A stretch of 64,000 bases of DNA from NCBI RefSeq assembly GCF_002736205.1, contig NZ_CP024091.1, positions 1,488,001 through 1,552,000 on the forward strand, in the 5' to 3' direction. Positions 1 to 64,000 of the stretch are shown here, piece by piece. The DNA is from Pedobacter ginsengisoli. GTDB taxonomy: Bacteria > Bacteroidota > Bacteroidia > Sphingobacteriales > Sphingobacteriaceae. The translations under genes were made by a program, and so were the position numbers. A model generated the notes under the pieces. The model was not told the DNA's origin. It worked only from the letters and a program-made list of their open reading frames with translations, and did no database searches. Positions within the stretch are counted from its first letter, which is position 1, and every line of letters starts with the position of its first letter.

Positions 1-196
1 AAAATAGAAGAGGTGAGCAATTTAAAACCATATGAGATGGCAGCTTATGAAGCAAGTTTGAAAATCGCAAGGGATAATTATAGCCACGATGAAACGATTA
101 GGAAAGAGAGTAGGCATGAGGGAGATTTGGAAATTGCCATAACACTTATTACAAAAGGCTACAGGTCTATCTAAAGAAGAGATCGAAAAATTATAA
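1..196 (+). pseudogene. Rpn/PD-(D/E)XK transposase-like C-terminus, frameshifted, cut by left edge
   Basis: An open frame enters from the left edge and reads KIEEVSNLKPYEMAAYEAS, continuing to a premature stop at 172-174. Shifting frame near position 160 restores the ending TGLSKEEIEKL with a stop at 194-196, so an indel has broken the end of the gene. The short charged tail with a final 'GLS.EEIEKL' helix is typical of the C-terminus of the Rpn (PD-(D/E)XK nuclease, putative transposase) family common in Bacteroidota; the nuclease core would lie left of the window and is not seen. Bases 13-108 are nearly identical to 6583-6678. Family assignment is from the tail only. Confidence 0.5.
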
Positions 197-229
197 ACTT
201 TACAATCTCTTCTGTTCAAATGAAAAAAC

Positions 230-3200
230 TTAAGGTTTTGAAATAACCGTTATTGCGTTACTGTAAGCAGTTACACCCGGATTATAAAGGCATTGCAACA
301 TAGCGGCTCCGTTTTCAAAAGTTCCTTCTTGTGTTACAGTTACTTCATAGCTTACGTCGGACCTTCCTGAAGGTAAAAAATCCATAAACAGCTGCTGACC
401 TGTGTCCCTTACTGACCGGTAATATTGCATCCGGTCTTGATATTGTTGACCACTATTTGCATCTACTGGTTCAAATACACCTGCACGCTTATCTTCCAGT
501 TGTACAAAGCGCAGGTTCACAGCTGTTTCTATAGTCAATACAATTTTAATCCTTTCGCCTAATTTTAAGATAGGTTTATCTGAAAGTGGAGTCCAGGTGT
601 TCTTCTGCTTATCATAACTAAACAAAGTTTTCTTCAGTTTTACCTTATTATTAGCCTCATCTGCTGGCGCTTCAGTACTGAAGTAATGCCATGTAATACC
701 GCCACTAACGGCATTGTTTGCAGATAATGTAACTGGAGATACTTTGTTCAGGCTAATGAATTGGTTGCGTTGTCCGGCTAAAAGACCATTTGAGCTGCTC
801 ATCTGCTTGCCGGCAATATGAGCAGAAACAGAATCGGATACAAAACTGGCTTTAATCATTGCGGACTCCTTAAGCATATCGATAGCTGCCGCAGTACCTG
901 TGGTTGTGCGCCAACTATAATCCTGCTTGGCCGACAGCATCCATTTACTTAACCCATCAGCAACCCTTGTATTTTGCCCGGCCTCAGTAAAGGCCTCATA
1001 AAGCATTGCAATGGTTTCTTCTTTTGAATGGCTCAAATCATCACCATCCGAAATTTCTTTCCAGCGCATTCCATTTCGTTCGTCGTTTATTGCCCGTTGT
1101 TGTATGTTACTAAGCTGAGCAAGAGCCTTTTTATAAATCTGATTATCTGGAGTCGAATATTTTAATGACACAATGATCCATAAGGCCTGGTCATATAAAC
1201 GTCTCTTGTTTATGTCTTTTTCGGCAAGTTCAAGAGTCGCGTTTATTTTTTTGATGACAGCAGGACTAAGGGGGTATTGCTTTTTCCAGAATGACCGCGA
1301 GTAGGTACAAAAAAGGTTATCATATGTATTGTTTGTAATGTACGACGAATCGATATATGAAATTAATCGTCGTATAAAATTTGAATGCTTTTGATAATCA
1401 TTCGATTCCCATCCTTGCTGATTTAATTTACCAAATCCCCTTAATACATAATTGGATATCCAGATATTGCTTTTTCCACCTTCAAACCACGGAAGCGCTC
1501 CATAGAAATCTTGCATAGCATACAGCTTTTCTAAATGGCTGGAAATTATAGACTTGTTACTGATGGTATCAAGAACCTGATACAGTTGCTTTTGCTGTTT
1601 AGTGGTTTGATTTGCCAGATTCAACCAAGGCATTGCCGCTTCAGTCAGTTCGTCTGGAAGTTTACGTTCAGTAGTGTCTGAAACCTGCTGTGCACCTATT
1701 TTAAATGATTTTGAAAGCTCAGGCTGAGTACGCATTAGCTGGTTTGCGGTTATCCGGGCGTATAGCTTATTAAATACCTGTTCAGAACAGTTGAATGAAT
1801 AATTAGCTAAAAATGGTAAAGAGTTGATTAATGCTGCCTGCGGTTTACTATCTACATAGAGACTAAGGCCATACAAATCTGCATCATCTGGTAGCTTGGG
1901 TGCCTGCACCAAAGTGTCTTTCCTTGAAAACACAAGGGGCACCTGCTTGCGCATAAATACCTTTTTAGGTAGTATCGGTAAAGTGTGCTCTTCAGCATCG
2001 GCCAGTGAGCCTCCGCTTACATTAGTTATAATTGTCAACGGGTTCAACTGATCTTCGGGTACTTTAAATGCAAAACCTGCTGTTTCAGTTATCTTTCCCG
2101 CTACTTTAATAACTTTAAGGGCAGGCTCTTTGAGTATTTTTGCTGTTAAGTCTTCACCGCTAACTGCATCCTCTATTTTACAGCTAAATTTGACATCCAT
2201 TGCAGCACTATCCAGATTACTGATCCTGCTTTTTAGAACTATTTCATCGCCCTGGTATAATAGTCGTGGCATGTTAGGTTGAACCATCAGGTCTAACCGC
2301 GTATTTAGTTTTCGCTCTGCATAGGCGAATAGGCCACTTTTTGTGTGTGCCAGAAGCTTCCAGTTCCATGCAGTGGCTGTTTGAGGCATGGTAAAGCTAA
2401 AGGTGTACAGTCCGTTTTTATCAGCGTATAGCTTTGGATAAAAGAACGCCGTTTCATTGAAATCTTTACGTACCATTGGATGTGGCTCCGGGGAAGCTGG
2501 AAGTACGATCTTCCCTTTGGTGCTAATGATTAATAGGCCATTTGCAGCTTTTGAACCATAGATAGCAGTGGCATCGGCACCTTTTAATACCATAGCATCG
2601 GTTGCTGAAGCCGCATCAAAATCCTTTAATGAGCCTGCATACGGAACACCATCTAGTATGATGAGAGGCTGCGCATTCTCAACAAGTGAGTTTATGCCCT
2701 TTACGACAATTGTACTCCCGGTAGTAACGTATCTTGGTACATCAGCTATGTTAAGTCCAGCTACTTTACCTTGCAGCAGCTTTTCTTCAAAATCTAGATC
2801 GCTCATCGGTGTTATAGGCAATCCTGCTACACGGCCACTTAGTTGTTGCAACATAGCATCAGCTTCATATTCATCAATGAATTCGTTTTGATTATTGAAA
2901 CCTTTATTAGGTGTCCAAGGGTAATAATTGTGGTTGACATCGTTAATTCTTCGGCTCCAGCCATCACGTAGATGCCCGCTAAAATAACGGTTGCCAGGTA
3001 TGATCCACTGATGAGCAGCAAGCTTGTCTAATGCAGCATCATACATGCCCGTCATAATTTGTGCTGCAATATTTTGTTTGTCTGTTTTTACCGATACCAT
3101 AAAAGTTTCCTTTGTACCTGGAGCCAGTACTTTTCTGTATTTTTCTATAATGATTTCGGGTTTTGCTGAAGGAGGGGGAACAAGATAGATGTTTTGGTCG

Positions 3201-6200
3201 TCGCGGTACAATTTATTGTTTAGTACATAAGCCTTTGTTATAACAACTGACTCTAATGCATCTTTTGGTACTGTGAAACTATACACCTGCATTCCCTTGG
3301 CTTGATACTGTGTGTGATAGGTGGTTTTTACTACAATACTCTGTTTCTGGCGAACATAGTATGTTAGCCCGTATATGACATAAGCGCTGTCTATAGTAGC
3401 AGTTTGGTAATCCAGTTTATCCCCCGGTTTGGCTGTATTGAGGGATAGGTAATTAAAGTCATCAGCATAACCTGGATTTTCCCTTTGTTCGGTATCAAAT
3501 ACGTCAAAACGGAAACTATAAAGGCCTGATAATTCTCCGGAATGGCTTGAGGTTGCTATGAACTCATACTCGCCAGCTTTGAGTAATGTTTTGTCTAATT
3601 GAAATTGAACTGTACTATCTATTGGTATAGTTTTTTCAAGAACTAATTTCTTTTCCAATCTTGTCTTTTGAAGGGATTCTTCATTTGGAAACCATGCTTT
3701 TAATTGATCTTTAGTATATAGCCATTGATCTATAGTTTCGCTACGAGTGGTATCGGGAACAACAATATTTTGAAAAATGCTGATATGAACCTCCTTGACT
3801 TTGAATTTGCTGTTTTCTGTTTTTGCAGTGATGTTTAGCTTTGGTAGGTTTTTTCTATCGTACTGATTTGCTGCAGGAATTTGAATATTAATAGGCCATG
3901 AAGACGTGTAGAATGTATTTTCCTGGCTGGTGCTTTCGCCAGTGGCTTCTGTAGCCGTTGCCGATAATCTGTAGCTGATAACCAATTCCTTATCAGGGTT
4001 ATTAAGGTTTTTCTTTGGTAGGTTTACATCAATTACTTTTATCACTAACATGCCTTTTTCATCAGTATAACCAAGGGTATCTGTTACTATGGGATTAATA
4101 TATATATTATTTCCAAAGTAATTAGACTCTCTTATTACCTGATACGCAATTTTTACATGGTTAAGATCTGCACCGCTCAGTGATTTCACTTTAATCTTTA
4201 CCTCAAAAGGCTCGCCTGGCAATGGGGCATCCGCAGGCTTTTCCATTGTTATTTCCATTGTAGGCCGTTTGTATTCCTCAACCTTAAAATCACCATTATC
4301 ACCATCTATTACATCACCACCAATAAACCATCTTCCGGTCATTCCGTTTTTTGGAATAAGGAAAGAACCAGAAAAGCTACCATAATTATCAGGGATAAGC
4401 TTTACAGAATCAACTGTTCTGTAATTAGGATCCTTTAATTTTAATATGGGTTTATTTTGGGCCAGCCAGTTCTTGAAATATTTGTTTGCTTTACTGAAGA
4501 TGATGTTTTCACCTGTTGAAGGATCTCTGCTAAGCATAACGATTTTGTATTGTAAACGCTGCCCCGGCCGATAAATTCCCCTGTCGGTATAAATTTGTAA
4601 TCTTGCCTGATTGTCATAGAACTCTTCCAGATCATCGTAATCTTCCGTATTATATATCTCACGAGGCAATCTGTCTTTCGTTTTATTAAAGTTATGTATT
4701 AGGGTATCTTTGCCAGAAATGAACATAAATTCTTTAGAATCAGGTCGCGACTTTATGGGTATAAAGCCTTTAGCATTAGAGCTAATTTGCTCAGTTGTGT
4801 GAGTAGGGAGAAGCTCTGTTGCTTTCACCCCGCTCATCGGGAAACCCGTTTTTCTGTTTAACAATATAAATTGATCCCTAGTGTTAACAACAGCAATGTC
4901 AGAAATCTGAAACTGAATGTATTCCATCTGGCTCAGATTAGCTGTGTCTTTAATTTTAGTAGGTGAAAAAACTAGATTATAGCGCCCCAGAGGTAAACTG
5001 TCCAGCTTTAGGTAAAGGGCATGTTTGTCGAAATCATCAGCTCCGGCAGGTAAGAGGAAGCTGGAATCACGGATTGCAGGACGGTTTAGCAGAACCTCCA
5101 TTCGTTCTCTTTTTAAGCTTGAAATTTCTTCTTTGACGCCAATTTTAACGATACGGTAATGGATTTTTTGTACACTCCGGTATTTTACAGTGAGCAAGAT
5201 TGGTGTAGTAGTCATCTGCAGATTTGTAACTTGAATCCTGATCTCTGGGTTTTTAATCTTTTTAAGTAAGTTTTCTAATGTTTTTTTATAGAGAGGAACC
5301 TCATTTAAAACGTTTTGATGTTGCTCATACAATTGGACTGCCTGCTTAAGCTTGCCTTTGTATTGAATATCAAATTTTTGTCCGTATTTGATACCATTAT
5401 AGTATTGTTGCTGAAATAAATAAAAGGCTGCTGTAGCCTTTATACTATTGAAAGGAGAGGATAAGTTTTTTTGAAGATAAGCTGTCCAGGAGTTTGACAA
5501 CAAGTTGGGCATCCTGGAATAGAGATAATATTTGGCCAGCATCTGAATATATTGCAGTTCTTCAGGTTTTGAGTTGTGTTTACGCATCCAAAGTGCATAA
5601 ATATCCATCAAATTTGAATGGATTTTGGCGGTGTCTAATGAAGATTGCAATGCAGACTGGAAGCTTTTGGGTTCAGATGTTATGAGTGTATGAATATCTT
5701 GATCGGACAGCTTAAGGGTATTGGGTTTTCCAGCTTCGAACCCGATACGCTCAGCAAGAGCTATGTCTGGAAGATCGGCTTTGAATAGTAATTTCTCGGC
5801 ATTGGATGAGAGCCACGACATATCTGTGTTTTTACTCGGTATGGCTGAGCTGCTAAGCCGAAATGCTTCTTTGAAATGATATTTAACTAAACTGTCGCGT
5901 TGGGGTACATTCATAGCACCGTAATTGGCCTGAAGATTCTTTGTTTCGAAAGTACTAGGTCGAAATTTTAAGTATCTGCGCTCAAATAAAAATATTCTAC
6001 GTGCCTGTATCAGGTGCATAGTAGTTTTTAGCAAGGGCGATGATTTTTTGTCGAAAAGTAAACTATCTATAAAAGCACTATTCCTGAAGTACAAGCTATC
6101 CTCGGTCTTTAAGTCCTTAATAAGCATGGTGTAATACCAGCATCGCGCTAAATCGATATTATTACCGGTTCGGATTGACTCTTCCTTTTTCTTATTGACA

Positions 6201-6343
6201 GTATTTAGTGTTTCTTCCAGCTGATTTTTTGTTTTTATTGAGGTTTCAATTTTTGTCCAAACAGAATCGGTAGGGTTGGTTTGCGCAAATGCAATTGAAG
6301 TGTTAAAAAAAGTGAATAGTGTGCAGGCAAGGATAAGGCGCAT
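230..6343 (-). CDS. Alpha-2-macroglobulin (MG2-domain) family protein with inserted TonB plug-like domain
   Basis: A giant secreted or envelope protein of about 2037 residues. I chose the ATG at 6343 because it begins a good signal peptide (MRLILACTLFTFFNTSIAFAQ, written here as 21 residues less its first Met: RLILACTLFTFFNTSIAFAQ); the frame extends upstream to a GTG at 6391 that adds a polar stretch. A helical N-terminal half precedes MG-type beta domains, including the YTDRGIYRPGQRLQYK signature of bacterial macroglobulins. Around residues 1160-1280 lies a segment resembling a TonB-dependent receptor plug (SGRVAGL, LIILDGVPYAG, VLKGADATAIYGSKAANG). Further on NCSEQ (Cys about 1519) matches the CxEQ thioester motif, followed by an alpha-alpha toroid-like region. 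Family knowledge: bacterial macroglobulins trap proteases covalently. Usual length is about 1600-1900, so this one is long. It stands alone, with no penicillin-binding protein 1C neighbour. Confidence 0.85.
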   Translation of the reverse strand: MRLILACTLFTFFNTSIAFAQTNPTDSVWTKIETSIKTKNQLEETLNTVNKKKEESIRTGNNIDLARCWYYTMLIKDLKTEDSLYFRNSAFIDSLLFDKKSSPLLKTTMHLIQARRIFLFERRYLKFRPSTFETKNLQANYGAMNVPQRDSLVKYHFKEAFRLSSSAIPSKNTDMSWLSSNAEKLLFKADLPDIALAERIGFEAGKPNTLKLSDQDIHTLITSEPKSFQSALQSSLDTAKIHSNLMDIYALWMRKHNSKPEELQYIQMLAKYYLYSRMPNLLSNSWTAYLQKNLSSPFNSIKATAAFYLFQQQYYNGIKYGQKFDIQYKGKLKQAVQLYEQHQNVLNEVPLYKKTLENLLKKIKNPEIRIQVTNLQMTTTPILLTVKYRSVQKIHYRIVKIGVKEEISSLKRERMEVLLNRPAIRDSSFLLPAGADDFDKHALYLKLDSLPLGRYNLVFSPTKIKDTANLSQMEYIQFQISDIAVVNTRDQFILLNRKTGFPMSGVKATELLPTHTTEQISSNAKGFIPIKSRPDSKEFMFISGKDTLIHNFNKTKDRLPREIYNTEDYDDLEEFYDNQARLQIYTDRGIYRPGQRLQYKIVMLSRDPSTGENIIFSKANKYFKNWLAQNKPILKLKDPNYRTVDSVKLIPDNYGSFSGSFLIPKNGMTGRWFIGGDVIDGDNGDFKVEEYKRPTMEITMEKPADAPLPGEPFEVKIKVKSLSGADLNHVKIAYQVIRESNYFGNNIYINPIVTDTLGYTDEKGMLVIKVIDVNLPKKNLNNPDKELVISYRLSATATEATGESTSQENTFYTSSWPINIQIPAANQYDRKNLPKLNITAKTENSKFKVKEVHISIFQNIVVPDTTRSETIDQWLYTKDQLKAWFPNEESLQKTRLEKKLVLEKTIPIDSTVQFQLDKTLLKAGEYEFIATSSHSGELSGLYSFRFDVFDTEQRENPGYADDFNYLSLNTAKPGDKLDYQTATIDSAYVIYGLTYYVRQKQSIVVKTTYHTQYQAKGMQVYSFTVPKDALESVVITKAYVLNNKLYRDDQNIYLVPPPSAKPEIIIEKYRKVLAPGTKETFMVSVKTDKQNIAAQIMTGMYDAALDKLAAHQWIIPGNRYFSGHLRDGWSRRINDVNHNYYPWTPNKGFNNQNEFIDEYEADAMLQQLSGRVAGLPITPMSDLDFEEKLLQGKVAGLNIADVPRYVTTGSTIVVKGINSLVENAQPLIILDGVPYAGSLKDFDAASATDAMVLKGADATAIYGSKAANGLLIISTKGKIVLPASPEPHPMVRKDFNETAFFYPKLYADKNGLYTFSFTMPQTATAWNWKLLAHTKSGLFAYAERKLNTRLDLMVQPNMPRLLYQGDEIVLKSRISNLDSAAMDVKFSCKIEDAVSGEDLTAKILKEPALKVIKVAGKITETAGFAFKVPEDQLNPLTIITNVSGGSLADAEEHTLPILPKKVFMRKQVPLVFSRKDTLVQAPKLPDDADLYGLSLYVDSKPQAALINSLPFLANYSFNCSEQVFNKLYARITANQLMRTQPELSKSFKIGAQQVSDTTERKLPDELTEAAMPWLNLANQTTKQQKQLYQVLDTISNKSIISSHLEKLYAMQDFYGALPWFEGGKSNIWISNYVLRGFGKLNQQGWESNDYQKHSNFIRRLISYIDSSYITNNTYDNLFCTYSRSFWKKQYPLSPAVIKKINATLELAEKDINKRRLYDQALWIIVSLKYSTPDNQIYKKALAQLSNIQQRAINDERNGMRWKEISDGDDLSHSKEETIAMLYEAFTEAGQNTRVADGLSKWMLSAKQDYSWRTTTGTAAAIDMLKESAMIKASFVSDSVSAHIAGKQMSSSNGLLAGQRNQFISLNKVSPVTLSANNAVSGGITWHYFSTEAPADEANNKVKLKKTLFSYDKQKNTWTPLSDKPILKLGERIKIVLTIETAVNLRFVQLEDKRAGVFEPVDANSGQQYQDRMQYYRSVRDTGQQLFMDFLPSGRSDVSYEVTVTQEGTFENGAAMLQCLYNPGVTAYSNAITVISKP

Positions 6344-6582
6344 ATGAGAAACGGTAATTGGTATTATGCAATTTAGTAATTTGAAATTCACTTTTCATAC
6401 TTAAAATCAAGAAGATGGTAATGTACAGAATTGCATTTTGCGAGAGCAGATTCTGGTCGCCTTTACCATATTTTATAAATGTAAAAGTCAGCAAAACAGT
6501 TAATTTTACTGATTTGTGTTTTAATTAATAATTAAATAAATGCTCTTGCTAGCTTTGCAGAAACATATTTGAATTAACAGGG

Positions 6583-6816
6583 GTGAGCAATTTAAACCCA
6601 GATGAAATGGCTGCTTATGAAGCAAGTTTGAAAATTGCAAGGGATAATTATAGTCACGATGAAACGATTAGGAAAGAGGGAGAGCTGAAGGGGAAGCTAG
6701 AAGGAAAACTGGAAGAAAAGCGTGAAACTCCTATAAAACTTATTTCCATCAATATTCCTATTGAGAAGATTGATGAAATAACAGGTCTTCCCATAGAGGA
6801 GATTGAAAAATTATAA
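6583..6816 (+). pseudogene. Rpn transposase-like C-terminal remnant
   Basis: A 77-residue frame from a GTG start that matches only the tail of the Rpn/PD-(D/E)XK nuclease family: SNLNPDEMAAYEAS, a charged GELKGKLEGKLEEK linker and ITGLPIEEIEKL. The nuclease domain is absent, and the sequence upstream of 6583 is unrelated to the other copy, so this is probably a 5'-truncated relic, although the frame is intact. Its first 96 bases are almost the same as 13-108, placing two relics in the same orientation on either side of the macroglobulin gene. It could be translated as a short peptide; nothing indicates a function. Confidence 0.5.
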
Positions 6817-6846
6817 TCTATAATCTTTCAATGATAATAAAATCTG

Positions 6847-7353
6847 TTAGGTCAATAGTTTTTCATACGCCAATCTGGAACTGCCTCTGAAAAATACTTC
6901 GCCACAATACACATATCCTGCTTTCTCAAAAACATGTTTCATTGCGCCATTATCAAAGTTAGTGTCGGCTTTAACGCTATTTATGTTGTTGTTTCGTGCA
7001 AAATCCTCTATATAGTTCAGCATCTTACCCGACAGTCCTTTCCTAAGATGATCTTCGGAAATTGCGACTCTGTGAAAAACTACAAAATTATCATCAGTTA
7101 ACCATTTTCCTTTTATTTCTGCATATGCAGGTTCATCATTGATTAGAATTGCGCAATATCCTGCTATGCTATCACCATCGGCTAGTACAAATCCAGCATC
7201 TTGTTCTATATCTTTTTCAACAATTTGAGGATTTGGATAACCGTCCTGCCATTGGTTACTTCCATCTTCTTTTCTGCGTTGAATTGCATTTTGTAAGATC
7301 ACCCATATTTGCGGTAAATCATTTAACGTTGCTTTTCTAAAAATGTATTCCAT
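6847..7353 (-). CDS. GNAT family N-acetyltransferase
   Basis: A 168-residue protein with the GNAT fold pattern: N-terminal FRKATLNDLPQIWVIL, central strand with AGYCAILINDEPAY, and the acetyl-CoA-binding motif A around residues 112-125 (VAISEDHLRKGLSGKMLNYIE fits the Q/RxxGxG/A loop loosely). The C-terminal ALEKAGY-like strand is seen as VFEKAGYVYCGEVFF. Such enzymes transfer an acetyl group from acetyl-CoA to an amine; the substrate cannot be told from sequence. It is a single cytoplasmic gene, divergent from the serine hydrolase at 7432. Confidence 0.85.
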   Translation of the reverse strand: MEYIFRKATLNDLPQIWVILQNAIQRRKEDGSNQWQDGYPNPQIVEKDIEQDAGFVLADGDSIAGYCAILINDEPAYAEIKGKWLTDDNFVVFHRVAISEDHLRKGLSGKMLNYIEDFARNNNINSVKADTNFDNGAMKHVFEKAGYVYCGEVFFRGSSRLAYEKLLT

Positions 7354-7431
7354 ATTGGTGCAAAGTTTACTAAATATATCCAGATGTAAGTGCAGAAAAT
7401 TTTATATTAGACTTACCAATTACAAACTCTC

Positions 7432-9120
7432 ATGAAAATCTCCAAAAAGAAGTTTATTGTCTTGCTTTTATGCTCGCTGATACCCTCAATAGGGGTATGT
7501 GCCCAGGTACTGCCAGATTCTGTCATGAAAAAAGTAGACGGTTTATTTGCGAAATGGAATACACCAAACACGCCAGGTTGCGTGATTGGAATTGTGCGTA
7601 ATGATTCGCTGATTTATGCAAAAGGCTATGGTTTGGCCAATATGGAGTATGGAATACCAAATACGCCCGAAACGATTTATCATATGGCATCTATTTCCAA
7701 GCAATTTACTGCTTATGCAATTGTTTTGCTGGCTCAACAGGGAAAACTAAAGTTAGATGATGATGTTCGTAAGTATCTTTCCTGGTTCCCGGATCTGAAA
7801 GAAAAAATAACGATCAGGCACCTGCTAAATCATACCAGTGGTGTCAGAGATCAGTGGCAATTGCTGGCGATATCGGGCACCAGACTTGACGATGTAATTA
7901 AACAGGAGCATATTGTTAAATTGCTTAGTAAGCAAAGGGCGTTAAACTTTAAACCTGGAGATCATTATACTTACTCAAACAGTGGTTTTACCATGCTGGC
8001 AGAAATTGTAAAATCTGTTACGGGCAAAACACTTAGACAGTTTACGGATTCTCTCATTTTTAAGCCTCTGGGTATGAGCAATACCCACTTTCATGATGAT
8101 TACACGGAGGTGGTGAAAAACCGATCATACTCATATTTTCCTCGTGAGGGTGGTGGTTTTGGTAATAGTGTTTTATCTTATTCTAATGTAGGAGCAACCA
8201 GTTTATTTACCAATGTGAATGATTTGTCGAAATGGTTGATAAACTTTTACAATCCTAAGGCGGGTACAGCAGAAGATATTAAATTATTGACGCAAAAAGG
8301 TAAGCTGAACAATGGTGTAGAATCATCATACGCATTGGGAATTGTTGTAAAAGAATTTAAAGGCTGGAGGCAGTACACCCATAATGGTGCCGATGCAGGC
8401 TACAGAACATTCGCGACTAGCTTTCCTGATCTGAAAATGGGCTTTATTATTTTTAGCAATGTTGGAGATTTTGATATCGGCCGAAAGGGTGATGAATTAG
8501 TTAGTCTTTTTGTTAAAGATATCACCAAAAAAGTAAATAACACTGTTGCATTGGTAATTGACACCAGTAAGGCGGTTTTAGACGATGTAGCAAGGGCTGC
8601 AAAATTCTCTGGTAATTATATTGCTGATGATGGCACCCAGTTTAATTTTAAATTAGACTATCAGAAACTATATTGGGAAAGGTATGGGCATACCGATCTT
8701 TTGTTAAAAGCGGGAAAAGATACTTTTATGGTAGCTGATGCGCCCAATGTTAAGTTTCTGTTTGATATAGCAAGCAGCAAAGAAACCCAGGTAAAACAAT
8801 GGTGGCCAGACGGAAAACGTTCTTTGTTAAAGTATTCACCAACTGCCAACCTTACAGATAAGCAATTGCAAGCCTACGCAGGTACTTATTATTGCCCTGA
8901 GCTGGATTGTAAATATGGTATTGTGCTAAAAGGTAAAGATTTGATACTGACCAATAGCAAGTATGAGGATACTAAGCTACAGCTTATTGGAATGGATCAT
9001 CTGCGCAGTAATTTCTGGTGGATGGGTCATTTGAAGGTATTACGTGACAATAAAAATCAGATCGCAGGTTTTGAAGTCAATGATGGCAGGGTAATGCATT
9101 TGAGGTTTAATAAAATATAA
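7432..9120 (+). CDS. Serine hydrolase, class C beta-lactamase/D-alanyl-D-alanine peptidase fold
   Basis: A 562-residue exported protein with a signal peptide ending near VCAQ (residue 25). The beta-lactamase/PBP4-like domain (residues about 30-370) has the three catalytic motifs: SISK with nucleophile Ser87 and Lys90, YSN at 181-183, and HNG in QYTHNGADAG near residue 318. A C-terminal 180-residue beta-rich region (YxGxY repeats such as FSGNYIADDGTQF and YAGTYYCPELDCKY) is the lipocalin-like domain often attached to this family in Bacteroidota. It probably hydrolyses peptides or esters in the periplasm. A role in beta-lactam resistance is not implied. It is convergent with the next gene, with only 7 bases between the stops. 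Confidence 0.9.
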   Translation: MKISKKKFIVLLLCSLIPSIGVCAQVLPDSVMKKVDGLFAKWNTPNTPGCVIGIVRNDSLIYAKGYGLANMEYGIPNTPETIYHMASISKQFTAYAIVLLAQQGKLKLDDDVRKYLSWFPDLKEKITIRHLLNHTSGVRDQWQLLAISGTRLDDVIKQEHIVKLLSKQRALNFKPGDHYTYSNSGFTMLAEIVKSVTGKTLRQFTDSLIFKPLGMSNTHFHDDYTEVVKNRSYSYFPREGGGFGNSVLSYSNVGATSLFTNVNDLSKWLINFYNPKAGTAEDIKLLTQKGKLNNGVESSYALGIVVKEFKGWRQYTHNGADAGYRTFATSFPDLKMGFIIFSNVGDFDIGRKGDELVSLFVKDITKKVNNTVALVIDTSKAVLDDVARAAKFSGNYIADDGTQFNFKLDYQKLYWERYGHTDLLLKAGKDTFMVADAPNVKFLFDIASSKETQVKQWWPDGKRSLLKYSPTANLTDKQLQAYAGTYYCPELDCKYGIVLKGKDLILTNSKYEDTKLQLIGMDHLRSNFWWMGHLKVLRDNKNQIAGFEVNDGRVMHLRFNKI

Positions 9121-9146
9121 CACCCCCCTAAAATGTTGGAGGTGTT
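9119..9146. terminator. Possible shared hairpin between convergent genes
   Basis: AACACC at 9119-9124 can pair with GGTGTT at 9141-9146, with further C/G bases inside the stem and a loop of about ten. It overlaps both gene ends and has no long T-run, so it is a weak candidate for a bidirectional terminator. Confidence 0.25.
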
Positions 9147-10066
9147 GGTTTAAGGTCAGAATCAAGAAAGTCATTGATCATTGGTATTATCCAATTCATG
9201 TGTTGCATCATGCCAATATGGGTTGTGCCTGGTATAATGGCTAGTCGGGATTTAGGCACCCCATGTATATCACCCATTTTGCCTCCGCCTTTGGCGCGAA
9301 ATAGCTCTAATGCGTGTTCATGTCGAACTCCATCAGCATCACCAATAGCCATAAATATTGGAGCTTTTATATTTTTTACTTCTTTTGACCAGTCATAAGG
9401 CTTAAGATCTATACTGAGAACCTTTTTTACATACTGCGGAAAAAGTTTAGGGTCGTTGCCCAGACTGTCATATTGTTTTTCAATAGGAGAACCTTTGAAC
9501 ATATCTGCAGTCATAGTAGCAAAACTTGCCTCTACATCTGGCCACCATCCATCATGTTTATATGTGCCCGACAAAATTATAAGTCGTCGAACCTGCTCAG
9601 GATGGCGCACAGCAACCTGAAAGGCCACTCCGCCACCCATGCTGTATCCTAAAATGTCTACACTATCTATTTTGAGGTGCTTAAGTAAGCCAGAAACATC
9701 ATCCGCCATATTTTCGTAGCTAAACTCTCTCGGTATATCCTTTGTACGACCATGACCTTGCATTTCTGCCACAATTACTTTCCTGTTTTTGGCAAACTGG
9801 GGTATAATGTGCGACCAGTTTAAAGGGATATTCATAAATGAGCCATGTAGCAATACCAGTGGTTTACCACTTCCGTAGACTTCGTAATACATTTTTAATC
9901 CGTTTACATCTGCATAGCCGCTGTCATCTGGTTTAATTTTTTGGTCGGCACCATTTTCTTTTACTTCTTTTGAAATGGTTTGCCCGTCTTTACTGGAGGG
10001 TTGGCAAGATGCAACTGCCACTATAATTGTAGCAATTGCGAGATAAGTTATTATGTGCTTTTTCAT
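9128..10066 (-). CDS. Alpha/beta hydrolase, predicted lipoprotein
   Basis: A 312-residue protein starting at the ATG at 10066. Sixteen in-frame codons upstream are left out because this Met begins a lipoprotein signal (MKKHIITYLAIATIIVAVAS followed by the lipobox Cys). The hydrolase core shows the oxyanion strand VLLHGSF, the nucleophile elbow GYSMGGG, an acid in IGDADG and a catalytic His in PGTTHIGMM. This resembles the haloperoxidase/epoxide-hydrolase-like group of exported alpha/beta hydrolases. The substrate is unknown. It should be anchored in an envelope membrane after lipid modification of the Cys. Confidence 0.87.
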   Translation of the reverse strand: MKKHIITYLAIATIIVAVASCQPSSKDGQTISKEVKENGADQKIKPDDSGYADVNGLKMYYEVYGSGKPLVLLHGSFMNIPLNWSHIIPQFAKNRKVIVAEMQGHGRTKDIPREFSYENMADDVSGLLKHLKIDSVDILGYSMGGGVAFQVAVRHPEQVRRLIILSGTYKHDGWWPDVEASFATMTADMFKGSPIEKQYDSLGNDPKLFPQYVKKVLSIDLKPYDWSKEVKNIKAPIFMAIGDADGVRHEHALELFRAKGGGKMGDIHGVPKSRLAIIPGTTHIGMMQHMNWIIPMINDFLDSDLKPTPPTF

Positions 10067-10162
10067 ATCGTAAGGTTTTTTACAATACAAATCTAGAAAC
10101 CAGATGTTTTTCAACTGCTGTATATATACGACAATAATAGGGGCAAAATACGACAGTTAAGG

Positions 10163-11005
10163 TTAAAATCTTCCAACTAAACCTCGCTCTTTGCCAGAAT
10201 GCATTGTGTTATTGTAATTTCTAACGGCTTGCCATATCATAGGTATAAACTTACTTAGTTGAGTAGTCATGTTCCTTTGATAATTCTCGATAGAGCCAGC
10301 AGGACTATCAGGTATATCGAGGTCAAATTGATGAAAAGTAGTTCTAAAAAAGGTTCCGGTATCAGTTACAAAATCCAGATCGTAGATAGGCATATCTGTC
10401 ATCTCATGTACCCGGCTTAATTTTTCGACAGCCATTTTGTTTTTATTGACTAAGTAAAATTCTTGAATAGGAGATGCCTTAATTGCTATTGGCTTATAGC
10501 TGTCACATTCGCTAAATTGTTGTATGTAAGTTGTTTTGTCTTTTAGCCATAATAGGTATTTGGTAATGTTATCGGAGCAACCACCGATGTTATAATTACT
10601 CATCATACCTCCATATGAGTAATAGATAATCATATCTTTTATACCGTAATCTTTTAAAAAAATAATTTTATCGGCTAATTTTTCGCCGTGCGACCCATAC
10701 GCCATTCCCCAATATTTTTGAGGTAAGAAACTCCGGTTATTTGTTTTTTTGTCAATTTCCCAAGCGGTATTCCCTGCGTTTATTAAAACATTATGCCACT
10801 TATAATCGTGTACTTCTTCTTTATTATTTAAAATCAAGTCAATAGCTTGATTATAAAATAATATTGCCTTTTCATTTTCTTTTAGCGCCTTTAACGAATC
10901 AGCCCGATTAACCAAAATGTTGAAATTTTGAGCATGACTAGAAAAGGAGAGAAATAGAAGCAAATACAATAACGCACTTAAGAATAGCTTGTTTTTAAGT
11001 TTCAT
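10163..11005 (-). CDS. Exported protein of unknown function with a TPR-like N-terminus
   Basis: A 280-residue protein that I do not recognise. It begins with a clear signal peptide (MKLKNKLFLSALLYLLLFLS, cleavage near SHAQ). Residues about 35-60 (RADSLKALKENEKAILFYNQAI) look like one tetratricopeptide helix pair. The rest has mixed alpha/beta character with aromatic-rich segments (IIYYSYGGMMSNYNIGGCSDN) and no catalytic motif that I can name. It is expected in the periplasm or at the surface. It follows the lipoprotein hydrolase in the same direction by about 100 bases but need not share its transcript. Confidence 0.6.
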   Translation of the reverse strand: MKLKNKLFLSALLYLLLFLSFSSHAQNFNILVNRADSLKALKENEKAILFYNQAIDLILNNKEEVHDYKWHNVLINAGNTAWEIDKKTNNRSFLPQKYWGMAYGSHGEKLADKIIFLKDYGIKDMIIYYSYGGMMSNYNIGGCSDNITKYLLWLKDKTTYIQQFSECDSYKPIAIKASPIQEFYLVNKNKMAVEKLSRVHEMTDMPIYDLDFVTDTGTFFRTTFHQFDLDIPDSPAGSIENYQRNMTTQLSKFIPMIWQAVRNYNNTMHSGKERGLVGRF

Positions 11006-11163
11006 AGCGCAAAGCGTAAGGGATGTTTTTAAAAATAACCCTCATTAAAATTAAGTATATAGTATTAGGATTCATATTGTTTTTGCTGATTTTAAGTAGC
11101 TATAAAATCAATTCATTAAACTTCGGTTATATTTCGTTATATTAGAGTTGTAACCAACTAATC

Positions 11164-11619
11164 ATGAAAAAGTTAACGCTCAGGATCCTTACAGTTGCTT
11201 TACTGCTATTTCTCTCTTTTACCAAACTTTCTGCGCAAAACACAAATTCTACTTCGTTTTAAGGTGTTTGGGAACTAACTCAATTGGCATCAAACAATTC
11301 CGAAACCCGTGGAGTAGTTCCGGGAATATTAAAAGTTTTTGAGGCTGGCGGTAAGTTTTTTAATCTGCGTGTTACTCAATCTGGATCTTTAATAAACCAT
11401 AAGGGTAACTATGTAGTTAACGATGCTGATACCTATTCTGAAATAATTAAAAACGAAGCAGATGATGTTAAATATTCCTTAGCCGGAAAGACCTATAAAC
11501 TGAGGTATAAGTTTAGCGATGATAAAATGTTACTCGTTTTAAAAGGAATGTTGGAAGGAAAAGAAGGGGTTAAAAGTGTTGAGTTTACAGAAGTATGGAA
11601 AAGGGTAAGTACGAAATAA
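11164..11619 (+). pseudogene. DUF4488-like exported protein interrupted by an in-frame TAA
   Basis: From the ATG at 11164 the frame reads a signal peptide (MKKLTLRILTVALLLFLSFT, ending near KLSAQ), then NTNSTSF and a TAA at 11260-11262. The same frame continues immediately as GVWELTQLAS and runs another 118 codons to a stop at 11617-11619, ending in FTEVWKRV. The 'GVWEL' start and 'WKRV' end fit the DUF4488 beta-barrel-like family of small exported Bacteroidota proteins. A single C-to-T change (CAA to TAA) explains the break. The downstream part could still start at TTG 11284 but would lack a signal peptide. A sequencing error is the alternative. Confidence 0.6.
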
Positions 11620-11647
11620 CTTAATGTAAAAAGAAAATATATAATAG

Positions 11648-11700
11648 TTATTTGACAATGAGCAGGTTGGTTGTAAATCTATTTATGAGGTAGATTTATT
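11648..11700 (+). promoter_or_regulatory. Conserved promoter region of the patatin-led unit
   Basis: TTATTTGACAATG (11648-11660), CAGGTTG (11663-11669) and TAGATTTATT (11691-11700) all recur upstream of the membrane-protein gene at 18848. TAGATTTA differs from the Bacteroidota -7 consensus TAnnTTTG only at its last base, and it lies 23 bases before the ATG at 11724. CAGGTTG is 21 bases upstream of it, close to the expected -33 spacing. Confidence 0.5.
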
Positions 11701-11723
11701 ATAAATCATCTTAATCTCTCAGT

Positions 11724-14585
11724 ATGAAACTATTCAAGCTGCTCTCTCTTGTAGCAATTGCCGGTTTGTTGGTTACTGGAAGTATGACCAGTAGAAATCA
11801 TCATCTGCTTTTTTCAGATAGTGCCCATGCGGGCATTCTGTCTCTGGAACTTACCAGATCTAACAGTGTTCAGTATAAGATTTTTTCGGAATGGAACCGG
11901 CCACAGAACTATGTGTTTGTGCGAGATTGGACAAATCCTGAAGATTCAATAATGGTAACTGATACCATGACGCCTGGCAGTAAAGCTAAATATAGTGAGC
12001 CGGGGCTGAAGATTAAGGGGGTAGACGCTGCAGAAAGACAAACTCATGCCGACTATTGGTTTATTCTTTTTTATGTGTTTGGTCTGATTTTACTGTTCTG
12101 GCATTATCATCAGAATATCTACCCTTCAAAAGACAGAATTAAAAACTGGCAGTTCTGGCTGTTTTCGGGAGCTGTGGTGTTAAGTGGTTTGTTGGATTTT
12201 ATTGAAAATCACTATATTCTTGAATCTATAGATCTTTTTAATAGATTAAACCCACAAAATCCATCTCCCGATAACCTCAGCGAGTTTGTAGAATCAGGTG
12301 TAGCAGAAAATGTTTTTTACCCGGCATTGTTTAAATGCATACTGCTAGCCGGCACACTGTTTGGTTTTGCCTGGAGTATTAGCTTTTTTAAACGGATAAC
12401 AGGTTGGCTTTCTGGTTTATCTGGCAATTTTTTATTTGGTTTACGTTTAGGGTGGACCTTCAGAATTGTACTGATGGTACTTTTTGTTTTGTTCGGTTTT
12501 TTAATCCTTTCTGATCAGGGACAGGACTTGCTGATTACCATTAATACTTCATCATTTGGAACCATCATCTTTCTATTTTCTACCTCGGTTTTAGCGGCAC
12601 TGAACTGGTATTTGCCTAAACTGTATGCCGGTGGCTTTACTGATTTGCTGCTAAAAGTGCCAAAGGGCTTTCTGATACCCGAAAAAAATTCGGTTGATTA
12701 TGCCCGTCTGCTAGGTGTGCTTACATTTTTAATTCCGGCCGTAGGCATACTCAAAACAATGCAACAGTATCATATGCCTTATCTTTTAGATGATGTTCCG
12801 GTAATGGTAATATTGCTTGTTACGCTGGTTAGTTATCAGCAGATATTAAAATATAATTCGCTGGATTCCTTTTTTGCTCCCCGGGGTGTGTTTTCATCTT
12901 TTAGGTATTGGATGGTTATGGCTTTGTTTTTTTGCCTGATGATGATTTTCCCGTATATTAAAGATAATGATGTGGAGCAGCATGGGCGCATTTCTTACCT
13001 TGCTCTTGACCTGTTCTTATTATCCTTCGCTTTCCTTATTTCTGTAACCTACCGTACAAAAATTGCGCTTGTGCAGAATATTGAGGTTGCAAAAGTTGTA
13101 CTTATTGCCGGCTTGTTGCTGGCACTTGTATTTATTCTTTTTAACATACCACCAATACTCTTTGCACTTACGGCTAAGTTTAGGTTTTTTACGCTGGCCA
13201 TTGCTATTGCCGCCTTAATCTGTTATGCGTTAATATTCTCTTACCTGCTTGTTTTAGGAAAACGGACCAAAGTGCAATGGATCACATTTATTTTGCTTGT
13301 AGGTTTTATAGTTTCTTATATGAAAATGAGCGATTTTCATAAGGTGCATACTGTTATAGCTAAAGGCAATGATCCAGTTTCATTAGAAACTCATATAGGC
13401 AATTGGCTTAAGCATAGACGCGCGGAGATTGCAGCGTACAAGGCAATTCACAACAGGCCATATCCTGTGTTTTTTGTAAATTCTTACGGAGGCGGGATAA
13501 GGGCCTCGGTATGGGCAACAATGGTGGTTGGCGAATTGGATTTACGTGTTCTTACCTTAAAAGGCAGTAACCGGATTAGTAATGATTTTCAGCACCATGT
13601 ATTTTCTTTTTCGGGGGCATCTGGTGGAACTATAGGTTTTTCTCTTTTATCGGCAGATAGACTTAACGTAAAGGATAGTATTGCATCAGCTAAACTTTCT
13701 CCTGATAGCACCAGGGTTTATAAGTACGATTATCTTACGGCAAATGTAGTGGGGATTTTTGGAAGAGATGTGTTTATGACCGTGATTGGGGGCAATTGGT
13801 ATGATGATCGCTCACGCTTACAGGAGAGGGGCTTTGAAGGCGTATTGTGTGATAAGTTTGGAATGGATTATAGTGTTCCGTTAAGAGAGGCATGGAAAAA
13901 AGAAAACTTAGACTTACCTCTGCTTTTCTCTAATACCTATGATATTAATACGGGTAAGAAGGGTATTGTGGCTCCGGTGCTGTTAAATAAGACTGATTTT
14001 CCAGGTTGTGTTTTTATACAGGATCTGATGAAGGCAGAGAAGCTTGATCTGCCACTTTCTGCTGCTGCTTTCTTGAGTGCGCGTTTTCCATATGTATGCC
14101 CGACAGGAAAATTTGATGAGAAACATCATTTTACGGATGGTGGAACGCTTGAAAATTCCGGCGCAGAAACTTCGAGACAGGTGATTACAGTATTTGAACG
14201 GGTACTTGCTAAACCGGAGTTTGCTGATCTTGCCGTTAGCATAAATATTCTTTCAATTTCTAATAGTATACTGACTGTTGAGTATCCTACCCAGGATAGG
14301 AATTTGTATGAGGTAGTGGCGCCGGCATTGGGAATTTTGCAGACCATAAGTAGTAATGCACTTAGGGCCGATACCATTAACAGTGTGATTGCTGCGCAAA
14401 ATAAAATGAAAAACTGGAGCTACAATAAAATTCAGCCTACACGGGAAATGATTGCGAAAAATTGGCCTGTATTGCCATTAGGTTGGCAAATATCAGACGA
14501 AGCGCTGGAGGTAATGAAAAAGAGTTTACACGATCAGAAGGCTAAGATTGATACTGTATTACTTGCTTTTGGCACTAAATATTAA
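11724..14585 (+). CDS. Polytopic membrane protein with C-terminal patatin-like phospholipase domain
   Basis: A 953-residue protein. An N-terminal hydrophobic helix (residues 4-22) is followed by a hydrophilic stretch of about 85 residues, likely outside the cytoplasm. Then come roughly eleven to twelve membrane helices between residues 112 and 535. The last 400 residues form a patatin-like hydrolase with the oxyanion loop GGGIR (589-593), nucleophile elbow GASGG (Ser633) and the catalytic Asp in DGG (Asp805), in the order the family requires. Patatins cleave acyl chains from phospholipids, so the likely target is the cell's own or a foreign membrane. The domain order suggests a sensor and membrane anchor wired to a lipase. 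It is the first gene of a unit with 20, 2 and -8 base spacings to the next three. Fusion of a patatin to so many helices is uncommon. Confidence 0.85.
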   Translation: MKLFKLLSLVAIAGLLVTGSMTSRNHHLLFSDSAHAGILSLELTRSNSVQYKIFSEWNRPQNYVFVRDWTNPEDSIMVTDTMTPGSKAKYSEPGLKIKGVDAAERQTHADYWFILFYVFGLILLFWHYHQNIYPSKDRIKNWQFWLFSGAVVLSGLLDFIENHYILESIDLFNRLNPQNPSPDNLSEFVESGVAENVFYPALFKCILLAGTLFGFAWSISFFKRITGWLSGLSGNFLFGLRLGWTFRIVLMVLFVLFGFLILSDQGQDLLITINTSSFGTIIFLFSTSVLAALNWYLPKLYAGGFTDLLLKVPKGFLIPEKNSVDYARLLGVLTFLIPAVGILKTMQQYHMPYLLDDVPVMVILLVTLVSYQQILKYNSLDSFFAPRGVFSSFRYWMVMALFFCLMMIFPYIKDNDVEQHGRISYLALDLFLLSFAFLISVTYRTKIALVQNIEVAKVVLIAGLLLALVFILFNIPPILFALTAKFRFFTLAIAIAALICYALIFSYLLVLGKRTKVQWITFILLVGFIVSYMKMSDFHKVHTVIAKGNDPVSLETHIGNWLKHRRAEIAAYKAIHNRPYPVFFVNSYGGGIRASVWATMVVGELDLRVLTLKGSNRISNDFQHHVFSFSGASGGTIGFSLLSADRLNVKDSIASAKLSPDSTRVYKYDYLTANVVGIFGRDVFMTVIGGNWYDDRSRLQERGFEGVLCDKFGMDYSVPLREAWKKENLDLPLLFSNTYDINTGKKGIVAPVLLNKTDFPGCVFIQDLMKAEKLDLPLSAAAFLSARFPYVCPTGKFDEKHHFTDGGTLENSGAETSRQVITVFERVLAKPEFADLAVSINILSISNSILTVEYPTQDRNLYEVVAPALGILQTISSNALRADTINSVIAAQNKMKNWSYNKIQPTREMIAKNWPVLPLGWQISDEALEVMKKSLHDQKAKIDTVLLAFGTKY

Positions 14586-14605
14586 CCATTAATATATCTC
14601 ATGTT

Positions 14606-16090
14606 ATGACTGCGCTATCTAAATTAAACTATGTAAATGTTGGTAAACACGGCACTTTTTCTCCAACCGGAAACCAGCTTTTTGACACCACCTCGGCTGA
14701 TGTAGACAAGATTTTTGAATCGCTAAAAGATGGCGATCGTTTGTTGCTTTATTTTCATGGAGGCCTGGTTAATATAAAAAGCGGAATGGATACTGCTGAA
14801 CGTATTACGCGATATGTAACTACGGGTACGCAATCGCATCCGGTAAGTTTTGTATGGGAAACCGGCCTGATAGAAACATTAACGCAGAACCTTGATGTAA
14901 TATGGAGTTCTGAATTTTTTAAGCGTTTGCTGGTAAAAGTAATTAAGGTTGCCGGAAAGAACCTGGGAATTGATGTGAAAGGCTTGGATGGAAGTAAGGG
15001 TGTAGGAGGAATGAGGGATGAGGAGATTTGGGACCAACTGAAACGGGCTGAACCTTTTGAGGATACAGTAGAGGTTACGGGTAAGCGATCTGTATCACTA
15101 AAATGGGTTGGAGATGATGATTTAGATGAGCTGGATGATATTATTGGCAAAGAGATTAAGGCAGATATGGAGGAAGAGATTGAGAGCGACCAACTGTTGA
15201 TTGATGCCGCAACGGCTGAGAAACCACCATTGGAGGCAGATTTGATGCGCAATACTATTGCCGGAACTAAAACCCAGGGCGAAAAAGGAATTTTAAGCCT
15301 TGCCAAGCTGATTACTGCTGCTGTAAAGATTGTGGTTGCAGTGGTTAGGAGGTATATGAAAAAAAGAAATCATGATTTTTATCCCACTGTTGTAGAGGAG
15401 ATATTCAGGGAGATTTATATTGCTGATATAGGCACTTTATTGTGGGGGTTGATGCAAGCCAAAGCTAAGGATATGTGGAAAGAGGATAGTTTTACAGGAA
15501 ATCCGGAAGGCTACCATGCCGGAAGCTATTTTTTAAAGAAGATCATAGATTTTCAGGCTACCGGAGCTAAGCTTACTATCGATTTGGTTGGGCACTCGGC
15601 CGGATCTATTGCCATATGTGAGCTGGTAGATGCGGTGGTGAAAAGGAAAATGGATATTAAGTTCAGACACGTGATTTTCATGGCACCGGCATGCAGGTGC
15701 GAACTTTTCGCCGACACTTTATTGAAAAACAGGGGCATAATGGAAGATTTCAGAATCTTCACCATGTCGGATGAGTATGAGAAAAAAGATCATCTGGTTC
15801 CCGTAATCTATCCAAGGTCTTTGCTGTATCTAATCTCAGGCATACTTGAAAAGGATAGTTTTGATGCCTATGTGCTGGGCTTACAAAGGCATATTACGGG
15901 AAGGGTACCATATGATAATGAGGAGGTATTAAATAACATTAAGGCTTTTGTAGAGGAAAAGGGGCATGTAGTTTACGCTGTTACTGAGCCTGGTGCGGCT
16001 GAGGGACACATTTCTGGCTCAACGAAACATGGGAATTTTGATAACGATAAGGAGACCACGTTGGATAGTATAGTTAGTATAATTAAATAG
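14606..16090 (+). CDS. Alpha/beta hydrolase (lipase-like) of the multi-hydrolase operon
   Basis: A 494-residue cytoplasmic protein with no signal peptide or membrane helix. An early oxyanion strand LLLYFHGGLVN (His51-Gly53) and a late nucleophile elbow LVGHSAGSIA (Ser331) mark an alpha/beta hydrolase with a long insert (residues about 130-270, strongly acidic around 170-200). Candidate acid and base are Asp residues in FTMSDEYEKKD and the His in STKHGNFDND near the C-terminus. The combination of HGG and GHSAG suggests an esterase, lipase or thioesterase-type activity. It starts 20 bases after the patatin gene and ends 2 bases before the caspase gene, so it is almost certainly co-transcribed. 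I know no named family that covers its full length. Confidence 0.75.
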   Translation: MTALSKLNYVNVGKHGTFSPTGNQLFDTTSADVDKIFESLKDGDRLLLYFHGGLVNIKSGMDTAERITRYVTTGTQSHPVSFVWETGLIETLTQNLDVIWSSEFFKRLLVKVIKVAGKNLGIDVKGLDGSKGVGGMRDEEIWDQLKRAEPFEDTVEVTGKRSVSLKWVGDDDLDELDDIIGKEIKADMEEEIESDQLLIDAATAEKPPLEADLMRNTIAGTKTQGEKGILSLAKLITAAVKIVVAVVRRYMKKRNHDFYPTVVEEIFREIYIADIGTLLWGLMQAKAKDMWKEDSFTGNPEGYHAGSYFLKKIIDFQATGAKLTIDLVGHSAGSIAICELVDAVVKRKMDIKFRHVIFMAPACRCELFADTLLKNRGIMEDFRIFTMSDEYEKKDHLVPVIYPRSLLYLISGILEKDSFDAYVLGLQRHITGRVPYDNEEVLNNIKAFVEEKGHVVYAVTEPGAAEGHISGSTKHGNFDNDKETTLDSIVSIIK

Positions 16091-16092
16091 TT

Positions 16093-17121
16093 ATGGCCAA
16101 TGATCTTGATTTTGCGGTTGTTATAGGCGTTGAATATTACCAGCAAAACACGCCATTAGGCGGTCCGCATAGCGATACCGAGAAGTTTATGGATTGGTTG
16201 CTTGATCCTAACGGCGGAGGTTTGCCTCGGGATGCTACTGACCCTAAAAGTAGCCCGAATGTATTGAAGCTGCTCTCTACACCAACATATACGCCACGGA
16301 AGGATGATCTTGACCTTTGGCTTGATGAGAAGATGAATGGCATTGTTAAAGGCAACCAGGGTGCCCGCAGGTTTTACTTCTATTTTTCGGGACACGGCAT
16401 TGGGGTAACTCAGAAGAATTCGGCTTTGCTATTTCCACTATGGACCAGAACTAACAGGAATTATGCACTGTCGTCTGAAAAATACCTTGATGAACTCCTT
16501 AAAAAAGGGATTTTTAAGGAAATCTATTTCTTTATGGATTGTTGTCGCAATAGAATTGCCGGTGTTGAAGGCCTTGCGCCAACCTGGAGCTCTCCGCTGC
16601 CTGCAAGTGGTGCTGTAGATTATTTGCTTTATTATGCAACGGAATTTGATACAGCAGCGTTTGAAAAACCGGTGATAGGTCAGGAAGAAGGGCTGAACAA
16701 TGGTTTGCCACGCGGGCTTTTTACTGAGGTATTGATAAATGGTTTGAGAGGCGCAGCGGCGGGAAGGAATGGGAAGCTGAGTATTGGAAATCTGTTGTCG
16801 TATGTTAAACTAAAGTTACCTGAGCTGGCAAGTGCCCATAATGAAACACAGATACCTAAAGCGATGCTTTCGCTGGATCCGGATCATGAGATTTGCGGGC
16901 CTTTTCAGAAAAAAATTGCGGTTACCATAACTTTTAAGGTACCTGGTGGTAAAGTGATTCTTGAAGATGCTGATCTGGAGGTTGTTTTGGAAGAGGATAC
17001 GGCTGTAGGTTTCTGGAACCTGAACCTGAGTAGAGGACAGTATTTTCTGAGAGCAGAAGGCCAGCAGGAAGGAATGAAAATTTTTGTTGATGGCATTACT
17101 AACCAATACGTTTATGGCTAA
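16093..17121 (+). CDS. Caspase family (peptidase C14-like) protease
   Basis: A 342-residue protein. Residues 5-240 follow the caspase/metacaspase fold: opening strand FAVVIGVEYY, a helix with SDTEKFMDWLL, the catalytic His in YFYFSGHGIG (His101) and the catalytic Cys in IYFFMDCCRN (Cys150/151; by alignment to DxCHSG the second Cys is the likely nucleophile). The usual His after that Cys is replaced by Arg. A late segment GLFTEVLINGLRG fits the closing part of the domain. Residues about 255-342 look like a small beta-sandwich. There is no signal peptide, so it should act in the cytoplasm, and prokaryotic caspases often execute cell death or activate partner enzymes. It overlaps the next gene by 8 bases, implying translational coupling. 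Confidence 0.88.
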   Translation: MANDLDFAVVIGVEYYQQNTPLGGPHSDTEKFMDWLLDPNGGGLPRDATDPKSSPNVLKLLSTPTYTPRKDDLDLWLDEKMNGIVKGNQGARRFYFYFSGHGIGVTQKNSALLFPLWTRTNRNYALSSEKYLDELLKKGIFKEIYFFMDCCRNRIAGVEGLAPTWSSPLPASGAVDYLLYYATEFDTAAFEKPVIGQEEGLNNGLPRGLFTEVLINGLRGAAAGRNGKLSIGNLLSYVKLKLPELASAHNETQIPKAMLSLDPDHEICGPFQKKIAVTITFKVPGGKVILEDADLEVVLEEDTAVGFWNLNLSRGQYFLRAEGQQEGMKIFVDGITNQYVYG

Positions 17122-18736
17122 GAAAATTTCAAAGGCAGCTAATTATGCGCGTTTTTCTTTTCAGATTCAAAATAGGGCGCTTGCACCTTTTACTCATTTA
17201 AAGCTTTTTAATGGGTATAATGAAGAGGTGGGCAAATGCTATGGCGATATGGATATGGAGATTCCACAGGGTCTTTATCAGCTCAGGATAGAGATGAATG
17301 ATTTTGTGGAGGATAGAAATTACAGGGTGGAAGCTGGTAGTCAAGTTAATGATGAAATAATTGATTTTAAACTGAACTCTGCCATTCCTGTTTATGGTTT
17401 TAGTTCAACGCACGAATATTTCTCTAACCCGGCTGAGGAGTGGAGCAGAAAATCATCGGTAACAGGTTTAGGAGTAAGCGGTAGTTCCCTGTTTTTGTTT
17501 TTGAGCTATTCTGAAGAGGATAAGCCATTTGATATGGGTTTTATTGAAGCTGGATATTTCTCTCTGCTGGATGCGGACAGAAAACTTAAATACAGGTTAA
17601 GGATTGATCGTGTTAAACTGGAAACAGGGAGAAATGAGAATGCCGGAGTATTTTTTGCTTCAGTGTGCTTTACTGATGAGATGAGCGCTGGTCAGTATTA
17701 TCTGATATATCGAAGCCCTGATCTGAAACGTGAAATTCCGGTTTATGTTTATCAGGACTGGCAAACACAGGTTTTTATCAGGGTTAGAGATTTCCCAATC
17801 TTTGCCAGTACAAGGATTTCGCTTTCGAAGAATGGTTTCATGAGAAATGATGAAGACATGCTACAGCTTGATGCAATGATCTCGAAATTGCACAATGGAA
17901 TGTACGTGCTTCCGGCCAACCTTATGGTTAATGATGTGAATGGAAAATGGGAAAATCCCATGCTGGGTATTATGGCATGTTACATGTTTCTGTTATCAGA
18001 CATTACTGATGGAAATTACCTTTACCTTAAGATGTTGACTAGTTTGGAAGCTTCGATTGTAAATATTCATGAATCGCCGGATATGGCAGCCCTGAGGTTA
18101 ATGGGAGCTGTTTTATTCAACAGTGCTATTCCTGAGGAGCCGCTTTCTGCCCCTTGCATGCTTGCTGTTGGTCTTAATGTATTTTTAAAACAATCTATGG
18201 CATACCCACATTTGATTGAAGCAGATGGTTTGGTTGAAAAGATATTTCCACGTTTGGTAAAAGAGTCTGTTTATACCATGTATGAGCCCTTGCCGCAAAC
18301 ATTTTTTGTAGTAAACGAAAAGGTAGAAAATACGGTAAAGAAAATTACAAAGGGAATTAAATTTATAGATAAACTGGCTAAAGGAGTGAGCTGGCTTATT
18401 CAGAGAAACAGGGTGCCCACTATGGCCGGAGCAGCCCCTATCTCTGTTCCATCTGTAACAACAGCAGTGGAGGCAACTGATGATTGGGTAAGTTCATCGA
18501 TTATAAGTCAGCTTTCGCATATTTCTACTGATCCTGATCAGCTTGATATTGCGGCAATTGCACAGCAGTTGCAGGTTACTACAAATACAGTAAAGAAAAC
18601 GCTTGGTGTATTGAAGGAAAAAGGGGCAATAAAAGAGCTTGGATCTGCAGTGCTTGAACATGTAGATAAAAAAGAATTGAGGCAGGCAGTTGCGGATATA
18701 AGTGCTAAGATTGATACACTGCTTAAAGATGAGTAG
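17114..18736 (+). CDS. Caspase-partner protein with beta domains, helical core and C-terminal winged-helix-like domain
   Basis: A 540-residue protein that I do not recognise as a named family. I chose the ATG at 17114, which sits in the end of the caspase gene as ATGGCTAA; the frame opens earlier at 17084. Three parts can be seen. Residues 1-250 are beta-rich (YQLRIEMND, YFSLLDADR, YYLIYRSPD). Residues about 265-400 are helical, with WENPMLGIMACYMFLL, a pattern that I recall from proteins near bacterial caspase and CHAT genes. The C-terminus holds a winged helix-turn-helix-like segment (LDIAAIAQQLQVTTNTVKKT, then a wing-like LKEKGAIKEL) and a final helix. It may be an adaptor or regulator of the protease, or a DNA-binding autoregulator. 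Both are inference. Confidence 0.65.
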   Translation: MAKKISKAANYARFSFQIQNRALAPFTHLKLFNGYNEEVGKCYGDMDMEIPQGLYQLRIEMNDFVEDRNYRVEAGSQVNDEIIDFKLNSAIPVYGFSSTHEYFSNPAEEWSRKSSVTGLGVSGSSLFLFLSYSEEDKPFDMGFIEAGYFSLLDADRKLKYRLRIDRVKLETGRNENAGVFFASVCFTDEMSAGQYYLIYRSPDLKREIPVYVYQDWQTQVFIRVRDFPIFASTRISLSKNGFMRNDEDMLQLDAMISKLHNGMYVLPANLMVNDVNGKWENPMLGIMACYMFLLSDITDGNYLYLKMLTSLEASIVNIHESPDMAALRLMGAVLFNSAIPEEPLSAPCMLAVGLNVFLKQSMAYPHLIEADGLVEKIFPRLVKESVYTMYEPLPQTFFVVNEKVENTVKKITKGIKFIDKLAKGVSWLIQRNRVPTMAGAAPISVPSVTTAVEATDDWVSSSIISQLSHISTDPDQLDIAAIAQQLQVTTNTVKKTLGVLKEKGAIKELGSAVLEHVDKKELRQAVADISAKIDTLLKDE

Positions 18737-18749
18737 TTCCCTATAGGTG

Positions 18750-18822
18750 TTATTTGACAATGTATAATACTTATATGGGAACGAACAGGTTGATAATAAG
18801 TTGTTTATAAGTTAAATTTATT
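18750..18822 (+). promoter_or_regulatory. Second copy of the conserved promoter region
   Basis: TTATTTGACAATG (18750-18762), CAGGTTG (18786-18792) and TAAATTTATT (18813-18822) repeat the blocks found at 11648-11700. Here about 20 extra bases separate the first two blocks. The last block lies 25 bases before the ATG at 18848, and the CAGGTTG-to-TAnATTTATT gap is 20 bases, against 21 in the first copy. It is likely the start of the second transcription unit of the same system. Confidence 0.5.
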
Positions 18823-18847
18823 TAATCAATATCTAATTATCATTCTT

Positions 18848-20005
18848 ATGTTTGGATCTAACACGCTTGAAATTGCCATTGGCATTATCCTTCTGTTTTT
18901 CCTGGTTAGTACATTGTGTACCGCAATACGAGAAGGCATTGAGGCAAAACTAAAAACCAGGGCTGCTTATCTGGAGCAGGGTATCAGAGAATTGTTAAAT
19001 GATTTTACCGGGACGGGAATGGCTAAGAGCCTCTATGATCATCCACTGATTTCGGGACTATTTAATGGTGCCTATAAGACATTGGCGAAAGGGGACGAAA
19101 CAACACTGAAACGGCCTGATTTGCTAGCTGGTGGAAAGGACCTGCCTTCTTACATTCCTTCTAAAAACTTTGCAAGAGCTCTTATGGATATCGCGACCAG
19201 AGGGAAGGATATGGGAGCCGTAAATTTAAATGAACCATCGAATACAATAACAATAGATAATATCCGCAATAATATTTCTAATCTGGGTAATCCTCAAATA
19301 GAACGCGCTATACTAAATGCACTGGATCTTGCCCAGGGAGATCTTCTAGCAGCTGAAACAAATATCGAGAACTGGTTTAACAGTTCTATGGACAGGATTT
19401 CGGGCTGGTATAAAAGATCTACTCAGTGGATAGTTTTTTGGATTGCGCTTTCTGTTGCAGTTGTTATGAATATCAACGTGTTTACTGTTGTTGATTATTT
19501 ATCTAAGAACGATACTTCACGGAAAATGCTGGTACAGCGTGCGGGCGTGCTTACTAAAGATTCGACAATGCTTAAGATGGATTACATAGAGGCAGACAAA
19601 GCGCTTAAAGATCTTAAGCTGCCAATAGGTTGGTCAAATGATGACTCGTACAGGATCAATCATACTGAAAGAAGTGGTATTTGGAACAATTTTTTGGGGC
19701 CGGTGCTGGGATGGCTTATTACTGCTCTGGCAGCTACCATGGGGGCTCCTTACTGGTTCGATTTGCTAAATAAGTTTATGGTAATCCGATCAACAGTAAA
19801 ACCTAATGAAAAGAGTGGGGAAGAGCCATCTCAGGATTTGAAAGGAAAGAAAAGCGATATTGTTTTTGTTACGCCACCACCAAATTCACCGACTAATTCA
19901 GTAATGGATAATGCTGAAAATGAACTTGACTGCTGTAGTGAGCCCTTTAATGAAGATACACCTGACCAGGAATTACCTGTTGCGAAAGGAGGTGTTGCGT
20001 TATGA
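18848..20005 (+). CDS. Three-helix membrane protein of the multi-hydrolase module
   Basis: A 385-residue protein with an N-terminal helix (residues 8-25, IAIGIILLFFLVSTLCTAI), a long soluble region rich in helices (27-190), a second helix at about 193-217 (WIVFWIALSVAVVMNINVF), a short loop domain and a third helix at about 283-303 (LGWLITALAATMG). The C-terminal tail is hydrophilic and acidic. The opening 'helix, then AIREGIEAKLKTRAAYLEQGI' resembles a widespread uncharacterised membrane family. Its stop overlaps the amidase start as ATGA, so the two are probably made together. With the amidase lacking a signal peptide, a pore or holin-like export role is possible but unproven. Confidence 0.65.
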   Translation: MFGSNTLEIAIGIILLFFLVSTLCTAIREGIEAKLKTRAAYLEQGIRELLNDFTGTGMAKSLYDHPLISGLFNGAYKTLAKGDETTLKRPDLLAGGKDLPSYIPSKNFARALMDIATRGKDMGAVNLNEPSNTITIDNIRNNISNLGNPQIERAILNALDLAQGDLLAAETNIENWFNSSMDRISGWYKRSTQWIVFWIALSVAVVMNINVFTVVDYLSKNDTSRKMLVQRAGVLTKDSTMLKMDYIEADKALKDLKLPIGWSNDDSYRINHTERSGIWNNFLGPVLGWLITALAATMGAPYWFDLLNKFMVIRSTVKPNEKSGEEPSQDLKGKKSDIVFVTPPPNSPTNSVMDNAENELDCCSEPFNEDTPDQELPVAKGGVAL

Positions 20006-20796
20006 GCTTTTCATTAACATGGTTACCTACAGTACTTTTAGACGCTGGTTTGAAAGTTGCAGAATGCCCTGGATGGGCAAATTTAGGCAGGTCGGAAATG
20101 GGAACTGTTGAAGGTGTACTTTGCCACCATACTGCCACAACTATTAGAAGCGGAAATATGCCCTCGCTGAACACCATTATTCATGGAAGATCTGGAAGGG
20201 ATGCATTACCTGGCCCTCTAGCTCAGCTGGGCCTTGGCAGGGATGGTACTTATTATATCATTGCAGCTGGAAAGTGTAACCATGCCGGAGCTGGGATATG
20301 GAAAGGCATTACAGCCGGAAACACTCATTTTATTGGTATTGAAGCAGAAAATATTGGAGATGGAAGTGAACCATGGCCAGAGATCCAGTTGGATGCTTAT
20401 GCCAGGGGTGTTGCGGCAATATTAAAACATATTAACAGGGGTGTAGAATTTTGCGCCGGACATAAGGAATACCGTTTACCACCAGGCACCAAGAATGATC
20501 CTAATTTTGATATGAATGATTTTAGGAGGAGGGTTCAGGATATAATGGACGGGAGGTCGGCTCCCGTTGTCATTCCAAAAGAAGAGCCTGCAGGATTAAT
20601 TAGACAGACTTTGCGACGAGGCAAAGCAAATGATGCTGAGCTGGTAAAGATAGTTCAGGGAAAGTTGGGCTTAACTGTGGATGGCTTTTTTGGCCCTATT
20701 ACAGAAGCAGCTGTCAGGGAATTCCAGCGTGGCAAAGGCCTGGTTGCAGATGGTATAATAGGACCGAAAAGCTGGGCAGTACTGGATACGTTATAA
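20002..20796 (+). CDS. N-acetylmuramoyl-L-alanine amidase with peptidoglycan-binding domain
   Basis: A 264-residue protein. Residues about 30-180 are an amidase_2 (T7 lysozyme/AmpD-type) zinc enzyme: first His pair in VLCHHTAT (42/43), a conserved Glu in FIGIEAEN (115), second ligand His154 in AGHKEYRLPPGTKNDPNFD and the Asp166 ligand in KNDPNFD. It cleaves the bond between muramic acid and the stem peptide. Residues about 200-264 form a PG_binding_1 domain (VKIVQGKLGLTVDGFFGPIT, FQRGKGLVADGIIG). There is no signal peptide or lipobox, as in phage endolysins or recycling AmpD, but no phage gene is near. It is coupled to the preceding membrane-protein gene by a 4-base overlap and is the last gene of the module. 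Confidence 0.9.
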   Translation: MSFSLTWLPTVLLDAGLKVAECPGWANLGRSEMGTVEGVLCHHTATTIRSGNMPSLNTIIHGRSGRDALPGPLAQLGLGRDGTYYIIAAGKCNHAGAGIWKGITAGNTHFIGIEAENIGDGSEPWPEIQLDAYARGVAAILKHINRGVEFCAGHKEYRLPPGTKNDPNFDMNDFRRRVQDIMDGRSAPVVIPKEEPAGLIRQTLRRGKANDAELVKIVQGKLGLTVDGFFGPITEAAVREFQRGKGLVADGIIGPKSWAVLDTL

Positions 20797-20811
20797 CTTG
20801 TCGGTGAAATA

Positions 20812-20826
20812 GGATTTTCTACCATA
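20812..20826 (+). promoter_or_regulatory. Shared 15-base word upstream of GH95
   Basis: GGATTTTCTACCATA occurs here, 81 bases before the GH95 start, and again in the same orientation at 30259-30273 between the hybrid regulator and susC. T-rich sequence follows both copies at a similar distance. It is a candidate operator for the fucoside regulator. Confidence 0.4.
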
Positions 20827-20907
20827 TTGCTGTGATTTTTGATACTAATTTTTTAGATAGGTCTCGTACATTTGGAGCTAACCAAAACTTTTACGGAGGA
20901 TCTAAAC

Positions 20908-23385
20908 TTGAGAATTTATTTAAGAACCGCATTACTTATTTTTTTACTATTACCTGTTTTAGCTAAAAGTCAATCGTCTGTTAATAATCAATTGTTAATG
21001 TGGTATGATAAACCTGCCGGTATATGGGAGGAAGCATTGCCTTTAGGAAATGGAAATACAGGTGCAATGGTGTTTGGTGGAATCGAGAAAGAAAGGTACC
21101 AGCTAAACGATAATACTTTATGGTCTGGCTATCCTAAGGATGGGAATAATCCGCAGGCAGCTTCATTATTACCAGAGCTCAGACAGTTCATTTTTAAAGG
21201 CGATTACGCCGGTGCTGAACAAACATGGCGCAAGATGCAAGGTCCTTATTCTGCACGTTACTTACCACTTGGTGATTTATGGTTAGATTTTGGTCATAAA
21301 GAAAAGGATGTAACGGCATATTCCCGAAATTTAGATTTAAAAACAGCAGTGGCTTCGGTTAAATATACGTTTGACAATGTGGTGTATAGCCGTTCTACCT
21401 TTATTAACCATCCATCAAAAATAATGGTGGTTGTTATTAAAGCGAGCAAGAAGGGAATGCTGAATTTAAAAGCTGCTTTAAGTAGTAAACTTAAATACAA
21501 GACCCATGCAGATGGTGAGAAACTGGTATTAAAAGGGCGTGCCCCGAAGTATGTTGCAGCAAGAAACTATTTTCCTGAGCAAGTGGTATATGATGAAAAT
21601 GAAGGGTTAAGTTTTGAAGTTCAGGTAAAGCTTGCGGTAAAGGGTAGTAAAGCTAAAATTCTGAGCACTGATAGCTTATTGGAAGTAAGCGAGGCTGATG
21701 AAGTAAAGTTATATCTTACTGAGGCTACCAGTTTTAATGGTTTCGATAAATCACCTGCTAAGCAGGTGAGGAATCCTTCAGAGAAGAACAATGCAAATTT
21801 AGCTAAGGCAATCAAAAAAGGAGCGGATTTTTTGAAAGACGAGCATATAAAGGATTATACCTCATTGTTTAACAGGGTTTCTTTTGAATTGAAAGGTTCA
21901 AAAGATTACACTACACTACCTGTTAATGAGCGCTTAAAGCAATTTACAACTAATCCTTCTGATTTGGGGTTGCAGGCCCTTTATTATCAATTTGGGCGTT
22001 ATTTGCTAATTGCAAGTTCCAGGCCAGGTGGTAGGCCTACGAATTTGCAAGGATTATGGAATGACCACGTACAACCACCTTGGGGGAGCAATTATACCAT
22101 TAATATTAACACTGAAATGAACTATTGGCTGGCAGAAAACAGTAATCTATCTGAATGCCATATCCCGCTGTTTGATTTTATAGGGGAGTTGGCTGTAAAT
22201 GGGGCCAAAACAGCTAAAATAAATTATGGTATTCAGGAGGGCTGGGTTGCCCATCACAATTCTGACCTGTGGGCAAAGACTTCACCGGTTGGAGACTATG
22301 ATCAGGATAAAACGTATTACCCTGGTGCTTTTTGCTGGCAAATGGGTGGGGCATGGCTTAGCACTCACTTGTGGGAGCATTTTCTTTATACCAGAGATCA
22401 GAACTTTTTAAAAGATAAAGCTTATCCTTTGATGAAGGGAGCCGCTCAATTCATGTTGCAGTGGTTGGTTAAAGATCCTGAAACTGGGTTCCTAGTAACT
22501 GCTCCATCTACTTCGCCAGAGAATGTATTTAAAGATGGAGGTAAAACTTACAATATAAGCAAGGCCTCAACAATGGATATTTCTATAGTTCGTCAGCTAT
22601 TTCAGGATGTAATTGGTGCCTCTGAGGCTTTGAATGAGGATATGGCTTTTCGAAACGAGCTGAAGCAGGCACTTGCCTCTTTATATCCTTACCATATAGG
22701 GAAGTACGGACAGATACAGGAATGGTTTAATGATGTTGATGACCCTAAAGACATGCACAGGCATATTTCCCATCTGTATGGTTTATTTCCTGGGAATCAG
22801 ATAAGTCCTGAACGTACTAAGGATCTTGCTGAGGCAGCTAAAGTTACTTTAAAACATAGGGGTGATGTAAGTACAGGATGGAGTATGGCCTGGAAGATGA
22901 ATTGGTGGGCAAGACTGAGAGATGGAGAACATGCTTATAAAATTTTAGCAAAAGCCTTTAATTATATCAATCCAAACGATAAGACCTTTAAAAGTGCAGG
23001 AGGCGGAGGTACTTATCCGAATCTTTTTGATGCGCATCCACCCTTTCAGATTGATGGAAATTTTGGAGCAACAGCCGGAATTACAGAAATGTTAATGCAA
23101 AGCCATGAAGGAAAAATATCGTTGCTGCCGGCTTTACCTTCTGAATGGCGGGATGGTACAATAAAAGGAATAAAAGCAAGGGGGAACTTTGAATTGGAGA
23201 TGGTTTGGGAAAAAGGTAAGCTAAAACAGGCAAAGATTAAGTCTGTTAAAGGAGGTATTTGTAAAGTTGAGGCACCTGAATTGCTAAAGGTAAAGGAACT
23301 TTCTAACTCTAATCAAGTAGCAGAAGGAAAAGTGTTATCCTTTAATACTCAAAAGGGAAAGGTGTATACATTGATTTTGAATTAA
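20908..23385 (+). CDS. Glycoside hydrolase family 95 alpha-L-fucosidase
   Basis: An exported enzyme of about 825 residues. The preferred start is TTG at 20908, seven bases after a clear GGAGGA (20895-20900), which gives a compact signal peptide (RIYLRTALLIFLLLPVLAKS). The frame opens at another TTG, 20872, and no ATG is available. The N-terminus LLMWYDKPAGIWEEALPLGNG is diagnostic for GH95. Catalytic positions by family alignment are Asn399 and Asn401 (ININTEMNYW), general acid Glu538 (STSPENVF) and Asp716 (IDGNFGATAG). GH95 enzymes invert alpha-1,2-L-fucosyl linkages, though some members act on L-galactosides. It lies 7 kb from the GH29/SusCD operon and shares a putative operator with it. 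A strong hairpin follows. Confidence 0.93.
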   Translation: MRIYLRTALLIFLLLPVLAKSQSSVNNQLLMWYDKPAGIWEEALPLGNGNTGAMVFGGIEKERYQLNDNTLWSGYPKDGNNPQAASLLPELRQFIFKGDYAGAEQTWRKMQGPYSARYLPLGDLWLDFGHKEKDVTAYSRNLDLKTAVASVKYTFDNVVYSRSTFINHPSKIMVVVIKASKKGMLNLKAALSSKLKYKTHADGEKLVLKGRAPKYVAARNYFPEQVVYDENEGLSFEVQVKLAVKGSKAKILSTDSLLEVSEADEVKLYLTEATSFNGFDKSPAKQVRNPSEKNNANLAKAIKKGADFLKDEHIKDYTSLFNRVSFELKGSKDYTTLPVNERLKQFTTNPSDLGLQALYYQFGRYLLIASSRPGGRPTNLQGLWNDHVQPPWGSNYTININTEMNYWLAENSNLSECHIPLFDFIGELAVNGAKTAKINYGIQEGWVAHHNSDLWAKTSPVGDYDQDKTYYPGAFCWQMGGAWLSTHLWEHFLYTRDQNFLKDKAYPLMKGAAQFMLQWLVKDPETGFLVTAPSTSPENVFKDGGKTYNISKASTMDISIVRQLFQDVIGASEALNEDMAFRNELKQALASLYPYHIGKYGQIQEWFNDVDDPKDMHRHISHLYGLFPGNQISPERTKDLAEAAKVTLKHRGDVSTGWSMAWKMNWWARLRDGEHAYKILAKAFNYINPNDKTFKSAGGGGTYPNLFDAHPPFQIDGNFGATAGITEMLMQSHEGKISLLPALPSEWRDGTIKGIKARGNFELEMVWEKGKLKQAKIKSVKGGICKVEAPELLKVKELSNSNQVAEGKVLSFNTQKGKVYTLILN

Positions 23386-23388
23386 AGC

Positions 23389-23430
23389 AAAAGACCGGAT
23401 GATTATATATTTTGAATCATCCGGTCTTTT
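23389..23430. terminator. Bidirectional hairpin terminator
   Basis: A perfect 16-base inverted repeat: AAAAGACCGGATGATT (23389-23404), a 10-base loop, then its complement ending in TCTTTT (23415-23430). The GC-rich centre flanked by A and T runs can terminate both the GH95 gene and the opposing GG-leader gene. Confidence 0.85.
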
Positions 23431-23444
23431 AAATCTAACTCCCC

Positions 23445-23651
23445 CTATAGAGTGCGAATAAAACTGAAAACAGTGGCTAGTTGTTTAGTTAAGAATTGAG
23501 TTGTATCACCTAGAACAGCGTTTGCAGTTGCGGTAACATTTCCTAATAAAGCACTTAAAGAGCTCCATACTATACCACCACCATCAGTTTTAGTCATTTC
23601 AACCGAGTTCATTTCCTGAACACCTAAATTGTTTAGTTCTAACTTTTTCAT
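23445..23651 (-). CDS. Orphan GG-leader (bacteriocin/RiPP-like) precursor peptide
   Basis: A 68-residue peptide beginning MKKLELNNLGVQEMNSVEM, a leader of the type cleaved after a double glycine by C39 peptidase-containing ABC exporters; DGGG at residues 23-26 gives the cleavage site. The mature part of about 42 residues (starting IVWSSLSALLGNV) is hydrophobic, amphipathic and has no cysteine. Bacteroidota use this leader both for bacteriocin-like peptides and for poorly understood secreted peptides. No C39 transporter, modification enzyme or immunity-like gene is near, so export must use machinery coded elsewhere. The coding assignment rests on the leader match and the well-placed terminator. 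Confidence 0.72.
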   Translation of the reverse strand: MKKLELNNLGVQEMNSVEMTKTDGGGIVWSSLSALLGNVTATANAVLGDTTQFLTKQLATVFSFIRTL

Positions 23652-23794
23652 AATTGTTTACAATAAGATAATTTCCTTACTCGTTAAAGGCCTTTCAGGG
23701 TATGCCTGATGCTTTTAAAAAGCATTAGAACTAATTTAAATATTATTTAAGTTGATGTGTTTATTCACTTTGTTCAGTATTGAAAGCCCTGGAA

Positions 23795-24244
23795 CTAAAT
23801 ATCTAACAATCGCCTGTGATAGTTAATTTGACCAAGGTGGTAGGCCAGATGTGAGCTCAGGTAAATGAGCATATATTTTACCGATTTATCATTCTCTAAA
23901 ACTTTTACTTCAGGATAATTATGTTCCAGGTCATCTTCTGTTAGCTGATCAAGTGAATCAGCTACTATTTTGATGGTATCTTCAATTTGTCTGATCAGCT
24001 CGCCTCTTGGAACATCTTTTAGTGAAAATTCGAGTTCTCTATTTCTAATATACCCGGTTTTACCCAATTCTGCTCCAATAAACGTATTCAGATTTCCTGC
24101 CAAGTGTAAGCACAGGTTACCAGCGGAATTACTTATTGAATTTTCAGTTTTCCAAATATTTTTCTCGTTTTGATACTGTTCAATTTCAAGTTTTACCTTA
24201 TTCAAATCTCTTACAAAGAGTGATTTTAATGATTCCTTTAACAT
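23795..24244 (-). CDS. DinB-like (DUF1572-type) four-helix protein
   Basis: A 149-residue all-helical protein. The pattern fits the DinB/YfiT superfamily: a His in the helix GNLCLHLAGNLNTFIG, and two late His in YLSSHLAYHLGQINYHRRLL, together a likely metal-binding triad. Members include bacillithiol- or mycothiol-dependent transferases and many unassigned proteins. It is followed on the same strand by an alpha/beta hydrolase gene lying 18 bases upstream of its start, so the two are likely co-transcribed, the hydrolase first. Confidence 0.8.
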   Translation of the reverse strand: MLKESLKSLFVRDLNKVKLEIEQYQNEKNIWKTENSISNSAGNLCLHLAGNLNTFIGAELGKTGYIRNRELEFSLKDVPRGELIRQIEDTIKIVADSLDQLTEDDLEHNYPEVKVLENDKSVKYMLIYLSSHLAYHLGQINYHRRLLDI

Positions 24245-24262
24245 ATTAGGCCGTTTAATTAT

Positions 24263-24919
24263 TTATAAGTCTGTTATTTGTTTCAGTATTAATTTAGAGA
24301 TTACATCTGCATTGGCATATACCATAAAGTGGCCACCACCTTCAATTTGTATATCTGGTTTATTGTATCTGATTGGCAATATATGGTCTGCCGTACCATG
24401 CAAATGAGTTAAATTAATTGGTTTTTCTTTATTTCGCCAGTTTAATATGCAGCTAAGTGCCCATTTCATAAAGTAGGGGTCACTATCTATAACGAGTTGT
24501 TTTAATAATTTCATCTCTTCGGGTGTTTTAGCACCCAAAAACTTCAACCCTAAGTTGTTTCCACTCTTTAAAAGACTAATGGGGATTGCTTTTTGCAAGC
24601 CTAAACTGCCTGCCATTTTATAATACCAGGGTAGATTTGTAAAAACCGGCAGACTGGAAATAATGAAAGTATGTAATGGTTTTAGTTTTTTAGAAATCTC
24701 AGTAGCCAACATACCGCCAAAGGATAAGCCAATTAAGTAGAATGGAGATGAGGTGTCTATTTTAGATGCTAATCTGATAGCATAGTCTTCTAAAGACTCA
24801 TTTTTTAATGCTGGAATCCAGTCTAAATAAACCAGTTCGAAATGGGACGGGAAAGCAAGTTTTCTAAATGCACGTCTGTCGGCTCCCAAGCCGCTGATGA
24901 AATATATCTTTTCTGTCAT
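24263..24919 (-). CDS. Small alpha/beta hydrolase
   Basis: A 218-residue cytoplasmic hydrolase with the oxyanion segment FISGLGADRRAF at residues 7-18, a nucleophile elbow GLSFGGML, and the C-terminal HLHGTADHILP and GGHFMVY supplying the Asp and His. It is shorter than average and lacks an extensive lid domain. The substrate is unknown. It precedes the DinB-like gene in a two-gene unit and is divergent from the MmcQ/YjbR gene with 43 bases between starts. Confidence 0.8.
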   Translation of the reverse strand: MTEKIYFISGLGADRRAFRKLAFPSHFELVYLDWIPALKNESLEDYAIRLASKIDTSSPFYLIGLSFGGMLATEISKKLKPLHTFIISSLPVFTNLPWYYKMAGSLGLQKAIPISLLKSGNNLGLKFLGAKTPEEMKLLKQLVIDSDPYFMKWALSCILNWRNKEKPINLTHLHGTADHILPIRYNKPDIQIEGGGHFMVYANADVISKLILKQITDL

Positions 24920-24962
24920 TACTAATATAAAATTAAGGTATTACTCCCTTATCTTTATACAT

Positions 24963-25307
24963 ATGAAAGCTATTAATTTTAATCCGGTTGATTTTGAACC
25001 TGTAAGGCAAATTGCGTTGCAGTTTCCTGATTCCTCTGATAGCTTATCACATTATGACACACCCTCGGTAAAGATTAAGAAGAACCTGCTTTGCAGACTA
25101 CATGAAAATGGAGAATGGATTGCGATAAGGACAGATTTTGAAAGCAGGGAGAGATTTTTGGAGGAATATCCGGAAAGCTGTTTTATTACACCTCATTACA
25201 AAGAATATCCTTATATCTGTTTATATGTTAACAGTTATAGTAAAGAGCTACTAAAGGAGGTACTGGAAACAGGTTTTAACGCTATTAATGAGAAAAAGAG
25301 AAAATAG
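24963..25307 (+). CDS. MmcQ/YjbR family protein
   Basis: A 114-residue protein starting at the ATG at 24963; upstream in-frame codons overlap the divergent hydrolase start and are excluded. The sequence fits the YjbR (DUF419/MmcQ) fold, a double-wing DNA-binding-like domain: VRQIALQFPDSSDS, TPSVKIKKNLLCRLHENGEW, then YPYICLYVNSYSKELLKEVLE. Members are stand-alone small proteins of unproven role, some annotated as DNA-binding. Nothing in the neighbours specifies a job. Confidence 0.78.
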   Translation: MKAINFNPVDFEPVRQIALQFPDSSDSLSHYDTPSVKIKKNLLCRLHENGEWIAIRTDFESRERFLEEYPESCFITPHYKEYPYICLYVNSYSKELLKEVLETGFNAINEKKRK

Positions 25308-25369
25308 CGCTATATTTACGTAACCCTAAATTTTGGGGAATAGAGTATAATAAACCTAAATTACGCCTC

Positions 25370-25453
25370 ATGAGTACCTATATTTTGTTTAAAACAGTTT
25401 TTATTGTTCTTATCTTAAGTTGTATTGCTGTTCTCTTAAGCGTCTGTATATAG
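25370..25453 (+). CDS. Possible 27-residue membrane peptide
   Basis: ATG at 25370 opens MSTYILFKTVFIVLILSCIA followed by seven more hydrophobic residues and TAG at 25451-25453. It could be a single-helix small membrane protein in the gap between MmcQ and the DUF2461 gene. No homologue is known to me, and chance cannot be excluded. Confidence 0.25.
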   Translation: MSTYILFKTVFIVLILSCIAVLLSVCI

Positions 25454-25490
25454 TCCCTTTTTTTGGTAAGGGTTTTAATTAGTTTTGTGT

Positions 25491-26189
25491 ATGGCAAAGC
25501 TTCATTCAAAACCTCAGATATACCCTTCGAGCTTAAATTTTTTAAACCAATTAAAAGAAAATAATAACAGAGAATGGTTTAATGAACACAAAGCAGAATT
25601 CCAAAAAGAGCAGGAATTTATAGAGATTTTCGCTGAGGGATTGCTACAGAAGCTAAACGTAGATGATGTAATAGAAACTCCTTCAGGACGCAAAAGCGTG
25701 TATCGTATTTATAGGGATACCCGTTTTTCTAAGGATAAGACTCCTTATAAAACACATTGGAGTGGTAGTTTTAGGCGAGCGACTAAATATCGCAGAGGAG
25801 GTTATTATTTTCATATTGAACAAGGAAATAGCTTTATTGCAGGTGGATTCTGGGGACCTTCGGTACAGGATTTAAAACAGATCAGGGAGCATATTGCCTT
25901 TGATGCTACTCCATTGAGAGATATATTACAGAGTAGGGCATTTATTTCAACATTTGGAACATTAAAAGGAGAACAGCTGAAAACTGCACCCAAAGGTTTC
26001 AATGCAGACCATGAAAACATTGACTTATTACGTTATAAGCAGTTTTTACTCATTAGAAAATTTTCTGATGATGAGATTTTAAATGATGGCTTTTTAGAAG
26101 AAGCGACCTATACTTTTAAAAATATGCGTCCGTTTTTTGACCATATGAGTGAGGTATTGACAACCGATATTAATGGAATTGAAATATGA
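25491..26189 (+). CDS. DUF2461 (TIGR02453) family protein
   Basis: A 232-residue protein from the ATG at 25491; two codons upstream open at a TTG that is less likely. It carries the family hallmarks: SSLNFLNQLKENNNREWFNEH, the RIYRDTRFSKDKTPYKTHW block, and YYFHIEQGNSFIAGGFWGP. DUF2461 proteins are conserved and cytoplasmic, with no proven activity. Convergent with the hybrid regulator, with four bases between the stops. Confidence 0.88.
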   Translation: MAKLHSKPQIYPSSLNFLNQLKENNNREWFNEHKAEFQKEQEFIEIFAEGLLQKLNVDDVIETPSGRKSVYRIYRDTRFSKDKTPYKTHWSGSFRRATKYRRGGYYFHIEQGNSFIAGGFWGPSVQDLKQIREHIAFDATPLRDILQSRAFISTFGTLKGEQLKTAPKGFNADHENIDLLRYKQFLLIRKFSDDEILNDGFLEEATYTFKNMRPFFDHMSEVLTTDINGIEI

Positions 26190-26193
26190 GATT

Positions 26194-29100
26194 TTAAAAT
26201 TCAAGATTTTTAAGATACATGCGTGGGGTATGACCATACTGTTTTCTGAATTCTCTGCTAAAGTATTTTGGGTCGTTAAAACCTACTAAATAAGAAATTT
26301 CTGAAATGGTATATCTGTTTTCTGTTAACAGCTGAGCAGCTTTTTTTAATTTAATGGATTTGATAAAATCATTTACAGAGAGGCTTGTCATTGTACGAAT
26401 CTTTTTATACAGTACGGGTTGACTCATTCCAATTTTTTGGGCTAGTTCAGGTACACCAAAACTTTCATCAGACATGTGACTTTCAATGTAAGCCAGTATT
26501 TTTGTCATGAATGCATGATCTGTTGAATTTACAGTGATGTCTTGAGGCTGCAAATTTACCTGTTGAATGAATTTTTGACGCATTGTAGCCCTTGATTGGA
26601 GCAAATTGCGCACGTTTAGAAGTAGCAGATCCATACTAAATGGCTTGGTAATGTAAGCATCGGCTCCCGTTTCCAGTCCACTTACCTGGTGGATATGTGA
26701 TGATCTTGCAGTAAGCAGAATTATTGGAATGTGACTGGTACGTTCATCTGATTTAAGTTTAGCACATAATTCCAATCCATCCATGACAGGCATCATTACA
26801 TCACAAATAATAAGATCAGGCAATAATTCAATTGCTGTTTCCCAGCCCTTTAACCCGTCAACGGCTTCTGTTACTTGGTATTGTTTGCCTACACCTAAGG
26901 AAATGAGCTGCATAATTTCTGCGTTATCTTCAACAATCAGGATAGTTTCCTGAGCTTTTGAATGTTCCTGTTGCTGGGTTGCTGGCTTTTCGCCGGTGTG
27001 CCCGGTATATAGTTTAGAAGGGAATTCGGTACTTTTAACTTCACTAAGTTCAATAGGTTTAAAGTGAGAATTTCCTTTCTTAAGTTTAACAATGAAACAA
27101 GTGTAGCCTTGTTCTTCAGTGCTTGCGGGATTACTAATGATTTCTATTTTGCCATGATGGGCCTCAATTATACTTTTTGATAATGCCAGGCCTATTCCCG
27201 AACCGATATGATTGGATTCCTGTTCATCTACCTGGAAATAATCACTGAAAAGCTTGTTTTGACTTTCATATGGGATACCTTTTCCGTTGTCTATAACCTT
27301 AATTTCTATAAACTGTTCATGTTCAGTTATTGATAATGTGACAGTGCCACCATCATTACTGAACTTAAATGCATTAGAAAGTAGATTAAAGAGAACCTTT
27401 TCCATCTGCGCTTTATCAAAATAAAGGATAACTTGATCTTGTTGATGGATAAACTCATATTGGATATTTCGTATGATTGCAGTATGACGAAATGCCAGAA
27501 ACATTTCGTTAGCATAGCTGATAATGTTTGCTTTACTTACATGTAGTTTAAGGTGTCCGGTTTCAGCCTTCCTAAAATCCATTAATTCGGTTATGAGTCT
27601 CATAAGCCGATCTGCATTGTTTTTTATCGGAAGCACTTGTTGATGGACCTCGATATTGTTCTGTGAGGTTTTAGCTAGATCTTCTAAAGGAGCGAGAATT
27701 AAAGTTAGTGGTGTTCGAATCTCATGTGCGATATAAGTGAAGAAATTCAACTTCATTTTTTGTACGTCTTCTGATCGTTTTAATAATGCGCGTACAAAAA
27801 GATACCGGATGGTAAGAAAAAGTATAATTGAAAATATCAGTAAATAACATAAGTATGCCCACCATGTAGCCCATAATGGAGGTAGGATAGTAATGCTGAT
27901 ATCTGCCGATGCATGGCCAGGTGTTCCGTCGTTATTTACTCCTTTAACAATAAATGTATAATCTCCAGAGGGAAGGTTGGAATAGCTGGCACTTGGAATA
28001 TCTGTATTGATCCAGTCTTTATCATAACCTTCTAGCTTATATGTGTATTTATTTTTGTCTGATCTGATATAATTTAATAAAGCAAAGCCCAGACTAAAAT
28101 TATTGTGATTATGTTTAAATGTGAGGTTTTTAACGGTGTTTATGTTTTCTTTTAGCAACTGATCTGGCCCATTTACAGTAACAGGCTGATTGAACAGCTT
28201 TAAATTTGTAAAAACGATAGGGTCGTTATGAGTGTTAATTTCTATCTGATCAGGATAAAAAGAAGTGAGGCCATTGTATCCTCCGAAAAAGAACTCATTA
28301 TTGTGGTCCTTGAAAAAGGATCTCATGTTAAAGTCGTTTCCTGCTAAACCATCACTTTTAGTATAGTTCTTGAATTTTTCGGTTTTAGGATTGAGGACAG
28401 ATAATCCGTTATCAGTACTAATCCATAGATTGCCTTTTTTATCTTCAATAATACCCAATACATTGTTATTACACAAACCGTCTTTTTCGGTATAGGTTTT
28501 GAATTTTCGAGTTCTTGAATTGTACAAAGAAACACCGCCGAAATATGTTCCAAGCCAATATTTATCCTTTGCTGTTTGTATGATGCAATTGATATAATCT
28601 GATTGCAGACTATCAGGGTTTCCTTCCTTTTTGGTAAAATAGGCTAGCTTTCCTGTTTTTGGATCGTAAAGGTGCAAGCCTTTGGTTGTTCCGATCCAAA
28701 TATTTTTGTTTGAGTCTTCAAAGAGGGTTTGAACATATTTAGAAAGTAGTTTTTTCTCTACTGGATTTTTTAGAGTATGATCATTATGACTATTTATATT
28801 ATTGAGACCATCTCTGGATCCAACCCAGATTTTACCATTGCTATCTTCAAGTATGGTCATTATATCGGCTGTTCCCCGACTGTTGCTGGTGTCTTTTACA
28901 TTTGTTATTTGTTGAGTAAAGGTTTTGGTTGCAGGATTAAAGATGCTGATGAGGCCCTCGTGCATCCCTATGACCAGATTTCCATTCTTTTGTTGTAATA
29001 TAGTTTTAACCAGGTTAGAAGGTAATGTATTGTTATTACCCGGAATAGATTTGTAGTGCTTGTAGGTATTACTACTACGATCGAAGTGATTAAGTCCGCC

Positions 29101-30222
29101 ACCTTCTGTTCCTATCCATAGGTTGTGTTGGGGATCTTCAACAATTGTACTGATAATATTGCTACTGAGACTTGAAATGAGTCCACTGGCCCGATAGGTT
29201 TTAAAACCTGTTGAATAGGGGTATAACGCATCGACACCACCATAAAAGCTTCCGACCCAAACCGTGTTACTTGCATCCTGAAAAATACTGTGTAAAGAGT
29301 TTTGAGTAAGACTCCCGGTCTGATCAGGGTTGTGCTTGTAGTTAGTAAATGTTTTTGTTTTTGGATTTAAAATGCTCAAACCCTCTTGTGTTCCTATCCA
29401 TAGTGTTCCATTTTTATTGCGGATAATGTCGCGTATGTCGTTATGGATAAGGGTATTATTGTTTGTTGTGCTGTGGGTGTAATGGATGAATTTGTTTGGT
29501 TTTTGATATAAGTTTATGCCCTTGTCAGTACCAATCCAAATATTTTTGTCACTGTCGCTGGTAATGCTGGTGATGTAATTAGAACTAATGCTTGTAGGGT
29601 TGTTAGTGGCAGTTCTGAAGAGAACGGCCCTGGGCTTGCCTTTACTTATTGTCATTCGGATTAGTCCGTAACCTGTGCCAACCCATAGATTTTGCTCACT
29701 ATCTTTAAACAGGCTATAGATATTGTTTGTCCGTTGGTTTTTATCGAGCTTATCAAAACGAAATGTTTTGAATTTACCACTTTTCCTATCTAAGAGACAG
29801 AGACCATTATAAGTGCCTACCCAGAGGTTTTTATCAGGATCTTCATAGATGCAATTTATAGTATCATTTAGGATCTTGATTTTGATAAAGTTATCGTTTT
29901 TATCGTCGTACCGGCTCAAGCCCTTAATTGTACCTATCCATAATTGTCCGAATGAATCGGATAGGAGGCAATCGATTACATTATGAGGAAGGCTCGTATT
30001 GTCTTTAGGGTTATTTGTATAAATTTTGAATTGAAAGCCATCGTATCTGTTCAGGCCACGCCTGGTGCCAAACCATAGAAAGTTCTTATGATCCTGGGCT
30101 ATGCTTACCACCGAGTTTTGAGACAAGCCATTTTCCATACTAAGGTTGCTAAAGGAAGCTTCCTTTTGTGCATAGTTATTAAATGGAAAAAGCAGAAGGA
30201 GAAAGAGGTAATATGCCTTCAT
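26194..30222 (-). CDS. Hybrid two-component system regulator (sensor kinase-receiver-AraC)
   Basis: A protein of about 1342 residues from the ATG at 30222 (MKAYYLFLLLLFPFNNYAQ signal peptide); a TTG two codons upstream also fits. Order: periplasmic double beta-propeller of Reg_prop repeats (many NLWIGTxxGL units) to about residue 690, a Y_Y_Y domain, a membrane helix near 780-805, HisKA with phosphorylatable His833 (HEIRTP), HATPase_c (NGKGIP, GSGIGLALS), receiver with Asp1141 (ICDVMMPVMDG), and an AraC-type DNA-binding domain (ISEISYLVGFNDPKYFSREF). In Bacteroidota such regulators bind oligosaccharides in the periplasm and activate the adjacent utilisation genes. Here that is the divergent susC-led fucosidase operon. 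Confidence 0.95.
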   Translation of the reverse strand: MKAYYLFLLLLFPFNNYAQKEASFSNLSMENGLSQNSVVSIAQDHKNFLWFGTRRGLNRYDGFQFKIYTNNPKDNTSLPHNVIDCLLSDSFGQLWIGTIKGLSRYDDKNDNFIKIKILNDTINCIYEDPDKNLWVGTYNGLCLLDRKSGKFKTFRFDKLDKNQRTNNIYSLFKDSEQNLWVGTGYGLIRMTISKGKPRAVLFRTATNNPTSISSNYITSITSDSDKNIWIGTDKGINLYQKPNKFIHYTHSTTNNNTLIHNDIRDIIRNKNGTLWIGTQEGLSILNPKTKTFTNYKHNPDQTGSLTQNSLHSIFQDASNTVWVGSFYGGVDALYPYSTGFKTYRASGLISSLSSNIISTIVEDPQHNLWIGTEGGGLNHFDRSSNTYKHYKSIPGNNNTLPSNLVKTILQQKNGNLVIGMHEGLISIFNPATKTFTQQITNVKDTSNSRGTADIMTILEDSNGKIWVGSRDGLNNINSHNDHTLKNPVEKKLLSKYVQTLFEDSNKNIWIGTTKGLHLYDPKTGKLAYFTKKEGNPDSLQSDYINCIIQTAKDKYWLGTYFGGVSLYNSRTRKFKTYTEKDGLCNNNVLGIIEDKKGNLWISTDNGLSVLNPKTEKFKNYTKSDGLAGNDFNMRSFFKDHNNEFFFGGYNGLTSFYPDQIEINTHNDPIVFTNLKLFNQPVTVNGPDQLLKENINTVKNLTFKHNHNNFSLGFALLNYIRSDKNKYTYKLEGYDKDWINTDIPSASYSNLPSGDYTFIVKGVNNDGTPGHASADISITILPPLWATWWAYLCYLLIFSIILFLTIRYLFVRALLKRSEDVQKMKLNFFTYIAHEIRTPLTLILAPLEDLAKTSQNNIEVHQQVLPIKNNADRLMRLITELMDFRKAETGHLKLHVSKANIISYANEMFLAFRHTAIIRNIQYEFIHQQDQVILYFDKAQMEKVLFNLLSNAFKFSNDGGTVTLSITEHEQFIEIKVIDNGKGIPYESQNKLFSDYFQVDEQESNHIGSGIGLALSKSIIEAHHGKIEIISNPASTEEQGYTCFIVKLKKGNSHFKPIELSEVKSTEFPSKLYTGHTGEKPATQQQEHSKAQETILIVEDNAEIMQLISLGVGKQYQVTEAVDGLKGWETAIELLPDLIICDVMMPVMDGLELCAKLKSDERTSHIPIILLTARSSHIHQVSGLETGADAYITKPFSMDLLLLNVRNLLQSRATMRQKFIQQVNLQPQDITVNSTDHAFMTKILAYIESHMSDESFGVPELAQKIGMSQPVLYKKIRTMTSLSVNDFIKSIKLKKAAQLLTENRYTISEISYLVGFNDPKYFSREFRKQYGHTPRMYLKNLEF

Positions 30223-30258
30223 AATCAATTAAAGGTGTGAAAATACTCCTTTAGTTTT

Positions 30259-30273
30259 GGATTTTCTACCATA
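30259..30273 (+). promoter_or_regulatory. Second copy of the 15-base fucoside-locus word
   Basis: GGATTTTCTACCATA lies in the divergent region between the hybrid regulator (start 30222) and susC (start 30437), identical to 20812-20826 upstream of the GH95 gene. Its position suggests an activator site for susC, the regulator itself, or both. Confidence 0.4.
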
Positions 30274-30331
30274 AGATTTAGAATTTTCATCTTTTTTGAG
30301 AGAATTAACAGCCAGTTTTGGTTCTATCAAA

Positions 30332-30376
30332 TGCAAACATTATCAGCCGAAGGGATAGGAAATGAAAACGTTTGCA
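30332..30376. promoter_or_regulatory. Spaced inverted repeat in the susC promoter region
   Basis: TGCAAAC (30332-30338) and GTTTGCA (30370-30376) are exact complements separated by 31 bases, ending about 60 bases before the susC start. They may form a regulator site, but seven-base arms at this spacing can occur by chance. Confidence 0.25.
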
Positions 30377-30436
30377 GAATGAATTGATAACCACAACCAA
30401 AACATCAACTAATCTTTAAACCTAAACAATGAATTC

Positions 30437-33400
30437 ATGAAACCAAGAAATCTACGATTCTATGCGGCTGGACTTATCTGTTGGCTGACTTTCAGTAATA
30501 GCTTCGTTTTAGACGCCCATGCGGAAAAAAAGAATGGCCCGCTTAAAAAACCATTATCCAAAACAGCTCACTTTAACCAGAATCAGCAAAAAGCTTTAAT
30601 TAAAGGTCAGGTTGTTGACATCAATAACCTTCCGATACCAGGTGTAAATATTAAGATAGAAAAATCAAATGTTACCACAGCGAGTGATAAAAATGGAAAT
30701 TTTGAAATTACAGCTAACATTAATGATGCTTTAGTGTTTACTGCTATTGGTTTTACCAGTAAACGTATTGTTGTTGCAAATGAGAATGCAAAGCTAAAAG
30801 TTGTTCTTGAAGAGGAGAATAATAAACTTAATGAAGTAGTGGTAGTGGGATATGGTGTACAAAAGAAAGCAAATTTAACTGGTGCTGTTAGCCAGATAGA
30901 TTCAAAAATGCTTGAAAACAGGCCTACTGCAAATCTTGGGCAGGCCCTGCAGGGGGTAATGCCTAACTTTAATGTGAATATTTCTAATGGAAGTCCTAAT
31001 ACCTCAGCTTCTTACAATATCCGGGGGGCTACGTCTTTTTTTAAGGATAAGAATGATGGTAATAAGATCAAATTTTCATCGGGTCAGCCTTTCACACTGG
31101 TTGATGGAATAGAGATGGATCCTAATCAATTAAATCCTGAAGACATAGAGTCTGTTACCTTGCTGAAGGACGCTGCATCTGCGGCAATTTATGGTGCCAG
31201 AGGTGCATTTGGTGTTCTTTTAATAAAAACCAAATCGGGCAAAGGCGGGCAAATAAAGGTTAATTACTCTAATTCATTTCAATGGAGTTCGCCAACTGCA
31301 GTTCCAGATATTTTAGACGCTTATACAATTCAGGAAGCTAGTATTAAAGCTTCGGAACTTGAAGGCATTTCGGCAGGTTCTAATGAAATATTAAAACTGC
31401 AAAAGATTAAGGAGTATATGGATGATCCTGTAAATAACGAGCCTTATTATTTTGCCGATGCCGATGTGAAAAAAACAAATATTTTATGGAGAGGGAATGT
31501 AAATCCTTATAAAGAAGCTTTATTGAAGTCTTCGCCTATGCAAAAGCATAACCTTTCGCTTTCCGGAGGAAATGAGAAAACATCTTTTTATGGTTCTTTT
31601 GGCTATCAGGATCAGGATGGATTATACAAGATCAATACGGATAATTTTAAACGCTATAATGCTTTGTTAAATGTAAGTTCAAAAGTAAACGATTGGTTTA
31701 AAATGGATTACAGGACGTCATTTAACAGCTCTACTTACATTGAGCCGGTTAGCCCTTCGGGTAAAGGAGGTTGGTGGACTGCAATGTCGCAAGAGCCTGG
31801 CCGTAATGTGAACATGCCTATACATGTTCCGGCATCTTTAAACTTACCACAGAGGTATACAGATAACATCCTGTCGTTTATGGAGTATGGCTCATCTGAT
31901 AAAGAAACCAAATCGAACATTTTACTGGCTGCTGCTCCAACAATTACCTTTACAAAGGACTGGTCCTTGAAAGGAGATTTCTCGTATTTAAGTAACAGCA
32001 ATATCCAAAAAACAATAGTGCCGCGTTTAGAGCGATTGGAAAGCACTGTAGGTTCATTTACTGCAGTTCATACAGATCCTGATTATGTTTCTCGTTACAA
32101 TTTTAATGCTAATAAATATACCGTAAACATCTTTACGGATTATGCAAAGACAATTGCTGATAAGCATAACTTTCATGGAACGGTAGGTTTTAATCAGGAA
32201 TGGTATACAGATCAAAGCGTATCTGCACAAAGAAATATGATCAATTCAAATGTTCCTGTTTTAGGACAGGCGCAGGGAGAAAGAACCGTAGGAGATAGCG
32301 AGCAGGAATGGGCAGTTCGTGGTGTGTTTTACAGGTTTACGTATAACTATGACGGCAAATATTTATTTGAATCGAATGGTCGTTATGATGGCACTTCAAG
32401 ATTTCCTTCTGACATTCGTTATAAATTCTTTCCTTCATTTTCTGCGGGATGGCGTGTAAGTGAAGAATCTTTTGCTAAAGGTATAAAACCTTATATCAAT
32501 GATTTTAAGCTTAGAGCCTCGTATGGTAGTTTGGGCAATCAGAATGTAGCCAATTACATCTATATATTAAATTATGGAACAAACAGCCAGCTTCAATATT
32601 TATTAAATGGAGTCAGGCCAGTTGGGGTTACGCCTCCAGGATTGGTAGATCCGGACTTAACCTGGGAAACCGCAACAACTATTGATTTTGGATTTGATTT
32701 GACTGCCTTTAAAAATTTCGAGATCAATTTTGATTGGTATAGAAGAAGGACATCAGATATTTTAATTGATGGACTGAAATTTCCTTCAGTTCTGGGAGCT
32801 TCATCTCCAACAAGAAATTCTGCAACTATTGATACGAAGGGCTGGGAACTGACAATGAAGTATAGGAATACGACTGGTTTTGGGCTAAACTATGATTTAG
32901 GTTTAACCTTGGGAGATAGCCAGGCAGAGGTAGTGAAATTTGGAAATAATCCTAATAAATTGTTGAGTGATCAGTATTTATATGAAGGACAGAAGATGGG
33001 TGAGATTTGGGGTTATGAAACTTATGGGATTTTCCAGACTAAAGAAGAAATTACCAATTCACCTACTCAGAAGTTAATATCTTCTGGTCTTTGGTTCCCA
33101 GGCGATGTAAGGTACAAGGATATTGATGGAAATAACGAGATAAATTTTGGAAACAATACTGTTGGAAATTCAGGAGACAGAAAAATAATAGGTAACAGTA
33201 CGCCAAGGTATCAGTTTGGGTTTAACTCTAACTTTAGCTACAAAAATGTAGATCTGGATATTTTTGTTCAGGGAGTTGGTAAGAGAGACTTATGGATAGG
33301 GAACAATCTTTATTGGGGAGCAGGTACAACTGGTACATGGGAAACTTACAATAACTCGTGGACACCGGAGCGTACTGGTGCCTTTTATCCGGCCTATAAA

Positions 33401-33658
33401 AATGCCAGCAGAAACAGACAGGTACAAACGCGGTACCTTGAAAATGGGGCTTACCTGCGTATGAAAAACCTGGCTTTAGGATATACCTTGCCAAGGGCCT
33501 TTACTGAGAAAATTAAATTACAAAGAGTAAGACTTTCTGCTTCGGCCTATAATTTATTTGAATTTAAAAGTGTGCCAAAAACATTTGATCCTGAACTGGT
33601 TGGTATGAATTATCCGATTCTCAGATCGTATGCATTTGGTTTGCAGGCAACATTTTAG
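30437..33658 (+). CDS. SusC/RagA-type TonB-linked outer membrane transporter
   Basis: A 1073-residue outer membrane protein. Signal sequence, then a carboxypeptidase-regulatory-like domain at about 53-135 (IKGQVVDINNLPIPGVNIKI), the TonB box-like region and plug (NEVVVVGYGVQKKANLTGAV; PFTLVDGIEMDPNQLNPEDI; AASAAIYGARGAFGVLLIKT), and a long beta-barrel ending in a C-terminal aromatic (YAFGLQATF). No N-terminal STN domain is seen, so it is a nutrient importer and not an anti-sigma-coupled one. It imports oligosaccharides with the SusD partner 32 bases downstream. Context suggests fucosylated glycans. Confidence 0.96.
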   Translation: MKPRNLRFYAAGLICWLTFSNSFVLDAHAEKKNGPLKKPLSKTAHFNQNQQKALIKGQVVDINNLPIPGVNIKIEKSNVTTASDKNGNFEITANINDALVFTAIGFTSKRIVVANENAKLKVVLEEENNKLNEVVVVGYGVQKKANLTGAVSQIDSKMLENRPTANLGQALQGVMPNFNVNISNGSPNTSASYNIRGATSFFKDKNDGNKIKFSSGQPFTLVDGIEMDPNQLNPEDIESVTLLKDAASAAIYGARGAFGVLLIKTKSGKGGQIKVNYSNSFQWSSPTAVPDILDAYTIQEASIKASELEGISAGSNEILKLQKIKEYMDDPVNNEPYYFADADVKKTNILWRGNVNPYKEALLKSSPMQKHNLSLSGGNEKTSFYGSFGYQDQDGLYKINTDNFKRYNALLNVSSKVNDWFKMDYRTSFNSSTYIEPVSPSGKGGWWTAMSQEPGRNVNMPIHVPASLNLPQRYTDNILSFMEYGSSDKETKSNILLAAAPTITFTKDWSLKGDFSYLSNSNIQKTIVPRLERLESTVGSFTAVHTDPDYVSRYNFNANKYTVNIFTDYAKTIADKHNFHGTVGFNQEWYTDQSVSAQRNMINSNVPVLGQAQGERTVGDSEQEWAVRGVFYRFTYNYDGKYLFESNGRYDGTSRFPSDIRYKFFPSFSAGWRVSEESFAKGIKPYINDFKLRASYGSLGNQNVANYIYILNYGTNSQLQYLLNGVRPVGVTPPGLVDPDLTWETATTIDFGFDLTAFKNFEINFDWYRRRTSDILIDGLKFPSVLGASSPTRNSATIDTKGWELTMKYRNTTGFGLNYDLGLTLGDSQAEVVKFGNNPNKLLSDQYLYEGQKMGEIWGYETYGIFQTKEEITNSPTQKLISSGLWFPGDVRYKDIDGNNEINFGNNTVGNSGDRKIIGNSTPRYQFGFNSNFSYKNVDLDIFVQGVGKRDLWIGNNLYWGAGTTGTWETYNNSWTPERTGAFYPAYKNASRNRQVQTRYLENGAYLRMKNLALGYTLPRAFTEKIKLQRVRLSASAYNLFEFKSVPKTFDPELVGMNYPILRSYAFGLQATF

Positions 33659-33690
33659 ATCAATTTAAATAGAACTCAAATTAAACAAAC

Positions 33691-35475
33691 ATGAAAAGGA
33701 ACATAAACATATATACATTAGGAGTAATATCGTGCTTACTGCTTTTTGGATGCAAAAAGAATTTGTTAGACAAATATCCTTTGGATCAGATCACTGATGA
33801 AAATTACTGGAAAACTGAGAATGACCTGAAACTTTATACTAATAGCCTTTACCCGAAATATATTGTTGGATTTGGAACCGATTTTGCCGATGGTACAGTT
33901 CAGCCTTATGGGGTAAATGTGAATACATTGGTTTATGGTGATGTAATTAGTGATAATGCCGCGCCACTTACCTATTCAAAAGTGGGAACTGACGAATACA
34001 TAGCTTACCTATCTGGTGGTAGTGGCTCTGGAGGTTGGAATTTTGAAGGGATAAGACAACTGAATTTTTTTATAGATAATTATAAACGCGCTAATTTGCC
34101 GGATAATGTTGCTAACAAATATTTAGGTGAAATTTACTTCTTTAAAGCCTGGGATTATTTTAATAAGGTAAAATTATTTGGGGATGTTTCGTGGTTACAG
34201 CATTCATTAAACATTAACTCGCCGGAACTTTTTGAGGCCAGAACTCCAAGAGCACAGGTAATGGACTCTGTAATTAATATTCTTAATAAGGCTATTGATT
34301 ATTTACCTGCTAAGGGAAGTGAAGAAACCAATCGTTTGAATAAGGATATGGCGCTTTTCTTAAAATCAAGAATAGGGTTGTTTGAAGGAACTTACAGGAA
34401 GTATCATACGGAATTGGGTCTGGATCCAAATGCCTATTTAAGGTATTCCGTTGAAGCATCGGAGGCATTGCTTAATAAATACAGCTTAGTACAGGGAGAC
34501 CATAATACGGTATATAATAGTTTATTTGCTACAGAATCTTATAAAACTAACACTGAAGTCATTATGTGGAGGGAGTATTCTACAGCGGTTACTTACGGTG
34601 CCGCTTTTAGCCGCTATTTTGCACAAAATTTAAGGCATCAGTTTGGAGCTACAAGAAGCCTGGTAGATGAATATTTATGTTCTGATGGCTTAACAATTTC
34701 GACAAGCCCCTTATTTAAAGGTAAGGAATCGATTCAAACAGAGATGGAGAATCGCGACCCGCGTTTAACACAGACTATTGCAAATTTTGGAACCTATAAT
34801 CTGGCAAGTACTACCATACAAGGCGCAAATAATGCTCCATTGCCAAACTTACCGGGTATGAATGGGAATAAGTGCCCTACAGGTTATCGTTTGGCTAAAT
34901 GGTTCTATAATAGTCCGGTAGACTGGGAAAGAGTTACTAACGGCCAACAGGCTGCACCTGTATTTCGTTTTGCGGAAATACTGTTGAACTATGCTGAAGC
35001 AAAGTATGAATTAGGTGAAATTAATCAGCTGGTTATTGATCAGACAATTAATAAACTAAGGGACCGCGTAGGAATGCCTCACTTAATTATGGGCAATGAG
35101 CCTGCAGATTCACGTTTGGATGGAATATATCAAACCTATGTTGGAGTTCCAATTAATCCTTTATTGAGAGAGATTCGCAGGGAAAGAAGGGTGGAAATGG
35201 CATTTGAAAATACCCGTTGGGATGACTTAATGAGATGGAAAGCGGGTAAATTAATTAATGTTCCTGTTGAGGGAATTAAGTTTGTTCAATCGCAATTCCC
35301 AACTGTAGTAGTTAATAAGGATATATATTTAAGCGCCGAGGGTTACATACTACCGTATTTTAAAACAATACCAACAGGACGCAAATTTGATGAGACAAAG
35401 GGCTACTTATTTCCAATTCCGACAGAGGATTTGCTTTTAAATAACAAGCTGGTTCAGAATCCAAACTGGAAATAA
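33691..35475 (+). CDS. SusD/RagB-type surface glycan-binding lipoprotein
   Basis: A 594-residue lipoprotein. The lipobox LLFGC places the acylated Cys at residue 21, followed by KKNLLDKYPLDQITDENYW, the typical SusD start. The TPR-rich core (YLGEIYFFKAWDYFNKVKLF) and the C-terminal RERRVEMAFENTRWDDLMRW block are family signatures. It caps the SusC barrel and delivers glycan. Second gene of the susC-susD-GH29-DUF2264 operon. Confidence 0.95.
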   Translation: MKRNINIYTLGVISCLLLFGCKKNLLDKYPLDQITDENYWKTENDLKLYTNSLYPKYIVGFGTDFADGTVQPYGVNVNTLVYGDVISDNAAPLTYSKVGTDEYIAYLSGGSGSGGWNFEGIRQLNFFIDNYKRANLPDNVANKYLGEIYFFKAWDYFNKVKLFGDVSWLQHSLNINSPELFEARTPRAQVMDSVINILNKAIDYLPAKGSEETNRLNKDMALFLKSRIGLFEGTYRKYHTELGLDPNAYLRYSVEASEALLNKYSLVQGDHNTVYNSLFATESYKTNTEVIMWREYSTAVTYGAAFSRYFAQNLRHQFGATRSLVDEYLCSDGLTISTSPLFKGKESIQTEMENRDPRLTQTIANFGTYNLASTTIQGANNAPLPNLPGMNGNKCPTGYRLAKWFYNSPVDWERVTNGQQAAPVFRFAEILLNYAEAKYELGEINQLVIDQTINKLRDRVGMPHLIMGNEPADSRLDGIYQTYVGVPINPLLREIRRERRVEMAFENTRWDDLMRWKAGKLINVPVEGIKFVQSQFPTVVVNKDIYLSAEGYILPYFKTIPTGRKFDETKGYLFPIPTEDLLLNNKLVQNPNWK

Positions 35476-35520
35476 ATAATCTATTTAATAAAAATATAAG
35501 ACACACATATTCAGTAAATC

Positions 35521-36960
35521 ATGGTTAGAAAACCCATTAAACGCTTTATTGCCCTACAATTATTATTTATTTTAATTGCAAGTACGACTTACGCTCAAAA
35601 TGCTGAAAGGATAAAACTAAAGCATGGCTCGCACCGTGAGGGTAAGCGGACTGATTCTGTAATGCAGAAATGGAGAGGTAACGGTTTGGGACAGTTTATT
35701 CATTGGGGCTTGTACGCTATTCCTGGGGGAGAATGGAATGGCAAACAGTATAATGGTGCAGCAGAGTGGATCAGATCGTGGAATGGGATACCTAAGTCGG
35801 CCTATGATTCTTTAATATATAAGTTTAACCCTATAAACTTTAATGCGGATGAGTGGGCTTCGATTGCCAAAAATATGGGAGCAAAATATGTAACCATTAC
35901 CACTAAGCATCATGACGGTTTTTGTTTGTGGCCAAGTAAGTATACCTCGTATACTGTAGCCAATTCCCCGTGGAAAAAAGACATTATGAAGCCACTGGTT
36001 GATGCTTATGATAAGGCTGGTTTAGATGTGATCTTATATTTTTCAATTATGGACTGGAACCATCCGGGATGGCGTTATGATATAAAAACCAAGGCGGACA
36101 GCATCGCTTTTGAGGGGTTCAAAAAGTTTACCCGCAATCAGCTGATAGAATTACTTACAATGTATCCAAAAGCCAAAGGGTTATGGTTTGATGGTACCTG
36201 GGATAAATCGTGGGTTAAACAGGCTAAGTTTGCAGATGAACTGGAAGCTGAAATGCGAAAGCTCCGCCCGGGTTTGATTATAGGAAGTCGATTTAGAGCA
36301 GATGAATATGGAAAACGCCATTTTGACTCTAACAATGTATTAATGGGGGATTATGAACAAGGCTGGGAGCGTAAACTTCCAAACTCAATTGCTGATGTTC
36401 ATGGTAATGATTGGGATTGTGTTATGACAATCCCTGAAAATCAGTGGGGATACAATAAAGCGTGGAAAGGGCACATTAAAAGTTCAAATGAATTAATTGA
36501 AATGACAGCCAAAGCTGTTTCATTGGGAGGTAATTTTGTTTTGAATTTTGGTCCTAAGGGTGATGGTTCTATTCGTGATGAAGAGAAAAAGCTTGCATCG
36601 GAAATAGGGGATTGGATGAAGGTTAACAGCGAGGCGATATACAATTGTGAATATAGCGGGTTAGAGAAGCAAGACTGGGGTTATTTTACAAAGAAGAGGG
36701 AAAAAGATAAAGTGTATTTGATTATATTTAATACACCGGTATCGGGCGCTTATCGTGTAAAATTGCCCGCAAAAACTGCGATTGCGAAATCTTATCTGCT
36801 TACTAATCCAAATATGGATTTAAGAGTAGAGGAAGTGCATAGCAATGAATATTTTATTTATGCCAAACCCACTACTGAAGCTAAACCTTTTGTAATTGTA
36901 TTGGATACAAAGAAAAAGGAAAATAATGGGGGAAATAATTATGAAAAGGCCAAAATATGA
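35521..36960 (+). CDS. Glycoside hydrolase family 29 alpha-L-fucosidase
   Basis: A 479-residue exported enzyme with signal peptide (cleaved after TTYAQ). The catalytic barrel shows GQFIHWGLYAIPGGEWNGK, the KYVTITTKHHDGFCLW block and the nucleophile Asp224 in KGLWFDGTWD. These are the standard GH29 retaining fucosidase signatures. The C-terminal region (VYLIIFNTPVSGAYRVKLP) is a short beta domain. It should remove terminal alpha-L-fucose in the periplasm from glycans brought in by SusCD. Its stop overlaps the DUF2264 start as ATGA. Confidence 0.94.
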   Translation: MVRKPIKRFIALQLLFILIASTTYAQNAERIKLKHGSHREGKRTDSVMQKWRGNGLGQFIHWGLYAIPGGEWNGKQYNGAAEWIRSWNGIPKSAYDSLIYKFNPINFNADEWASIAKNMGAKYVTITTKHHDGFCLWPSKYTSYTVANSPWKKDIMKPLVDAYDKAGLDVILYFSIMDWNHPGWRYDIKTKADSIAFEGFKKFTRNQLIELLTMYPKAKGLWFDGTWDKSWVKQAKFADELEAEMRKLRPGLIIGSRFRADEYGKRHFDSNNVLMGDYEQGWERKLPNSIADVHGNDWDCVMTIPENQWGYNKAWKGHIKSSNELIEMTAKAVSLGGNFVLNFGPKGDGSIRDEEKKLASEIGDWMKVNSEAIYNCEYSGLEKQDWGYFTKKREKDKVYLIIFNTPVSGAYRVKLPAKTAIAKSYLLTNPNMDLRVEEVHSNEYFIYAKPTTEAKPFVIVLDTKKKENNGGNNYEKAKI

Positions 36961-38213
36961 GAAGAAGGAAATTTATAGAAGCCCTGTCATTTGCCGGAAT
37001 AGCTGGTGCAGTTAAACCAAGTCAGCTTTTAGCAGCAGAACAGCACGCTGAAAGCTTAAGTTTATACAAGAACGACAGGCAATACTGGTATGAACTTTTA
37101 CATAAAATTGCTAATCCTGTGGTATCCAATCTGGCTAAGGGCACATTGAAAAAAAATATGCCACTTGAAAAATCAGCTACTTTTGATTCCAGATCATTAA
37201 GTGTGACCTATCTTGAAGCGGTAGGTCGCACTTATGCGGGAATTGCACCCTGGATTGCTTTGCCCAATGATAATAGCAGGGAAGGTATAATGAGAAAGGG
37301 ATTGAAAGAAGATGCGATTACTGGCTTAAATAAATGTTTTGATCCTGCCGGTGCTGATCTTTTAAACTTCTCAAAGGATTATCAACCAATTGTAGATTCG
37401 GCATACCTGGCTCAAGCCTTTTTAAGGGCACCTGTAGCTTTATGGCAACCTTTGGATTCTTTAACCAAACAAAGAATTATAGCCTCGTTTAAATCGTTAA
37501 GGAACAGGAAGCCATTTAATAGCAACTGGTTATTGTTTGGTTCTATTACAGAGGCATTTTTACTGTCTATTGGAGAGGAGTATGACAACGGCAGATTGAT
37601 GCATGGGGTAAAGAGTTTGAATGATTGGTATAAAGGTGATGGTTGGTATGGTGATGGGCCAAATTTGGCTTTTGATTACTATAATTCTTTTGTAATACAC
37701 CCAATGATGGTTGATACGCTACGGGTTTTGGTTGATCATAAACTGGAAGAAGAGAAAACTTACGATGTTGCACTAATAAGAATGCAGCGTTATGCAGTTG
37801 GTCAGGAAAGAATGATTTCTCCGGAGGGAACATATCCACCTATTGGCCGCTCTATTACCTATAGAACCGGTGCTTTTCAGGCATTAAGCCAGGTTGCGCT
37901 AATGGAAAAGCTACCTGAAACTATCGCGCCAGCTCAGGTTAGGTGTGCTTTAACTAAGGTTAAAAAGAATATGTATAGCGTGCCAGGGACTTTTGATAAG
38001 AACAATTGGCTGAAACTGGGATTTTGCGGACACCAGCCCGAGATTGCAGATTATTATACATCTACAGGTAGTCTTTATATGGCTACACTATCATTTTTGC
38101 CGTTGGGATTACCTGCAACAAATTTGTTCTGGACTCAAGAGCCTGTTGACTGGACTGCAAAAAAAGCCTGGAGCGGACAATCGTTCCAAAAGGACTACCA
38201 TGTGGATTACTAA
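36957..38213 (+). CDS. DUF2264 family protein
   Basis: A 418-residue protein with a twin-arginine-like N-terminus (MRRRKFIEALSFAGIAGA), suggesting export of a folded protein. The body is an (alpha/alpha)-toroid-like helical protein matching DUF2264: DRQYWYELLHKIANPVV, GRTYAGIAPWIAL, WLLFGSITEAFLLSIGEEYD and GDGWYGDGPNLAFDYYNSFV. DUF2264 proteins are found in glycan utilisation loci and probably act on unsaturated or acidic sugars; activity here is unknown. Translationally coupled to GH29 by a 4-base overlap. Convergent with the universal stress gene, with overlapping stops at 38210-38213. Confidence 0.9.
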   Translation: MRRRKFIEALSFAGIAGAVKPSQLLAAEQHAESLSLYKNDRQYWYELLHKIANPVVSNLAKGTLKKNMPLEKSATFDSRSLSVTYLEAVGRTYAGIAPWIALPNDNSREGIMRKGLKEDAITGLNKCFDPAGADLLNFSKDYQPIVDSAYLAQAFLRAPVALWQPLDSLTKQRIIASFKSLRNRKPFNSNWLLFGSITEAFLLSIGEEYDNGRLMHGVKSLNDWYKGDGWYGDGPNLAFDYYNSFVIHPMMVDTLRVLVDHKLEEEKTYDVALIRMQRYAVGQERMISPEGTYPPIGRSITYRTGAFQALSQVALMEKLPETIAPAQVRCALTKVKKNMYSVPGTFDKNNWLKLGFCGHQPEIADYYTSTGSLYMATLSFLPLGLPATNLFWTQEPVDWTAKKAWSGQSFQKDYHVDY

Positions 38214-39058
38214 TGGGTTTTCTGATGGATTTCTTTTAATATTAACAAAGGTAATTGTGTGCTTAAGGCCAGTTTTCTGGTCATGCTTTTATGAAAAAGC
38301 CCCTCAAAGAATCCATAGGATCTTGCAACTATTATTACTATGCCGGATTGATGCTGTTTGGCAAAGTCCATTATCCCTAATGCAATATCCGGATTATCAG
38401 TATAGTGATACTCGGAAGTTTCATTATCCCATAACTTGTGCAAGTTGTATTGTTCAGTGATGCTATCGGGATTAAAATGGGTTGATTCATTGTGATCAAC
38501 ATTTAATAGAAGAAGTTTAGCGCTTAAAGCATGGACAAAAGATTTTATGGTATCTACGGGGCTGCTTTCACTTACCTCTTTTAAGTCGCAGCTTAATACT
38601 ACGTTTTTTATAGTTGTATAATTGGATTCGTTAGGAATAACCAGAACGGGTACAGTCAGATTTTTGGAGATGCTTATTGTATTGCTGCCAATTAGTGCAG
38701 TAAGTCCTCTACTTTTTCCGGTTATACCGATTACTACAAAGGGATCTGCATATTGCTCTGATAGCTCTTGCAGACCCATTATTAAAGGATTATCGTTCGC
38801 ATGAATTTCAAAGGAGGCATCTGAGGCACATAAATCTAAAATTGCTGCTTGTAAATTATGAAGAGAGCTGATGCACTTTTCGTGTAGCGCATGAGCATCC
38901 CTATTTTCAGGGAAAGGAATCTCAGTAGCAGTAGGCAACTCATATGAATGATACAATACGATTTGCTTTGCATTAAGTTGTGTACTTAATGATGCCGCAT
39001 ACCTTGCTGCATTTAATGCAGATGCAGAAAAATCAGTTGCAATGATGATGGTTTTCAT
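38210..39058 (-). CDS. Tandem universal stress protein
   Basis: A 282-residue cytoplasmic protein made of two Usp domains. Domain 1 begins MKTIIIATDFSASALNAARY and has the nucleotide-loop GxxGxxxxxxxxxGS/T-like segment GITGKSRGLTALIGSNTISI with LTVPVLVIP. Domain 2 begins near residue 145 (TTIKNVVLSCDL) and ends with the matching ALSTQLPLLIL, but its nucleotide loop is poorly kept. Usp proteins respond to starvation or energy stress. It ends inside the last codons of the DUF2264 gene and is divergent from the capsule operon. Confidence 0.9.
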   Translation of the reverse strand: MKTIIIATDFSASALNAARYAASLSTQLNAKQIVLYHSYELPTATEIPFPENRDAHALHEKCISSLHNLQAAILDLCASDASFEIHANDNPLIMGLQELSEQYADPFVVIGITGKSRGLTALIGSNTISISKNLTVPVLVIPNESNYTTIKNVVLSCDLKEVSESSPVDTIKSFVHALSAKLLLLNVDHNESTHFNPDSITEQYNLHKLWDNETSEYHYTDNPDIALGIMDFAKQHQSGIVIIVARSYGFFEGLFHKSMTRKLALSTQLPLLILKEIHQKTH

Positions 39059-39126
39059 AGATCCGCTCTTGATTTCTCCTTTTTTAACAAATATTACCTG
39101 CTAAATGTTTTGGTTTTCAAAAAATC

Positions 39127-39221
39127 CAGACTGTGTAATTACTCAGTCTGTGAGAAACTTATACCTACTTTTTGTGAATAATATTTCACAGGTCTGTGAA
39201 ATAAACTGTGAAATATTTACA
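39127..39221. promoter_or_regulatory. Cluster of TGTGAA repeats upstream of the capsule operon
   Basis: A palindrome TGTGAATAATATTTCACA (39173-39190) is followed by two direct TGTGAAATA copies (39195-39203 and 39207-39215); the second extends into the near-palindrome TGTGAAATATTTACA (39207-39221). A further TCTGTGAGAAA is at 39147-39157, and a hairpin CAGACTG/CAGTCTG spans 39127-39150. The cluster lies between the divergent stress and capsule genes, 110-200 bases before the capsule start. It looks like a multi-site operator; the protein that binds is unknown. Confidence 0.5.
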
Positions 39222-39330
39222 AAATGGTTTACAACCAGTTAAAGTATGGTTCATGAATTATAATAAGTCTGTAAATTCATATCATAGTATTTAATCAAAC
39301 ATTTATTGTGTTTAATTTAAATTATATTTT

Positions 39331-40095
39331 ATGAATCTAAGATGCCTCTTATGTTACTTAATGTTAATAATATTAAGTAGCTGTTCCCGCCAAAGGAATT
39401 TGGTCTATTTCAGCGATCTGAAAGGAACGAATGAAATTAGTTCACAAGTTTTGGAAGCCGGGGAGCCTACCATTCTTGAGAATGATGTATTAGGTATTAC
39501 CGTTAACAGTACCAGCCCCGAATCAAATATTTTGTTTGCCCCTGTTCCAGGCAGTCCAACTATGGGTGGAATGTATGAAAGAGAAGGATATAGAGTAAAT
39601 AAACAAGGTTATGTAAAGTTTCCGGTTATTGGACAAATTAAACTACAGGGTTTAACAGTAGGCCAGGCACAGGCACTTATGGAATCGGAACTTAATAAGT
39701 ATGTGAAGAATGCCATTGTAAATATCAAGTTTATGAACTTTAAGGTTACAGTAATAGGCGAGGTTAACCACCCATCGACCTTTACGGTAACCAGTGAAAA
39801 AATAAATCTGCTTGAAGCATTAGGATTGGCTGGTGATATGACGCCATACGGTAAAAGAGAGAATGTTTTACTTATAAGAGAAGTGGATGGGCAGAGGAGA
39901 ATGGAACGCGTAAACCTTAATAGTAAAGATGTACTTAGTTCGCCATATTTCTATTTGAAACAGAATGACGTAATCTACGTAGAACCTGATAAAGCAAAGT
40001 CAGTTGAGGTAAGTAATAATAATAGGCTAATGCCTTTGATAGTTGCAGCCATATCTGCTGTTGCTGTTTTGGCTACAACTTTTTTGAATAAGTAA
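39331..40095 (+). CDS. Polysaccharide export outer membrane lipoprotein (Wza-like)
   Basis: A 254-residue lipoprotein with lipobox IILSSC at the start, then a Poly_export domain (YRVNKQGYVKFPVIGQIKLQ, LTVGQAQALMESELNKYV) and a SLBB-type domain (KVTVIGEVNHPSTFTVTSEK, LLEALGLAGDM). A C-terminal hydrophobic helix (LMPLIVAAISAVAVLATTF) matches the Bacteroidota form. It should make the outer-membrane pore for capsule or exopolysaccharide export. First gene of the capsule operon, 29 bases ahead of the tyrosine kinase. Confidence 0.93.
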   Translation: MNLRCLLCYLMLIILSSCSRQRNLVYFSDLKGTNEISSQVLEAGEPTILENDVLGITVNSTSPESNILFAPVPGSPTMGGMYEREGYRVNKQGYVKFPVIGQIKLQGLTVGQAQALMESELNKYVKNAIVNIKFMNFKVTVIGEVNHPSTFTVTSEKINLLEALGLAGDMTPYGKRENVLLIREVDGQRRMERVNLNSKDVLSSPYFYLKQNDVIYVEPDKAKSVEVSNNNRLMPLIVAAISAVAVLATTFLNK

Positions 40096-40124
40096 GGCAG
40101 TGTTAATCTTTTAAACTTAAAGAG

Positions 40125-42419
40125 ATGGCTTTTAATAAACAAACTCCGATAAACAGCCCTGATTTGAAGGTGCAGATTATGAAATATGCTAAGTATTGGT
40201 ATTTCTTTGGGCTTGCATTGCTTTTAGGCCTTGGCGGTGCATGGCTGTATCTTCAGGCTACTGTAGCTAAATATAAGGTAACCAGTACTTTGCTTGTTCA
40301 GGATGATTCAAAAGGCGATGGTTTGTTGAAAGGAACTGCTTTTAGTGATCTGAATATGTTTAAGACTGCTAAAACTGTTGATGACGAGATGGAGGTTATG
40401 AGGTCAAGGGATTTGATTTTTAAGGTATTGACTGATCTTAAAATGAATGTACGCTATCATTACAAGCTTCCATTGAAAATGAAGGAACTATACGGAAGCA
40501 ATTTGCCGATGGAAGTGCTTGTTGAAAAAATTGCTGATAAAGCACATACCTTAAAACTTACTTTGAAACCTATTAATAATGATCAGTTTATTTTAGGTGA
40601 AGAAGGTAAACAAACAATTTACCGTTTTGGTAATAAAATTACACGCCCTCAATTCAGTATTGTGGTTGAAAAAGGGCCTGCATTTGACGCTACTGGTAAG
40701 ACAGTGCACTTCGGCTTTGTAGATCTATACCAGTTGGCTCAGGCTTACAGCACTAGTGGCTTGGTTATACTACCTGTTGTTAAAGATGCAAATACTGTTT
40801 CGTTAAGTGTTATGGATGCCATACCACAACGCGGTGTGGATCTGTTGAATACATTGATTTACAGGTATAACCAGGAGAATGTGAGCAATAAGAATTTAAT
40901 GGCCTTAAACACTATTAAGTTTATTGATGGTAAATTGAAAATGCTGACCAGTAATTTATCTGGTGTTGAACAAGACGTAGAGAACTACAAAAGGAATAAT
41001 AGAATTACTGAATTAAGCGCTGATGCGCAGATGAACTTGCAGTCGTCGGGCAATTACAATGATCAGCTATCAACTAGTGAAGTACAATTGAGCCTTATTC
41101 AGTCTATAATTTCTTATCTGAAAAATGCTGATAGTGAGTTTGAATTGGTTCCCAGTACTCTTGGCTTAAAGGATCCGACTTTATTAAGCCTTACCGAGAA
41201 ATATAATGACCTGCAAATAGAAAGACAAAGACTGCTACGAAATAACAGTGTGAGTAATCCTTTGGTTATAAATCTTACTGAACAATTAACCAGTTTAAAA
41301 GCCAATCTGTTAGAGAACCTTAGTATGATAAGAAGGGGGTTAACTTTAGAGAAAAATAAGTTGAATAGTAAGTCTTCTCAGTTTGCTGCTAAATTAAACA
41401 GCGTGCCTGTAATTGAACGAGGATTGCTGGAAAGGAGCAGAGAACAAAGTGTTAAGACAACACTTTATCAGTATCTGCTTCAAAAAAGGGAGGAAACAGA
41501 GCTTTCGTTATCAGCCACTATACCTACATCTCAGATCATAGACAGACCGGCTTATAATCCGATTCCGGCAAAACCAAAAGTTCAAATGATCTATATGCTT
41601 GGGATGATGGCTGGATTATTTGTTCCGTTTTCGATAATCTATGTTAAAGATATATTGAATAATAAGGTTAAAGATATTTATGATATTGAATACATAGCTG
41701 TAAACGGAAAAATCCTTGGGGAGCTTAGTCATAAGGCAATTGGAGAATCTATTGTTGTGCATAAAGATAAAAGCACCACTATTTCTGAACTGTTCCGATA
41801 TATAAGATCGAATCTGCAGTTTATGAATACGAATAAGAACAATAAGGTTCTATTGGTAACATCTACCACAAAAGGTGAAGGCAAAACATTTTTTAGCATC
41901 AATCTGGGCATCACACTGTCGTTGGTTGAAAAGAAAGTCGCAATTCTGGAGTTTGATTTACGGAAACCAGATTTGTTGAACAACATGAATATGCAAATGA
42001 AACTGGGCTTATCTGATTACCTAAAATCGGAAAACGTGGTTATTGATGATATTTTGACAAAATCTCCTCAATCTGATAATTTGTATGTGATTGGCTGCGG
42101 AGAGATATCAGACAGTCCGGCAGAGATTCTGATGAGTCATAAATTGAAAATTCTATTCCATGAGCTTAGAAAACGGTTTGATTATATAATTGTAGACACT
42201 TCGCCGATTGGCCATGTAGCTGATGCATTTACATTGGCAGAATACGCAGATTCGAGTATTTACCTGGTTAGATACAATTATACCAACAAGGCTGATCTGG
42301 CAATATTTGAAGAGATATGCGAGAACCGGAGACTGGTAAATCCTATGGTTGTATTTAATGATGCTAAGAAAGAGAATAAGAATGCTTACCGCTATGGTGG
42401 TTACGCTTATCCTGGCTAG
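40125..42419 (+). CDS. Polysaccharide co-polymerase/tyrosine autokinase (Wzc-like)
   Basis: A 764-residue inner-membrane protein. Two membrane helices (about 24-44 and 488-507) bracket a Wzz domain and a GNVR-like coiled region. The cytoplasmic kinase has Walker A TTKGEGKT, Walker A' VAILEFDLRKPDLL and Walker B DYIIVDTSPIG. A terminal tyrosine cluster (AYRYGGYAYPG) is the autophosphorylation tail. It controls polymer length and couples polymerisation to export through the Wza-like partner. Full length for the family, no lesions. Confidence 0.95.
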   Translation: MAFNKQTPINSPDLKVQIMKYAKYWYFFGLALLLGLGGAWLYLQATVAKYKVTSTLLVQDDSKGDGLLKGTAFSDLNMFKTAKTVDDEMEVMRSRDLIFKVLTDLKMNVRYHYKLPLKMKELYGSNLPMEVLVEKIADKAHTLKLTLKPINNDQFILGEEGKQTIYRFGNKITRPQFSIVVEKGPAFDATGKTVHFGFVDLYQLAQAYSTSGLVILPVVKDANTVSLSVMDAIPQRGVDLLNTLIYRYNQENVSNKNLMALNTIKFIDGKLKMLTSNLSGVEQDVENYKRNNRITELSADAQMNLQSSGNYNDQLSTSEVQLSLIQSIISYLKNADSEFELVPSTLGLKDPTLLSLTEKYNDLQIERQRLLRNNSVSNPLVINLTEQLTSLKANLLENLSMIRRGLTLEKNKLNSKSSQFAAKLNSVPVIERGLLERSREQSVKTTLYQYLLQKREETELSLSATIPTSQIIDRPAYNPIPAKPKVQMIYMLGMMAGLFVPFSIIYVKDILNNKVKDIYDIEYIAVNGKILGELSHKAIGESIVVHKDKSTTISELFRYIRSNLQFMNTNKNNKVLLVTSTTKGEGKTFFSINLGITLSLVEKKVAILEFDLRKPDLLNNMNMQMKLGLSDYLKSENVVIDDILTKSPQSDNLYVIGCGEISDSPAEILMSHKLKILFHELRKRFDYIIVDTSPIGHVADAFTLAEYADSSIYLVRYNYTNKADLAIFEEICENRRLVNPMVVFNDAKKENKNAYRYGGYAYPG

Positions 42420-42603
42420 GAGCTAATAGGTACTAAAGTTTAGTGAGGGGGGATTAGGTGACAGATCGGTAAATAGAAGGCCGATATATTCAAAAAAATG
42501 GACGGTGCGGAACTGAATTTTTCTCTAAAACTACAAAATATCATGTAAGTGAGGTAGCGAAGCTATATCTGACCACTATCTAATTAATAATCTCAAACAA
42601 ATT
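42420..42603 (+). other. Intergenic leader before the UpxY-type gene
   Basis: 184 bases without a gene between the tyrosine kinase and the antiterminator. I see a G-run (GAGGGGGGATTAGG) near the start and no clear hairpin terminator. It could hold an internal promoter or an antitermination recognition site. Confidence 0.25.
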
Positions 42604-43131
42604 ATGGAAAATCTGCCAACTATCAGAACCAACATGCCACGCAGATGGTATGTGATCTACACCCGCCCAAGATGGGAGAAAAAAGTGGATGAATTACTTA
42701 AACTACAGGGAATTACCAGTTACTGCCCTACAAGGAAGGTAAAGAATCAGTGGGCAGACAGAGTTAAAGAAGTAGAGCTTCCAATATTTAACTCGTATGT
42801 TTTTGTATTCATTAATCCTAGAGAAGAGCTTAAAGTGAGGGTAACTTTGGGGGTATTGAACTTTGTTTATTACATGGGAAAACCGGCACAGGTAAGGGAT
42901 AGTGTTATAGAAGATATTAAGCATTGCCTTGAGGTATTTCCTGATACTGAGGTGTTGGCAATGCAATATTTAGAAGTTGGCGACAGAGTTAAAATAAAAG
43001 AGGGCTTGATGAATTTGAAAGAAGGCAAAGTGGTTAAAATTCAGGAAAGAACTGTGATTGTGGTAATAGACACCCTGAATTGTGTTTTGACTACTAAAGT
43101 AGCTATCAATAGTCTGGAACTGATTAACTAA
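42604..43131 (+). CDS. UpxY-type NusG-like transcription antiterminator
   Basis: A 175-residue protein. NusG N-terminal domain at about 12-105 (RRWYVIYTRPRWEKKVDELL, ELPIFNSYVFVFINPREELK) and a KOW domain near 120-165 (EVGDRVKIKEGLMNLKEGKV). NusG paralogues of the UpxY family bind RNA polymerase and prevent early termination in long capsule operons. In Bacteroides they are usually the first gene of the locus; here the wza- and wzc-like genes come first. ATG at 42604 is used, though Met11 is also possible. Confidence 0.92.
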   Translation: MENLPTIRTNMPRRWYVIYTRPRWEKKVDELLKLQGITSYCPTRKVKNQWADRVKEVELPIFNSYVFVFINPREELKVRVTLGVLNFVYYMGKPAQVRDSVIEDIKHCLEVFPDTEVLAMQYLEVGDRVKIKEGLMNLKEGKVVKIQERTVIVVIDTLNCVLTTKVAINSLELIN

Positions 43132-43149
43132 GACAAACTTTATAGAATT

Positions 43150-44151
43150 ATGGTACGCTTAAAAGAACTGGATGTTTTAAGGGGAATTGCTGCACTTAAT
43201 GTAGTTGTATTTCATTATACATCTAAGTTCAGAATAAATTTTGGCCATAATTATCCTTCAAAATTTGATTGGGACATTGGTCGTTATGGAGTTGAGCTGT
43301 TTTTTATGATCAGCGGCTTTGTAATCTTTATGTCGCTTCAGGGAAAAACTTCGTTGGAAGATTTTGCTTATAAAAGGTTCTCACGACTGTATCCGACTTA
43401 TTGGATTTGTGTGTTTATTACATTTCTAATCGTAAATATTTCGCAGGATCCTAAAATGGAGCCAAATAGCATCTCGATTCTGTTGATGAATATGAGCATG
43501 ATACAAGGCGTTTTTGGGATAAAGAATGTAGATGGGGCATATTGGTCGTTGATACCTGAATTGTTTTTCTATGCTTTTATGGGTGGGCTGTTTCAGCTCA
43601 AAATGTTAGGCAAAGTAAGGACAATAGCGGTGATATGGTTAACATTAATGATTAGCAATAGTTTGTTTAAACTGCCTTTTGGAGCCTATTTGCTGAATTT
43701 ACAATATGGGATGTTTTTTTTGGCCGGAATTCTTTTTTACAGAATTAAATTTAATGAAGGCGATTGGCGTGAACACATTTTAATAGGTTTTTGCTTTTTG
43801 GCTGGAGTAATAGAGAATCCGACTTTGATTTGCCTTGGTGTATTCTTTACAATATTTTGTCTGTTTTATCTATTTGTTTACGATAAGCTTAAGGTATTTG
43901 CGTGGAAGCCCTTTGTATTTCTTGGCTATATTTCTTACCCGCTCTATCTGCTGCATCAAAACATTGGTTTTGTGCTGATGAGAAAAATAGGAAAATACAT
44001 ACCTAATGAATTTCTGGTTATTCTTATAGGGATTGTTTGTATGATAACTGTGGCATGGCTGGTAACACGGTTTTTGGAAAAACCAATACTTCATTTTTTA
44101 AGGAACTACAGGTTTAGTAAACCCCGTTATTCGGGTTCCTTTCAGAAATAA
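43150..44151 (+). CDS. Membrane acyltransferase (acyltransferase 3 family)
   Basis: A 333-residue polytopic protein with about ten helices. The family signature is at the N-terminus: LKELDVLRGIAALNVVVFHY with the Arg and catalytic His, then GRYGVELFFMISGFVIFMSL. A second typical block is ISYPLYLLHQNIGFVL. Such enzymes transfer acetyl or other short acyl groups from the cytoplasm to sugars on the periplasmic side, so it probably decorates the capsule unit. It starts 18 bases after the antiterminator. Confidence 0.9.
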   Translation: MVRLKELDVLRGIAALNVVVFHYTSKFRINFGHNYPSKFDWDIGRYGVELFFMISGFVIFMSLQGKTSLEDFAYKRFSRLYPTYWICVFITFLIVNISQDPKMEPNSISILLMNMSMIQGVFGIKNVDGAYWSLIPELFFYAFMGGLFQLKMLGKVRTIAVIWLTLMISNSLFKLPFGAYLLNLQYGMFFLAGILFYRIKFNEGDWREHILIGFCFLAGVIENPTLICLGVFFTIFCLFYLFVYDKLKVFAWKPFVFLGYISYPLYLLHQNIGFVLMRKIGKYIPNEFLVILIGIVCMITVAWLVTRFLEKPILHFLRNYRFSKPRYSGSFQK

Positions 44152-44160
44152 ATCATTTAG

Positions 44161-45603
44161 ATGTCTTTACGGAAGAAAACAATTTCAGGGTTGATCTGGA
44201 ATTTTACGCAGCAGTTTAGTGTGCAGCTAATTGGCTTTTGCATTACAATTATTCTGGCCAGGATTTTACTTCCGGCAGAATTTGGCCTCATAGCAATGTT
44301 AGCTGTATTTATTGCAGTAGGTAACTCTCTTTTAGAAAGTGGCTTGGCGTCATCGTTAATAAGATCATCGGATCTTGGACAGGATGACTATTCAACGGTT
44401 TTCTTTTTTAATCTGGGTGGGAGCGTTGTTTTATATGGCATTATTTACCTCTTTGCGCCTTTGATATCATCATTTTATCATCAGGACGTACTTACGTTGA
44501 TTCTTAGGGTTTATGCGCTGGATTTTATTATAAATGCTTTTTATGGTGTGCAGAATGCACGGTTAACAAAGGAGATGAATTTTAAAATTCAAATGAAAAT
44601 TCAGATTCCAGCGGTATTGATAGGAGGGTTGTTAGGTGTTTTTTTAGCATGGCAAGGCTATGGCGTGTGGAGTTTGGTTTGGATGGGTTTGTTTCAGTCT
44701 TTTTTATCAACCGTAATGCACTGGATTTATTCTGGTTGGGTACCCAGTTTAGTGTTTAATAAAGAATGTTTTAAGAAGCACTTTTATTTTGGTTATAAAA
44801 TGACCCTGACAGGGCTACTTGATATTCTTTACAAAAATATATATGTATTAATTATTGGTAAGTTTTATTCTGCCACGCAACTGGGATTTTACTCGCGGGC
44901 TGATTCGGTTAGTCAATTACCAATTGCAAACATATCGGCAGTAATAAATAAAGTAACCTATCCGATGTTCGCCTCGATATCTGATGATGATGTGAGACTA
45001 AAAGGGGTGTATAAAAGATTAATGCAACAGGTTATTTTCTGGAATGCCCCGATTTTGATTTTTCTGGCAGTAGTAGCTGAACCATTGTTCAGGTTTCTGC
45101 TAACCAGCAAATGGGTGCCGGCAGTTCCCTATTTTCAAATCCTATGTCTGGCGGGTGTTATGTACCCATTACATTCATATAATTTAAATATTTTAAAAGT
45201 AAAAGGCAGGAGTGATCTTATCCTGAAACTTGAGTTTATAAAAAAATCGATTTGTGTAGTTGGCATATTGTGCGTGTTCCCATTTGGAATTTATGGACTG
45301 CTGTATTTTCAGCTCTTGTTCAATTTTCTGGGTTATTATATTAACTCAATTTATAGCGGACAACTTATCAATTACCCGATTCGTGAACAGATTGGTGACA
45401 TTGTTCCAATCATTGCTACATCTGTATTTGCAGGGATATTATGCTTTCTTGCTGATATGCTGTGTTTCAGCTCACTTCAGCTATTAGATATTACCAGAAT
45501 TATAATAGATGGTCTGTTTTTCTCATTGATTTACCTGGCCAGCAGTTCAATTTTAAAGCTTGCACCAATTCATGATTTTAAACAATTAATCCTAAAGAGA
45601 TGA
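44161..45603 (+). CDS. Oligosaccharide flippase (Wzx-like, MOP superfamily)
   Basis: A 480-residue protein with 12-14 hydrophobic helices. The N-terminal RKKTISGLIWNFTQQFSVQL and FCITIILARILLPAEFGLIA fit the polysaccharide biosynthesis (PST/MviN-like) transporters, and QLGFYSRADSVSQLPIANIS is the central family block. It should flip the lipid-linked repeat unit across the inner membrane. Its stop overlaps the next start by 4 bases. Confidence 0.9.
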   Translation: MSLRKKTISGLIWNFTQQFSVQLIGFCITIILARILLPAEFGLIAMLAVFIAVGNSLLESGLASSLIRSSDLGQDDYSTVFFFNLGGSVVLYGIIYLFAPLISSFYHQDVLTLILRVYALDFIINAFYGVQNARLTKEMNFKIQMKIQIPAVLIGGLLGVFLAWQGYGVWSLVWMGLFQSFLSTVMHWIYSGWVPSLVFNKECFKKHFYFGYKMTLTGLLDILYKNIYVLIIGKFYSATQLGFYSRADSVSQLPIANISAVINKVTYPMFASISDDDVRLKGVYKRLMQQVIFWNAPILIFLAVVAEPLFRFLLTSKWVPAVPYFQILCLAGVMYPLHSYNLNILKVKGRSDLILKLEFIKKSICVVGILCVFPFGIYGLLYFQLLFNFLGYYINSIYSGQLINYPIREQIGDIVPIIATSVFAGILCFLADMLCFSSLQLLDITRIIIDGLFFSLIYLASSSILKLAPIHDFKQLILKR

Positions 45604-46769
45604 TACCTGTAACCAAACCTTTTCTACCAAAAGTTCACGAATTTGAAGAGTACATTCACAGTATTTGGGAACGCCAGTGGCTTACTAACAACGGCCCACT
45701 TGTAAACGAACTTGAACTTAAACTTAAGAGCTATCTGGAGCTTAAGCATTTGCTGTTTGTTTCGAATGGTACCATTGCTTTGCAAATTGCTATTAAAGCT
45801 CTGGGCTTGACTGGGGAAATTATTACTACACCTTTTTCTTTTGTGGCAACAACAAATAGCATTGTTTGGGAGGGCTGTAAACCGGTATTTGTGGATATTG
45901 ATGAGGAGACTTTTAATATAGATCCTAAAAAGATTGAAGCTGCAATAACACCTCAGACTTCTGCAATTCTTGCTACTCATGTTTATGGCAATCCGTGTGA
46001 TATTGATGCAATACAGGAAATAGCAGACAGGTATTCATTAAAGGTAATTTATGATGCGGCCCATTGTTTTGGTACTAAATACAAAAACAAATCTGTGTTT
46101 GCTTATGGTGATGTGAGTACAACAAGTTTCCATGCTACTAAAGTATTTCATACGATTGAGGGGGGAGCAGTTTTTACTCAAGACCCGGAATTACTAAAGA
46201 AAATGGCTTTGATGAGAAACTTTGGTCATGATGGACCGGATGAATTTTCGGAACTGGGTATAAATGGAAAAAATTGTGAGTTTCATGCTGCGATGGGTCT
46301 GTGCAATTTGAAAGAGGTTGATGAAATTTTGGATAAGAGAAGGTTATTGTCATTTTACTATTGGAAAGCACTAAGTGATCTGGAAGCAAAGTATCCCAAA
46401 CTTAATGGGAACCTGGATTATAATTATGCTTACTTCCCCGTACTTTTTGATAGTGAAGATTTGATGTTGCGTTGCTTAAAGGCCCTGGAGAATGAGAAAA
46501 TTTACTGCAGGAGATATTTTTACCCATCACTTTCTGAATTGCCTTTTGTTACGTCGACATATTTACCTGTGTGTGATTCTATTTCAAAACGGATTCTTTG
46601 CCTGCCCCTATATCATACATTAACATGTAGCGATCTGGATTTGATTACAAGGGTGATTTTAAGGGTACAAAATTACGACCGACCAGTTGTAAATGGAAAA
46701 CTGAATCATACAATTCCTGTAAATAACCTGCAACCAGTATTTGCCGGCTTACAAAATGGCGCTGTTTAA
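45600..46769 (+). CDS. DegT/DnrJ/EryC1/StrS sugar aminotransferase
   Basis: A 389-residue PLP enzyme. It opens IPVTKPFLPKVHEFEEYIHS and has the Asp-Ala-Ala-His block (VIYDAAHCFGT), the PLP lysine in SFHATKVFHTIEGG and NCEFHAAMGLCNL. It converts a keto-nucleotide-sugar into an amino sugar, probably for the capsule repeat. The 4-base overlap with the flippase indicates co-translation. A second member of the family is at 48816, differing in length and details. Confidence 0.92.
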   Translation: MIPVTKPFLPKVHEFEEYIHSIWERQWLTNNGPLVNELELKLKSYLELKHLLFVSNGTIALQIAIKALGLTGEIITTPFSFVATTNSIVWEGCKPVFVDIDEETFNIDPKKIEAAITPQTSAILATHVYGNPCDIDAIQEIADRYSLKVIYDAAHCFGTKYKNKSVFAYGDVSTTSFHATKVFHTIEGGAVFTQDPELLKKMALMRNFGHDGPDEFSELGINGKNCEFHAAMGLCNLKEVDEILDKRRLLSFYYWKALSDLEAKYPKLNGNLDYNYAYFPVLFDSEDLMLRCLKALENEKIYCRRYFYPSLSELPFVTSTYLPVCDSISKRILCLPLYHTLTCSDLDLITRVILRVQNYDRPVVNGKLNHTIPVNNLQPVFAGLQNGAV

Positions 46770-46792
46770 TTGCTTATTTAACCAAAAACGAT

Positions 46793-47656
46793 ATGTCTAT
46801 ACCTACATCTGAATTAATGGTATCAGTTTGCTGCATTACCTATAATCACGAAAAGTATATTGCTCAAGCTTTAGATGGTTTTCTGATGCAAAAAACCAAT
46901 TTCAAATTTGAAATTTTAATTGGGGAGGATGGTTCAACCGATAATACCAAGAAAATTATTGAAGATTATTGTAACCGGTACCCTGGATTGGTTCAGTTGA
47001 TTAGCCATAGCCCTAATAAAGGGGCAATAAGAAATCAAATTGATATTTTGGGGAGGGCTACTGGAAAATATATTGCAATGTGCGACGGAGATGATTTTTG
47101 GACAGATCCGACGAAACTTCAAAAGCAAGTAGATTTTTTAGAGAATAATGATGACTATGTGATTTGTTGTCATCATAGTAAGGTTATTGATGATTATGAT
47201 AATCTAGTTTACGTGAAAGATGCTCCTGTTAGCCTGGAGTTTCAATACAATGATGTTTTACTTGGTAAAAGAGAAGAAACCAGAATTTGCTCGTTGATGA
47301 TAAGAAACATTGCTGAAGCAACCGATGCGCTTGAAAAAAGCTGGTTTTTAGATGCTTATGGTGCTGATACACTTTTTAAGCTTTCTGCACTGGCAAATAC
47401 CGGTAAAAAGATTTATGTATTGCCCGAGGTTATGGCTTGTTATAGATTACATACCGGTGGTATCTGGAGTATGATAGATCCTAAGGTAAGGAAATCGAGA
47501 ATGGTGAGCGATTTTAATTTGACAATTAAGAATTTCAAATATTCCTCACTTCAAAAACGGCAATTATTCAAAATCTACCTTAAGCAATACTTTTTGTTTG
47601 ATATCAGGTACTTGAAATTCAATAATGCATTTCAAACAATTACCACCCTATGGTAA
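46793..47656 (+). CDS. Family 2 glycosyltransferase
   Basis: A 287-residue GT-A enzyme: MVSVCCITYNHEKYIAQALD, nucleotide-binding FEILIGEDGSTDNTKKIIED, and DxD-like MCDGDDFWTDPTK. It adds one sugar of the repeat unit. The stop overlaps the following glycosyltransferase start by 7 bases. Confidence 0.9.
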   Translation: MSIPTSELMVSVCCITYNHEKYIAQALDGFLMQKTNFKFEILIGEDGSTDNTKKIIEDYCNRYPGLVQLISHSPNKGAIRNQIDILGRATGKYIAMCDGDDFWTDPTKLQKQVDFLENNDDYVICCHHSKVIDDYDNLVYVKDAPVSLEFQYNDVLLGKREETRICSLMIRNIAEATDALEKSWFLDAYGADTLFKLSALANTGKKIYVLPEVMACYRLHTGGIWSMIDPKVRKSRMVSDFNLTIKNFKYSSLQKRQLFKIYLKQYFLFDIRYLKFNNAFQTITTLW

Positions 47657-48756
47657 GGAAACATAAACTATTTTTCGCCATAAATACTCTTAATGGAGGT
47701 GGGGCAGAGCGGGTAATTTCGAATCTTGGTAACTACTTTTATAACAAAGGTTTTAGGGTTACGATGGTTTGTTTAAATGAAGCTAAACCAGCGTATTATC
47801 TGGAACAAGGAATAGAGGTTATTTCTCTGGTAAGGAATGTACGAAGAGAACAGTTCTTATTTAGGTTATGGTATGGAGGAGTAACTCTTTTTAAGTTACT
47901 ACGTCTGCTGAACAAAGAAAAACCGGACTGTGTTGTGTCATTTATGACTTCGGCCAATTTATGGATGGGTCTTACCTGTAATATTCTGAATATTCCGTAT
48001 TTGGTTTCTGAGCGTATTACTCCGGACTATACTGTAAACCAGCTTAACCATTTTTTAAGGTGGTTATCAGCAAAGGTGTATAGCAGATCAAAAGCTATTG
48101 TTGTTCCTTCGAAAGGAATGATTGATGGGTTTAGAAAGAATAAGTCTTTTAGAGGAGTAAGCAATTTTGAGGTGATAAACAATCCCGTGAGCAAGTTTGG
48201 TTCTGCTTGTGTAAATAGTGTTTATCCCCGGAAGTTCATTCTTAGTGTAGGAAGGTTAGATCGTCAAAAAGGATTTGATCTGTTGATTAAAGCTTTTAAA
48301 ACATTACAATTTCAGGATGTAGATTTATTGATTTCGGGTGAAGGAGCTGAACGAGAAAATCTGGAAAGTCAGATAGAAGACTTAAAACTAAAGGATAGAG
48401 TGAAATTGATTGGGCATCAAAAAAATCTTCAGGACTACTATACACAGGCAGAAATGTTTGTTCTTTCATCGAGAAATGAAGGCTATCCAAATGTACTGGT
48501 AGAGGCTATGAGTTTAGGATGTGCATGTGTGGCTACCGATTGCGAGTTCGGACCTGCAGATATTATAGAGAATGAAAAAAATGGTTTGCTGGTTAAGGCA
48601 AATAGTATAAAATACCTTTCTGAGGCAATTAACAGGACTATGAGCGACCCTGTTCTTAAAATTAAGATGTCTGAAAATGCTCAATTAATCAATCAAACTA
48701 ATTCCCTTGAAAACACTTTCGCAAAATGGGAAAAGTTAATACTAAATCATATTTAA
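47650..48756 (+). CDS. Family 4 glycosyltransferase
   Basis: A 368-residue GT-B enzyme with the glycine-rich N-terminal FAINTLNGGGAERVISNLGN and the C-terminal donor domain (ILSVGRLDRQKGFDLLIKAF, SSRNEGYPNVLVEAMSLGCA with the EX7E motif). A retaining cytoplasmic transferase that extends the lipid-linked repeat. The donor sugar is not predictable. Confidence 0.9.
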   Translation: MVRKHKLFFAINTLNGGGAERVISNLGNYFYNKGFRVTMVCLNEAKPAYYLEQGIEVISLVRNVRREQFLFRLWYGGVTLFKLLRLLNKEKPDCVVSFMTSANLWMGLTCNILNIPYLVSERITPDYTVNQLNHFLRWLSAKVYSRSKAIVVPSKGMIDGFRKNKSFRGVSNFEVINNPVSKFGSACVNSVYPRKFILSVGRLDRQKGFDLLIKAFKTLQFQDVDLLISGEGAERENLESQIEDLKLKDRVKLIGHQKNLQDYYTQAEMFVLSSRNEGYPNVLVEAMSLGCACVATDCEFGPADIIENEKNGLLVKANSIKYLSEAINRTMSDPVLKIKMSENAQLINQTNSLENTFAKWEKLILNHI

Positions 48757-48815
48757 ATCCACAGCGATTTATTCATCCCTTCATTAAGCTTACCAAATAT
48801 TAAAATCTTAAAGAT

Positions 48816-50057
48816 ATGAATATACCTTTCTCCCCTCCGTTTATTGATCAGGCAGTGATTGATGAAGTTATTGATTCACTTCGTGCTAACTGGATCACCT
48901 CGGGACCAAAAGTTAAGGCCCTTGAATATGAGTTGTTGAATTTAACAGGATCTAAAGCTACCGTGTGTGTGAACTCCTGGACATCTGGGGCTATCATGAT
49001 GTTAAAATGGTTTGGTATAAGTGACGGGGATGAAGTTATAGTGCCTGCGTACTCATACTGCGCTACCGCTTTGTGTGTTTTGCATTGCGGTGCTACACCT
49101 GTTATGGTTGATATTTTAGATGATTTTACTATTGATCCGGATATTGTAAGGAGTAAAATCACTTCTAAAACCAAAGCAATAATAGGTGTTGATATTGCCG
49201 GGCTGCCATGTAATTATAATGCATTAAGAGAAATTGTAAATGACCCTGAAATAAAAAAGCTATTTAAGCCAGTTACAGCAAAACAATCGGAATTGGGAAG
49301 AATACTATTAATGTCGGATGCTGCACACTCAATAGGCGCTACTTATGAGGGGTTACCTGCAGCTCAGAAATGTGATGTTACCGTTTTTTCTTTTCATGCT
49401 GTAAAAAACATTACAACTGCTGAAGGAGGGTGTATTTGTTTGAATTTACCTCCACCTTTTGATAATCAGGAAGAGTATAGTTTTCTAAAGCTCTTCTCGT
49501 TAAATGGACAGAATAAGGATGCATTTGCAAAATCCAAAGGAGCTAACTGGAGGTACGATATTCTTTTTAAAGGATTTAAAATGAACATGCCTGATATCTG
49601 TGCTGCAATTGGTTTGGCTCAGGTAAGACAATACAGCAATACTTTACTGCCTCTACGCAAAAATATATTTCTAAAATACTGTGCTGCATTTAAGTCTTAT
49701 AATTGGTTTATTGAGCCAACCGGACAAGATGATACCAGAGAAGGTTCATACCATCTTTTCCCTTTACGCATTAAAGGAATTACAGAGGTTGAAAGAGATC
49801 AGATTATAGAATGCCTGGTTAACTGGGGCGTTATTGTTAATGTTCATTTTATACCAATGCCAATGCTTACGTATTTTAAAAGTATTGGTTATTCTATCGA
49901 AAATTATCCTAACAGCTATAAGCAATATTCATGCGAAATCTCGCTACCAATATATCCTCAACTGTCTGAGCCTGAAGTTGAATTTATTATAGAATCAGTT
50001 ATAGGGGCTGTTCATCAGATTATTGAAGTCAACAAATTGGTTAAAGTGTTGTCATAA
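48816..50057 (+). CDS. Second DegT/DnrJ/EryC1/StrS sugar aminotransferase
   Basis: A 413-residue PLP enzyme. NIPFSPPFIDQAVIDEVID leads into ANWITSGPKVKALE, and the active-site blocks are LMSDAAHSIGATYEG and FSFHAVKNITTAEGG with the PLP lysine. The N-terminal and DNRE-type pattern resemble aminotransferases that make UDP-4-amino sugars for priming transferases of the PglC kind, and such a transferase follows directly at 50069. A small intergenic gap (59 bases) precedes it. Confidence 0.9.
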   Translation: MNIPFSPPFIDQAVIDEVIDSLRANWITSGPKVKALEYELLNLTGSKATVCVNSWTSGAIMMLKWFGISDGDEVIVPAYSYCATALCVLHCGATPVMVDILDDFTIDPDIVRSKITSKTKAIIGVDIAGLPCNYNALREIVNDPEIKKLFKPVTAKQSELGRILLMSDAAHSIGATYEGLPAAQKCDVTVFSFHAVKNITTAEGGCICLNLPPPFDNQEEYSFLKLFSLNGQNKDAFAKSKGANWRYDILFKGFKMNMPDICAAIGLAQVRQYSNTLLPLRKNIFLKYCAAFKSYNWFIEPTGQDDTREGSYHLFPLRIKGITEVERDQIIECLVNWGVIVNVHFIPMPMLTYFKSIGYSIENYPNSYKQYSCEISLPIYPQLSEPEVEFIIESVIGAVHQIIEVNKLVKVLS

Positions 50058-50068
50058 AGTTGTATAGC

Positions 50069-50665
50069 ATGAATGCGAAAAGGGTGTTTGATGTAGTCTT
50101 CTCATTGGGGGGGATGTTGTTCTTGTCGCCGCTGTTTATTGTGGTTGTTATTCTTTTAAAGTTAGATTCAAGAGGAAGCATTTTTTACAAGCAGATCAGG
50201 GTAGGTTTAAATCAGAAAAACTTTGAACTAATTAAGTTTAGAACGATGTATACCGATTCTGATAGGGCAGGTTTGCTGACGATTGGAGATCATGATTCCC
50301 GAATAACCAGAGTAGGATGCTGGCTAAGGAAGTATAAAATTGATGAGCTTCCTCAGCTTATTAATATTTTGAAAGGAGAAATGAGCTTTGTGGGGCCCAG
50401 ACCGGAAGTACTTAAATATGTTGCGTTATATGATGCATCTCAAATAAAGGTGCTCAGTGTGAAACCGGGCATTACGGATTGGGCTTCTATTCAGTACATA
50501 GATGAGAATCAGTTGCTGGCAACAGCGGAGGATCCAGAGAGTTTTTATATCAATACTATTATTCCTTCAAAAATTACTCAGAACCTGAAATACATAGATC
50601 ATCATAACATTTGGGTTGACCTGAAGATCATTTCATATACTTTGAAAAGTATCATTAGAAGATGA
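50069..50665 (+). CDS. Sugar-phosphate priming transferase (PglC-like)
   Basis: A 198-residue monotopic phosphoglycosyl transferase. The ATG at 50069 is chosen over a TTG three codons upstream. One N-terminal membrane segment (RVFDVVFSLGGMLFLSPLFI), then FYKQIRVGLNQKNFELIKFR, the catalytic Asp-Glu in KIDELPQLINILKGEMSFVG and PRPEV. The short form without extra N-terminal helices resembles PglC. It moves sugar-1-phosphate to undecaprenyl phosphate and starts repeat-unit assembly. Confidence 0.92.
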   Translation: MNAKRVFDVVFSLGGMLFLSPLFIVVVILLKLDSRGSIFYKQIRVGLNQKNFELIKFRTMYTDSDRAGLLTIGDHDSRITRVGCWLRKYKIDELPQLINILKGEMSFVGPRPEVLKYVALYDASQIKVLSVKPGITDWASIQYIDENQLLATAEDPESFYINTIIPSKITQNLKYIDHHNIWVDLKIISYTLKSIIRR

Positions 50666-51741
50666 AAACATTAAAAGTTCTAGACTGGCCATCCAAGAGA
50701 TTTTATGGCGAAACGCATCATTTTTATCGCTGGAAAAAGAAGCTTCTTGAGCACGACTTGAAAGTTGAGTTTTATTACGACCATAGAGATAAAAGATTAA
50801 AGGGATCAGATTATTTGCTGTTGCACTCGCGGTATTTTGCAGATGGGTGGCAAAACATACATACCAGAACTTCAAAAAATGAGGATGAACTGATTATGTA
50901 TTTATTGGAGATGAAAAACGCGACAGGTAAACTGATCTGGTTTGACGCAGCAGATTCATCGGGATCCAGTGATTTTCCAATTATCTCTTTTGTTGATGTT
51001 TTTATGAAGAAACAGCGACTTAAAAATCTTGATTATTATATGGATTCGAGTGCAGCAAATGACCTGCGGATCTGGTTAAATGAGGTTCCCGATGATCAGA
51101 AAACAAGATTTGTTCCCTGTCCTCAGGATCAACTTCATAAAATTAAACTTGGATGGAACATAGGGTTTAATGATTACAGATATTTTGGGTATAAAATGAG
51201 TCGGTTAAGTAATTATTTAAGCTACAAGGTTTATCCGACTCATTTATCAACATATGACAAAGTCAGGAGTTATGATTTAGCTTTTCGTGGAACTATCCAT
51301 AAAGACGGAGGGAGCAGAAATATGATCTCTTACCAAAGGAATCATGTTTTAAATCTTTTTGGGCACTTGAATTTGCATATAGCTAGTGGTGGAAATGTGA
51401 GTAAGGCCAGGTACTGGAAAGAACTTAGAGACTCAAAACTTAGCATTAGCCCATTTGGATGGGGAGAAATTTGTTATCGTGATTTTGAGACATTTATTTC
51501 CGGATCAGTACTGATCAAACCTAGAATGGATCATCTTGAAACATACCCAAATCTGTTTATTGAAAACGACACCTACGTTCCTGTAAATTGGAATTTAGAA
51601 GAACTTGAAGAGCGCCTGGAATATATGGCAACTCATTATGATGAGTACAGGCACATTGCCAGAAATGGACAGGAGAAATATTTTAATGCAATTAATGATG
51701 CTGAGGGCTTTATCCAAGCTTTTAAACAAAACATAGAATAA
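50662..51741 (+). CDS. Probable glycosyltransferase of unrecognised subgroup
   Basis: A 359-residue protein. I do not place it in a named family. The C-terminal third (SPFGWGEICYRDFETFISGSV, KPRMDHLETYPNLF, YVPVNWNLEELEERLEYMAT) looks like the donor domain of a GT-B enzyme of the exostosin/CgeB-like kind, with a Glu-rich catalytic region. The N-terminal half is less typical (LKVLDWPSKRFYGETHHFYR). It starts as ATGA over the stop of the priming transferase, so it probably adds an early sugar. Confidence 0.6.
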   Translation: MKTLKVLDWPSKRFYGETHHFYRWKKKLLEHDLKVEFYYDHRDKRLKGSDYLLLHSRYFADGWQNIHTRTSKNEDELIMYLLEMKNATGKLIWFDAADSSGSSDFPIISFVDVFMKKQRLKNLDYYMDSSAANDLRIWLNEVPDDQKTRFVPCPQDQLHKIKLGWNIGFNDYRYFGYKMSRLSNYLSYKVYPTHLSTYDKVRSYDLAFRGTIHKDGGSRNMISYQRNHVLNLFGHLNLHIASGGNVSKARYWKELRDSKLSISPFGWGEICYRDFETFISGSVLIKPRMDHLETYPNLFIENDTYVPVNWNLEELEERLEYMATHYDEYRHIARNGQEKYFNAINDAEGFIQAFKQNIE

Positions 51742-51752
51742 ATTATAATCAT

Positions 51753-52967
51753 ATGAAATTTATTGCAGTTGTATTTGTAGTCTTGTATTTATACAGCCTG
51801 TCGTACGGAATATTTATGACAGACTTTTTTAGGATACCTACCCCCCTTATTTTCTGTTTGCCACTTGTTTTTTTGTTTAGAGAAAAAGATGGGATTGGGT
51901 TTTTATATAAACAGGAGCTTATTCTTCTTGTTGGTGCTATGTTCCTGTATAATGTAATTGGGTTTTCGGAGTATATGGTTTTTATTGCCAATGCCATATG
52001 TGTTGGAATGTGCGCCATTTACTTTAATTACTTTGTTGGCCTGGATGCGAAACGTTTTGCAATTTCCATTTATGTTTTTATCGCTTTTCTGACCTTCTCG
52101 GCAATTGTAATGGTTTTTAATCCATTCTATTTTACAGAAATAAATAACCTGAGATCGATGCTGATGGGTGAGCCAGTAGTGCAGAGTCCATCAGGAATTG
52201 CGACATATCAGTTTAATTTTGGCTATCAGCTGGCGGCACTGGTTCCTTTTCTGGTAATTTACACCTTTGCGTTTAAAAAGGCTTTTTTAATTAAGATTCT
52301 AAGCCTTTTAGCCTGCCTGCTTTTTATTTATCTGGGTATGCAACGTTCCGTATTGGTAGGATTTGTATTTTCAGTTTTCTTGTTTTTAATACTTTATTAT
52401 AACTATAAAGCAATTTTTATAGTTGTGTTTGCCGCCTGTGCTGCTTTTGTGTTTTACACTTATATTTTAAAAGACAATACAGATACTTATAATAATATTC
52501 TTACCAAGAATGAGCACAACATGGAAGAGTATAACCGATCGACCCTTGCTGCTGAAAACCTGAGGATCTATTCGGAATATCCTTACGGGCTTATATTTTA
52601 TGGAAAGGATTGGTCGGATGTTACTTACCGTAATGAGGTGTTCTCATCAGGACTTACCTCGCATAATGCTTATTTAATGTTCCTTACTTACGTGGGGCCT
52701 TTCTTAGGGCTGGGAATATTGGGTGGATTGTACTATAAAGTTGGAAGGATTATTATTAATGCATTTCGAAATGTCAAGAAAACCGAATATGCGTTGATGA
52801 TTTGTCTCTGTTGTTCATTTATTGCTGTTTCTATCAATTCTCTATCCCACAATTCGTGGCTTGTTAGTGCAAATGGGCCTACATTTTTCCTCTATTTCGC
52901 AATTCTGCACTTAAATTTTATGCTTAACAGAGAGGCTGAAGTGGAAGTACACACAGGATTAAACTAG
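51753..52967 (+). CDS. O-antigen/capsule polymerase (Wzy-like)
   Basis: A 404-residue protein with about eleven membrane helices and a large outer loop around residues 235-300. Motifs typical of Wzy/WaaL-type proteins include LIFYGKDWSD and SGLTSHNAYLMFLTYVGPFL near that loop, and GMQRSVLVGFVFSVF earlier. Such proteins vary greatly in sequence. With the flippase and co-polymerase in the same locus it is the natural candidate for repeat-unit polymerase. Confidence 0.82.
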   Translation: MKFIAVVFVVLYLYSLSYGIFMTDFFRIPTPLIFCLPLVFLFREKDGIGFLYKQELILLVGAMFLYNVIGFSEYMVFIANAICVGMCAIYFNYFVGLDAKRFAISIYVFIAFLTFSAIVMVFNPFYFTEINNLRSMLMGEPVVQSPSGIATYQFNFGYQLAALVPFLVIYTFAFKKAFLIKILSLLACLLFIYLGMQRSVLVGFVFSVFLFLILYYNYKAIFIVVFAACAAFVFYTYILKDNTDTYNNILTKNEHNMEEYNRSTLAAENLRIYSEYPYGLIFYGKDWSDVTYRNEVFSSGLTSHNAYLMFLTYVGPFLGLGILGGLYYKVGRIIINAFRNVKKTEYALMICLCCSFIAVSINSLSHNSWLVSANGPTFFLYFAILHLNFMLNREAEVEVHTGLN

Positions 52968-52974
52968 TATTAAA

Positions 52975-54138
52975 ATGATGATGAAAGTAAAGATAATGCA
53001 CCTTATAGGTGATTTAAGCAAAGGCGGTGCCGAACGATTTGTAGTCGATTTGTGTAATGAACTTGCAAAAGATGACCGGTATGAAGTGTTTTTGGTTTCA
53101 ATTTGTTCAAATAGTGTAGAGGAGACCTTTGTAAAAGACATTGATAAAAATGTAAGGTACGTTTCGTTCAATAAAGGCCGGGGTTTTAGTTTAAATACTT
53201 TTTGGGCTTTAACAAAATGGCTAAGAGCGGAAGAACCAAATGTGTTGCACTCTCATTTAAATGGATTTGAGTATCTGGGACTATACCTTCTTATCAATAA
53301 ACGCACGCTTTTCTTTCATACCATTCATAATGTTGCTGTAGCAGAATGTCCCAATTTCTTAATAAAAACATTTAGAAGACTATGGTATAGGATCAATAAG
53401 GTAAAACCTGTTACGATCTCTTTTGATGGCAGAAAAACTTACCGGGATTATTATCAGCTCGATAATGACATCTTAATTGAGAATGGTAGACAGGATTTGG
53501 TTGCCACAAATGAGATTGCCTCACTAAGTGAGAAGTATAAAGAAGGAGAAGACTCATTTGTTTTGATACATGTTGGTCGGATTGCTTCGGAAAAAAATCA
53601 GGATTTATTAATTCGTGCGGTAAAGCAATTTAACCTTACTGAAGAGAAAAAATGTAAACTGATAATTATAGGAGAGGTTAAAGAAAAACGTTTATATCAG
53701 CATTTATTGGAAGTTGTTAATAATGATCCATATATAGAGTTTATTGGGGGCAGGCACAATGTTGTAGACTATTTGAGCATAGCCGATGCTTTTTGCCTTT
53801 CAAGCATTTTTGAAGGAATGCCAATTTCTTTAATAGAAGCCCTATCTGTAGGCTGCATTCCAATTTGTACCCCGGTTGGCGGCATAAGCCAGATGATTAA
53901 ACATGGAAAAACAGGATTCTTAAGCAGGGATGTAAGTGTGGATAGCTATTGTGATGTACTAAAAGAAGCGTTGTATCATCCTGATAAAAAGATGATTAAG
54001 TTAAATGGAAGACTGTTCTTTAAATTAAATTATCACATACAGGCGTCAGCAAATGCGCATTTAAAAACCTATTCAAGTGTGATACTATCTGATAAAAGCA
54101 ACATGATGAATGGATATCAAATGATTACTAAGATTTAA
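52975..54138 (+). CDS. Family 4 glycosyltransferase
   Basis: A 387-residue GT-B enzyme: IMHLIGDLSKGGAERFVVDL, an acceptor-domain half, then FVLIHVGRIASEKNQDLLIR and the EX7E block SSIFEGMPISLIEALSVGCI. Start choice among three consecutive ATGs (52975, 52978, 52981-like MMMK) is undecided. It probably adds a later sugar of the repeat. Confidence 0.9.
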   Translation: MMMKVKIMHLIGDLSKGGAERFVVDLCNELAKDDRYEVFLVSICSNSVEETFVKDIDKNVRYVSFNKGRGFSLNTFWALTKWLRAEEPNVLHSHLNGFEYLGLYLLINKRTLFFHTIHNVAVAECPNFLIKTFRRLWYRINKVKPVTISFDGRKTYRDYYQLDNDILIENGRQDLVATNEIASLSEKYKEGEDSFVLIHVGRIASEKNQDLLIRAVKQFNLTEEKKCKLIIIGEVKEKRLYQHLLEVVNNDPYIEFIGGRHNVVDYLSIADAFCLSSIFEGMPISLIEALSVGCIPICTPVGGISQMIKHGKTGFLSRDVSVDSYCDVLKEALYHPDKKMIKLNGRLFFKLNYHIQASANAHLKTYSSVILSDKSNMMNGYQMITKI

Positions 54139-54149
54139 CTTAAATAGAG

Positions 54150-55355
54150 ATGATAAAATTTACTAGTGACGAGCTTAAAGTTGTAAAGAAAATTGAAGTG
54201 TTAAAGAATGAGGCAGGATCCCATTCGCCTAGTTTCTTTACTTTTAAACAGAAACTTCCGGAGGTAGACATTAAAGTAGACGCTTGCTTTTTATCTAATC
54301 CTTATGCAACAGATCTATTCATTGAATATTTCAACAGGGAGATTTTAAATACTGGAAATATCAGAGATTTATTGGAGAGTTATCCGTCGCAAAACGGAGT
54401 AATTGCAGAGATTCTGGCAGATTTTCTGAAAGTTGATTCTGGAAATATCTTTATTGGAAATGGTGCAATTGAGATCATTCAGGCTGTTATCCATAATTTC
54501 ACTAAAAGGAAGATTCTTATTACAATACCTACTTTCTCATCATACTATGAGTATGTTAAGGAAGGTATAGAAGTGGTATATTATAATCTGGAAAAAGAGA
54601 ATAATTATAACCTGAATGTAGAGGAATACATTGCCTTTGTTAAGTTAAACAGACCGGATACTATAGTGTTGATTAATCCGAATAATCCGAATGGAGGATA
54701 TACAAAGGCCGCTGATGTATGCAGGATTATAGAAGAACTTTCATTTGTAGATAACATTATAATTGATGAAAGTTTTATACACTTCGCATATGAGAGTGAG
54801 TCTTATCAATTGGTCTCACTATCGCACCTTGTTAAAGAGCATCCTAATGTAATTGTCCTGAAAAGCATGTCGAAGGATTTTGGTATTGCTGGGGTAAGGG
54901 CAGGATACGGTGTAATGAGAAAAGAATATGTAGACCTTTTATTAAAGAACGGGTATTTGTGGAATTCTAATGGTTTTGCCGAGTACTTTTTCAGATTGTA
55001 CACAAGAGCAGATTTTGCACTTAGATATGATAAAGTTAGGGTTAAATATATTGTTGAGACTCTTGAATTTATACGGGAGTTAAGGCAGCTTCCTACTATT
55101 AAGGTTTATCCTAGTATGGCCAATTTTGTATTGATTGAATTACAGGAAGGCTTAAAATCGACTGAATTTGTAGCTAAACTTCTTATTACTTACGGGATTT
55201 ACGTAAGAACATGTGACGATAAAATTGGCCTGAAAGGGCAGTTTATAAGATTAGCTTCCCGGTCGAAAGAAGAGAATGATTATGTGATTCAAAGCATAAA
55301 AGCATGCATTGAGATGAATGAAGTTTTAAAACTTGTAAATGAAACGGTTGTTTAA
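54150..55355 (+). CDS. Class I/II (HisC/CobD-like) aminotransferase
   Basis: A 401-residue fold-type I PLP enzyme. PNNPNGG, IIDESFIHF and VLKSMSKDFGIAGVRAGYG (PLP lysine in SMSKD) are signatures of histidinol-phosphate aminotransferase and threonine-phosphate decarboxylase-like proteins. The first 45 residues are an extension of unclear role. In a capsule locus, with HAD and ATP-grasp genes overlapping downstream, it is unlikely to be the histidine enzyme and may form an amino-acid-derived side group. It overlaps the HAD gene by 17 bases. Confidence 0.85.
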   Translation: MIKFTSDELKVVKKIEVLKNEAGSHSPSFFTFKQKLPEVDIKVDACFLSNPYATDLFIEYFNREILNTGNIRDLLESYPSQNGVIAEILADFLKVDSGNIFIGNGAIEIIQAVIHNFTKRKILITIPTFSSYYEYVKEGIEVVYYNLEKENNYNLNVEEYIAFVKLNRPDTIVLINPNNPNGGYTKAADVCRIIEELSFVDNIIIDESFIHFAYESESYQLVSLSHLVKEHPNVIVLKSMSKDFGIAGVRAGYGVMRKEYVDLLLKNGYLWNSNGFAEYFFRLYTRADFALRYDKVRVKYIVETLEFIRELRQLPTIKVYPSMANFVLIELQEGLKSTEFVAKLLITYGIYVRTCDDKIGLKGQFIRLASRSKEENDYVIQSIKACIEMNEVLKLVNETVV

Positions 55356-55944
55356 AATAGTGTTTTTTGGCGTTTGCAATTGGTATTTTAAATACAGATT
55401 CAGAAAGTCAATTGAAAGTGTAGATCAAAAGGGTGAAGTATATCTTGTTGATATAGACAATACGCTTGCCGATACCTGGCCTTCATTACAACAGTATGTT
55501 TATAGAAATGAAAGCCACCGATATGAATCATTATCAATTTTTATTGGGATGCGGAAGTTCCTTTTGGATAAAACCAAGGGCAAGAAAAGAATAATCTTCA
55601 TTTCTGCCAGAAGTTACCTTGATTATTTTTCAACGCGAAAATGGCTATCGGCAAATGGCTTAAATCCTGATTGTATAATTCTGGTAAGAAGAGCTGAGGA
55701 TAAGCTGAATTATATAAATGAGCTGTTAAGTAAGGGGATATCTACAGTTTACATTGATGACCTGAGTTATGGACATGAGTTTGGTGAGATGAAATTGTAT
55801 GAAAAAGTAATATCAAAATTGAAAAAACTTCCAATAAAATATTTAGGTGTTAAAGAAATAGAATTAATCAATTCAGCTTATGAAACCAGTAATAAAGGTG
55901 CTAAAAAGGGTATCACGTATTTTAAGAATTATAGTAGCAATTAA
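55339..55944 (+). CDS. HAD-like phosphatase
   Basis: A 201-residue HAD protein. Motif I is VYLVDIDNTLADTW (nucleophile and acid Asp), motif II is IIFISARSYLDYF, and later Lys/Asp motifs are plausible at AEDKLNYINELL and VYIDDLSYGHE. An N-terminal basic hydrophobic stretch (KRLFKIVFFGVCNWYFKYRF) may touch the membrane. It probably removes phosphate from a small metabolite made with its overlapping neighbours. Its 3' end overlaps the next gene by 65 bases. Confidence 0.82.
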   Translation: MKRLFKIVFFGVCNWYFKYRFRKSIESVDQKGEVYLVDIDNTLADTWPSLQQYVYRNESHRYESLSIFIGMRKFLLDKTKGKKRIIFISARSYLDYFSTRKWLSANGLNPDCIILVRRAEDKLNYINELLSKGISTVYIDDLSYGHEFGEMKLYEKVISKLKKLPIKYLGVKEIELINSAYETSNKGAKKGITYFKNYSSN

Positions 55945-56938
55945 ATGGCTAAAGCTATGGAGCCTATACGATTCAAATAGCGAAATCATAGTGTGGGTTC
56001 CCTTTAAGTCTATCAAATATTTTGGTTCTGATGCATTTATTTGGGATATGGCAACAATTGCTGGTTTAATTGAAGAAAATAAAAGAATAAAGATTGTGTC
56101 AAGTCTGGCCATTGGGAAGTACCATAACAAGAAGATATTTTTTTCGATAAGTAACAGATACAATATATACAAGTTTGATAATTACACGCATATCTTATCG
56201 CATATTACTATGCAGCTTGAACAGCAGGGTAATTCGGTGTTCCCGAAACATTGTGAAACAATGCTATGGGAAAATAAAACCTACATGCATCAGGTATTTT
56301 ATGTGGAGGGTGTGAATGAGCCCAAAACAAGAATTTTTGAGTCGATTGACGATTTACTGAAAGCTAATATTCACTTTCCATTTTTGATTAAAGCAGAGCA
56401 TTCTTCATCTTCAGAAGGGTTATATAAAATATCATCATATGAAGATCTTGCTGATCTTGTATCAAACAAAAAGTTTGTTGCTGAGAACAGGCATATTATA
56501 GCGCAGGAGTTAATCAATATGAGGAAGGACCTTAGGGTTATTCTGGTGAAAGGAGAGATCTTACTTCATTATTGGAGAATAAATTTAAATGAGGAGTGGA
56601 AGCCAACCTCTACAAGTTACGGAAGTAAGGTAGATTTCGATTACTTTCCGGAACAGTGGAGAACGCATATTATAGAAACCTTTAAATCGCTAAAAATAAC
56701 GACGGGAGCCTTTGATGTAACATGGGAAAACGATGATTTAAGTACCAAGCCTATTTATTTGGAAGTAAGTCCGTTTTACCAGCCTAATCCAAAAATGGAA
56801 TTGAAAAAGAAGGCTTATGCCTTTTATAAACAACATTTCAGTTTATTTAATTCATGGGATGTAAAGTACGTGAATGTTGTTTTTGATATTAAACATAAAC
56901 AGGTAAAGGCATACCTGGAAGACGCTTTAGCGAATTAA
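55880..56938 (+). CDS. ATP-grasp-like ligase
   Basis: A 352-residue protein. The central and C-terminal blocks fit the ATP-grasp fold: HFPFLIKAEHSSSSEGLYKI with the ATP-contacting Lys, IIAQELINMRKDLRVILVKG, the RINLNEEWKPTSTSYGS loop and TGAFDVTWENDDLSTKPIYL with EVSPFYQPNP holding acidic metal ligands. Such enzymes join an acyl group to an amine or thiol using ATP. I call it from motifs alone. Its start lies 65 bases inside the HAD gene, and no later Met begins a sensible protein. Confidence 0.68.
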   Translation: MKPVIKVLKRVSRILRIIVAIKWLKLWSLYDSNSEIIVWVPFKSIKYFGSDAFIWDMATIAGLIEENKRIKIVSSLAIGKYHNKKIFFSISNRYNIYKFDNYTHILSHITMQLEQQGNSVFPKHCETMLWENKTYMHQVFYVEGVNEPKTRIFESIDDLLKANIHFPFLIKAEHSSSSEGLYKISSYEDLADLVSNKKFVAENRHIIAQELINMRKDLRVILVKGEILLHYWRINLNEEWKPTSTSYGSKVDFDYFPEQWRTHIIETFKSLKITTGAFDVTWENDDLSTKPIYLEVSPFYQPNPKMELKKKAYAFYKQHFSLFNSWDVKYVNVVFDIKHKQVKAYLEDALAN

Positions 56939-56974
56939 GTTCTCTTATAATTTTCCTCTCAAATAAATTAGTTT

Positions 56975-58048
56975 ATGAAAGTAAATAAGCGGGTGATTTT
57001 AATGACTCCGTCTATGAGCAAAGGCGGAGCCGAGACCCAATTGCTGAAAATTGCATCATTTCTGCAATCAAAACATCATAAGGTGTTGATCATTTCTTTA
57101 AAACCAATTGATGAATTTAATGGCGATATCAGAAAGTTGGGGTTGGAAGCACTTTTCTTAAGGGATTGGTTGCGTTATCCGATTTCAAATATTCAGTCAC
57201 TTTATAAAACTGTTAAGAGATTTAGACCAGATGTAATTATTGCTTTTATGTTTGTTGCAATAATATTTGCGCGTTTACTAAAACTTAAACTGAATTTTAA
57301 GTTAATCTCTACCATCAGAATATCAGTAATGCCAAAAAAGTGGTACATGCCATTTAAACTTACTGATGGATTAGATGATGTGATAGTTTATAACTCTTTT
57401 GCCTCGATGACGAATTTTGAAAAGCAAAAGTTGGTTAGCAAAAGGGGGATTGTGATTCCTAATGGAATTGCTATACCTGAACATACTAAAACGGGTAATG
57501 ACCTAGTAAATGATAGTTTTAAATGGATATGTATAGGCCATTTTAGATGGAATAAAGACTATCTGACTTTATTTAAAGCAATAGCCTTATTGAAACACAG
57601 AAATTTTACAGTTGATATTGTTGGCGACTTAAATGGAGAGTTGTGGCCGAAGAAAACTATTGAAGAATTAAATATTCAGGACTATGTAAATATTATGGGT
57701 TTTAGGAAAGAAACACATACTTATTTAGGTCAGTCGGATGCCTTTGTACTTTCTTCATTTTCGGAGGGTATGCCCAATGCGATTCTTGAAGCTATGGCAT
57801 ATGCAAGACCCACGGTTGTTACAGATATAGATGGAAATCATGAGCTGATTGAGAAAGCTCAGTGTGGACTGTTGTGCGAGAAACAGAATGAGCAAGATAT
57901 GGCTAATAATATGTTAAAGATAATGGATATGTCTGTTGCTGATAGGGAGGCTCTTGGGACTAAAGGACGGCAACACATTAAGGACGGATTTAGTGAGGAG
58001 AAGGTGATGGGGGAATGGATGCAGTTAATTGACAGGTTAGCTATTTAG
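56975..58048 (+). CDS. Family 4 glycosyltransferase
   Basis: A 357-residue GT-B enzyme with MTPSMSKGGAETQLLKIASF at the start, GHFRWNKDYLTLFKAIALL and the EX7E block SSFSEGMPNAILEAMAYARP. It is a third family-4 transferase of the locus. The following AsnB-like gene begins 12 bases downstream. Confidence 0.9.
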   Translation: MKVNKRVILMTPSMSKGGAETQLLKIASFLQSKHHKVLIISLKPIDEFNGDIRKLGLEALFLRDWLRYPISNIQSLYKTVKRFRPDVIIAFMFVAIIFARLLKLKLNFKLISTIRISVMPKKWYMPFKLTDGLDDVIVYNSFASMTNFEKQKLVSKRGIVIPNGIAIPEHTKTGNDLVNDSFKWICIGHFRWNKDYLTLFKAIALLKHRNFTVDIVGDLNGELWPKKTIEELNIQDYVNIMGFRKETHTYLGQSDAFVLSSFSEGMPNAILEAMAYARPTVVTDIDGNHELIEKAQCGLLCEKQNEQDMANNMLKIMDMSVADREALGTKGRQHIKDGFSEEKVMGEWMQLIDRLAI

Positions 58049-58060
58049 AATTGACATAAT

Positions 58061-59896
58061 ATGTGTGGAATATTTGGAACAATAAACTATGAATACCCCA
58101 TAGAGAAAAGTATGATCTTTAATGGGTTATTGCATAGGGGGCCTGATGAACAGGGGCATTATTCGTTGTATAATGTAAATCTTTACCATACCAGGTTGGC
58201 AATCCAGGATCTAAGTGTAAGTGGGCAACAACCTATGCAGTACAAGGGCTTGGTAATTGTTTTTAACGGGGAGATTTATAACCATATGGAACTTAGAGAA
58301 AAGTATGGTCTTAAAGCTTCTTCAAACTCTGATACACTGACCATACTTATGATGTTTGAGTTGATGGGAATGGATATGCTTGAAGAGTTTGATGGAATGT
58401 TTGCATTTGCATTGTATGATTCTCTAAATTTTAGAATGTATCTGGCACGGGATAGGGCAGGTAAAAAGCCACTATACGTTTATAATAAAGCAAAAACATT
58501 TGTTTTTTCATCAGAACTAAATGTATTGTATAAAAAATGCAGGCCTGAAATAGATTATTCTTCACTTGCAGACTATTTGTATGTAGGGCATCATTATAGA
58601 AAGGCTACCCCATATCTTTTGGTAAATGAACTTGAAAATGGACATTATTTAAGGATTGATACACTTACTGGTCTTTGCGATGATGTTTGCTGGTTTAAGA
58701 TCGAAGATTTTTATAAAACAGAAAGATATCCTGATTATGATGACTCAGTAGCCCAGCTTGATGGTATACTTAAAACTGCTGTTAAAAGCAGAATTGATAG
58801 CTCGGATTTAGATGTTGGATCTTTTTTAAGCGGAGGAATTGACAGTGGACTTGTAACTGCAATGGCAGCTGAGCAAAGCTCAAAGCTTAAAACATTTACT
58901 GTAAAAGTTCCAGGGTCTTTTGATGAATCGGCCCTGGCAGAGAAGGTTGCCAGGAAATATGGGACAGATCATACTGTTGTGGAAATAGATTTTTCTGATT
59001 TAACAAATGATATAGAAAAGATTATTTCAAATCATGGGGAGCCCAATTCTGACAATTCAGCAATCCCGAGTTATTATGTAGCAAGAGCGGCAAAGAAGCA
59101 TATTACAGTAGTTTTAAATGGAGATGGCGCGGATGAATTATTTGGAGGGTATAGAAGGTATGTTCCTTTTAAGCATGTAGATTTTTTTAATCCAAATCAG
59201 CTTACAAGGATTACTTCGAAAATTTTAACCAATATATTACCTGTTGCAAACCAAAAGCAAAGTAATTACAACTATCTATACAGGCTATTGAAATTTGGAG
59301 GTTATTCGGACCTGATTAAAATCTATTGTTCAGCCTCGTCTGATCTTTTTGTTGGCTTTGAAGATGCCTTTATTGAAAGGCCAAAAATGAAAATTATTTC
59401 AAATGATCTTGCAAGAATTAATGATTACTCAATATCTCCATTAAAGAAATTATTGCTGATGGATTTTGATTCGATGCTATTCAGTAGGTTACTCACTAAA
59501 ATGGATATTGCCACAATGGCTCATTCACTGGAAGGAAGAAGCCCATTTTTGGCGAAGGAGGTTCTTGAATTTGCGCCAGGTTTGCCAGATAATTTTAAAA
59601 TAAAGAAGCTTCAGACCAAAGATATTTTAAGAACACTAGGGAAGAAGTACTTGCCTTCTGAACTTATTGAGCAACCTAAGAGGGGTTTTGAAATACCGCT
59701 GAAAAAATGGGTGGATAATGAACTTAAGGAAATTATAAATACATATTTGATGGCTCCGGATAATTTGTATTCCAAAATTATCAAAAAAGACTTCATAATG
59801 GACCTTATGGCCAGAAAGATTAAGATTTCTGACGAAAGAAGGGCCAAAATACTCTTTTGTGTATTCAGTCTGGAGGTATGGCATAAAAGCCTTTAA
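58061..59896 (+). CDS. Asparagine synthetase-like glutamine amidotransferase
   Basis: A 611-residue class II amidotransferase. The N-terminal Cys2 nucleophile lies in MCGIFGTINY, RGPDEQGHY follows, then the synthetase ATP-pyrophosphatase loop FLSGGIDSGLVTAMAAEQSS and NGDGADELFGGYRRY. In capsule and O-antigen loci, homologues (WbpS/WbmE type) convert a uronic acid carboxylate into a uronamide. The adjacent UDP-glucuronate epimerase-like gene supports that reading over asparagine production. Confidence 0.9.
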   Translation: MCGIFGTINYEYPIEKSMIFNGLLHRGPDEQGHYSLYNVNLYHTRLAIQDLSVSGQQPMQYKGLVIVFNGEIYNHMELREKYGLKASSNSDTLTILMMFELMGMDMLEEFDGMFAFALYDSLNFRMYLARDRAGKKPLYVYNKAKTFVFSSELNVLYKKCRPEIDYSSLADYLYVGHHYRKATPYLLVNELENGHYLRIDTLTGLCDDVCWFKIEDFYKTERYPDYDDSVAQLDGILKTAVKSRIDSSDLDVGSFLSGGIDSGLVTAMAAEQSSKLKTFTVKVPGSFDESALAEKVARKYGTDHTVVEIDFSDLTNDIEKIISNHGEPNSDNSAIPSYYVARAAKKHITVVLNGDGADELFGGYRRYVPFKHVDFFNPNQLTRITSKILTNILPVANQKQSNYNYLYRLLKFGGYSDLIKIYCSASSDLFVGFEDAFIERPKMKIISNDLARINDYSISPLKKLLLMDFDSMLFSRLLTKMDIATMAHSLEGRSPFLAKEVLEFAPGLPDNFKIKKLQTKDILRTLGKKYLPSELIEQPKRGFEIPLKKWVDNELKEIINTYLMAPDNLYSKIIKKDFIMDLMARKIKISDERRAKILFCVFSLEVWHKSL

Positions 59897-59934
59897 CTCT
59901 CTAAATCTATAAATCTAAATTTAAAGCAATCGTT

Positions 59935-61029
59935 ATGAAAGTATTGGTTACCGGTACAGCCGGTTTTATTGGGTATCATTTAACAAAATATTTGTTGGAA
60001 AGAGGCGATGAAGTGATAGGAATTGATAATATCAATGATTATTATGATGTAAATTTAAAATATGGGAGGCTTGCAGAAACAGGAATTAATGGTTTATTAT
60101 TAGAGTACGGGAAGGCTTTGAAGAGTACTAAGTATCCAAATTATCAGTTTGTTAAATTGGATCTTACGGATCACGGCAAGATGAAAAAGTTATTTAAAGG
60201 TTGCCATTTTGATGCAGTTTGCAACTTAGCGGCGCAAGCTGGGGTAAGATATAGTTTAACTAACCCAAGAGCTTATATTGATTCAAATATTACTGGATTT
60301 CTTAACATTTTAGAATGCTGTAGGACACACAATATTAAACATTTGGTATATGCAAGTTCTTCAAGTGTGTATGGGTTAAATAAGAGAATGCCATTTTCGG
60401 CAAGTCATCAGGCAAATCATCCGGTATCAATATACGCCGCTACAAAAAAGAGCAATGAACTAATGGCTCACACTTATAGTCACTTATTCAAGCTTCCAAC
60501 AACAGGGCTTCGTTTTTTTACAGTTTATGGACCTTGGGGTAGACCAGACATGGCTCCATTCCTTTTTACAAAAGCAATTTTGGAACATAAGCAAATTGAT
60601 ATCTTTAATAATGGGAAAATGAAGCGGGATTTTACTTACATAGATGATATTGTGGATGGGATAGTTCGGGTAATAGATCATCCGGCAAAGAAAAGTGTTT
60701 TATGGGATGCTGCGGTTCCAGATCCATCAAGTTCAAATGTACCCTACAGAGTTTTTAATATAGGAAGAGGGGAATCAGTAGATTTGTTAGAATTTATATC
60801 TGAAATTGAGAAAAATATAGGTGAAATAGCTAGTAAAAATTATATGCCAATGCAAAATGGTGATGTTGCTGAAACATGGGCAGATATATCGGTAATGAAG
60901 AAAATGTTAGCCTATAGTCCGAAAGTTTCTGTGTCAGAAGGAGTAAGAAATTTTGTTGATTGGTATAAAGAATTTTACATGGTAACAAAAAACAGACAGA
61001 GTCATTTGGAAACTGCTGTGTACCATTAA
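59935..61029 (+). CDS. NAD-dependent epimerase (UDP-glucuronate 4-epimerase-like)
   Basis: A 364-residue short-chain dehydrogenase/reductase-family enzyme. The Rossmann loop is VTGTAGFIGYHLTKYLLERG; the INDYYDVNLKYGRL block is typical of UDP-glucuronate 4-epimerases; the catalytic Ser/Tyr/Lys are in ASSSSVYGLN and SIYAATKKSNELMAH. It would supply UDP-galacturonate. Slightly longer than usual (about 340) because of an insertion after GRLAETG. Last biosynthetic gene before a 400-base gap. Confidence 0.9.
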   Translation: MKVLVTGTAGFIGYHLTKYLLERGDEVIGIDNINDYYDVNLKYGRLAETGINGLLLEYGKALKSTKYPNYQFVKLDLTDHGKMKKLFKGCHFDAVCNLAAQAGVRYSLTNPRAYIDSNITGFLNILECCRTHNIKHLVYASSSSVYGLNKRMPFSASHQANHPVSIYAATKKSNELMAHTYSHLFKLPTTGLRFFTVYGPWGRPDMAPFLFTKAILEHKQIDIFNNGKMKRDFTYIDDIVDGIVRVIDHPAKKSVLWDAAVPDPSSSNVPYRVFNIGRGESVDLLEFISEIEKNIGEIASKNYMPMQNGDVAETWADISVMKKMLAYSPKVSVSEGVRNFVDWYKEFYMVTKNRQSHLETAVYH

Positions 61030-61473
61030 AAATTCTCTCTTAAAACTATACGAAAAAATATTGATAATTTTTAGTTTTTGAAGGAGTATATTGTAAATCT
61101 GATGTTGCGTTAGTGTTTTGTGACAGAAAAATTACATTAATACGTGTGTTTAAACATGCTTTTTTTAGTTAAAGAGTAGTATAATATAAATAATATATCA
61201 CTATTTTAAATTAATTTAAAATTTATAATCTGAAAATATTTTAACTTATTAATGCCTGAGATAATAATTAGTAATATCTGATTAAGTAAAAGGATATTCC
61301 GATTTCTGATTGATAATTCTTTCGTTTTAATAATTAAATCTCTGAGATTTCCTAAAGTTATGAAGGAGATAAAAAGCTGTTTTCTTTAGAGAAAATCATC
61401 GATTTTCCATAATTTTTGAAGTGTATATTGACGCGTGTTTTCACGTTACCATTGTATACTTTTAAAAATTCAA
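61030..61473 (+). other. AT-rich gap before the pectate lyase gene
   Basis: 444 bases without a supportable gene. A possible Bacteroidota promoter is TTTG at 61117-61120 and TACGTGTG at 61141-61148 (TAnnTTTG with one mismatch, 20-base spacer), about 325 bases before the lyase ATG, implying a long leader. Otherwise I see only A/T runs. Confidence 0.3.
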
Positions 61474-62874
61474 ATGGAAAGAAAAAACAAAACATCAAAT
61501 CGACTGTCCATGAGCCTTCTATTGCTGTTAGTTGTATTAACTTTTAGTAAATGTAAAAAAGGCTCGGATGCGGCAAACCCAGAAAATCCACTAACGCAGA
61601 CCGAAACAAATTTGGCTGCTACAAGCACCACAAGTGGAGTTAAATCATTAGAAACTTTTACAATTGCAAGCGATGGTGGTTTCGCTTACAAAATTTACGA
61701 TGTTCCTGGAACAGGAGACTCAGGAAGTCAGCCCACAATTTCAACACTTAAGGTCTTTGAAAATGGTAAAGAACTTGGTCCTGCTCATTCAAATCATGCT
61801 GAAATCAGAAGCCTTGGTAAAGGACGTTACAGTCATTGGTTAAACAGCTTATATATCTCTGCTTCAGATAATAGCGATCCAAGGACTAATGGCCGCAAGT
61901 ACACTTATTCATTAGATGGGAGTACCAGTTCAGTAGTGACCCCTCCGGTAACTAATCCAATTGTGCCACCAGTAACAGCTCCGGTAGAAAGTGGTGCGAT
62001 TATTGGCTATGCAATGGTGGATGGGAAAACAACAGGTGGTACAGGTGGACAAACTATTGTTGTAACAAGTTACGCTGCTTTAAAATCAGCTGTTTCATCA
62101 AATACAGCTGCAATTATCAAAGTATCTGGGAAAATTACAGGAACAGGCTTTGTAAGCGTAGGATCCAATAAAACCATACTAGGTGAAAAAGGATCAAGTT
62201 TGGAGGGTGTTGGTTTATTAATGTATGGAACCAGCAATGTAATTATCCGTAACATGACGATCAGAAATGTTGTGACCTATTCTAACATTGTTATAAAAGA
62301 AGGTGCTCATCACGTATGGGTTGATCATTGCGATTTATCATCTGATAGAAACCACGGATGGGATTATTATGATGGCTTGTTAGATGTTGGTAACAGAGCT
62401 GATTATGTTACTTTATCGTACAATAGGTTACATGATAATCATATTCCAATGCTAATTGGTTTTGGAGATAATAATACTAATGATATAGGTAAACTTCGTG
62501 TTACTGTATATAAGAATTATTTCTACAATGTTTCTGAAAGACAACCTTGCACAAGATTTGGATATATGCATGTATTTAACAACTACATGCAAAATGGTAG
62601 CGGATATGGGATTGGTGTAACAATGGGAGCAACTGTTAGAACAGATAATAACTACTTTGAAAATCAACAATATCCAATTTATACTGAGTTTAATGCAAAA
62701 CCAGGTTTTGTAAGTGGTGCAAGTACCAATATCTATAAAGGAAGTGGTGCAAACAAAATTTCAACGGCAGCATCTACATGGGTACCAACCTATGAATACA
62801 AATCAGAGCTTATTCCTGCAGCAAATGTTCCTGCAGTTGTAATGGCAAATGCCGGAGCAACTTTGACTCTATAA
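61474..62874 (+). CDS. Pectate lyase family (PL1-like) lipoprotein
   Basis: A 466-residue lipoprotein from the ATG at 61474; a GTG at 61435 extends the frame but spoils the signal. The lipobox is LTFSKC, followed by KKGSDAANPENPLTQ. Residues about 40-155 carry a small beta domain and a Pro/Thr-rich linker (VVTPPVTNPIVPPVTAPVE). The C-terminal 300 residues form a right-handed beta-helix: NVIIRNMTIRNV, HHVWVDHCDLSSDRN and SYNRLHDNHIPMLIG, then a basic SERQPCTRFGYMHVFNNYM. These are PL1 signatures. It cleaves 1,4-linked galacturonan by elimination. Presence at the end of a uronic-acid capsule locus suggests trimming of the cell's own polymer. Confidence 0.88.
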   Translation: MERKNKTSNRLSMSLLLLLVVLTFSKCKKGSDAANPENPLTQTETNLAATSTTSGVKSLETFTIASDGGFAYKIYDVPGTGDSGSQPTISTLKVFENGKELGPAHSNHAEIRSLGKGRYSHWLNSLYISASDNSDPRTNGRKYTYSLDGSTSSVVTPPVTNPIVPPVTAPVESGAIIGYAMVDGKTTGGTGGQTIVVTSYAALKSAVSSNTAAIIKVSGKITGTGFVSVGSNKTILGEKGSSLEGVGLLMYGTSNVIIRNMTIRNVVTYSNIVIKEGAHHVWVDHCDLSSDRNHGWDYYDGLLDVGNRADYVTLSYNRLHDNHIPMLIGFGDNNTNDIGKLRVTVYKNYFYNVSERQPCTRFGYMHVFNNYMQNGSGYGIGVTMGATVRTDNNYFENQQYPIYTEFNAKPGFVSGASTNIYKGSGANKISTAASTWVPTYEYKSELIPAANVPAVVMANAGATLTL

Positions 62875-62923
62875 ACAATAAAATAATTTTCAGTTTATTT
62901 AACATCTCATTTTGATGTTATCC

Positions 62924-62972
62924 TATTTAAGGGCCGGTTAAACAACTTAGTTGTTTAACCGGCCCTTAAATA
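62924..62972. terminator. Strong hairpin terminator after the lyase gene
   Basis: Perfect 23-base arms at 62924-62946 and 62950-62972 with a 3-base loop (TTA); the core is GGGCCGGTTAAACAAC. A weaker 7-base hairpin (TAACATC/GATGTTA) precedes it at 62900-62920. It should stop transcription from the left and perhaps insulate the next gene. Confidence 0.85.
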
Positions 62973-62995
62973 TTTACCTATAAATTTAAATCAAC

Positions 62996-64000
62996 ATGAT
63001 AAAGGAAAGAAAGATAATCTTGATCTCATGCGATTCTCCACGTTCATTGCTGGATTTCCGAGGTAAATTGATAGAGGCACTAATTGTAAAACATGAAGTG
63101 ATAATTTTTACACCCAAAATTGAACATGAGGGGATTAAAGATAAGCTGGATGAAATGGGTGTAAGGGTATATGAGAATGAATTGAATCCGAGTAATGTAT
63201 CGGTAGTTTCTGACATCAAGTATCTTTTTGAGTTACGTAAACTGATTAAAGCCACTAAACCTGATGTTTTCTTTCCATATACTTTTAAGCCCGTTATTTA
63301 TGGTTCTTTTGTAGCGAGGTTTTGCAGGGTAAATCACATAACCCCAATGCTAACCGGATTAGGGTATAATTTTTTAAATGTTGGTTCAAGGAAAACACTG
63401 GTTCAGAAAATAACAAGGATCCTATTGAAATTAAGCCTTAAGGCAAGTAAAAGGTTACAGATTATTTTCCAGAATAAAGATGATTATAATACGCTAATTA
63501 GGGCAAATATTATTACAGATAAAAATATAGCTCATGTGGTTAATGGTTCAGGAGTAGATTTGTCTCATTATGAATATTCTCCGCCGGATCTGGATAATAT
63601 TAGTTTTTTAATGATTTCACGACTGATTAACGCGAAAGGAATTAAGGAGTACTACTATGCAGCAAAACAGATCAAACAAAAGTTTCCGGAAGTAGTTTTC
63701 AAATTAATTGGACCGTATGAGGATAATATTGATGCGATTAGTCCGGATTTGTACTCAAAAATTAAAACCGATGGAACTATCCAATACTTTGGATTAGTTG
63801 ATGATGTAAGACCATATATAAACCAATCTTCCGTAATTGTATTACCGTCTTACTATGGCGAAGGAGTACCAAGGTGTCTTTTAGAGGGTATGGCAATGGG
63901 AAGAGCAGTGATTACCTGCAACTCGGTCGGATGTAGGGAAACAATTAATCCGCTCTTAAGAAAGGCAAATGGCTTTTTAGTGCCAATAAAAGATATTAAG
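62996..64000 (+). CDS. Family 4 glycosyltransferase, cut by right edge
   Basis: The ATG at 62996 opens a frame that stays open for 335 codons to the window end. IKERKIILISCDSPRSLLDF starts the GT-B acceptor domain; PMLTGLGYNFLNVG, FLMISRLINAKGIKEYYYAA and the EX7E-like SYYGEGVPRCLLEGMAMGRA mark a family-4 transferase of the kind that follows priming in capsule assembly (PglA-like). The C-terminus is missing only because the window ends. It begins 24 bases after the strong hairpin. Confidence 0.88.
   Translation, partial: MIKERKIILISCDSPRSLLDFRGKLIEALIVKHEVIIFTPKIEHEGIKDKLDEMGVRVYENELNPSNVSVVSDIKYLFELRKLIKATKPDVFFPYTFKPVIYGSFVARFCRVNHITPMLTGLGYNFLNVGSRKTLVQKITRILLKLSLKASKRLQIIFQNKDDYNTLIRANIITDKNIAHVVNGSGVDLSHYEYSPPDLDNISFLMISRLINAKGIKEYYYAAKQIKQKFPEVVFKLIGPYEDNIDAISPDLYSKIKTDGTIQYFGLVDDVRPYINQSSVIVLPSYYGEGVPRCLLEGMAMGRAVITCNSVGCRETINPLLRKANGFLVPIKDIK

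Follow-up and report, generated by a model that had tools for sequence, protein, structure and literature searches.

A conserved hydrolase-caspase-partner trio at a Pedobacter ginsengisoli locus probably includes a caspase-activated, lipase-like hydrolase

Six neighboring genes on one strand of the Pedobacter ginsengisoli genome encode a patatin-like membrane protein, an alpha/beta-hydrolase, a caspase, a partner of the caspase, a second membrane protein, and a peptidoglycan amidase. Do they form one system, as the initial annotation of this locus proposed? The window, meaning the whole stretch of 64,000 nucleotides that was analyzed, spans positions 1488001-1552000 in a complete genome of 5.37 Mb. 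The six same-strand open reading frames were found in it as first described, with gaps of 20, 2, -8, 111, and -4 bases when the ATG at 17114 is taken as the start of the partner:

11724..14585, + strand: optional gene, membrane protein with a C-terminal patatin-like domain (Ser633, Asp805; membrane segments by inspection)
14606..16090, + strand: core gene 1, lipase-type alpha/beta-hydrolase of 494 aa (Ser331, His475; insertion at ~ 118-258)
16093..17121, + strand: core gene 2, paracaspase-like caspase (His101/Cys151; acidic Asp28, Asp149, Glu191)
17114..18736, + strand: core gene 3, partner (predicted Ig/CnaB-like beta-sandwiches and a C-terminal helical, wHTH-like domain)
18848..20005, + strand: optional gene, membrane protein that opens the membrane-amidase pair (membrane segments by inspection)
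20002..20796, + strand: optional gene, amidase with Amidase_2 and PG_binding_1 (Pfam; no signal peptide evident by inspection)

A residue check of the window's proteins confirmed the catalytic motifs claimed for four of them. The patatin carries GASGG with Ser633 and DGG at 805; the hydrolase has GHSAG with Ser331, along with His475 and FHGG at 50; the caspase has SGHG at 99 and DCCR at 149 (Cys151); and His154 is present in the amidase, which matched the Pfam families Amidase_2 and PG_binding_1. The caspase was recognized by Pfam (E 1.4e-9) and by the PADLOC caspase model PDLC02987 (E 9.7e-12), and the five non-caspase genes had no PADLOC model match below E 0.005. Pfam offered nothing stronger than a weak match to DUF7379/DUF900 for the hydrolase, and no family match at E 1 for the patatin or the membrane protein. 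Promoter and terminator scans did not return more sites than were found in shuffled sequence.

We scanned one genome per species across 84,980 species with peptide patterns taken from the hydrolase alignment (the GHSAG and FHGGLV stretches), with confirmation by tblastn. This yielded 120 hydrolase relatives, the best 80 of which were kept for locus work. Profile searches of stop-to-stop frames at these loci found hydrolase, caspase, and partner in that order on one strand in 74 of the 80. Among the six exceptions, two (L106 and L129) run into contig ends and four (L083, L110, L123, and L138) hold a solitary hydrolase; at L125, the trio order is kept with the genes broken by frameshifts. Caspase and partner are fused into one protein at 7 of the 74 trio loci, three of which are near-copies. 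At 38 of the 74, the flanks are free of same-strand ORFs of at least 60 aa for 150 bases in both directions; for ORFs of at least 120 aa, this holds at 47. The conserved unit is the trio, and the six genes are not one conserved system: the trio alone was kept, with the patatin, membrane protein, and amidase outside it. The check for recurrence of all six genes found instead that the membrane protein and amidase are an independent pair elsewhere, adjoining each other with no trio alongside in G101 (L062) and in Pinibacter (L153). These two genes are a separate pair, and the patatin is optional.

The trio is widely and unevenly distributed. An early partner search also found it in genomes of the same phylum (L011, L012, and L013) and on rhizobial plasmids; as a single-sequence query in the first genome scan, the partner gave no matches. 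The three proteins co-diverge across 69 loci, with r of 0.92, 0.89, and 0.90 (permutations gave at most 0.10). This analysis and the hydrolase tree drew on 69 of 81 loci (the window plus 80); 12 were set aside, namely L091, L136, and L137 for their split partner matches, L143 and L144 as near-copies, L125, and the six loci that lack a complete trio. Nine phylum labels occur in the tree, and Pseudomonadota requires four or more changes on its starred branches, although repeated changes do not by themselves prove transfer. Among the genomes of the genus, 4 of 145 had a hydrolase match, one of them (G641) solely as a C1-peptidase fusion, and 3 of 145 had the trio. The corresponding numbers in the phylum sample were 5 of 395, including two fusions without the trio, and 3 of 395. 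A patchy, widely shared trio suits a transferable accessory function.

As for what this function is, we consider it likely that the caspase cuts the lipase-like hydrolase at as many as three conserved basic sites and thereby activates it, which would enable an attack on the cell's own membrane. The candidate sites, K131/G132, R161/S162, and K227/G228, have the form (K/R)-(G/S/A) and lie in a variable insertion of the hydrolase (~ residues 118-258):

14957..15379, + strand: segment encoding the hydrolase insertion (residues 118-258), with three predicted caspase sites

K or R was found at positions 131, 161, and 227 in 77/78, 61/78, and 78/78 caspase-linked hydrolases, respectively, counts from which L125 and the contig-end locus L106 were left out and in which near-copies stay. 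Site 161 was non-K/R or unaligned in 17 of the 78, including all six Streptomyces. The stricter form [AGS][KR][GSA] is matched by the window hydrolase at site 131 only and is absent from 4 of the 78 insertions. Both outer sites were present in 73/78 caspase-linked hydrolases versus 1/4 caspase-less ones (Fisher p 0.002, with kinship ignored and four controls). L127, L137, and three near-copies (L142-L144) make up the five caspase-linked hydrolases that do not have both. Of the four stand-alone hydrolases with no caspase, L083 has kept the two outer sites; L110, L123, and L138 retain GHS and HGxFD but have lost at least one of the two.

The insertion could instead be structural, its basic-small sites forming a docking surface or lid turn, with the caspase directed at other proteins and the hydrolase acting as an independent co-effector. 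The retention of the sites in L083, where no caspase adjoins, speaks for such a role, as do conserved positions within the insertion (such as Asp195, Leu145, and Pro150). So does L178, in which amidase, hydrolase, and caspase are joined in one chain and a single residue stands in place of the insertion; L178 does not fit the simplest form of caspase activation unless fusion substitutes for gating. We nevertheless find a structural role unlikely, given that both K and R occur at each of the three sites, and that the hydrolase model places these sites within or next to low-confidence loops (K131 borders a low-confidence block). The insertion is also absent from four hydrolases (L150, L151, L174, and L177) that follow a papain-type C1 peptidase in a single fusion protein, where 9-32 residues replace it between the matched parts.

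Activation by cutting at basic sites is also consistent with the residues of the caspase. Asp28, His101, Asp149, Cys151, Arg152, and Glu191 were invariant in 53/53 caspases. When a profile of the second half was built from 37 caspases, MALT1 chains were the best match (E 5.7e-5), whereas with the whole-domain profile metacaspases ranked first and MALT1 tenth. In the alignment, Asp149-x-Cys151-Arg152 is matched to DMCR of human MALT1 and Glu191 to the glutamate in its AFE motif; the first half aligns with metacaspases, where Asp28 coincides with the GxxND aspartate. We take Asp149, Cys151, and Glu191 as the putative counterparts of MALT1 Asp462, Cys464, and Glu500, in a chain numbering that is our own assignment, and Asp28 would, via the metacaspases, correspond to MALT1 Asp365. 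Acidic pocket residues of MALT1 have been held responsible for its P1 (arginine) specificity (PMC4357240). Because the invariant acidic residues align with this arginine pocket, the trio caspase is predicted to cut after K or R, which would fit the sites in the hydrolase.

The partner was modeled with beta-sandwiches at ~ 8-87 and 120-232, followed by a helical middle and a low-confidence linker at 412-455. Its N-terminal sandwich resembles CnaB/Ig-like folds, and the C-terminal domain of the caspase is homologous to this first sandwich and, more weakly, to the second (hhalign 96.8% and 88.4%, with a helical control at 0.25%). The partner had initially been described as winged-helix-like; helices at 458-538 do appear in the model (mean pLDDT 87.3), but the HTH matches were sub-threshold (best E 0.003). 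The C-terminal domains of its relatives vary and include trypsin, nuclease, PLD, Cpn60, and pYEATS.

These features resemble Canu (KaeCanABC), which likewise comprises three genes for a MALT1-like caspase, a partner, and a pro-effector with site-bearing insertions. According to the published account, CanA was obtained only with CanB, CanC is activated by the complex of the two, and defence was lost when either of the predicted cutting sites in CanC was mutated (PMC12799240). The Ig-like domain C-terminal to the Canu caspase may have a counterpart in the C-terminal domain of the trio caspase, which is homologous to the CnaB/Ig-like sandwich predicted for the partner. The effectors differ, that of Canu being an MBL-fold pro-nuclease with two gating insertions encoded downstream of the caspase, whereas the trio has an alpha/beta-hydrolase encoded upstream. 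Since its effector is an alpha/beta-hydrolase and not an MBL nuclease, we place the trio outside Canu. Phage protection by Canu is reported to need both active sites; the trio, by comparison, is known from sequence.

By analogy with the caspase-nuclease defence of Canu, we infer that the hydrolase is a caspase-activated lipase. The partner would form a complex with the caspase via their common domain, hold it or sense a signal, and then free it, the signal being perhaps infection or a similar assault. The freed caspase is predicted to cut the hydrolase insertion, removal of which would open the enzyme, and the lipase would then harm the cell membrane, with phospholipid as its putative substrate. 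A structure comparison gave likeness to PGAP1 and esterases, and a lipid substrate is a guess from this fold, because Foldseek showed no PDB match at E 0.001 among the matches listed. If true, caspase unlocking of a pro-effector would be a general design that extends beyond the nucleases of Canu, and the weapon here would be a lipase. Such activation would give an unnamed, widespread three-gene unit a testable mechanism and would be a bacterial counterpart of the membrane rupture set off by caspases.

Kaur et al. 2020 reported caspases paired with alpha/beta-hydrolases in VMAP systems and described both as effectors of GAP1-N1 systems (PMC7159879). The trio could be a branch of these VMAP/GAP1-type conflict systems, with MoxR-vWA or GTPase regulators encoded elsewhere. 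An alpha/beta-hydrolase gene is said there always to adjoin the VMAP-system caspase (PMC7159879), one adjoins the trio caspase at 74/80 of our loci, and the variable C-terminal domains of the partner look like the polymorphic effectors of both groups. In contrast to the VMAP ternary and GAP1-N1 systems as presented in that account, the trio stands alone, has another third protein, and lacks VMAP-C at the loci tested. VMAP-C (PF20028) occurred in 7 of the 18 genomes searched (17 with the trio) and, by coordinates, never inside the trio locus ranges (0/17 rows); ten VMAP-C sequences had no 40-mer in common with 7 trio loci; and the partners scanned gave no VMAP match. Membership in VMAP was rejected, and we regard a branch of this kind as improbable. 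Against the model for the EACC1-associated caspases of the same account (PMC7159879; NCBIfam NF047832), the trio caspase scored a weak 35.4 bits, far below the cut-off of 140.

Asplund-Samuelsson et al. 2012 had described Amidase_2-caspase proteins, one also with a lipase, and saw them as a destructive combination (PMC3501461). Those proteins are domain fusions with a GDSL lipase, and neither this hydrolase family nor the trio is among those given in the relevant part of that paper (PMC3501461). The hydrolase-caspase pairing (2020) and the amidase-lipase-caspase fusions (2012) are thus stated in earlier work. We found no description of the trio in the open-access literature that this comparison covered; relative to that literature, four features are apparently new, namely the occurrence of the trio as a stand-alone unit, the nature of its third protein, its wide spread, and the conserved cutting sites.

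An amidase and a lipase found together are reminiscent of injected wall and membrane effectors, and a DUF2235 protein lies close to L171, features that would suit an antibacterial lipase-amidase-protease set, secreted or injected against competitors. With no same-strand neighbor of at least 120 aa within 150 bases at 47 of the 74 trio loci, and no signal peptide evident by inspection in the three core proteins, this reading appears very improbable. A housekeeping pathway for lipid or lipoprotein maturation, which the PGAP1- and esterase-like fold might suggest, is scarcely credible for a trio present in just 3/145 genus and 3/395 phylum genomes and also borne on plasmids.

If the caspase does activate the hydrolase, the optional genes may add to its effect in this strain. 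The regions upstream of the two units in the window are related:

11633..11718, + strand: region preceding the patatin-trio unit; related to 18756-18841 and carrying the 14-mer GTTATTTGACAATG at 11647
18749..18841, + strand: region preceding the membrane-amidase pair; carrying the 14-mer GTTATTTGACAATG at 18749

The local score of 11633-11718 against 18756-18841 was 72; none of 500 shuffled pairs scored above 50, and the next best unrelated place in the window reached 36. The 14-mer has only these two exact copies in the genome; allowing at most one mismatch, there are 7 copies in all versus 4 for the reversed control. Since their upstream sequences are related, the patatin-trio and membrane-amidase units look co-regulated in this strain. 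Alternatively, the upstream repeats are marks of an old insertion. Upstream of the L062 and L153 pairs, similarity was not above that of shuffles.

The patatin has 32 relatives at E 0.001. Some are on Pedobacter contigs that are not represented among the best 120 of 961 hydrolases listed, and the patatin therefore seems trio-free there. In Pedobacter sp. GSP4, the patatin ACS5PU_07015 is beside the hydrolase ACS5PU_07010, judged from their close locus tags, and the partner matches listed included no protein from that contig. The patatin was also considered as a second caspase substrate and rejected, as the one [AGS][KR][GSA] match in the stretch that links its membrane part to its catalytic domain is unconserved in 32 sequences (the window's plus 31 of the 32 relatives).

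Peptidoglycan hydrolases adjoin hydrolase relatives at several loci: a CHAP protein in L075, a phage lysozyme in L171, and a homologue of the amidase in L174 (E 7e-89). Five peptidoglycan-hydrolase probes searched against the full stretch of sequence available for each of the 74 trio loci found a relative in L075 only. A peptidoglycan hydrolase beside trio-type genes is recurrent yet rare, and no rule. The initial proposal that a protease is coupled to lipid and wall hydrolases therefore holds in part: the related upstream sequences, the GSP4 patatin, the neighbors in L075, L171, and L174, and the L178 fusion favor it, though with these five probes a wall enzyme was seen at 1 of 74 trio loci.

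In this strain, the patatin of the same operon may serve as a second lipase that reinforces the trio, and the membrane protein and amidase, under related upstream control, might provide it with a wall enzyme. As the amidase has no evident signal peptide, it would reach the wall after the membrane is breached. These two overlapping genes might be comparable to a phage holin-endolysin lysis pair, in which a membrane protein would be combined with a cytosolic, endolysin-like amidase. More tentatively, and as something possible rather than probable, the whole could be an apoptosis-like, stand-alone device for lysis. Its MALT1-like caspase, kept in check by an Ig-type partner, would cut a pro-lipase at three sites, the inner membrane would open, and an endolysin-type amidase would reach the wall, the core occurring with swapped add-ons in at least nine phyla.

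Finally, we compared the genes adjoining the trio at 18 loci (up to 3 genes per side, 120-1200 aa) with one arbitrary control stretch per genome; L124 and L145 were left out, as their two genomes had no control stretch. The 103 trio-neighbor genes matched 77 PADLOC families, versus 13 for the 108 controls. However, each of the 25 families listed out of these 77 matches 2/103 genes, and 22 of the 25 are named PD-T4-6, so clear defence enrichment relative to the same-genome controls was not seen. The hydrolase had no match in phage records at E 1e-5. One viral contig was observed to carry the trio.

The combination of hydrolase, caspase and amidase that the initial annotation had placed within one six-gene module is found as a single chain in L178, a relative's locus in another genome (G527:C1, about 4438711-4439700). 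There, one protein of 963 aa (frame 448-3336, minus strand) carries Amidase_2, the trio-type hydrolase family and a caspase, and its hydrolase part has no variable insertion. The insertion is also missing from four further loci of relatives (L150, L151, L174 and L177), where the trio-type hydrolase is preceded in the same chain by a papain-type C1 peptidase. At L174, the gene before this fusion encodes a protein closely homologous to the amidase in the window. The partner was also observed in a fusion: in Bradyrhizobium (L134:5309-8815), it is joined to a Cpn60/TCP-1 chaperonin-like domain.

Further protease and peptidase-like genes lie beside or near the hydrolase-caspase-partner trio in other genomes. 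A second protease gene, encoding about 860 aa, directly adjoins it in three Bacteroidota (L075, L077 and L078); the L075 copy combines a caspase with a subtilase by Pfam, and the remaining two fall into its cluster. Mutually related proteins are encoded near the trio at L067, L070 and L086, the first two M19-dipeptidase-like by Pfam and the third placed by BLAST cluster only. At L086, a type I restriction subunit was also seen adjoining the hydrolase. In an Anaerolineae bin (L131), the trio has a protein of NACHT plus FGE-sulfatase type on each side (7129-9948 and 14550-17471).

All three genes were also observed on a contig classed as viral (L170, IMGVR_UViG_3300011630_000002). A plasmid-borne trio (L017) has putative Tn7-like transposition genes upstream (2505-6099) and putative ParB-like and helicase-like genes downstream (13351-17294), judging from their translations by inspection.

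Within the window, the sequences before the patatin gene (11633-11718) and before the membrane gene (18756-18841) are related, and the 14-mer GTTATTTGACAATG has exact copies in the genome only at window positions 11647 and 18749. Other genes in the window are:

230-6391, minus strand (opposite to the trio): bacterial alpha-2-macroglobulin, 2053 aa, a protease trap
11284-11619, plus strand: 111-aa ORF with a TTG start, ending 104 bases before the patatin gene
20872-23385, plus strand: GH95 glycoside hydrolase, on the amidase's strand and 75 bases behind it, probably unrelated
26194-30228, minus strand: hybrid two-component sensor with propeller repeats, 1344 aa, a type typical of glycan-use loci
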